The translations under genes and the position numbers were made by a program. Below are positions 1 through 28,664 of a stretch of 28,664 nt of DNA, piece by piece. The number at the start of each line of letters is the position of its first letter. Position 1 is the stretch's first letter. Under the pieces are notes generated by a model. It did no database searches. It was not told the DNA's origin and was given only the letters and a program-made list of their open reading frames with translations. Origin of the DNA: a virus; IMG/VR virus record IMGVR_UViG_3300005095_000526, positions 1 to 28,664 of that record. One strand, given 5' to 3'.

Positions 1-3000
1 TCTCCACAATGAAGGAGCCCTATTATACACAACAGGAATCTCTCTACCTAGTTCATGTAAAGTCTTTATGGCTTTTGGATCTTTGTTCTCTATCATTTCT
101 TTTGTTTGAATTGGAGAATATCCAGCTTTTGACAACCTTCTTGATATATGTGGCTCATACATCTTCAATCCAAGCTTTTCTGGAACCTCAATCTCATCAA
201 CACCTATATCTGTTCTTGCTGGCTTAATAACGCCTCTTCCGCTCATAAACTGCTTAACTCTAAGCATATTCTTTTGGGCGTATGATTGCTTTGGTGTGTC
301 ACCACCAAGTATTCCAAGTACTCCCTTTACTCCTTTATCTTTCATTTTTTTGTCAGTAGTTTCTTCTGTGCCAAAAAGTGCCCCAACTGACTTAAACAAA
401 TCTTTCTCAAGTTCAAGCCTTGTTTTCCTGTCTAGCTCTTTTGAATTTCTAAGAGTATCGTTTATTACATGTATATCCTGATAATGCAAATTTAAATCGT
501 TTACAGATATCTCTCCATTTGAATTTTTAGATATCGGCCTAAAAATAGGAGCTATTACGGGGACTTTTGATATAAAAGCGTAGTCGCTAACATTCCCGCC
601 AGCGTTCTTTACTTTTCCTAGCATTTTGATAGTCTTGACATTTCTATTCACAAGCTGTGGGTTTTTTGTTGTTTTACTTTCGTGCACCAACTCTTTTAAC
701 CTCTTGTCGGCATCTATTTGATCTACCTTCTTCATTATATATTCGGACCCGTGCTCTTCTATGTCCCTATCTATCTCCGCAGTTGTTTTTCCAAGAAGTG
801 CTGCTATATTATCCTTATATATCGGATTTAATATTTTTTTTGCAAGATTTATATGCCCGCTTCTTGTTCCTTTTGGTCCTCCAAATATTTTTTCATCAAA
901 TAGACCGCCCTTTACAACTCTTCCATCTTTTGCATATATAGTTTCTGCGGTCCTAATTGCTCCACCTGATCTTTTTGCTATTTCTTTATCTGTCAAAGGA
1001 ACTACAGAATATTCTTTTGTTTTCTTGTCCTCAATTATCTTCGTTCCAAGTTGCTCAAGATACGCCTTGAACTTCTCTGATGCAAAATTTTGAGATGGAG
1101 GAGGTAACGGAAGCCCATTTCTAAAGGCATCAAAAAATTTGTCATTCCTCTGTCCTTTTATATGTTTGGCCTCCCTAAGTAAATCTTTCGCATCATGAGC
1201 AAGCAATGCATTAACTTCCATGTTTGAATATGATGCTGCAGATTCCTTTCCTCCTTTCAATGGCTGCTCATTTATGTCGGTTCCACCAACGCCAACTGCA
1301 CTTGAGCCTGATTCAGAATCCTTAAATAACTTAAGTATATATGGATTACCGACAAATACCTTCTTCGGAAAAGGCTTTCCTGTTTCTGGATTAATTAACT
1401 CTTCATATAAATCAACTTTATGCTTCTTTGCCTCTTCCTCCATAAACTTAAGATTATCTGACTTCTCATAATGTTCTAAGACATATTTTTTGCCTTTTTC
1501 TTTTGTTATCTTGCTCAGACCTGCTTCTATCAGCGACCCAGGATTTGTCCTTGATACAACACCTGCAGAAGTCATTAGCAAGTGAACTGGCTCACCGTCT
1601 TTACTGTGTGGCATTTCATGGTCTGGAAGTATTTTTGTTATAACCCCCTTATTCCCTTGTCTTCCAGAAAGCTTATCACCTATCTTGGCCTTGCTTTTTG
1701 TTTTTATTGTAATTCTTATATCTCCACTTCCACCTGACACATCAGTTATCTCGCCTTCGTCAGAGTGGTGCCATGTATCTATCACTGCCTTGTAAGGCTT
1801 ATGCATAACCTTCTCAAGCCTTGACTTTATCTGTTTTGAATCAGCCCTTACGAGCTTAAGAACAAGTGGCTGACCATAAACTACTTTTGAACCTTTTTTA
1901 ATAATTCCACGATGATCATAATTTTCAGCACCCCATTTAGCAACAATTTTTGGATACAATGTTTGAAATTTTTTCAAATCAAGAATATCATTAGGGGAAA
2001 CATTTATTGTCTCTTTGTACATATGCTCAGATGTCATCATTTCTGCAGCAGTTTCCGAAATTATTAAGCCATCATTTCTATTTCCAGGCATAGACATCCA
2101 CGCAGTCCTAAGATTCTTGCCAAGAGCCAAATGGCCTTCCTTTGTATAATTTGATTCAGCTAAGTGTTGTCCTTTTTTTACCTTGTCACCAACCTTTACT
2201 ATTGGTTCATGGTGTATGAAAGTTTTCCTTGCAAGAGGCATATTCTCTGCGTACCCAACTTTCATCGTTCCATCTTTTGTTTTTATATGAATCTTTCCAT
2301 CAGATATTTTTGTAACGACTCCTGATTCAGGAGCAAACGGGAGATGCTCCGACTCTTTCACTACTTTCTTGGCATAATCTTCGCCTTCTACTTTTACAGA
2401 TACATTCGGAGCCTCACGATCAGTCAGCGATAACGCCTGCTGAAGATGCTTCTGGGCCATATTAGCCCTATTTGCATCATTGGACCCGATTATTGCCACC
2501 ATATTAGCAGACGGTGCGTGCATTGCAGAAGATTCAGGCAAAATATAATCTATATCTTTCTTGCTTTTTGCCCTAAAATCTGAATCTTTATATCTGACCA
2601 TTACTCCATCTGTTTTAAGTCTATCTTTAGATATTGGGTAAGCAACCTTTTTATCCCACAAATCAGCAATCTTTTTTATCTCTTCTTTTCCGGTCTTTGC
2701 ATTTATTACTTTTATTGCTGGAGCGCCAGTGTCATCTATATATGAATTCCCAGTTACAGCAAGAGTAATTCCAACAGATGCGCCCTCTGGTGACACTATT
2801 GGGTCAATAAAGCCAAGCTGACTTGGGTGCACTGCTTTGGTATCAAGATTTAGTGCCCTTGAGTCGCCAACTCCGCCTTCTCCCATAGGTGTAATAAAAT
2901 GGGTTGTAGTGTGCATCATTAACGGGTTATACTCCTCGCTAAGACGTGATGCCTTTGCTGACGTAAGAAATGATTTTATAGGCCTTGTCAGCATTGCGCT

Positions 3001-3972
3001 ACCTGTTCCAAGGGCATCTTCAACTTTTGATGTATCAGGATTGCTTAATTTGAACTTTATCTTATTTAACTCTTCTCTTGATTTTTTTTCAAATGCCTCA
3101 GCCAACATATCTTCAGGAGCTACAATCTGTTTAAACATCATATTCTCCCTGTCGTCCTGTGGCTCCTCTCCTTTATATACGTTTAGCAGCTTCTTGGATG
3201 CTTTAAGCATAACATCTCTATCTATGCTTTCTTTGTCTTCACCAAGTGTATTTTTTATTACATTCCTATCTACCTTTGCTGCCTCAAGAGCCGCATTTAA
3301 CTCATCTTTTATGTTGTCCTTTCTTATATCCTTGCTGTTATAGTAAAAAGATTTTAGAAATTTTATACTATCTGCAGGAGAATATGTTTTTTTGTTTTCT
3401 TCAAAAAGCTTTTCACCCCACGCACTCTTCATCTCATCATCTGATACCCCAGAATCCTTTAGAATTGAATATAATGGGACATGAGATGTTCCTACTTTTA
3501 CCCTGAAAACTCCGTTTTTATCAATTTTTTGAACAAAATTCCTTCCTTTTGCAAGGTTGAACATTGACTGTATTTCACCATTCCTCTTTTTGAGAGTATA
3601 TACACCTGGTCTAAGCCTTTGCTGATACGGTATTACATATGAATTCCCCTCAATAACGAATGATTCCTTTTTTGTGTAGTCTGGAATCCTCATTATTGTT
3701 CTTCTTTTTTTATCTATCACTTTCCCGGTTTTTTTGTCGATCAACTTAACATCACCTTTTAGTGAAGACATTACAGAGGATCCATTAACAAGAGCTTCTT
3801 TTACCCTATCAATATCATTATCTGGCTCTTCAACTGAAAGGTTTGATACGTCTATTCTATAGAAATTGCCATCAACTGGGAAGCTTTTCTCAACAGCCTC
3901 TTTTATCTTTTCTTTTACAAGCCTGTCTGTCTCGCTTGATGATCTGTTAAGTTTTCTGAATTTTTTTGACAT
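1..3972 (-). CDS. Fused RNA polymerase beta-beta' subunit (C-terminus beyond window start)
   Basis: DNA-directed RNA polymerase with the two catalytic subunits in one chain; 1324 residues lie in the window and the frame is still open at base 1. Beta landmarks, in order: VPLYSILKDSG (beta LPVTVLLRALG region); residues 344-368, matching the rifampicin-pocket region; HPSQLGFIDPIVSPEG (382-397, beta HPTHYGR-CPIETPEG); GDKLSGRQGNKG (765-776) with the two conserved active-site lysines; MEV at 918 (beta GEMEVWAL). Beta' then begins within a few tens of residues: GGLFDEKIFGG (1022-1032), SGRGVI (from 1244, beta' SGRSVI) and NRAPSLWR (1317-1324, beta' LNRAPTLHR). The catalytic NADFDGD motif should follow just outside the window. 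The four-cysteine zinc ribbon of beta' is absent. The ATG at 3972 has AAGG upstream. Portal and replication genes nearby make it phage-borne rather than a host rpoBC. No alpha, omega or sigma gene is seen here. Confidence 0.95.
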   Translation of the reverse strand, partial: MSKKFRKLNRSSSETDRLVKEKIKEAVEKSFPVDGNFYRIDVSNLSVEEPDNDIDRVKEALVNGSSVMSSLKGDVKLIDKKTGKVIDKKRRTIMRIPDYTKKESFVIEGNSYVIPYQQRLRPGVYTLKKRNGEIQSMFNLAKGRNFVQKIDKNGVFRVKVGTSHVPLYSILKDSGVSDDEMKSAWGEKLFEENKKTYSPADSIKFLKSFYYNSKDIRKDNIKDELNAALEAAKVDRNVIKNTLGEDKESIDRDVMLKASKKLLNVYKGEEPQDDRENMMFKQIVAPEDMLAEAFEKKSREELNKIKFKLSNPDTSKVEDALGTGSAMLTRPIKSFLTSAKASRLSEEYNPLMMHTTTHFITPMGEGGVGDSRALNLDTKAVHPSQLGFIDPIVSPEGASVGITLAVTGNSYIDDTGAPAIKVINAKTGKEEIKKIADLWDKKVAYPISKDRLKTDGVMVRYKDSDFRAKSKKDIDYILPESSAMHAPSANMVAIIGSNDANRANMAQKHLQQALSLTDREAPNVSVKVEGEDYAKKVVKESEHLPFAPESGVVTKISDGKIHIKTKDGTMKVGYAENMPLARKTFIHHEPIVKVGDKVKKGQHLAESNYTKEGHLALGKNLRTAWMSMPGNRNDGLIISETAAEMMTSEHMYKETINVSPNDILDLKKFQTLYPKIVAKWGAENYDHRGIIKKGSKVVYGQPLVLKLVRADSKQIKSRLEKVMHKPYKAVIDTWHHSDEGEITDVSGGSGDIRITIKTKSKAKIGDKLSGRQGNKGVITKILPDHEMPHSKDGEPVHLLMTSAGVVSRTNPGSLIEAGLSKITKEKGKKYVLEHYEKSDNLKFMEEEAKKHKVDLYEELINPETGKPFPKKVFVGNPYILKLFKDSESGSSAVGVGGTDINEQPLKGGKESAASYSNMEVNALLAHDAKDLLREAKHIKGQRNDKFFDAFRNGLPLPPPSQNFASEKFKAYLEQLGTKIIEDKKTKEYSVVPLTDKEIAKRSGGAIRTAETIYAKDGRVVKGGLFDEKIFGGPKGTRSGHINLAKKILNPIYKDNIAALLGKTTAEIDRDIEEHGSEYIMKKVDQIDADKRLKELVHESKTTKNPQLVNRNVKTIKMLGKVKNAGGNVSDYAFISKVPVIAPIFRPISKNSNGEISVNDLNLHYQDIHVINDTLRNSKELDRKTRLELEKDLFKSVGALFGTEETTDKKMKDKGVKGVLGILGGDTPKQSYAQKNMLRVKQFMSGRGVIKPARTDIGVDEIEVPEKLGLKMYEPHISRRLSKAGYSPIQTKEMIENKDPKAIKTLHELGREIPVVYNRAPSLWR

Positions 3973-4002
3973 ACGCTGCCTTGAATGAAGTCTTTTAGTG
4001 AC

Positions 4003-4011
4003 ATTCTAACA
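4003..4011 (-). promoter_or_regulatory. Possible extended -10 promoter of the RNA polymerase gene
   Basis: Read leftward, the 47-base gap before the polymerase gene contains TGTTAGAAT: a TGn extension followed by TAGAAT, five of six matches to TATAAT. No -35 element is visible at the usual distance. A start about 7 bases downstream would give a leader of roughly 24 bases. The match is short in AT-rich DNA, so the call is tentative. Confidence 0.3.
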
Positions 4012-4019
4012 TATGGCAG

Positions 4020-4448
4020 CTATTTTTTTGGATTTCTAGTGAAAGATGATGGTAGTGTTTCAATTTTTGATGGAATATAAAATACATCCATATATTTATC
4101 TGAATTTATTTCATCTGTAACTACATTGTAATCAGATATTCCGATATCGTCTACTACAAATTTTATAATATTTGCAATAAATGTAACAAGTTTTTCATTT
4201 GGCCTAGAGTCTTCTGTCATAACGACTATTCCAACACCATTGTTATTCAATCTTGAATCACGAATATTTGCACACCTCTCTGCTAGAGGCCTAAGCTTAA
4301 GCATGCTATATTCTTCCTCGTTTTCATCCCCTTTAAATATATAAAAATGAGGGTACGGGTACACAAGCCCGGCAGTAAAAGATTCATCTAATACTGCCGG
4401 AAGGTTTTTGTCTGTTCTTGTTACTACAAAGTTACTTATCTGTCTCAT
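4020..4448 (-). CDS. Unknown protein, 142 residues
   Basis: I do not recognise the family. The protein starts MRQISNFVVTRTDKN and alternates hydrophobic strands and polar loops (for example NNNGVGIVVMTED, FIANIIKFVVDDIGI). It looks like a small soluble alpha/beta protein without signal peptide, membrane helix or cysteine cluster. Its start overlaps the end of the upstream 244-residue gene by 17 bases and the Shine-Dalgarno signal is weak, so translation is probably coupled. The next leftward gene is the fused RNA polymerase, 47 bases away. A polymerase accessory factor or a virion protein are both possible; nothing in the sequence decides between them. Confidence 0.75.
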   Translation of the reverse strand: MRQISNFVVTRTDKNLPAVLDESFTAGLVYPYPHFYIFKGDENEEEYSMLKLRPLAERCANIRDSRLNNNGVGIVVMTEDSRPNEKLVTFIANIIKFVVDDIGISDYNVVTDEINSDKYMDVFYIPSKIETLPSSFTRNPKK

Positions 4449-5166
4449 CTTGATTTTCTTGCCTTGGGAGCTTCATGAAGTCTCTCTTGATATGCTCAGG
4501 AAATCCGTCACTTGCTGACGCTATTTGTGCAAGTGCTCCCATGCCTAGACCAAATATAAGAACAAACCCAGGGTACTCTTTATCTAATGCTGGCTCACTC
4601 TGCATAACAATAGGCATCCTAGCAACAGGACCGATTGTTTCAAGTATGGACCATGTATCATTAGTGAATACACCAGAAAGCATAAACATTTGAGGGCCAT
4701 TATCAGTTACAACAATCTCATGGAACGTTGCCTCGTCCCCTTTGTACATATTTTCTGCCATTCTTGCCATTACGGAATAATCAACCTTATCGCTGATTCC
4801 AACATCGAAAGATGAGCTATCATCTTTAGATTCCATCTCAATAACGTTCTTGTACACACGCAATAGATTAATTGACACAAAAACACTATCTTGCGTCATT
4901 ATGATCTCTTTATCTTTTGCTGTATAACTATTATTTGCTGATAGAATCGCTAAATTTGAAAAGAAGTCAACATGCGAATCATCTTTGTCGAATTTAACCC
5001 ATCCAAATTTAAGATTCAATGGAGACTCAATATATTCCTTTACATTCTCCAAATAGTCACCATCACCAAGTTTTTCAACCTTGTCATAGAACTCTCCGAC
5101 ACTCTCAGATTCTCCGAGGGCACCTGCGAGCACGACAAGATCTGGTGCTGCAAAAAGTGCCTGCAT
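4432..5166 (-). CDS. Unknown protein, 244 residues
   Basis: Unrecognised protein beginning MQALFAAPDLVVLAGALG. The first ~20 residues are hydrophobic but no positive charge precedes them, so this is not a classical signal peptide. Another hydrophobic, glycine-rich segment, FVLIFGLGMGALAQIASA, lies near the C-terminus (about 202-219). The tail is charged (PRQENQDETDK). The ATG at 5166 is preceded by GGAAAG and lies two bases after the stop of the upstream small gene; its 3' end overlaps the following 142-residue gene. With neighbours on both sides it forms a four-gene leftward run ending in the RNA polymerase. Function unknown; a virion component is one guess. Confidence 0.75.
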   Translation of the reverse strand: MQALFAAPDLVVLAGALGESESVGEFYDKVEKLGDGDYLENVKEYIESPLNLKFGWVKFDKDDSHVDFFSNLAILSANNSYTAKDKEIIMTQDSVFVSINLLRVYKNVIEMESKDDSSSFDVGISDKVDYSVMARMAENMYKGDEATFHEIVVTDNGPQMFMLSGVFTNDTWSILETIGPVARMPIVMQSEPALDKEYPGFVLIFGLGMGALAQIASASDGFPEHIKRDFMKLPRQENQDETDK

Positions 5167-5168
5167 TA

Positions 5169-5357
5169 TTACTTCCTTTCCTGCTCAAGCATTTCTTTTC
5201 TCAACTCAACTTTTTTCTTTGCAATTGAATCAAGTGCCTTTCTAAGTCTTACTGCTCCAGCTTTTGTATATCTCTTTGTTAGGTTCTCCCATTCTGTCTC
5301 AACTTGCCTGATATCTCCAAGAATCTCTTCCATCACCATTTTGATTTTATCGTTCAT
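5169..5357 (-). CDS. Small charged helical protein, about 62 residues
   Basis: The frame is open from an ATG at 5402 (77 residues), but I prefer the ATG at 5357 (MNDKIKMVMEEILGD). It has GGAG six bases upstream, and a consensus promoter at 5401-5430 would start transcription near 5394, downstream of the first ATG. The product is rich in Lys, Arg and Glu (AVRLRKALDSIAKKKVELRKEM) and looks entirely alpha-helical with probable coiled coil. I do not recognise it. It could be a DNA- or protein-binding small factor. The 244-residue gene follows after two bases, so both probably come from the same promoter. Confidence 0.6.
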   Translation of the reverse strand: MNDKIKMVMEEILGDIRQVETEWENLTKRYTKAGAVRLRKALDSIAKKKVELRKEMLEQERK

Positions 5358-5400
5358 GTCTAACTCCATTTTTTTAATTTTCTCGCTTTTGCGATTCTGC

Positions 5401-5430
5401 ATTATAGCCTTTATATCAACGTTTTGTCAA
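5401..5430 (-). promoter_or_regulatory. Consensus sigma70-type promoter, leftward
   Basis: Read leftward, TTGACA (5430-5425) is followed after 18 bases by TATAAT (5406-5401); both hexamers match the consensus perfectly. It sits directly after the stop of the 896-residue gene. Transcription would begin near 5394. The -10 box overlaps the first possible ATG (5402) of the next small gene, which argues for the internal ATG at 5357 as the real start. Host RNA polymerase could use this site to drive the three small genes and possibly the fused RNA polymerase gene. Confidence 0.75.
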
Positions 5431-5437
5431 GTGAAAA

Positions 5438-8128
5438 TCAGCTTATAGACAATATATTAGACTTTGACATCTTAATCGCAGCAAAATTATCCCTATCTCC
5501 ACCTATATATTCCTTGTATGCCTGATATACACTTTTCTTTCTATCTGAGCCTATCCTCCAGTTCTTTGATGCATTTTCAGCATTCATATACCCATCATAC
5601 ATTCTTATAGCATCATAGAATTCGACAAACGACATATCTGTATTTTTTCTTATCATCTCATAAAGCCTGTACACATCAAATATAAATACAAAAGTGTCAG
5701 TATCATCGTTATCTATATATGCACGATGAAAAGCTTTATCTACATAAACCATATCTCCAGCCTGCGAATTTCTTAAATCTATATCGAATACCTTATCTTC
5801 TACCTTCTTCGCTCCATCAACCACAGAAAGTATCATCTTGTCTATTCTTATATTGCTTCTAAGCCTTGCGCTCCTAAAAAACGTATCCATCATTCTGTCG
5901 TGAAACTCAATACCAGGCATATATCCAGTTAATTCGCAAAGGCACATTGCTGGAAGTATCTTCTCAAAGAAATCCATATATGCATTTTTATCTACTATAC
6001 TTTTCTCCTTTATATATTTTCTTGCTTTATCAACAAATCTGTCTTCTATTTGACTTATTTTTTTTGTATTATGAATAACATAATGAGCTATATTGCCAGC
6101 TTCATCATCATAGTCGTATAACCTTGCCTCTGCATAATTTGATACACGTGGTATAAAATCAAAGACTATTGAATCCTCTATTACCATCTTTGAGTCGCTG
6201 AAAATAAGTAGCGGTGATGTATTTGTTGTTGTTTTTACAATATCAGAACTTCTTGATCTTGTTAGTTGTTCATCTCCAAATCTTTCACGAGCTATGGTCC
6301 ATATAGTCTTTTTGATCTCATTGTTGTTATCTGTAACAAGTATACTTGTGCTTCCATCTATTATTGTTTTTATTACGAAATCATAATCAGTTTTCACTAT
6401 TCTTGCATTTCTAAAAACACCATTAAAAATCCTGTACTTTATTCCATCCTTTGCGTATTCACTAGCACCTGATATGGAAGCAACAAATTTATTTGCTCTT
6501 TTTACAAATGGAAGCAATATTGATGACATCATCATGATAGCAAAGCTCTCATACTCCTTTTTGTCTGCAACTATATAACCAGAGCATGCGTCTACAACTG
6601 TTTTCATTGATGATACGACTGACCGCTTTGTTGGCTTAACCTTTGGAACAGGTGAATTTATTAAATTAGGATCAACGATATACCCATCTTTTGATACCCT
6701 TCCATTTAACCCAAACACCATACCTGAAGATGAATATACCGGGGTCTCTCCAAGCATATGTGACCCTGAAGTTCTCTTTGCTCTAAATATTGGAAGCATT
6801 GAGAACTCTCTGTGTATAACTTTTGATACTATTGAAAATATATAATTATCTACACTAGAAAAACCTGGAATAGTCTTATCTCTGTTTATTCCACATGCAT
6901 TTGATATAAATCTAAATCCTCCAAGATCTGGTATTAGCTCATTTGTTATTCCAGATTTATCTATTGTGAATTCTTTAAAATATTTCATTTTCTTATTGTA
7001 GAAAATTATAGAACTTGAATCTCCATTTAGTCTTACCTTCTTTGCGCATAACTCAATATTTCCGTTATCTATCAATTCTGAGATAACAGACTCGTCACTA
7101 TTATCTCCGCCCTCTATATACGGCCTTATGATATCTACAATATCTTTCTGCAATTCTTTGTATAGCGCAGTAAGAAGCATATCCTTTTCTACCGGGTTGA
7201 AACCAGATGCGCTTTTAGCTATATCTATCATGAACGGAATAGCAGAAGATGAATGGCTGCTATACAAATCTAAAATTTCATTTGCATAAAATGAAACAAT
7301 ATCATTATCACCAACAACTATCGCAACTTCTTTATCTGCACTCTTTTTTATTGAGTGTACAGCAGAATAAATAAATTGCTTATCATCGCAATCTATGTTG
7401 AAAGTTCTAAAATATTTTGTTGCATTACTTATGCTATCTGTGCTATCAGTTGACAAGTATATTACTCCAGGAGATAACGCAGATTCTCCATATGTATCTA
7501 TGTCATCTATGTTTCTAACAGTTACAATATCCTTTACATCTATATTTGTAAGTTTGTCCTCAAGAAATGCAGGTCTATCTACATCAAAATATCTAGCTGG
7601 TATAAAAATGCTTCCATTGTCAAGATATACCTCAAACCCGCTAAGCCTCTCATATATGTCAACATAATATCTACACATATGACCTTCATACATAAAAATA
7701 TCCTGCAGCACATTCTCTATAACTGCTGATACGTTTGCAAACAGCTTATCTGCCGCATCTTTTAATGGAATCTTAAACTTATATCCGTTTGGTTTTAGGA
7801 ATTCCTCTATTACATACAGTACATTTTGATTTTTCACCTCAAACTCGGCGTATTTATCGTACTCCTTTTTCCCAAAAGGGAATTTAACACCATACGAATA
7901 TGCCATTTTGCTCATTCTGGTAAATTCGTGCTCGGAAGAAGGCCCCAATTCGATAAACCTTTGCCTAAATACATAAAGTATCATATAGAAAGGGTCCACT
8001 CTCCATCTTCCATCGATAATATATCTTCGCTCGTCGAACAAGATATCTATTTCGTCCTTTTTGGATATTTTCTTAAAAAAATCAGAATTTTCCTGTATAA
8101 AATCCCATATTTGATCAAAATTAATCAT
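5438..8128 (-). CDS. Large unknown protein, 896 residues
   Basis: Largest unrecognised gene of the window. The protein is soluble-looking, rich in Asp, Ile and Lys, with no signal peptide, no convincing membrane helix and no Walker A motif. One stretch (about residues 540-660) faintly resembles the C-terminal ATPase of phage primase-helicases: a strand ending in Asp with Asn residues (SILVTDNNNE), then TSPLLIFSDSK, like the TPLIIxSN segment of those enzymes. The P-loop glycine/lysine is missing, so any such domain would be degenerate. A virion protein or a transcription-related factor are equally open. It is the first leftward gene after the divergent region and has its own candidate promoter; TGA stop at 5438-5440. 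Confidence 0.85.
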   Translation of the reverse strand: MINFDQIWDFIQENSDFFKKISKKDEIDILFDERRYIIDGRWRVDPFYMILYVFRQRFIELGPSSEHEFTRMSKMAYSYGVKFPFGKKEYDKYAEFEVKNQNVLYVIEEFLKPNGYKFKIPLKDAADKLFANVSAVIENVLQDIFMYEGHMCRYYVDIYERLSGFEVYLDNGSIFIPARYFDVDRPAFLEDKLTNIDVKDIVTVRNIDDIDTYGESALSPGVIYLSTDSTDSISNATKYFRTFNIDCDDKQFIYSAVHSIKKSADKEVAIVVGDNDIVSFYANEILDLYSSHSSSAIPFMIDIAKSASGFNPVEKDMLLTALYKELQKDIVDIIRPYIEGGDNSDESVISELIDNGNIELCAKKVRLNGDSSSIIFYNKKMKYFKEFTIDKSGITNELIPDLGGFRFISNACGINRDKTIPGFSSVDNYIFSIVSKVIHREFSMLPIFRAKRTSGSHMLGETPVYSSSGMVFGLNGRVSKDGYIVDPNLINSPVPKVKPTKRSVVSSMKTVVDACSGYIVADKKEYESFAIMMMSSILLPFVKRANKFVASISGASEYAKDGIKYRIFNGVFRNARIVKTDYDFVIKTIIDGSTSILVTDNNNEIKKTIWTIARERFGDEQLTRSRSSDIVKTTTNTSPLLIFSDSKMVIEDSIVFDFIPRVSNYAEARLYDYDDEAGNIAHYVIHNTKKISQIEDRFVDKARKYIKEKSIVDKNAYMDFFEKILPAMCLCELTGYMPGIEFHDRMMDTFFRSARLRSNIRIDKMILSVVDGAKKVEDKVFDIDLRNSQAGDMVYVDKAFHRAYIDNDDTDTFVFIFDVYRLYEMIRKNTDMSFVEFYDAIRMYDGYMNAENASKNWRIGSDRKKSVYQAYKEYIGGDRDNFAAIKMSKSNILSIS

Positions 8129-8245
8129 TTTTTACACCATTTTTCAATTTTTTATCATTATATCATCTACAAGGATAAAAAGTGGTATATATATGATGTA
8201 GGGGTGTGCTATGTGTAGCTCCTAAAATAGCACAAGGAGTATAAA
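8129..8245. promoter_or_regulatory. Divergent intergenic region between leftward and rightward gene blocks
   Basis: This 117-base, AT-rich gap separates the leftward 896-residue gene from the rightward early block. It should hold promoters in both directions. The leftward one is described separately (8157-8165). Rightward, the best -10-like hexamer is TATGAT at 8192-8197, next to TATATA at 8186-8191, with no acceptable -35, so the rightward promoter is not clearly defined. CTCCT at 8219-8223 can pair with the AGGAG Shine-Dalgarno at 8235-8239 across an 11-base loop, which could damp translation of the first small gene. Confidence 0.5.
8157..8165 (-). promoter_or_regulatory. Extended -10 promoter for the 896-residue gene
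   Basis: Read leftward, TGATATAAT combines a TGn extension with a perfect TATAAT (8162-8157). The region 16-18 bases upstream (CCACTT) does not resemble TTGACA, so the extended -10 would have to compensate. A start near 8150 leaves about 21 bases before the ATG at 8128, with no clear Shine-Dalgarno. Confidence 0.5.
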
Positions 8246-8341
8246 GTGAATACCTTAATTGGAATTGTCTTGGCAATATTCGCTTCTGCATTTATAATTG
8301 GGTTAGTATTTGGAATCTTTATAGCAAAAGATGACACATGA
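8246..8341 (+). CDS. 31-residue single-span membrane peptide
   Basis: A short gene with GTG start at 8246, preceded by AAGGAG at good spacing. The product is MNTLIGIVLAIFASAFIIGL followed by VFGIFIAKDDT: one hydrophobic helix of about 24 residues with a short polar tail. It would insert in the cytoplasmic membrane. Its TGA stop (8339-8341) overlaps the ATG (8338) of the NYN-domain gene, so the two are translationally coupled. As first gene of the early rightward series it could be a small host-takeover, superinfection-exclusion or lysis-related peptide; nothing in the sequence selects among these. Confidence 0.65.
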   Translation: MNTLIGIVLAIFASAFIIGLVFGIFIAKDDT

Positions 8342-8877
8342 ATGCAAAAACACTAATACTTTATGACAGAGAAAATATAAAGGTTCCAAGAAGCAAATCA
8401 TGGTATGAGGTACCATTTATAAATATAGAAGTTTTATTCTCAAGAATAAAGGAGGAGTTCCCTTCTCTTGAATATAAATTCATAGTTTTTGCAAAAGACA
8501 AGAGCGAAACAGATCCAAAGTCACACGAAAAAATGGTATATGAAATGACAAGACTTGGAATAGACATAATTTTAAAAAAACCAAAGGAGAGTGAATCAAC
8601 AATCGACATTGATGGGAAAGAGATAAAGTACAAATATGAAGAATGCGATATGGATGGGAGTATTATTCATGAAATGCACAAGGGAGCTGAAGCATATGAC
8701 AGAATAATACTCATAAGCGGAGATGGTGATATGTATGAACCATTAAAATATATTATGGAAAAATTCGGAGCCGATGTGATAGTAATATCACACAAAGAAA
8801 GGCTCTCATCTAAATACTCAGATATAACAACAATAACTTTTTCCGACTTTATCGGTGAGCCGGACACAAAGGAATAA
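8338..8877 (+). CDS. NYN/LabA-like (PIN-fold) nuclease
   Basis: A 179-residue protein matching the NYN-domain layout, a PIN-like metal-dependent ribonuclease fold. The first acidic residue is in the opening strand (ILYDRENI, about residues 8-15, like the D-x-N start of the family). A second acidic site lies in ECDMDGSIIHEM (about 101-112). The hallmark ILISGDGDMYEPL comes near residues 123-135, followed by a final strand (ADVIVIS). Four acidic residues are therefore available for metal binding. It is coupled by an ATGA overlap to the preceding membrane peptide. RNA cleavage in the cytoplasm is the family expectation; the target, host or phage RNA, is unknown. Confidence 0.8.
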   Translation: MNAKTLILYDRENIKVPRSKSWYEVPFINIEVLFSRIKEEFPSLEYKFIVFAKDKSETDPKSHEKMVYEMTRLGIDIILKKPKESESTIDIDGKEIKYKYEECDMDGSIIHEMHKGAEAYDRIILISGDGDMYEPLKYIMEKFGADVIVISHKERLSSKYSDITTITFSDFIGEPDTKE

Positions 8878-8878
8878 G

Positions 8879-9277
8879 ATGACTATTACTCCAGAATTAT
8901 TAAAAAGAGAACTTGAAAGACTATCTCTGGTAGTAAAAGAAAAAGCAAAAGCAGACAGAGAAAAACTTGGAGCAAGAGGAAAACTACTTCGTGACCTTGC
9001 TGAAATAGGGTTTAGAAGATTCTCAAAAAACAAATTTGTATTCCATGTAAAAAACAATGATGAGTCAATTGTATCATTCATTGTTGAGATGAATGGAAAA
9101 ACTGCAAATGTGTACGAGGATCACTTTGTAGTAGTTGATGGAAAAGAGGTTCTGGCATCAACAACAGAAAAGCCATTTAGGAAGATAGGAGTCAGATATG
9201 GAAGAGTTCTCATGGAAATACACAAGAGAATTCTTGAATTAGAAGAAGAGTTCTTAAAGGATGTGTACCATGTCTAA
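8879..9277 (+). CDS. Unknown protein, 132 residues
   Basis: I choose the ATG at 8879, one base after the stop of the NYN gene, because AAAGGA precedes it at normal spacing. The N-terminal third is strongly basic and helical (KRELERLSLVVKEKAKADRE). The middle is beta-rich (FVFHVKNNDESIVSFIVEM, FVVVDGKEVL), and a charged helix ends it (ILELEEEFLKDVYHV). The family is not recognised. The 3' end overlaps the start of the RecE-like gene by eight bases, so the protein is probably made together with the recombination genes and may act with them. Confidence 0.7.
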   Translation: MTITPELLKRELERLSLVVKEKAKADREKLGARGKLLRDLAEIGFRRFSKNKFVFHVKNNDESIVSFIVEMNGKTANVYEDHFVVVDGKEVLASTTEKPFRKIGVRYGRVLMEIHKRILELEEEFLKDVYHV

Positions 9278-10199
9278 ATACAAAATAGAATCAGACATAA
9301 AGGAAATAGAGGACGCCGGAGTCGTGTTCGATGAATGGGTAGACATTGATGATGATCTATATCATTCCCTTCCTGGTATAAGCTCAACATCAATAAAATA
9401 CCTAATAAAAGAATGCCCACTAAAACTAAAAGCCAAGATGGAATCAAGTGAAAATGAATCATCTGAAAAATTTGTGCTGGGGAGGGCAATTCATAAGTTC
9501 ATTCTAGAAAATGACGATTTTGACAGTCATTTTGCAATTGCTCCTGTTGACGACAAGAGGAGCAGAGAATGGAAAATATTCATGAACAAAATGAAAGATG
9601 ACCCAAGAGAGATCATAAGAAAGTCTGACAAGGAAATGCTTGACGGAATCTTCTCTTCGCTCAGGAGACCAAAAGACGAAAACGGAACAAACACATATGA
9701 CGGCATCATCATAAACGACAACACACTGCGTGAAAAAGCTCTCTTTACCGTTGATAAAAAAAGAAATATTATCTTAAAAATAAAAGTAGATGTAAATTTA
9801 CTTGGAATGTTTCTTGACCTAAAAAGCACAAAGAACGCTAAACCATCGATCTTTATGAGAGATGCAGCAAATCTTGGGTATGCTATACAGGCAGCGTTTT
9901 ATCTATACGTAGCAAGGCTTTCCGGGAAAGATGCAAAATCATTCGGATTTATCGCAATAGAAAAAGAAAAACCATATCTACACTCTGTCGTGTTGATGAG
10001 CGATGAAGATATATCGCTTGCTCAAACAAAGGTTGAAAGAACGCTGGATGACCTGTCATTCTACATCAATAATGACATATGGCCTGGATACGAAGGCTTA
10101 AGAGAAGATAAAAAGTCCGAACCTCTATTTACTGTATGCCAACTACCATCGTGGTACAGATATTCACTTGAGGAAGAAAATGGCTTTGAAGGCCCATAA
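9270..10199 (+). CDS. RecE-like PD-(D/E)XK exonuclease
   Basis: A 309-residue phage exonuclease that would resect double-stranded DNA ends to give the single strands used by the annealase encoded next. The ATG at 9270 is preferred over 9261 because AAGGA lies eight bases upstream. Family features: substrate-handling N-terminus with SSTSIKYLIKECPLKLKAK, LGRAIHKFILE (the G-x-x-H site), the catalytic core KVDVNLLGMFLDLKST around residues 173-184 (Asp, then D-x-K), and AIQAAFYLYVARL near 205-217, the Q-x-x-x-Y motif of the RecB/RecE nuclease group. It overlaps the preceding 132-residue gene and is followed after 21 bases by recT, the standard phage pairing. Confidence 0.82.
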   Translation: MSKYKIESDIKEIEDAGVVFDEWVDIDDDLYHSLPGISSTSIKYLIKECPLKLKAKMESSENESSEKFVLGRAIHKFILENDDFDSHFAIAPVDDKRSREWKIFMNKMKDDPREIIRKSDKEMLDGIFSSLRRPKDENGTNTYDGIIINDNTLREKALFTVDKKRNIILKIKVDVNLLGMFLDLKSTKNAKPSIFMRDAANLGYAIQAAFYLYVARLSGKDAKSFGFIAIEKEKPYLHSVVLMSDEDISLAQTKVERTLDDLSFYINNDIWPGYEGLREDKKSEPLFTVCQLPSWYRYSLEEENGFEGP

Positions 10200-10220
10200 C
10201 AAAGAATCAGGAGTAACAAA

Positions 10221-11123
10221 ATGCCCGACATAACAAAACATGAACCCAAGTCAGTTGCAGAGAATGTGCTGACCCTTATCGCAGAAAAAAATAGCGATAT
10301 CGATAATGGAATATTGTTAAACAGAATAAACCAAATCATTGCAAAAACACCAAAGCTTGCGCAATTCCCAAGCAATGTTATTGCTGAGGCTATACTAAAA
10401 GCAATGATACCTGACCCAACACTCGCTTATCATGATGATATCTACTTTATACCATACGGAAATAAGATAGATGTAAGTTTCTCTCACAACTATCTACAGA
10501 AGCTTGCGTATAAAAATGGTGCTGTAAAAATAATCAATACATACCTAATATACGAGGGTGATATTGTAGAAATAACAGAAAATGGGTTAACATATAAAGT
10601 TCTACCATTCAAGCCTCAAGGAGAGTTTGTCGGTGTACTTGTGGACATCACATTAAAGAATGGTGAGAGAAAATATGGGACAGTAACAAGGGAGCATATC
10701 GAGCAGGCTAGAAAGGCATCAAAATCAGGAAATAATGGCCCTTGGAAAAACTGGTATTACGAAATGGCAAAAAAAGTTGCATTGAAAAATACCATGAAAG
10801 GGATAGATATATCTCCAGAGTTTAGCGATGCTGTTGCAATAGACAACGAAGATACAGATTTTGACAAAACCAATAATATAGAATCGTCAACATCTTCATC
10901 TTTAGAAGACGCAATGATTTCTTCCAGCAAAACAATAGCAACTGCTGAACAAAAAATAGAAGAACTTGGAATAGTTTTTGAAATTAGAGGAGATTGGGTT
11001 GCAATAAACATAGAGGCATCACCTGATGGGTCAGAAGAAAAACTAGAAAAGCTTGGTGCAAAAATAGTAAAAAAAGACAATAAGCCTGGATATGCATTCT
11101 TCAAAATAAGCGACATAAAATAG
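10221..11123 (+). CDS. recT: RecT-family single-strand annealing protein
   Basis: A 300-residue annealase that pairs complementary single strands during phage recombination and strand repair. The RecT core is clear: YIFIPYGNKIDV-like opening (YFIPYGNKIDVSFSHNYLQK), NGAVKIINTYLIYEGD (like YKxINVxxVYEGE), FVGVLVDITLKNGERKYG, TVTREHIEQARKASKS, and WYYEMAKKVALKNTMKG (like the FxxMAxKTxLKxLL helix). After the core, a Ser/Thr-rich linker leads to a small C-terminal domain (EELGIVFEIRGDWVAIN), perhaps for SSB or partner binding. AGGAG precedes the ATG. Placed right after the RecE-like gene. Confidence 0.88.
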   Translation: MPDITKHEPKSVAENVLTLIAEKNSDIDNGILLNRINQIIAKTPKLAQFPSNVIAEAILKAMIPDPTLAYHDDIYFIPYGNKIDVSFSHNYLQKLAYKNGAVKIINTYLIYEGDIVEITENGLTYKVLPFKPQGEFVGVLVDITLKNGERKYGTVTREHIEQARKASKSGNNGPWKNWYYEMAKKVALKNTMKGIDISPEFSDAVAIDNEDTDFDKTNNIESSTSSSLEDAMISSSKTIATAEQKIEELGIVFEIRGDWVAINIEASPDGSEEKLEKLGAKIVKKDNKPGYAFFKISDIK

Positions 11124-11132
11124 GAGTCACAT

Positions 11133-11300
11133 ATGAAGCTTGAAATAACTTTTGAGATATCAGAAAAAGAGCTTGCCGAAGCACTGCTTCCAAGCGGAGG
11201 AAAAATAAAATCAGTAGAAATACTGGAAACAACAAGACGCACCACAAGGACGAAATCTTCCCCTAAGACATCTTCCTCCAGGAAAAAGACGACGTCCTAG
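11133..11300 (+). CDS. Small basic-tailed protein, 55 residues
   Basis: A short gene with TAGGAG ahead of the ATG, nine bases after recT. The N-terminal half is amphipathic (MKLEITFEISEKELAEALLP). The C-terminal half is a low-complexity Ser/Thr/Lys/Arg tail (TTRRTTRTKSSPKTSSSRKK). The basic tail suggests nucleic-acid contact. The stop TAG at 11298-11300 lies inside an AGGAGG sequence, and a coherent reading frame continues in the +1 frame beyond it. The protein may therefore end here or continue by frameshifting. I do not recognise a family. Confidence 0.55.
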   Translation: MKLEITFEISEKELAEALLPSGGKIKSVEILETTRRTTRTKSSPKTSSSRKKTTS

Positions 11301-11315
11301 GAGGAAAAGCCCTCC
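11299..11315 (+). promoter_or_regulatory. Shine-Dalgarno-bearing hairpin between two small frames
   Basis: AGGAGG (11299-11304) is followed by AAAAGC and then CCTCC (11311-11315), so GGAGG can pair perfectly with CCTCC across a six-base loop. The stop codon of the 55-residue gene overlaps the AGGAGG. The hairpin could hide the ribosome binding site or assist recoding into the +1 frame. Confidence 0.45.
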
Positions 11316-11514
11316 AACGCTAGGAGAGTGGCTTCACAGCCTTGCAATACTTGAAAAAGAATGGAGAGAGGGCAAGCATGGAAGACATGTCGTCAAGAAG
11401 GCAAAAGAGCTAATAAGCAACAAGCCAATAACAATAACTGAGTGCCTATTGAGTCCAACAAAATATATGTTTAGGTTCAAGAATGGAAAAACAAGAACTA
11501 CCAATAGATATTGA
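11302..11514 (+). CDS. Small frame without ordinary start, about 66-71 residues
   Basis: This frame is open from 11218 to the TGA at 11512-11514 and contains no ATG, GTG or TTG before a late TTG/ATG near its end. Yet its translation looks like a real protein: GEWLHSLAILEKEWREGKHG, then ITITECLLSPTKYMFRFKNG. Options are a +1 frameshift from the 55-residue gene, whose frame it succeeds; a rare ACG start at 11317 with AGGAGG 12 bases upstream; or a sequencing indel splitting one gene of about 125 residues. Its end overlaps the start of the next gene (11483). Function unknown. Confidence 0.4.
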   Translation, partial: RKSPPTLGEWLHSLAILEKEWREGKHGRHVVKKAKELISNKPITITECLLSPTKYMFRFKNGKTRTTNRY

Positions 11515-11785
11515 AAAATTCAATGACTATATAGCATCAAAATTTCAATGGTTTGGAGTTACAATAAGTGATTTTTTTCCTGACAAGTTCAACGAACATG
11601 TTGACTATAGGAGGATAGATCACTTGATGTCTGATATTCGTATTGATGGAAACAAAATTGCCTTAATGCATCAAGACGATGACAGCTTCATAGAAAATCT
11701 AAAGGCATACATACCTACAATGAACTCAGTTATCAGGTTAAAGACTGATTACTACTTCGTATCAGAACCAACAAACTACGTATAG
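11483..11785 (+). CDS. Unknown protein, 100 residues
   Basis: A small acidic soluble protein starting MEKQELPIDIEKFNDYIASK. Aromatic residues are frequent (FQWFGV, DYYFV). There are no membrane helices and no recognisable motif. The start overlaps the preceding out-of-frame stretch and only a weak AGG lies upstream, suggesting coupling to it. It sits immediately before the replication initiator gene, 17 bases away, so a replication-related role is possible from position only. Confidence 0.6.
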   Translation: MEKQELPIDIEKFNDYIASKFQWFGVTISDFFPDKFNEHVDYRRIDHLMSDIRIDGNKIALMHQDDDSFIENLKAYIPTMNSVIRLKTDYYFVSEPTNYV

Positions 11786-11802
11786 AAAAGGAGGCCTACG
11801 GC

Positions 11803-13326
11803 ATGAAAGGCTATAGAGAATTGGACTATGTAATGGTAAAACCTGAACTAAGAAAGATAGTCACATCTCTACAAGATCTAATACTCGTCTCTAGAATATT
11901 GCAGTGGGCCTCCACTAAAAATCCTTTCTACAAGACAAATCTTGAGCTATCATATGAGACAGGGTTAACAAGAAAGGAAATATTAAGTTCAAAGAAACGA
12001 ATAGAAGATCTTGGTTTTCTTGAGATAACCGTAAAAGGTATGCCAAGAAAAACATACTACAAAGTTAATTGGAGGAAACTAGACGAGCTTCTATCAATGT
12101 CAAAAGAAATAAAAAACAAAGCAACATTAAACAACGGAAAATTAGAATGGAACATAAGTTCTGATCAAACAACCACAAAAACAAGAGGAATATGCATTAC
12201 TGACAGCCAAGTAGTCCCTGACCAGGGACCATTGGAATTGAAGCAATGTACTCCAATAGTACCCGACCAGGGACCACTGAAAGTCCCTGACGATGGACCA
12301 TTGGAGTATAGCTCGTGTATTCCAGTAGTCCCTGACGAGGGACCATTGGAAAATACTGTCCATACTCCAGTAGTCCCTGACCAGGGACCATTGGAGTATA
12401 CTGCTTATTCCTCAGTAGTCCCTGACGAGGGACTTTCAGTAGTCCCTGACGAGGGACTTTCAGTAGTCCCTGACGAGGGACTTTCAGTGGTACCTGGCCA
12501 GGGACCATTTATATACAAAGAGACTACAAAGAGACTACAAAGAGACTACAAAGAGACGGCGAAAATAAGCATACCTGATTCAACAAGCGAAGAAAAAGCC
12601 TCGAAGATTGAGGACGAGCCTCAATCTGGCGAGGCAATAAAAACAAACAAGTATCCAGCTCATTTTGAATTAGTATGGACAAGGTATAGACCGAAATATC
12701 ACAAACAGAAAGGCAACAAGAAAAAGGCATACGAAGCTTACCAGAACGCTATTCAGCTTTTTTCAGAAGACGAAATTGTTGATATACTCGACAAATACAT
12801 GGAAAGTACTATGTTTGAGCTTGGGCCAGCTCACTTATCAACATTCCTCAATGGAATATCTAAAGACTCAAAATATAGAGAGGAGTTTGTAGAAGGCGGC
12901 TTTGAAAAAAGACTTGATAGGGTTAAGGGAAGAGTTTCCTCCGGAACATCACAGGAAAAATATAGGAATAATATAGCAGTGCAAGGAGACCTTAATGCAA
13001 ATGACTTAATAGACAGAACAGCGTACATAAGTGTTTGGCTGAGCGTAAATCATGGGTTGAAGATGAGGGCTATTGAGGATGGAGATAGAAGTGAATGGCT
13101 ACCATATCTTGGACCAGAGTACGTTGCTATACCAATAAAGCACCCACTATCAAAGACAGATAAGGTAAAAGTGTTGTTCCATATAGATGAACTTAGGTCT
13201 AATGCATATACGCATTTGCATGGCCATGAATGGAATGATGAGCTAGAATCAAGATATCAAGAGTCTAATAAGGGGATAGAGTGGATAGATACGCTACAAT
13301 TGCCAAACAAGGAGGAGTATAAATGA
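11803..13326 (+). CDS. Replication initiator (lambda O-like layout) with internal iterons
   Basis: A 507-residue protein preceded by AAGGAGG. Residues about 10-100 form a winged helix-turn-helix (DLILVSRILQW, then TNLELSYETGLTRKEILSSK with the recognition helix, then GMPRKTYYKVNW as wing), as in the N-terminal DNA-binding domain of phage O-type initiators. Residues about 137-236 are a low-complexity linker built from VPD(Q/E)G repeats, encoded by nine DNA dyads (described separately). A C-terminal domain from about residue 285 (FELVWTRYRPKYHKQKGNKKKAYEAYQ, broken as FELVWTRYRPKYHK and GNKKKAYEAYQ) resembles the helical domain common in phage replication proteins. It would bind the iterons and recruit the helicase encoded two genes on. 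Its TGA overlaps the next ATG. Confidence 0.75.
   Translation: MKGYRELDYVMVKPELRKIVTSLQDLILVSRILQWASTKNPFYKTNLELSYETGLTRKEILSSKKRIEDLGFLEITVKGMPRKTYYKVNWRKLDELLSMSKEIKNKATLNNGKLEWNISSDQTTTKTRGICITDSQVVPDQGPLELKQCTPIVPDQGPLKVPDDGPLEYSSCIPVVPDEGPLENTVHTPVVPDQGPLEYTAYSSVVPDEGLSVVPDEGLSVVPDEGLSVVPGQGPFIYKETTKRLQRDYKETAKISIPDSTSEEKASKIEDEPQSGEAIKTNKYPAHFELVWTRYRPKYHKQKGNKKKAYEAYQNAIQLFSEDEIVDILDKYMESTMFELGPAHLSTFLNGISKDSKYREEFVEGGFEKRLDRVKGRVSSGTSQEKYRNNIAVQGDLNANDLIDRTAYISVWLSVNHGLKMRAIEDGDRSEWLPYLGPEYVAIPIKHPLSKTDKVKVLFHIDELRSNAYTHLHGHEWNDELESRYQESNKGIEWIDTLQLPNKEEYK
12214..12505. repeat. Array of nine 16-bp dyad iterons
   Basis: Nine copies of a 16-bp unit, consensus GTCCCTGAC(C/G)AGGGAC, start at 12214, 12259, 12283, 12328, 12373, 12418, 12442, 12466 and 12490. 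The C form has perfect 7-bp arms around two bases; the G form has 6-bp arms around four. Copies 2 (GTACCCGACCAGGGAC), 3 (GTCCCTGACGATGGAC) and 9 (GTACCTGGCCAGGGAC) carry changes. Start-to-start distances are 45, 24, 45, 45, 45, 24, 24, 24. The units encode VPD(Q/E)G repeats in the initiator protein. Confidence 0.92.
12515..12557. repeat. 11-bp direct repeats next to the iterons
   Basis: The unit ACAAAGAGACT occurs three times in a row (12515, 12526, 12537), followed by ten bases of a fourth copy. The tract starts ten bases after the last iteron. One strand is nearly free of pyrimidine runs. Unlike the iterons, the 11-bp period is not a multiple of three, so the encoded residues are not a simple peptide repeat; the DNA seems to be what is conserved. 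Confidence 0.85.
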
Positions 13327-13862
13327 CCCACATAGAGCTATTGTCCGCACTAATGAAGAAGCTTCCAAGGCTAAACAGAGAGGAGGGAGAGGTCCTAAAA
13401 AACATAGTTTCTGAAATAGCAAAAAAGGACAACTCTCTATTTGAGTTCTACGAAGAAGTAACCACCGAGAAGGATATACTCAGCCTTCCGGTGATAAAAA
13501 GAATAGCAGAGAAATATTCTGTTCCAGAGCTATACAAAGACCATATCCGTGAAAGATTTTTAGAATTCAAGCAAAATATAATGATGGTCTGCGATACAAA
13601 CAAAAATCTTGTTTCTAAAGGAAGGAGTCCTGGGCTAGATCCAGACAAATGGATGAAGGGCGGAGTTTCATTATTCTCATCAACAGAAAAAAAGACTATA
13701 GAGACTGCTGGCGGACTTGAAATGATATGCAGGAGTATACATAACGTCGGATACTTCGACTACTTATTTAAGCTATACAAGAAGTCAGCAACGGAAGTCT
13801 CTAAAATAAAATACTCTCTACTTATGTCCGGAAAAAAATCTGAGATAGAGTATAAAAGATGA
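13323..13862 (+). CDS. Unknown protein, possible helicase loader
   Basis: A 179-residue, mostly helical, charged protein without a P-loop or zinc cluster. It starts MTHIELLSALMKKLPRLNRE, and a Gly/Pro-containing loop in the middle (SKGRSPGLDPDKWMKGG) separates two helical parts. GGAGG lies just upstream, its ATG overlaps the initiator's stop, and its own TGA overlaps the dnaB start, both as ATGA. The order initiator, this gene, DnaB matches the slot that a helicase loader (lambda P, or DnaI-like proteins) takes in other phages. No sequence similarity to those is apparent, so the role is inferred from position. Confidence 0.7.
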   Translation: MTHIELLSALMKKLPRLNREEGEVLKNIVSEIAKKDNSLFEFYEEVTTEKDILSLPVIKRIAEKYSVPELYKDHIRERFLEFKQNIMMVCDTNKNLVSKGRSPGLDPDKWMKGGVSLFSSTEKKTIETAGGLEMICRSIHNVGYFDYLFKLYKKSATEVSKIKYSLLMSGKKSEIEYKR

Positions 13863-15307
13863 GCGAAGAAAATAATCTTTACTCGCCAAGTGTGGAATCT
13901 GCCATACTCAGTAGCGCAATGTTTGATGAGGATAGTGCGAATAAAATCGTTATGCTTTTGTCAGAAGAGGATTTTTTTATTCCAGCGCATCGTGAAATAT
14001 ATAAAATAATCAAATCCTTGATAAAAGAAGGCCTCCCTGTAGATGAGTCTTTTATTTCTCCAAGACTTTCAAAGGTAATAAAAAATCATGAAGTAATACT
14101 TGTTGATGTTATGGCATCAAGTCCAATAACAGCAATAGACCCTTATGTAAAATTACTAAAAGAGTACACGCAAAAAAGAAAACTTCATGATTTATCAATG
14201 AAAATAAGAAAGTCTATAGAGTCAGGAAGCACTATAATAGACTCAATAGTCGATGTGGAAAAGGCAATTGAAGATATACAGATGTCAATAGGCATCGATG
14301 ATGATACAAGAAGTATTGGTGACATCATAGATGAGATTGAAAGGGATATGGAGAAAGCTCAGTCTGGAGAAAAATTGCCATATTATGAGACTGGGTATTA
14401 TAATTTCGATACGTATGCAGGAGGTTTTGTTGAAAATGGATTAAATGTTGTTGCAGCAAGACCATCTATGGGTAAATCAAGTTTCCTTAGTGGCCCAATA
14501 GTGTCAACACTAGAAAAAGGAAATGCTGCAGTCCTATACTCTATGGAGGTTGTAGACAAAAACGCATTACTGAGACTGATATCATTTAAATCACAAGAGC
14601 CCTTGTCTAATCTGAAGAGGGGAATGCTTAGTGATTATGAGAGATATAAAAGATCAAAAGATTTTTTTCTAGCGTCAGATGGTCTTCTTGATATTGTAGA
14701 CAGATCCGGGATGACCAAGGAAGACCTTGAGATAGATATTAAAAAAAGATTAATGAGCAACAATAATATAAAGCTTATTCTTGTAGACCATCTTCTTCAA
14801 ATGCATATTGACCCAAAGAAACACGGTCCAACAGAACTTGGGGATATAACAAAGATGCTTAAGAGAATAGCTCAGAATTTCAAGGTTACAGTAGTATTGC
14901 TTTCTCAGCTAAATAGAGATGTTGAGAGAAGAGAAAACAAGAGACCAATGATGGCTGACTTGCAAGGTTCTGGATCCATTGAGCAAGATGCTGACATGAT
15001 TGTATTTCTGTATCGACCAGAGTACTACAAAGAAAAAGAGTGGAATTCAGACGAAAGTGGAGAATACATAAGGCCGGAAGTGGAAGATGCAGAAGTTATA
15101 ATAGGAAAGAATAGAGACGGTCCAACTGGATCTGTTGAGTTGAAATTTAAATCTAAAACAGCTTCATTCCTAAACTCATCTTCACCAACAGAAGAAGTAT
15201 ATTACATTGATGATGATTATGAAAAACAAGGATATAAAGGTTCTACTAAGGTTTCAGATGATACTATTACATCTGAAGAAGGCAATATAGATATGCCTTT
15301 AATTTAA
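13859..15307 (+). CDS. dnaB: Replicative DNA helicase, DnaB family
   Basis: A 482-residue hexameric helicase that unwinds DNA at the fork. The N-terminal helical domain is present (SVESAILSSAMF, FIPAHREIYKIIKSL). The RecA-like C-terminal domain has Walker A AARPSMGKSS near residue 200, a Walker B strand IKLILVDHLLQM near residue 304, LLSQLNRDVERR, and the DnaB signature LQGSGSIEQDADMIVFLYRP. The lysine of the P-loop and the catalytic acidic residues are kept. Length is normal for the family. It overlaps the putative loader gene by four bases. No separate DnaG-type primase is seen in the window. Confidence 0.95.
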   Translation: MSEENNLYSPSVESAILSSAMFDEDSANKIVMLLSEEDFFIPAHREIYKIIKSLIKEGLPVDESFISPRLSKVIKNHEVILVDVMASSPITAIDPYVKLLKEYTQKRKLHDLSMKIRKSIESGSTIIDSIVDVEKAIEDIQMSIGIDDDTRSIGDIIDEIERDMEKAQSGEKLPYYETGYYNFDTYAGGFVENGLNVVAARPSMGKSSFLSGPIVSTLEKGNAAVLYSMEVVDKNALLRLISFKSQEPLSNLKRGMLSDYERYKRSKDFFLASDGLLDIVDRSGMTKEDLEIDIKKRLMSNNNIKLILVDHLLQMHIDPKKHGPTELGDITKMLKRIAQNFKVTVVLLSQLNRDVERRENKRPMMADLQGSGSIEQDADMIVFLYRPEYYKEKEWNSDESGEYIRPEVEDAEVIIGKNRDGPTGSVELKFKSKTASFLNSSSPTEEVYYIDDDYEKQGYKGSTKVSDDTITSEEGNIDMPLI

Positions 15308-15321
15308 AAATAGGAGAGAGT

Positions 15322-15729
15322 ATGACTTTTTGCGAAGCATTAGATTCACTAAAGCATGGAGAGTATATTACAAGAGAAAAGTGGGTAGAAGAAAACCGGG
15401 AAAAATTCCTATTCATTCTCCCAGAAGAGGAAAGATATTTCTCTGAAATTGGATTAGCATCAGTAGTTCCTGAAGGAACAAAATTCTATATAGGAGATAG
15501 AATATATGTGTATGAGGGTGAACGAGTAGCATCTGAGTGGACACCGAATGGAAACGATATACTAGCTGAAGATTGGGGGATTGTTGACTTGTCATATCAA
15601 GGAAGTGACACCAATAGCGAAAACGAAGATGAACAAGATGATTCATTTGGAGAGCTTGAAAAAACGATAGAAGAGATTTTATCTACACTTGAGAAAATTG
15701 CAGATATCGCAATCAAAAAAGGAGAATAA
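15322..15729 (+). CDS. DUF2829 / Tad2-like protein (possible anti-Thoeris)
   Basis: A 135-residue protein. Residues 1-90 carry the DUF2829 pattern: MTFCEALDSLKHGEYITREKW (shown here as MTFCEALDSLKHGEYITR), the strand FLFILPEEE, and the closing motif WTPNGNDILAEDWGIV, like the family's W-x-x-x-x-x-DMLAEDWEIV. Phage Tad2 proteins of this family sponge the cyclic ADP-ribose signal of Thoeris defence. After about residue 92 comes an extra tail: an acidic Asn/Ser/Asp/Glu stretch followed by a helix (LEKTIEEILSTLEKIADIAIKKG), not usual in the short family members I know. AGGAGAG precedes the ATG; SSB starts one base after its stop. Anti-defence action is inferred from the family. Confidence 0.7.
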   Translation: MTFCEALDSLKHGEYITREKWVEENREKFLFILPEEERYFSEIGLASVVPEGTKFYIGDRIYVYEGERVASEWTPNGNDILAEDWGIVDLSYQGSDTNSENEDEQDDSFGELEKTIEEILSTLEKIADIAIKKGE

Positions 15730-15730
15730 A

Positions 15731-16189
15731 GTGTTATTTACTATTCATGGGACATACAGAATCGTTAGGGATATTGAACTAAGGTATACAAAAGATGGAA
15801 CGGCTGTAGCAACAACAGCTATTGTTTCATCAAGAAAGTGGAAGGACAAGAGTAGCGGAGAGTTAATGGAGGAGACAAGCTTCCTCGATATTGTTATTTT
15901 TGGTGACAAGGCAGAAAAATTCAATGAATTTTTTTCAAAAGGATCTCTAGTTGAGATAGATGGATTCTTGCAGCATGATAAATGGACTGATAATAATGGA
16001 AACAAAAGATCAAAGCATGTTCTTAGGGTTAGAGAATTCGATTTTGGACCATGCAAAAAATCTGAAGGCTCATCAGGGTATACTCCGAAATCACCAAATG
16101 AAAGAGGGGAGCCAGTAAAGAGGAGAGAAGAGCCAAAAATACCTGAAATCAATATCGATGAAGATGATGGAAATGAAATTCCATTTTAA
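15731..16189 (+). CDS. ssb: Single-stranded DNA-binding protein
   Basis: A 152-residue SSB with an OB fold that coats single strands at forks and recombination intermediates. I choose the GTG at 15731 because AAAAGGAG precedes it and the preceding gene stops at 15729. OB-fold landmarks: RIVRDIELRYTKDGTAVATT, ETSFLDIVIFGDKAEKFNEF, SKGSLVEIDGFLQHDKWTD, and NKRSKHVLRVREFDF. A Pro/Arg/Glu-rich linker follows, ending in the acidic tip IDEDDGNEIPF, the classic C-terminal hook (DDxIPF type) for partner proteins. Likely partners are the helicase and recombination proteins in this block. Confidence 0.92.
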   Translation: MLFTIHGTYRIVRDIELRYTKDGTAVATTAIVSSRKWKDKSSGELMEETSFLDIVIFGDKAEKFNEFFSKGSLVEIDGFLQHDKWTDNNGNKRSKHVLRVREFDFGPCKKSEGSSGYTPKSPNERGEPVKRREEPKIPEINIDEDDGNEIPF

Positions 16190-16197
16190 GAATAGTC

Positions 16198-16407
16198 ATG
16201 ACTCCTAAGCAAGAAAAGATATTATCTATCATAGAAAGATATGGTAGAATCAATGGTATTACTGCTGAAGATATAGGTGTTGCAGGAGGATATCCAAGAA
16301 AAAAAGCAGAGAAGTGGGCAAAGCCCGCTTTGAAGTTTCTTGTAAAAGAAAAAAAGATTAGGAGGGATGGTGAGAGGTTTTACAAAAAAGAAGATAACAG
16401 TACTTGA
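16198..16407 (+). CDS. Small winged-helix protein, 69 residues
   Basis: The 69-residue product reads as one small winged helix-turn-helix domain: helix 1 (KQEKILSIIERYG), helix-turn-helix (ITAEDIGVAGGYPRKKAEKW), helix 3 (AKPALKFLVKEKKI) and a final wing (RRDGERFYKK). Such proteins bind DNA and often repress or activate early phage genes. The protein is very basic. Its end overlaps the next gene by 41 bases. No strong Shine-Dalgarno is visible; translation may be coupled to ssb, eight bases upstream. Regulator is my best guess. Confidence 0.6.
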   Translation: MTPKQEKILSIIERYGRINGITAEDIGVAGGYPRKKAEKWAKPALKFLVKEKKIRRDGERFYKKEDNST

Positions 16408-16690
16408 TGGTGTTGCTTTAAACAATGCAGGACTTGACTCTGAGGATCTTCGTGTAATAAAGTCACATCAAAGGAAAATATCACTTTCTAATACAGAAAA
16501 AGAGTATCTTGATGATTTGTATGGGTTTACTGAAAATGTAACAAATCTTCTTCTTGAATTGAGAGACATCAAATGTCTTGAAAGTGACTATATAGGAAAG
16601 ATTGACTCAGCAATCAGCGATGCAAAGAACCTAATGACAATACATGTAGATGACCTAGGAAGAGGATACATAATAACCAAGGAGAGTTAA
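16367..16690 (+). CDS. Unknown protein, 107 residues
   Basis: An unrecognised, mostly helical protein (YLDDLYGFTENVTNLLLELRD, broken as YLDDLYGFTENV and TNLLLELRD; YIGKIDSAISDAKNLMTI). AGGAGGG touches the ATG at 16367, which is too close; the GTG at 16370 has better spacing, so the first residue may be that valine codon. The start overlaps the winged-helix gene by about 40 bases. The TAA stop shares its last base with the following ATG (TAATG), giving coupling to the next gene. No cysteines cluster and no membrane segment is seen. Confidence 0.6.
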   Translation: MVRGFTKKKITVLDGVALNNAGLDSEDLRVIKSHQRKISLSNTEKEYLDDLYGFTENVTNLLLELRDIKCLESDYIGKIDSAISDAKNLMTIHVDDLGRGYIITKES

Positions 16691-16914
16691 TGGCAAATGA
16701 TGCAGATGGGCTTTATAGCTCATATTATGATATTCCAAGTGACGCAAAAGATATCCTTGATTTAATGAACCATAAAAACATGAATCATAGTGTAGGTGAA
16801 GCGTTTTGTGCCCTATATCGTCTACACGACAAGGATACTCCTGAAAGAAACCTTGAGAAGGTAATATATTATGCAACACGAGAACTTGAGCGAATTAGAA
16901 AAGGAAGAGAATGA
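16690..16914 (+). CDS. Small DUF3310-like protein, 74 residues
   Basis: The protein resembles the short phage DUF3310 family: a start with YY and Pro, then DILDLMNHKNM, a middle helix (VGEAFCALYRLHDKD) and a closing helix in which Asn/Lys-containing ERNLEKVIYYATRELERI matches the family's DLxKAxxYL pattern. The match is modest. DUF3310 proteins are common in phage nucleotide or replication clusters, with poorly known role. The start follows GGAGAG and overlaps the preceding stop; the ThyX-like ATG overlaps its TGA (ATGA). It is therefore the gene directly before the dNTP module. Confidence 0.5.
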   Translation: MANDADGLYSSYYDIPSDAKDILDLMNHKNMNHSVGEAFCALYRLHDKDTPERNLEKVIYYATRELERIRKGRE

Positions 16915-17888
16915 TTTTAGAGACTATCGATAGAAAAGGAATGATGGTTTCGATATATGATTCAAGATATGCAAATAGAAGCGAGGAAGATAGAATAAAT
17001 TGGACAACATCTCTTGCAGCTGTAAGCAGGGGCAAAGATGAAAGTTCAAATCCTGAAAAGAGATATAAATCTCTAATGACTGAAGCAGAAGGCAACCGAC
17101 CATCACGACCGTTTGAGTTTTTGCCAATTGTAGTGAATATTTCAAATGGTGAAACCGATGACATGGGTATAGAAGATGATAGAGATGTAATTTCACTGAT
17201 AAAATTTTCTTCTTTCCCAAGAGAAGATATCATGTGCACAAATATGAGAGCCCTGATAAACGCAAATGCAATATATCAAAATATACCGTATAACGACAAA
17301 ATAGATGGATTTGCTGCGTTTAGAATAAGAGCTCCCATGTTTGTATGGGCGCAGGTTGTAACGCATACACAGCTTTCTACAGAGTCTCAAAGTGATAGGG
17401 TTGCTGCAGAGAATGAATACTGGCTACCTGAAGATATTGAGGAGAGGCTTTCTTTGCTGTATGACAAAAATAGCAATAATGAGCTTCTTGAGAAAGCAGA
17501 GAGGGATGGAAACAATCTTGCCAATGATATACATTCAGGAAAGATCCCAACAGCATCAGATGAATTTATAGAGTACATGATTGCATGTGCCTCACAGCAC
17601 GATGTGCAGCTCCTTCTTAAACTACTTGGGTATAAGAGGGAAATATATAGCAGGGCTCCATATTATTTTAAGATTAAAGAATTTGTAATAACCGGATGGG
17701 TAATTGATGATAATGCATGGCCACATTTCCTTAGAGAGAGAAATGCCTACGCAGATGATGGTGGACCAAAGAATTGGACACAGAAAGAAACAATGGATCT
17801 TGCAATAATGATAAGAGAACTACTGGAAAAATATCACGGGCTTTCAGCGAAAGATGTACTGGAGGGATATAATCATGACAACTCTTGA
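16911..17888 (+). CDS. Divergent ThyX-like flavin-dependent thymidylate synthase
   Basis: A 325-residue protein with the ThyX core. APMFVWAQVVTHTQLSTES (from residue 141) aligns with the family's region leading into the RHRxxSxNxxSxR motif, but reads T151-H-T-Q-L-S-T-E-S-Q-S-D-R163: both motif arginines are threonine and the asparagine is glutamate; His152, Ser156, Ser161 and Arg163 remain. A C-terminal part, WPHFLRERNAYADDG then TMDLAIMIRELL, resembles the ThyX FLxxRxxxxAQxEIxxLA segment. ThyX makes dTMP from dUMP with FAD and methylene-folate. The protein carries roughly 120 residues before the core, longer than usual. The next gene is dUTPase, which supplies dUMP, supporting the pathway. 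Activity may be altered. Confidence 0.65.
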   Translation: MILETIDRKGMMVSIYDSRYANRSEEDRINWTTSLAAVSRGKDESSNPEKRYKSLMTEAEGNRPSRPFEFLPIVVNISNGETDDMGIEDDRDVISLIKFSSFPREDIMCTNMRALINANAIYQNIPYNDKIDGFAAFRIRAPMFVWAQVVTHTQLSTESQSDRVAAENEYWLPEDIEERLSLLYDKNSNNELLEKAERDGNNLANDIHSGKIPTASDEFIEYMIACASQHDVQLLLKLLGYKREIYSRAPYYFKIKEFVITGWVIDDNAWPHFLRERNAYADDGGPKNWTQKETMDLAIMIRELLEKYHGLSAKDVLEGYNHDNS

Positions 17889-18525
17889 AAAAATGCTTAA
17901 AAAGCAAGATGAGCTAAATATATTAGTTGCTGGTGACAACTGGAAAGAAAAAGGGTTTAGGTGGGATATTGCAATACTTCAAGAAGGGGCAGAGCTTATA
18001 GACTCAACCCCTTGGAAGTGGTGGAAGAGTGGAAGTTTCGATTTAGAAAACATAAAAATAGAAATTGTTGATATTCTGCATTTTGTTCTCTCAATAGCCC
18101 TTGAAGAAGGTATAGACAATATTGAATCTATTGAAAATGCCATGAAAAAAGAGGCATCCGGAATTAATAAATATGACATGATAGTTGATTCAACATCAGA
18201 ATTGATTGTGTCAACCCTAGAAGGAATGTCTCCAGAAAAGCTTCTTTTTTTAATATCTTCTATTTCTGGGAATGCAGGAATGACATATGATGATATGGCA
18301 AAACTATTCTTTGGAAAATCTGTTTTGAATGAGTTTAGACAAAAAAATGGATATAAAACTGGAGAATATATAAAAAACTGGAACGGAAAAGAAGATAATG
18401 AGGCAATGATAGAGCTTGCATTGAGAGTAAAGTCAACAAATCCTGATGATATAGAAAAGGAATTGTATAGTCTGCTTGAAGAAGAATACAAGAAAGTAAA
18501 AGATGCCAACAGGAAAGACAAATAG
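17875..18525 (+). CDS. All-alpha dimeric dUTPase (dUTPase_2/MazG-like)
   Basis: A 216-residue nucleotide pyrophosphatase that would convert dUTP to dUMP, keeping uracil out of phage DNA and feeding thymidylate synthesis. Start at ATG 17875 (MTTLEKMLKKQDELN); GGAG lies upstream. The all-alpha NTP pyrophosphatase metal motif E-x-x-E...E-x-x-D is complete: E37 and E40 in LQEGAELIDSTPWKWWK, E63 and D66 in KIEIVDILHFVL. The W-x-W-W-K stretch and LHF are typical of the dimeric dUTPases known in trypanosomes, Campylobacter and phages. The gene overlaps the ThyX-like gene by 14 bases and the next gene by 23. Confidence 0.85.
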   Translation: MTTLEKMLKKQDELNILVAGDNWKEKGFRWDIAILQEGAELIDSTPWKWWKSGSFDLENIKIEIVDILHFVLSIALEEGIDNIESIENAMKKEASGINKYDMIVDSTSELIVSTLEGMSPEKLLFLISSISGNAGMTYDDMAKLFFGKSVLNEFRQKNGYKTGEYIKNWNGKEDNEAMIELALRVKSTNPDDIEKELYSLLEEEYKKVKDANRKDK

Positions 18526-18901
18526 ATACTATCACGCCATACTTGGGGAAATTCTTAAATCTAATGTAGAAAAAATAAAATACAAAAATTCTGTTTTTTC
18601 TGCTGAAATATGTATTCCAAAAGTAAATATTTATCAGTTGAAGTTTTTCTTTAAGCTAATAGATACTGATTTTAAAAAAACAGCAAATACAAATATTGGA
18701 AAATACATATTTCAAAAAGAAAAACACATGCAACTGATTAGATTTTTTGGGAATCCTGTAAGTATAAAAGACTTATCTGATTCAGAACTATATAAGCATA
18801 TAAAGTTTATTATTGATGTCTGCAAAGACAACGGAATCACATTGAAATCTAACGATTCGTATGATCCCATAAAAAGCCTAGAAGAACGTGGAGTAATATG
18901 A
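18503..18901 (+). CDS. Unknown protein, 132 residues
   Basis: The protein is basic, with alternating strands and helices (VFSAEICIPKVNIYQLKFFF shown as VFSAEICIPKV and IYQLKFFFKLI; KFIIDVCKDNGITLKS). I do not recognise a family. The ATG at 18503 lies inside the end of the dUTPase gene, with only a weak AAG-type signal. The gene is sandwiched between dUTPase and nrdB, so it probably belongs to the nucleotide block, but no catalytic motif is visible. Confidence 0.6.
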   Translation: MPTGKTNRYYHAILGEILKSNVEKIKYKNSVFSAEICIPKVNIYQLKFFFKLIDTDFKKTANTNIGKYIFQKEKHMQLIRFFGNPVSIKDLSDSELYKHIKFIIDVCKDNGITLKSNDSYDPIKSLEERGVI

Positions 18902-18902
18902 G

Positions 18903-20063
18903 ATGAGAAAAAAAGCACCAGACATAAAGTTGGCTTCAGACTATATTCTTGATTTTTCAAAGTCCACAGACAATGTGTCTGACGTAAAGATATTTTTCGG
19001 AAATCATGATGGAATACAGAGATATGATAGATATAAATACCCAATATCAGAAAAACTAGTAAGAGCCCAACAAGCCGCAACGTGGTTTCCAAGAGAAATA
19101 AATTTTTCAAAAGACAGAACAGGATTTAATTCAGCACTCTCTGAAGAGTTTAGAGAAATCTATAAAGCAAATCTTCTATTTCAGACTATGGCAGATAGTC
19201 TTGCAAATAGATTTCTAGACAATGTGCTTGCTGAATATATTACGTCTCCAGAATGGGAGGCTGTAATTAAATGGCAGGCACACTACGAACTCTTGCACTC
19301 AGAAGCCTATAGTTGGAATATACGAGAGGTGTTTAGTGATCCAGAAAGATTCTTCAATGATGGGTTTAAAAATGAATTCATAAGAAAAAGGCTTGATATA
19401 GAGCTAAAGTCATACTCGTCACTTAAGGAAAAAATGGAAGATGATGATATAGACAATAGGAAGCTGGCAATAATTGAGGTACTTGCAAGGCAATATGCAT
19501 TAGAAAATATAAGGTTTTTTGTTTCATTCTTATATACTTTTAAAATCAATGAGTTAAATAGTCAGGTTATGCAGGGCTCAGTTAACAATATAAAGCTTAT
19601 ACTGAATGACGAGATAATACATACTGTTATTTTCAGAAATCTTCTAACAATATTAAGAAATGAAGAAGATGAAGGGTTCACTCATCTTTTTACTGATGAA
19701 GTTGATGAGATGATTTCATATTGTTTTTCTGAAGTAATAGAAAGTGAAATTAAATGGTTTGAATATCTTTCATCAATACAAGATATATCTGGGTTTACTG
19801 AAGAAAGTATAAGGGACTTTCTTGAATATTACACTCATTTGGCTCTAAAGTATATTGGAAACAGAAATAGTGATAAATTCAATGGGGATCAGAATGAAAT
19901 AGTAATGTTCTTTGAAAGCAAAAAAAACCTAAATGCAACAAAGGCGCTAGCACAGGAAACAGACCTTCTTACATACAACATTGGGGTTCTTGACGATAAT
20001 GGATTCAGAGACGGAGATTTAAAGGTTGATGCAAAAGAAATTCTTTTTGGAGCAAAAAAATGA
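18903..20063 (+). CDS. nrdB: Class Ia ribonucleotide reductase small subunit NrdB
   Basis: A 386-residue ferritin-fold subunit holding the di-iron centre and tyrosyl radical. All ligands can be placed: D98 (QTMADSL), E129 and H132 (YELLHSEAYSW), E202 (ALENIRFF), E238 and H241 (NDEIIHTV). The radical tyrosine is Y136, four residues after H132, as Y122 follows H118 in E. coli. The enzyme is therefore the tyrosyl-radical type. It partners with NrdA from the next gene, whose ATG overlaps this TGA (ATGA). The start follows GGAG and lies just after the preceding stop. Confidence 0.93.
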   Translation: MRKKAPDIKLASDYILDFSKSTDNVSDVKIFFGNHDGIQRYDRYKYPISEKLVRAQQAATWFPREINFSKDRTGFNSALSEEFREIYKANLLFQTMADSLANRFLDNVLAEYITSPEWEAVIKWQAHYELLHSEAYSWNIREVFSDPERFFNDGFKNEFIRKRLDIELKSYSSLKEKMEDDDIDNRKLAIIEVLARQYALENIRFFVSFLYTFKINELNSQVMQGSVNNIKLILNDEIIHTVIFRNLLTILRNEEDEGFTHLFTDEVDEMISYCFSEVIESEIKWFEYLSSIQDISGFTEESIRDFLEYYTHLALKYIGNRNSDKFNGDQNEIVMFFESKKNLNATKALAQETDLLTYNIGVLDDNGFRDGDLKVDAKEILFGAKK

Positions 20064-22363
20064 GCGAATCCCTTGGAAATATCAAAAGTAGAACATTCAC
20101 AGTAATAAAAAGAGATGGAAGAGAAGAACCATATTCAAGAAGGAAGATGAATAGAGTAGCTCTGTGGGCATGCAATGGGAATCAAGACCTTGCCGACATT
20201 CTTCTTCGTGACACAGAGGTAAAACTAAAGAACAAGGTAAAAATAAAAGACCTATACCGTGATCTAATATTGACTGCAGAGAGTAAAGTAAGTCAAATTC
20301 AGCCATTTTGGCAATTCGTGGCATCTAAGTTGTATGTACTTGAGTTATACTCTGAAGCATATAATATAAAAGACAAAAAGTATCCAAAGCTCAAAGATGT
20401 TATACAAAAAGGGTTGTCAAGTAAGGTATACGACAGAGATATTGCATCAACATACACAGACGAGGAGCTTGAAGTTATTGAATCATTTATTGACCCTGAG
20501 AGGGATTTTTCATTTTCAATAAATGCATTAAGGCAATTCAATAAAAAGTATTGTAAAAATTACAGCAAAACAAAAAAGCTTGAGCTTCCTCAAATTACAT
20601 ACATACGTGTCGCTATGGGACTTTGTTACAATCTTGGTAATGAGTTTATTCCAAAGATGAAGTATTCAAGACTTGAACTTATCAAAGAATTATACGATAT
20701 TTTGTCAACAGCAAAGGCTACTCTAGCTACGCCAATTATGATGAATTCGTTTACACCACTAAATCAATTTGCAAGCTGCATTCTAAATACAATAGGCAAT
20801 GATACATGGGACCTAATGAATAAGCTTGTTACAGCTGGACTGTATACTAAAGGAAGAGGCGGCCTTGCTTTTGACATAACACATGTTCAGGCAAAAGGAG
20901 GATATACAAAACATGGTGTTGAGACAGGAGGAATTGTTCCATTTATTAGAAATATACAGGCAGTTGTAACATCATTAATGCAGGGGTCAGAAAGAAGAGG
21001 CAGTGCAGTAATAACATGCCATTGGTGGCATATGGATATAGAGGATTTTCTTCAATTAAAAGATGCGTCAAGCGGGACAGAAGAAAATAGAGCTCTTCAT
21101 TTAAAGTACTCATTGGCAACTAATGACTTTTTCAACAAGATGGTAGAAGAAGACGAGTATGTATATTTGTTTGACCCTGTAGATGTTCCCGATCTTCTTT
21201 ATGCACACGGTGATGAGTTCATTGAGATATACAAGTCGTATGTTGATAGACATGGAATAAGAAGGAAAAAAGTAAAAGCTCGTGATATTCATGAACTTCA
21301 TTTGAAATTCTCATTCCAAACAGGAAATGTATATGAATTCATGACAGATAATGTCAACAATGCTGGTATGCTTAATAGATATGTTGGGTCAAGTAACCTT
21401 TGTATGGAAATTGTTGAGCCGTCAAGACCAGCAGAACTAATTAAAGAATCTATAGTTTCAGAAGATGGCGATGAGTATATGGTCACAAAGTATAGGAATG
21501 AAGAGATTGCGTTATGTAATCTTGCTTCATTTAACTGCAATATAGCAGACCTTCCTGATGATGAGTTGCATAATGTTGTATATATTATTTCCCTAGTGCT
21601 TGATAACACTATAGATATAGGAAGATATATGCGTGCCGCTGGGAAAAAGACAAATCTTGACTACAGATACATAGGTCTTGGATACAACAATTACGCAAAT
21701 TATATGGCAAGGAAGAAAGCAAAGCTTGATACGGAAGAGGCACAAGAAATAACTTTCAAGCTTTTTAACCGTATATCAAATGCAATAATTTACCAAAATA
21801 CAGTATTAGCAGAAGAGCGTGGTAGATTCAAAAGGTTCGATGAAACAAAATGGTCCGAGGGTATTATTCCTTATGATCTAGGAAACAATCTTGTGAAAGA
21901 AAAGTTTAGTCATTTGTATGATTATGAGTTTGATTCTGTGCTGCGTGAGAGAATACTGAAGTATGGTGTAAGAAATGCCTTAATGAGCGCAATTGCGCCA
22001 ACAGCGAGTTCTGCTACATCAAGAGATTTGACAGAATCAATAGAACCAATAATGTACTATAGTTATGAGCTTGATGGTGCGGTATCAACAAGGGTTCTTG
22101 TCCCGGATTTTCAAGAGCTAAATCAGTATTACAGTCTAGCGTATGAAACTGATCAAGAGAAGCTGATAGTATTGAATGCTATACGCCAATTATTTGTTGA
22201 TCAAAGTCAAAGTTTCAACCTTTGGATAAAGGAAGAAAACTGGAACTATAAATATCTATCAAGATTGCATATGCTTGCATGGAAACTTGGGTGCAAAACA
22301 ATATATTACACTAATACTCCAAAAAGCAGTGAGCATGACTCTTGTGACAGCTGCAGCGCATAG
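20060..22363 (+). CDS. nrdA: Class Ia ribonucleotide reductase large subunit NrdA
   Basis: A 767-residue catalytic subunit reducing ribonucleoside diphosphates to deoxy forms. The N-terminus holds an ATP-cone (TVIKRDGREEPYSRRKMNR, residues 14-32), so dATP feedback is possible. Active-site cysteines are C240 (FASCILNT), C448 (NLCMEI, the thiyl radical position) and C486 (ALCNLASFN). PTASSATSRDLTESIEP is the conserved phosphate-binding loop. The radical-transfer tyrosine pair is in KTIYYTNTP, and the C-terminal redox pair C762/C765 (CDSC) is present for thioredoxin or glutaredoxin. No glutaredoxin gene is seen nearby. It overlaps nrdB by four bases. Confidence 0.95.
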   Translation: MSESLGNIKSRTFTVIKRDGREEPYSRRKMNRVALWACNGNQDLADILLRDTEVKLKNKVKIKDLYRDLILTAESKVSQIQPFWQFVASKLYVLELYSEAYNIKDKKYPKLKDVIQKGLSSKVYDRDIASTYTDEELEVIESFIDPERDFSFSINALRQFNKKYCKNYSKTKKLELPQITYIRVAMGLCYNLGNEFIPKMKYSRLELIKELYDILSTAKATLATPIMMNSFTPLNQFASCILNTIGNDTWDLMNKLVTAGLYTKGRGGLAFDITHVQAKGGYTKHGVETGGIVPFIRNIQAVVTSLMQGSERRGSAVITCHWWHMDIEDFLQLKDASSGTEENRALHLKYSLATNDFFNKMVEEDEYVYLFDPVDVPDLLYAHGDEFIEIYKSYVDRHGIRRKKVKARDIHELHLKFSFQTGNVYEFMTDNVNNAGMLNRYVGSSNLCMEIVEPSRPAELIKESIVSEDGDEYMVTKYRNEEIALCNLASFNCNIADLPDDELHNVVYIISLVLDNTIDIGRYMRAAGKKTNLDYRYIGLGYNNYANYMARKKAKLDTEEAQEITFKLFNRISNAIIYQNTVLAEERGRFKRFDETKWSEGIIPYDLGNNLVKEKFSHLYDYEFDSVLRERILKYGVRNALMSAIAPTASSATSRDLTESIEPIMYYSYELDGAVSTRVLVPDFQELNQYYSLAYETDQEKLIVLNAIRQLFVDQSQSFNLWIKEENWNYKYLSRLHMLAWKLGCKTIYYTNTPKSSEHDSCDSCSA

Positions 22364-22372
22364 GATAAATAA

Positions 22373-23002
22373 ATGGAAGCGTCAACCAAGAAAGAGCTAT
22401 TAAAGATTCTTGATATTCTTAATGTAGATGACTTCTGCGAATTTGATGGAAAAACTTTTTACAAGGAATCTGAAGATTCATATAGGGTATTTGACGAAAC
22501 TGGGAATGATCTTGGTGTATTTAACAAAAAGTACATCAGGGATTTTATGCTTGGCAAGAAAAAAAATAGCATGATAAAAAGCAAACCAAGAAAAAAAAGG
22601 CATGACGATTTAATCATTCCTGAATTTATGGAGTGGCTACACACACAAAGATGTGTAGTATTTGGGTGCAGCAATAAAAATATAGAAGCCCACCATGTTA
22701 CTGGCAGACAACCGAGGAGATATGATAACCTTTGTGTTCCATTATGCAGTGAGCATCATCGTGGAAGTAGTTATTCATGGCATGAAGGAAATGTTAGAAA
22801 ATTTAGAAAAGATTACCCAAAAGAAAAGCTTGCAAGTATTGCAAATGATTTATTTACAAGATGGCTGGATAGCGAGAACGTAGAAGCAATTGGATATGAC
22901 GTAAATAAGTTTAGGTTCATATCCGATGCGGTTCGCAACAGAAACTGCAGTGCTTCATCTGCAGTAAAATCTGCGATTCTTGAATGGGAATCATATGACT
23001 AA
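22373..23002 (+). CDS. HNH-type nuclease (DUF968-like)
   Basis: A 209-residue protein with an HNH/treble-clef domain near residues 95-150: CVVFGCSNKNIEAHHVTGRQ, then NLCVPLCSEHHRGSS and HEGN. Cysteine pairs and histidines form the zinc/metal site, AHH supplies the catalytic histidine and the last HH closes the fold. Phage proteins of this type (DUF968, relatives of the P1 Ref nuclease) act in recombination or DNA processing. The N-terminal 75 residues are a separate acidic/basic region ending in KSKPRKKRHDD. AGGA lies before the ATG, nine bases after nrdA; it may be a genome-processing enzyme or a free-standing homing nuclease. Confidence 0.8.
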   Translation: MEASTKKELLKILDILNVDDFCEFDGKTFYKESEDSYRVFDETGNDLGVFNKKYIRDFMLGKKKNSMIKSKPRKKRHDDLIIPEFMEWLHTQRCVVFGCSNKNIEAHHVTGRQPRRYDNLCVPLCSEHHRGSSYSWHEGNVRKFRKDYPKEKLASIANDLFTRWLDSENVEAIGYDVNKFRFISDAVRNRNCSASSAVKSAILEWESYD

Positions 23003-23192
23003 AGCAAAGGCAATATTCGATAATAAGATCTCTAGAATTATTGGAGAAAGAGAGGTTATAGAAAAGGGGATAGAATTCAATGATGACAAAACAGTCTCTG
23101 TTCTGCTTGTATTTTCAGACAAAACAAAGATAAAATTCAAAATGAACAGCAGAGAACTTGCTTTTGATATACTAAAAGAAATACCAATGTAG
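22995..23192 (+). CDS. Unknown protein, 65 residues
   Basis: A small protein starting MTKAKAIFDNKISRIIGERE. I prefer the ATG at 22995 over the TTG at 22980 because ATG is the normal start and still overlaps the HNH stop, giving coupling. The C-terminal half predicts two strands (TVSVLLVFSDKTKIKFKM) and a short helix (ELAFDILKEI), an arrangement seen in many small phage adaptor proteins. No motif identifies a function. The following gene starts after nine bases with its own AGGAG. Confidence 0.55.
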   Translation: MTKAKAIFDNKISRIIGEREVIEKGIEFNDDKTVSVLLVFSDKTKIKFKMNSRELAFDILKEIPM

Positions 23193-23201
23193 GAGAGATT
23201 A

Positions 23202-23465
23202 ATGCAAAGAACAAAGGAAGAGTATATTTTGGAAGAAACAATAAAGGATCTAATCACCAGGACACGTGAAGGGTGTAAGGCCTGGGAACTGCTAAAAGCA
23301 GCAGAAAACAATATTGTTTCTAAAGGGTGGTCCATTCCGAAAATCGGAATGGTTGTTGGATACGCACAGTGCCTAATGGTTGCTGGTGGGACAATAACAC
23401 TTGATGAAGTATATAGAATAATCAGAATGGTAGAGGATAGTTTAGATGATGTATATAACAAGTAA
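23202..23465 (+). CDS. Unknown helical protein, 87 residues
   Basis: The 87-residue product has AGGAGAG before its ATG. It appears to be four short helices (EEYILEETIKDLITRTREG, AWELLKAAENNI, GMVVGYAQCLMVAGG, LDEVYRIIRMVEDSLDD). It is moderately hydrophobic in the third helix but not long enough for a certain membrane span. Family not recognised. The gene overlaps the start of the beta-helix gene by 20 bases, so the two are probably translated together. Confidence 0.6.
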   Translation: MQRTKEEYILEETIKDLITRTREGCKAWELLKAAENNIVSKGWSIPKIGMVVGYAQCLMVAGGTITLDEVYRIIRMVEDSLDDVYNK

Positions 23466-24186
23466 ATATCCACTGCTTCAAGAAGAGGAAGATTTCTTCC
23501 TCTTGTCTTCAATAATATTTGCAGGAGATGTGTCAATATCTCTTCCAAAAAGACTTCATATCGTAGAAGATGTATATGTAACAGGTAGCCTTGAGTCCGA
23601 TACAGATATTGTTACTGGTGGTGCTTTTGTTATATATGGCCAGCTGAATTCAAAGTCAATACAGGCAAAAACACTTAAGGCTCTTGGAAGAAATATGATA
23701 TCCGGGGACCTTCTTACAAGCGAGTCTTGCATAATAGGTGCGACACATATAGAGGGGTCTGTGATAACTCACAATAAACTACTATCAGTTTCAACACTAA
23801 ATGTACTTGGGGATATTGGAATAAATGGAGAAGGAGATATATGTTTTGATTTGAAAGCTAAAGGACGAATCGCAGTTAATGGAGTTCTTGACTGCAAAGG
23901 ATATATAAATTGCTCAGAAATGAAGGTTAACTCAAAAAAAATATCAAGATACGGAAGAGTTTTATCAAATAAGACTAATGCTATTTTTTACGATAGAGGT
24001 TTCTCTGTAAAAGTACCTGGAGAAGGGTGGGTATTTGTTGAATCCGAAGATGTAGTACCGAAGATGCTATCTGATGATAAACTATCAATAATCGCCAAGG
24101 AAGCGCTTAAAGATACGATAAGCCTTATCCAAATTTCAGATGATATAACGTTCACATTAGAGCGCTGGGACACTACTGGCTCTTAA
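23446..24186 (+). CDS. Beta-helix (bactofilin-like) protein, 246 residues
   Basis: From residue 25 to about 165 the protein is a run of short strands separated by Gly/Asn/Asp turns (GDVSISLPKRLHIVEDVYVTG shown as GDVSISLP and VYVTGSL, GGAFVIYGQL, MISGDLL, HIEGSVI, NVLGDIGINGEGD, GRIAVNGVLDCKG). That is the pattern of a small right- or left-handed beta-helix, as in bactofilins and other polymer-forming proteins. A mixed domain follows (residues about 170-246). AGAGGA lies eight or nine bases before the ATG at 23446; a second ATG follows at once. It closes the rightward block and its last 14 bases overlap the portal gene on the other strand. Scaffold-like or virion decoration roles are both guesses. 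Confidence 0.65.
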   Translation: MMYITSKYPLLQEEEDFFLLSSIIFAGDVSISLPKRLHIVEDVYVTGSLESDTDIVTGGAFVIYGQLNSKSIQAKTLKALGRNMISGDLLTSESCIIGATHIEGSVITHNKLLSVSTLNVLGDIGINGEGDICFDLKAKGRIAVNGVLDCKGYINCSEMKVNSKKISRYGRVLSNKTNAIFYDRGFSVKVPGEGWVFVESEDVVPKMLSDDKLSIIAKEALKDTISLIQISDDITFTLERWDTTGS

Positions 24187-26002
24187 CAGCCTCTTTCCCT
24201 GCTCTATATATCTCTTTATTTTGCTTCATCTCAAGAAGCGCCTTTACAACACCATACAGAATATAGTTTGTTTTTGCCATCTCATCAAGCTGCGAACGTC
24301 TTGTGCCTTCATCCATCTGCAGAAGCTGTTCAACATACATCTCAGCTTCTTGCATTAATGCTTGCTGATTTATATTGCTAAAGCTGTTATTCGCCATCTG
24401 CGCTGCGCTCTTTGCCCGTTCCTCAATACTTGATGCAACTTCTTGCTGATAGTCTTGTAGCTCAAGCTGTTGCTTTATCTGCTCTTTTTGCTCATTCTCA
24501 AGTCGTCTTCTCTCATTTATCGCATCGAGATTAAATAACTCAAATAGTGTTCCAGCACTGATCTTGTCTGGTCCAGACATTGCAAGCTGTACAATTGCTG
24601 ACTTTTCAGCAAGATCATCAACAATCTTGAATGGAATCATACCTACACGTATTGGCTCTTTGTCCATAATTCTTGCAACTTTTTGAACAATAAACTCTAT
24701 TACGTCTTCAAGATTTGACGTAAGCCTTGCCAGCTGGTTCTCAAGAAGTCTAAGAGAACTCCCTTGAGCAGTATAGCTAAGGCCACCCTTGATAAATTCT
24801 ATTGGTATCCCAAGAGCATTGGCTATATTGGATTCAAGCTGATCGATTTCTTGGTTTAGTGATAACATTTTTCCATCACCAAGTATTGTTTCAACACCAA
24901 CTGGGAAAGGAGTTACTTGCACAGCAGATGGATCAAGCTTCCATTTATTAAGCATTGTATTTATTTTGTGAACAAAATCAGTTCCACCAATATAGTTATA
25001 CATATCTTGCGGACCAGACTGCTGAGCAGGGAAAATAGTTCTAAGCGGAACCATATAGTCTGATGCTATTTTTTCATTTGCTTTTCTAAGTATCATCAAA
25101 GTAAGAAATGCAGGTATTGCGGCAGTAAGCGCAGGCATTCCCCACGATGTACTTATCCCGCTAACTACTTCTCTTTTTGAATGGTAAATTGTTCCATTGT
25201 CAAACTTGAAGTAGTTGTTTGAAAGTGCTGCTTCAATCATTGGTATCGGTGTTGTGGCAAGAATCAATTTATCATTATTTTTTATAGATGTCTTTAGATC
25301 TTGTGGAACTTTGTAATAAAATTCCTCTTCGCCAGAAATTGTATTTGACGCTATCTCTATGTCATGTGGATTCCATACAACAATATTTATAGAGTCTTTA
25401 CTTTTGCTGTGATAGTCCTTGGCTGAATGTACTCTTATGCCATGACAGGTCTCACAATAACAACTAAAGGCAACAACAGTTTTTTTCTTTCTGCCGCTCT
25501 TCAGCTTGTTTGTAACATCTGAACTTTTCTTCTTTCCATCCTCATCGTAGAATTCCTCGTTCTCAATACTTCGAGGCTTGGACATAAAGACTTTTAAGTT
25601 TTTAGCATGCTTTATAGAGACACGTTCCCCACATGTATTGCAAACAAGTATTCTCGTTATTGGGGAATATACAGAAACAAAACAATTTCCATATACTAAT
25701 GTATTGTACGATATGTTTAGTAGTTTAGATTTTAAGTTTAGTGATCTTTCAAGTATTGATTTCCAACTATCAACATTTGCAGTTGTCCCCTCTAATTCAT
25801 CATCCCCAGTGTAGTATTTAAAATTTGTAACCGGGGTCTCAGAGAGCTTTTTTATGCCAGCAGCCGCAATCGCATTATTATATATTATAAACTCCATCCA
25901 GTCGAACAGCTCTTTTATGTTCGACGGCAAAGAGCTGCTGAATTGCGACAGTAGCGGATGCCTCTTGTATATCCGCCTTACATCAAAATCGCTGAAAACC
26001 AA
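24173..26002 (-). CDS. Portal protein with cysteine-cluster insertion
   Basis: A 609-residue portal that forms the dodecameric DNA channel of the capsid vertex. Start is TTG at 26002, with AAGGAT eight bases upstream. Portal signals: N-terminal helical wing (ELFDWMEFIIYNNAIAAAGI), NISYNTLVYGNCFVSVYSP, VVWNPHDIEI, the stem/clip part with SLNQEIDQLESNIANALGIP then IEFIKGG (the ALGIPxxFxxG motif), and a long Gln/Glu-rich C-terminal helix (EQKEQIKQQLELQDYQQ). Unusual is an insertion with C121-x-x-C124 and C181-x-C-x-x-C186 separated by a Lys-rich loop, probably a zinc ribbon. Its 3' end overlaps the rightward beta-helix gene by 14 bases. Confidence 0.85.
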   Translation of the reverse strand: MVFSDFDVRRIYKRHPLLSQFSSSLPSNIKELFDWMEFIIYNNAIAAAGIKKLSETPVTNFKYYTGDDELEGTTANVDSWKSILERSLNLKSKLLNISYNTLVYGNCFVSVYSPITRILVCNTCGERVSIKHAKNLKVFMSKPRSIENEEFYDEDGKKKSSDVTNKLKSGRKKKTVVAFSCYCETCHGIRVHSAKDYHSKSKDSINIVVWNPHDIEIASNTISGEEEFYYKVPQDLKTSIKNNDKLILATTPIPMIEAALSNNYFKFDNGTIYHSKREVVSGISTSWGMPALTAAIPAFLTLMILRKANEKIASDYMVPLRTIFPAQQSGPQDMYNYIGGTDFVHKINTMLNKWKLDPSAVQVTPFPVGVETILGDGKMLSLNQEIDQLESNIANALGIPIEFIKGGLSYTAQGSSLRLLENQLARLTSNLEDVIEFIVQKVARIMDKEPIRVGMIPFKIVDDLAEKSAIVQLAMSGPDKISAGTLFELFNLDAINERRRLENEQKEQIKQQLELQDYQQEVASSIEERAKSAAQMANNSFSNINQQALMQEAEMYVEQLLQMDEGTRRSQLDEMAKTNYILYGVVKALLEMKQNKEIYRAGKEAVKSQ

Positions 26003-26011
26003 AAACTATCC

Positions 26012-26161
26012 TTACTTAGAAAGATTTTTAATTAATGCAGTAAGGTACGCTATTCGTGTGTCGGAAGCCTTCTTAAGTAAGTCTTTCCCAAAAGCAGACT
26101 CAACACCACTTGCTCTAACTTCACTTGCAACTTTTTTTAGTATGCTTTTGTCAAAAGACAT
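26012..26161 (-). CDS. Small head-module protein, 49 residues
   Basis: A short gene on the leftward strand with AAGGGG seven bases before its ATG (26161). The product MSFDKSILKKVASEVRASG continues as a helical, basic peptide ending LTALIKNLSK. It contains two copies of a K-x-A-S motif (LKKVASEV, LLKKASDT) that also recurs in the neighbouring head genes. It sits between the 174-residue acidic protein and the portal; the portal's TTG follows after nine bases. Function unknown; an internal head or assembly peptide fits the context. Confidence 0.65.
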   Translation of the reverse strand: MSFDKSILKKVASEVRASGVESAFGKDLLKKASDTRIAYLTALIKNLSK

Positions 26162-26171
26162 TTTAAACCCC

Positions 26172-26696
26172 TTAAGCCATAAGCTCTTGAATCTTTCTCA
26201 TAAACCTCTCTGCTGTTTCTTCAGCTAGAGCCTCAGCAACCTTCTCAAGGTCTTTCATTTCTTCCATTGTATCATAAGCAACCTTCAATAGCATATCCTC
26301 GTGGCTTCCTTCTGATGCCGTCTTTTGAAGATCAATCCCGGCAAGTGCATATATCTGAGAAATAGCATCTGCGCTTGCTTTCTTTTCAAACATTGTTCCT
26401 GGCTCAACTGGCGTATTGCCTACTGAAATATTCTCTGTGCCATTTCCGTCTGAAGAATTAGCATCAACGCCTTTAAAATCCTTTACATCTTCTTCATATT
26501 TATTTTTTCCAAGGATTGAAAGGCCAAGCTTTTTCTCTTCTTTTGAAGGAGTCTCCCCCTTCACCTTCTCTCTTGCCTCTTTGTTTTCAGTCTCTTTTAT
26601 TGAGCCTGCATCAGTAGCTGTCTTTTCAATCATCTCTGTTTCTTCATCACTCAAAGAGTCAAGAATGTCTCGAAGGAGGTCGTTTTTATCAGACAT
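26172..26696 (-). CDS. Acidic helical protein, possible scaffold
   Basis: A 174-residue, strongly charged protein. The N-terminal two thirds are Glu/Lys/Asp/Ser-rich and look disordered or helical (NKEAREKVKGETPSKEEKK). The C-terminal part is a long helix (DLEKVAEALAEETAERFMRK). No cysteines and few aromatics are present. Such composition next to the portal is common in phage scaffolding or prohead-core proteins, but I see no family signature. AAGGAT precedes the ATG, and a TATAAT box with a palindrome lies just upstream (26736-26771). It contains five K-x-A repeats (EKTATD, EKKASAD, QKTASEG, LKVAYD, EKVAEA). Confidence 0.65.
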   Translation of the reverse strand: MSDKNDLLRDILDSLSDEETEMIEKTATDAGSIKETENKEAREKVKGETPSKEEKKLGLSILGKNKYEEDVKDFKGVDANSSDGNGTENISVGNTPVEPGTMFEKKASADAISQIYALAGIDLQKTASEGSHEDMLLKVAYDTMEEMKDLEKVAEALAEETAERFMRKIQELMA

Positions 26697-26735
26697 TTTT
26701 ATATCCTTAAAGAATTGTTTTTGTTATATTGTAAA

Positions 26736-26741
26736 ATTATA
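26736..26741 (-). promoter_or_regulatory. Perfect -10 box upstream of the acidic head gene
   Basis: Read leftward, TATAAT lies 40 bases before the ATG at 26696, in the only clear gap (26697-26772) of this head-gene run. No good TTGACA-like hexamer is present 16-18 bases upstream. A start near 26729 would drive the acidic protein, the 49-residue peptide and the portal. Confidence 0.45.
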
Positions 26742-26755
26742 GCGTAAAACTGTAT

Positions 26756-26771
26756 ATTGCTGTTCAGCAAT
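26756..26771. promoter_or_regulatory. 16-bp palindrome at the -35 position
   Basis: ATTGCTGTTCAGCAAT has perfect 7-bp arms around a two-base centre. It lies one base after the stop of the 251-residue gene and covers the place of the missing -35 element for the box at 26736-26741. It could be an operator, or a short hairpin that weakly ends transcription; no T-run follows directly. Confidence 0.4.
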
Positions 26772-26772
26772 T

Positions 26773-27528
26773 CTATCTATCAACATGCTTCTTTAATAAC
26801 TCAAGATATACAGAGTCTTCAGCGTTAATACCTGGATTGTAATATACCGTATGTTCTCTTCCACTATTTAATATTTGAACAACACGAATAATCGCCCCAT
26901 CATCTATTAGCCTCTGGATATCATCGGCATTTCTTTTCACATATTTCTTAGATAGTTCTGTTTCATTTCCATTTGAAAATTCAAACTTTATTTTCTCTAC
27001 AGAAGAAGAAAACTTATTAGAATCAGACGCTTCTTTTCTTAATTCATCAGGCGCAAATCCTCTTAGTTCAGACATTATTTTTATGTATTTAGGAATATCA
27101 AACTCATCAAGCCTCATTGGAGACGGACATGTAGTAGCTGCTACAGCGGCCTTGTTTCTTGCCATCCTCAAAATATCACCTATTGTTATATCTTTTATGG
27201 CATCAAATATAAATGGGTCTTTTTTTCCTAATGCCATATACAAGGCCTCTCCTGGGGTAGGCATAATTTTATGACGTGACATATGCGACAATAGCACATC
27301 AAAATCATCATCTATTGCTGAATTCATCACATGCAAAGGAATTGGCATTGATTTTTTAATTATTATAATCCTCTTTATTGGCGCAGGAACTGTATTTTTG
27401 TCTATAGATGACAGCCCAATTTCACCATTCGAGTCTTTTGCTTTCAAATTGTACGCTTCAAGTCTTTTTTCAAGGTCAGCAAGTTTTTCTAAAACTTTAT
27501 ACTCATTGCTTTTTTTGTAATTTTCCAT
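26773..27528 (-). CDS. Unknown head-module protein, 251 residues
   Basis: Soluble protein beginning with a coiled-coil-like helix (YKVLEKLADLEKRLEAYNLK). A central part follows with IKRIIIIKKSMPIPLHVMNS and a long helical section, then a C-terminal basic domain (YVKRNADDIQRLIDDGAIIR, HTVYYNPG). I do not recognise the family. AAGGAAAAG precedes the ATG, which overlaps the upstream 177-residue gene by 26 bases. It belongs by position to the head/connector genes between the glycine-rich proteins and the portal. Confidence 0.7.
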   Translation of the reverse strand: MENYKKSNEYKVLEKLADLEKRLEAYNLKAKDSNGEIGLSSIDKNTVPAPIKRIIIIKKSMPIPLHVMNSAIDDDFDVLLSHMSRHKIMPTPGEALYMALGKKDPFIFDAIKDITIGDILRMARNKAAVAATTCPSPMRLDEFDIPKYIKIMSELRGFAPDELRKEASDSNKFSSSVEKIKFEFSNGNETELSKKYVKRNADDIQRLIDDGAIIRVVQILNSGREHTVYYNPGINAEDSVYLELLKKHVDR

Positions 27529-28036
27529 TTTCTTTTCCTTTTTTCATCTTTCCATTTATCCATGCCGCCATATCACCAAGACCATCTCCGGCTTCCATCC
27601 CAAAGAATGCGCCAGTAGCCCCCTTTAGCACTATATCTTTTGTGGTTTTTGGTTTGCTTCTAGCTATGTTGCTAATTGCCCCAACAGCAGTACCAGCTAC
27701 ATCTCCAGTAGCTCTTATTACATCATCTGTACTCATATCTTCTGTTAGTCTTGATTTCTTCTCAAGCATTCTTTTTGACATGCACTTCTGATTAAATAGG
27801 ACAGATGCTTTCCTGTACACATCACTGTATCCAAATTGGGCAGCTCTTGTTTTTGCAGCTCTGATCATTTTGCAGCTAACCTTTCCAGTATTTGGATTAA
27901 CTATAGGAAATTTTTTCTCACCTGGAATAAGAAACGCACTGCTACCAAGCTTGTCTTTTAACTTTTCTCTATCATGCTTGCTGTCAATCTTTTCCCTTAA
28001 TGTTCTTCCGAATTTGTATTTAATGTTTTTGCCCAT
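27503..28036 (-). CDS. Head-module protein with glycine-rich hydrophobic C-terminus
   Basis: A 177-residue basic protein. Residues about 30-75 (SAFLIPGEKKFPIVNPNTGK, then KMIRAAKTRAAQFGYSD) resemble the short phage domain with the pattern FxLPxxRKYPI...ALARxAQ that is found in head or protease-associated proteins (DUF6582-like). The C-terminal third is small-residue rich and hydrophobic (DVAGTAVGAISNIA, LKGATGAFFGMEAGDGLG), a glycine-zipper look suggesting membrane contact or helix packing. AGGA precedes the ATG. Structural role inferred; it could be a virion protein that passes with DNA into the host. Confidence 0.65.
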   Translation of the reverse strand: MGKNIKYKFGRTLREKIDSKHDREKLKDKLGSSAFLIPGEKKFPIVNPNTGKVSCKMIRAAKTRAAQFGYSDVYRKASVLFNQKCMSKRMLEKKSRLTEDMSTDDVIRATGDVAGTAVGAISNIARSKPKTTKDIVLKGATGAFFGMEAGDGLGDMAAWINGKMKKGKENGKLQKKQ

Positions 28037-28040
28037 AATA

Positions 28041-28634
28041 TTATCCTACAGTAACTTTATCACCATCAATAAAAAGCATTTTTTCCTTAATATTGTTGTT
28101 TTTCTTTTTCGTCTTCATGAACTTTTTTAGCATCCTTGCTCTTGCTTTGTTGAATTCCATATTTGGATCAGCAGGCCCCCAGAATTTTCTTCCTGTTGCT
28201 TTCATGTCAGCTAGAGCTATTCCGGATATTCTTTTATCTCTTGTGGCCCTTACTTTTTGCAATGTAGGAGAAATTTCTCCTGTCTTTGCATTTATTCCAT
28301 GACTTGAATCAACTATTCTTGTTGCTGTAAGTCGTGTTAGTGCGCCACCACCGAAAGCTCCAGCAAGCCCGCCAAGAGCCGCCTTGACAATCTTTTCTCT
28401 TCTGCTATGTCCATTCCTTATACCAAGAAGTACCCCGGCTGACCCGCCAAGACCAGCTCCTTCAATTGTGGCATCCCTTATACCCCTTTTATCATATGAT
28501 GTCCTAATATTGCTTCTTATCGCTTCAAATACTTCTTTTCTTGGTTTTATGGCATCTGGTGCATTTTCATAGTCATCACTATTTGCGTGCACTATGAACA
28601 AATCTCTGTCATCAAGGTTTTTATCTGAAGGCAT
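28041..28634 (-). CDS. Glycine-zipper virion-type protein, 197 residues
   Basis: A charged N-terminal part (residues 1-55) leads to two glycine-rich hydrophobic segments, IEGAGLGGSAGVLLGI and AALGGLAGAFGGGALTRL (about residues 56-103), separated by a short basic stretch (RNGHSRREK). A Lys/Arg-rich tail follows (ARARMLKKFMKTKKKNNN). Paired glycine zippers of this kind occur in phage ejection or membrane-active proteins and in inner-membrane domains. AAGGAT lies ahead of the ATG at 28634. The next gene leftward also has a glycine-rich segment, so the two may act together. No family recognised. Confidence 0.65.
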   Translation of the reverse strand: MPSDKNLDDRDLFIVHANSDDYENAPDAIKPRKEVFEAIRSNIRTSYDKRGIRDATIEGAGLGGSAGVLLGIRNGHSRREKIVKAALGGLAGAFGGGALTRLTATRIVDSSHGINAKTGEISPTLQKVRATRDKRISGIALADMKATGRKFWGPADPNMEFNKARARMLKKFMKTKKKNNNIKEKMLFIDGDKVTVG

Positions 28635-28664
28635 AGATATCCTTGTATCTTTTTGTATATTTTA

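Follow-up and report, generated by a model that had tools for sequence, protein, structure and literature searches.

The polymerase gene at the edge of the window

The window, i.e. the whole stretch of DNA analysed here, is a viral record of 28,664 bases with a fused RNA polymerase (RNAP) gene at its left edge. An open reading frame of 1324 aa, starting with ATG, runs from position 3972 to position 1 on the minus strand, is free of stops and is open at the contig end. Since the frame stops directly after NRAPSLWR, the catalytic motif lies off the contig. The features used in this work are the following.

1..3972, minus strand: fused RNA polymerase chain, beta plus the N-terminal part of beta' (open frame; Pfam, PHROGs and PDB matches)
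1027..3972, minus strand: beta-like part, about aa 1-982 (PDB phmmer and model alignment to bacterial beta)
1252..2229, minus strand: Rpb2_6 region with the beta double-psi barrel, aa 582-907 (Pfam PF00562, 1e-41)
1645..1680, minus strand: GDKLSGRQGNKG with the two active-site lysines (E. coli beta K1065 and K1073), invariant in 57 of 57 family rows
1006..1026, minus strand: joint between the beta C-terminus and the beta' N-terminus, about aa 983-989 (model alignment ranges; sequence alignment)
1..1005, minus strand: beta' N-terminal part, through NRAPSLWR (PDB and model alignment to beta' from residue 3-5)
24173..26002, minus strand: portal protein, the lineage marker (PHROG 16240; homologues upstream of the RNAP in 123 of 144 loci)

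The original prediction, which described one uninterrupted frame running from beta landmarks into beta' landmarks, is borne out by the open reading frame, the Pfam and PDB matches and a structure model. All landmarks are present in the order given there (HPSQLGFIDPIVSPEG, GDKLSGRQGNKG, MEV, GLFDEKIFGG, SGRGVI, NRAPSLWR); the strand, which it left out, is minus. The Pfam domains Rpb2_3 (aa 345-407), Rpb2_6 (aa 582-907, 1e-41) and Rpb1_1 (aa 1083-1214) follow each other along the chain. When searched against PDB sequences, window aa 237-1006 matched bacterial beta, and a stretch that does not overlap with these matches, aa 1072-1324, matched bacterial beta' 180-433 (E 3e-17).

The structure model was built for aa 575-1324 and has a mean pLDDT of 84. 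Model residues 1-415 (aa 575 to about 989) align to bacterial beta 609-1069, reaching the C-terminus of that chain (Z 23), and model residues 409-750 (aa about 983-1324) align to beta' 5-506 (Z 24). The joint was placed at about aa 983-989 because the model aligns to the C-terminus of beta and then to beta' from residue 3-5. As modelled, the two subunits are fused end to end, virtually free of a linker. The N-terminal zinc-binding domain of beta' is absent throughout the family, and the zinc-site columns of the alignment are empty.

The active site is well conserved. Beta K1065, K1073, R1106, E565 and R678 together with beta' R425 are invariant in all 57 family rows, as are D460 and D462 of beta', the first two aspartates of DxDxD, in the 56 rows covered; the trigger-loop H936 is found in 47 of 47 rows. 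The relatives are mixed with respect to NADxDGD, having N at the site of the motif in 38 of 56 rows, and the window ends before this motif. The acidic E813 of E. coli beta is replaced by N in the window, a change that could weaken catalysis. In the rifampicin pocket the window chain carries H526T, R529F and S531T, from which rifampicin resistance is predicted.

Relatives, phylogeny and partner subunits

Scanning IMG/VR for close relatives using the window chain alone found nothing. Alignment-based scans were required, and these yielded 74 loci, followed by 278 related stretches of which 80 were retained; relatives are carried by hundreds of IMG/VR stretches. The identical joint in one frame is found in 128 of 144 related loci, Salmonella phage Arash and Vibrio phage D69 among them, and the window comes in addition; the set contains some near-copies. 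By type, the fused loci and the window comprise 86 full fusions, 27 with a separate gene for the C-terminal part of beta' (beta'C) and 16 that are cut, among them the window.

Three architectures were distinguished. Type I is the full beta-beta' fusion (86 loci, usually 2,011-2,157 aa), and its chain holds the catalytic DxDGD, the trigger loop and the second zinc site. Type II joins beta to the N-terminal part of beta' (beta'N) and ends about 95 aa past DxDGD, beta'C being another gene of 587-640 aa; it covers 27 loci plus cut ones, and Arash and D69 belong to it. Type III consists of three genes, for beta, beta'N and beta'C. A few members of the lineage show extra breaks (L069, L247). Using tblastn on phage records, the matching layout was found in Arash, whose gp206 has 1525 aa, and in Vibrio phage D69, with 1527 aa; in D181 a homing endonuclease gene splits it, and the matches of D148 have the same coordinates.

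Very long chains (L011, L028, L040, L047) had been considered as carriers of extra RNAP domains. This was ruled out, as they have inteins or homing endonucleases inside, and those chains of 1,900-2,640 aa that were checked carry such elements. Two Acinetobacter 'phage' matches (H5 and H6) turned out to be host rpoB/rpoC with adjoining ribosomal protein genes; they were left out of the phage evidence together with short unannotated 'phage' records.

That the gene belongs to a phage agrees with the portal gene on the same contig, which is homologous to the portal of the lineage. No capsid gene was recognised in the 28,664-base window.

A tree was calculated from 1,234 columns and 41 rows using LG+C20 PMSF. 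The bacteria form a separate clade (support 100), and the window falls outside the host rpoBC clade, within the fused phage lineage (support 99). The tree thus agrees with the original prediction of a bacterial-like polymerase, not phiKZ/AR9-like, in a phage lineage of its own. The polymerase was also called unusual; a separate lineage it is, but no lone oddity, with hundreds of relatives in IMG/VR and phages with a bacterial-like beta and beta' described in 2020 (PMC7481178). The fusion, the conserved active-site residues of beta and the place in the fused phage lineage can be read directly from the window sequence.

Types II and III together form a branch that includes the window (SH-aLRT 98), and type III is nested there (99). 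The architecture labels require four changes on the tree, the possible minimum. The AU test rejects a tree that puts type III with the split outgroups (p 5e-46), and the separate beta of type III is therefore best taken as the result of a secondary cut, unless the fusion arose repeatedly. A single origin of the fusion is the parsimonious reading and not a proven one.

A search for sigma- or alpha-like partners had been proposed and gave a divided answer. The alpha profile RNA_pol_L matched none of 20 records, while the control was found in 13 of 14 genomes. Profiles of sigma region 2 or 4 match in many records. When Arash gp10, a Sigma70_r3/r2 protein (Sigma70_r3 match 9e-9), was used as the query, 30 of 32 lineage records proved to have a similar gene, and so did every one of the 13 full-fusion records among them; the two records lacking it are of 85 kb and 134 kb. 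No gp10-like sigma was found in the outgroup phages Carin-5 and YerA41. The idea of a sigma restricted to the branch with separate beta'C was dropped, as full-fusion phages also have region-4 matches and gp10-like genes. A gene for an SNF2 helicase (Arash gp217) directly follows that for beta'C.

A proposed virion polymerase and its alternatives

The explanation that accounts best for the observations overall is an alpha-less, sigma-dependent polymerase with fused beta-beta'N, packaged in the virion and used for early transcription; we put its probability at roughly 0.75. The window gene would encode the catalytic chain of a phage bacterial-type RNAP, a single polypeptide that comprises beta and the N-terminal half of beta'. 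To judge from the nearest relatives, the DxDxD motif would lie a short way off the contig and the chain would end about 90-100 aa past it; a separate gene slightly downstream would supply beta'C with the bridge helix, the trigger loop and the second zinc site. The enzyme would be active without alpha, the covalent joint standing in for part of the alpha-guided assembly; in full-fusion members the entire beta-beta' chain would do so. Promoters would be recognised via the gp10-type phage sigma. The complex would be packaged in the virion, injected and used for early transcription, the host RNAP not being needed. The lineage may have started from one beta-beta' fusion, after which one branch lost the fusion stepwise, beta' presumably being cut after the catalytic barrel first and beta from beta'N later.

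We also lean, with less confidence, towards a wider reading, namely that these phages form a widespread lineage with a self-contained virion holoenzyme, having a fused beta-beta', no alpha and a co-packaged sigma, and later re-cut at two places, one of which is the original border between beta and beta'.

The role in the virion is suggested by the proteomics of Arash particles (PMC10585845). The fused chain gp206 has the most spectra of all proteins (3516), with 128 unique peptides and 100% coverage; the remaining spectra include 1210 for gp216 (beta'C), 467 for gp10, 1148 for gp217, 877 for the portal and 1333 for the capsid. From these values we calculated spectra per residue of 2.3 for gp206, 2.0 for gp216, 2.0 for gp10 and 1.5 for the portal. 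The similarity of the first three values points to roughly equimolar gp206, gp216 and gp10, near 1:1:1, and taken together with the sequence evidence the Arash data read as a packaged holoenzyme of beta-beta'N chain, beta'C and sigma. For packaging there is mass-spectrometric support from one phage, Arash, whose gp206 has 32% identity to the window chain, and for the window phage it is assumed by analogy. The late transcription suggested in the original prediction finds no support, as the Arash data suggest a virion enzyme for early transcription.

The polymerase could instead be produced in the cell to transcribe middle or late genes and have no place in the virion, its presence in Arash particles being carry-over. 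The Arash authors themselves propose either early transcription or carry-over from the cell (PMC10585845). The particles yielded 116 proteins, replication enzymes (primase, helicases) among them, and in relatives the RNAP gene lies near those for the portal and other head proteins. Against this, the fused chain is the most detected Arash protein, beta'C and gp10 are near-equimolar with it, and the second sigma, gp196, is missing from the Arash virion rows listed. We regard this alternative as doubtful. The second sigma might act with the host or the phage RNAP.

The extent of the window chain is a separate question. It could be a full beta-beta' fusion of about 2,050-2,150 aa, like the 86 relatives that make up the larger branch, and the AU test does not reject a grouping of the window with that branch (p 0.196). 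However, the window lies in the separate-beta'C branch with an SH-aLRT of 98, and further ties to that branch come from the replacement of E813 by N and from a short 750-aa segment length, which the window shares with it. Apart from the window, this replacement occurs in the 13 loci that form the L009 branch and nowhere else, and no full fusion is among those loci; E813 is retained in all bacteria tested and in nearly all other phage rows. The best matches of the window portal likewise fall in the subclade shared with the window RNAP. Since E813N and the portal matches both point to this branch, type II is expected for the window, and a full fusion is unlikely. We therefore regard the window gene, as far as its sequence goes, as very probably type II (beta-beta'N, with beta'C elsewhere), in which case the chain very probably ends about 130 aa past the contig with beta'C in another gene. 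Of the predicted beta-beta' fusion, the joint in one frame stands, and the beta' portion is most likely the N-terminal half only, as beta'C is separate in the nearest relatives.

That a host rpoB-rpoC fusion of the Helicobacter or Wolbachia kind was captured recently is hardly credible: such bacterial fusions exist, and one was met here in a MAG (L147, 2792 aa), but the tree sets the bacteria apart from the fused phage lineage, the beta' zinc-binding domain retained by L147 is missing from the phage family, and the neighbours of the fused gene are phage genes. Equally improbable is the joining of two genes by an assembly chimera or a sequencing error; the window is one metagenome contig with the fused gene at its edge, but the identical joint recurs in two isolates, Arash and D69, as well as in many metagenomes of independent origin, so that both chance and a chimeric contig fail as explanations.

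Comparison with known systems

In cellular RNAPs beta and beta' are separate and are united on alpha. The rpoB-rpoC fusions of Helicobacter and Wolbachia also have beta followed by beta' in one chain; they are cellular and come with alpha and omega. The L147 fusion differs from the phage lineage in its beta' zinc-binding domain, and the clades are separate.

How alpha-less phage RNAPs hold together is an open question according to a jumbo phage review (PMC7598289). The lineage offers natural variants from one chain to three, alignable residue by residue with bacterial RNAP, and a sigma-dependent virion RNAP, if true, would be a natural test of the tasks for which alpha is required. The phiKZ/AR9 jumbo phage vRNAPs and nvRNAPs are likewise alpha-less, with beta' cut in the same zone, past the catalytic barrel, and their virion enzyme serves early genes (PMC7598289), comparable to the role proposed here. 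These RNAPs consist of four or five pieces and have no sigma (PMC7598289, PMC13282480), whereas the lineage has beta joined to beta'N and conserves sigma-like genes; a co-packaged sigma would set it apart. The window does not have beta in at least two chains apart from beta', the trait of the jumbo phages.

The crAss-like gp66, YonO and QDE-1 resemble the relatives in having both barrels in a single chain, and some are virion enzymes; the window contig ends before the second barrel. Unlike the crAss RNAP, which escapes bacterial beta/beta' profiles (PMC7481178), the window chain clearly matches bacterial beta and beta'. Carin-5 and YerA41 share with the lineage a phage-encoded bacterial-like RNAP, but have beta and beta' as separate genes; beta' of YerA41 is cut in two, and the capsid of Carin-5 is Gp23.

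Phages with bacterial-like beta and beta' are already known as mReC, multi-subunit RNAP-encoding Caudovirales (Weinheimer & Aylward 2020, PMC7481178), described from IMG/VR contigs, some of more than 200 kb. As in the window lineage, their RNAP is homologous to bacterial beta/beta' and forms a clade apart from cells; the paper treats beta and beta' as subunits and names a fusion only for crAssphage. All major capsid proteins detected in mReC are PF07068 (PMC7481178). This capsid was found in none of 20 related records, and the profile matched in Carin-5, Rhizobium phage Y65 and one IMG/VR record. Two relatives whose sample numbers are close to 3300017989 were used to look for contigs of that sample (mReC1/3 in PMC7481178), and none was found. 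The mReC filters could well admit type I chains, so an overlap between mReC and the fused lineage is possible. No description of the fusion in these phages was found in the literature covered. In PMC10770324 multisubunit RNAPs are said, with no further detail, to have 'derivatives with fused DPBB domains', so that the fusion may already be recognised in a supplement.

The closest described system is Arash (OQ632216, PMC10585845), which like the window has beta and beta'N in one chain, of 1525 aa (gp206, with gp216 as beta'C), and a homologous portal. It differs in that E813 is kept and that the portal adjoins the RNAP. Its authors label gp206 'beta' and gp216 'beta'', and the accessible part of PMC10585845 does not mention the fusion, which annotation as 'beta' or 'hypothetical protein' masks. 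With Arash as a cultured member that has a laboratory strain as host, the lineage is open to experiment now.

Gene order and other genes of the window

The portal gene and the RNA polymerase (RNAP) gene are near neighbours in relatives of the window phage. In the window, a plus-strand block of about 16 kb carrying replication and nucleotide genes separates the two, and the genome looks rearranged. The following features were located in the window.

8338-24186, +, replication/nucleotide block (NYN, RecT, DnaB, SSB, Thy1-like, dUTPase, RNR)
1-8128 and 24173-28634, -, opposite-strand flanks of this block
5438-8128, -, gene for a protein of 896 aa, located 5' of the RNAP gene
12213-12557, tandem repeats with periods of 69, 45, 24 and 11 bases, within ORF 11803-13326
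15322-15729, +, Tad2-like domain protein (Thoeris anti-defence 2; Pfam, 3e-12)

The repeats encode recurring peptide units resembling VVPDQGPLE. The Tad2-like gene is likely a counter-defence gene. The 896-aa protein was without a match in Pfam, PHROG or the related loci.

Active site, inserts and a cellular fusion

The acidic active-site residue E813 of beta (E. coli numbering), unchanged in all bacteria tested, is replaced by asparagine in the window and in 13 further RNAP loci of the same branch (L009, L178, L179, L181, L183, L184, L186, L187, L189, L191, L192, L199 and L240). Several fused RNAPs (L011, L028, L040, L047) are interrupted by inteins or LAGLIDADG endonucleases, and the insert of L028 starts directly behind the catalytic DFDGD motif.

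A cellular fusion was found in a bacterial MAG.

L147:3417-11795, rpoB-rpoC fusion of 2792 aa, MAG CSMAG_2929

This fusion retains the zinc-binding domain and adjoins genes resembling nusG and ribosomal proteins. Two contigs with a fused phage RNAP, L098 and L099, were binned in a Deltaproteobacteria MAG and a Planctomycetaceae MAG, respectively, which is either a clue to the host or mis-binning.

Sigma and helicase partners

The open frame containing the sigma factor similar to Arash gp10 is much longer at locus L256 (record G036), exceeding 700 aa, and this sigma is perhaps fused to another protein. Salmonella phage Arash also carries a helicase gene beside its separate gene for the C-terminal part of beta' (beta'C).

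L003:23106-24524, SNF2-type helicase gene of Arash, directly 3' of beta'C

The helicase is abundant in virions of Arash, and the RNAPs of jumbo phages are likewise accompanied by similar helicases (PMC7824862).
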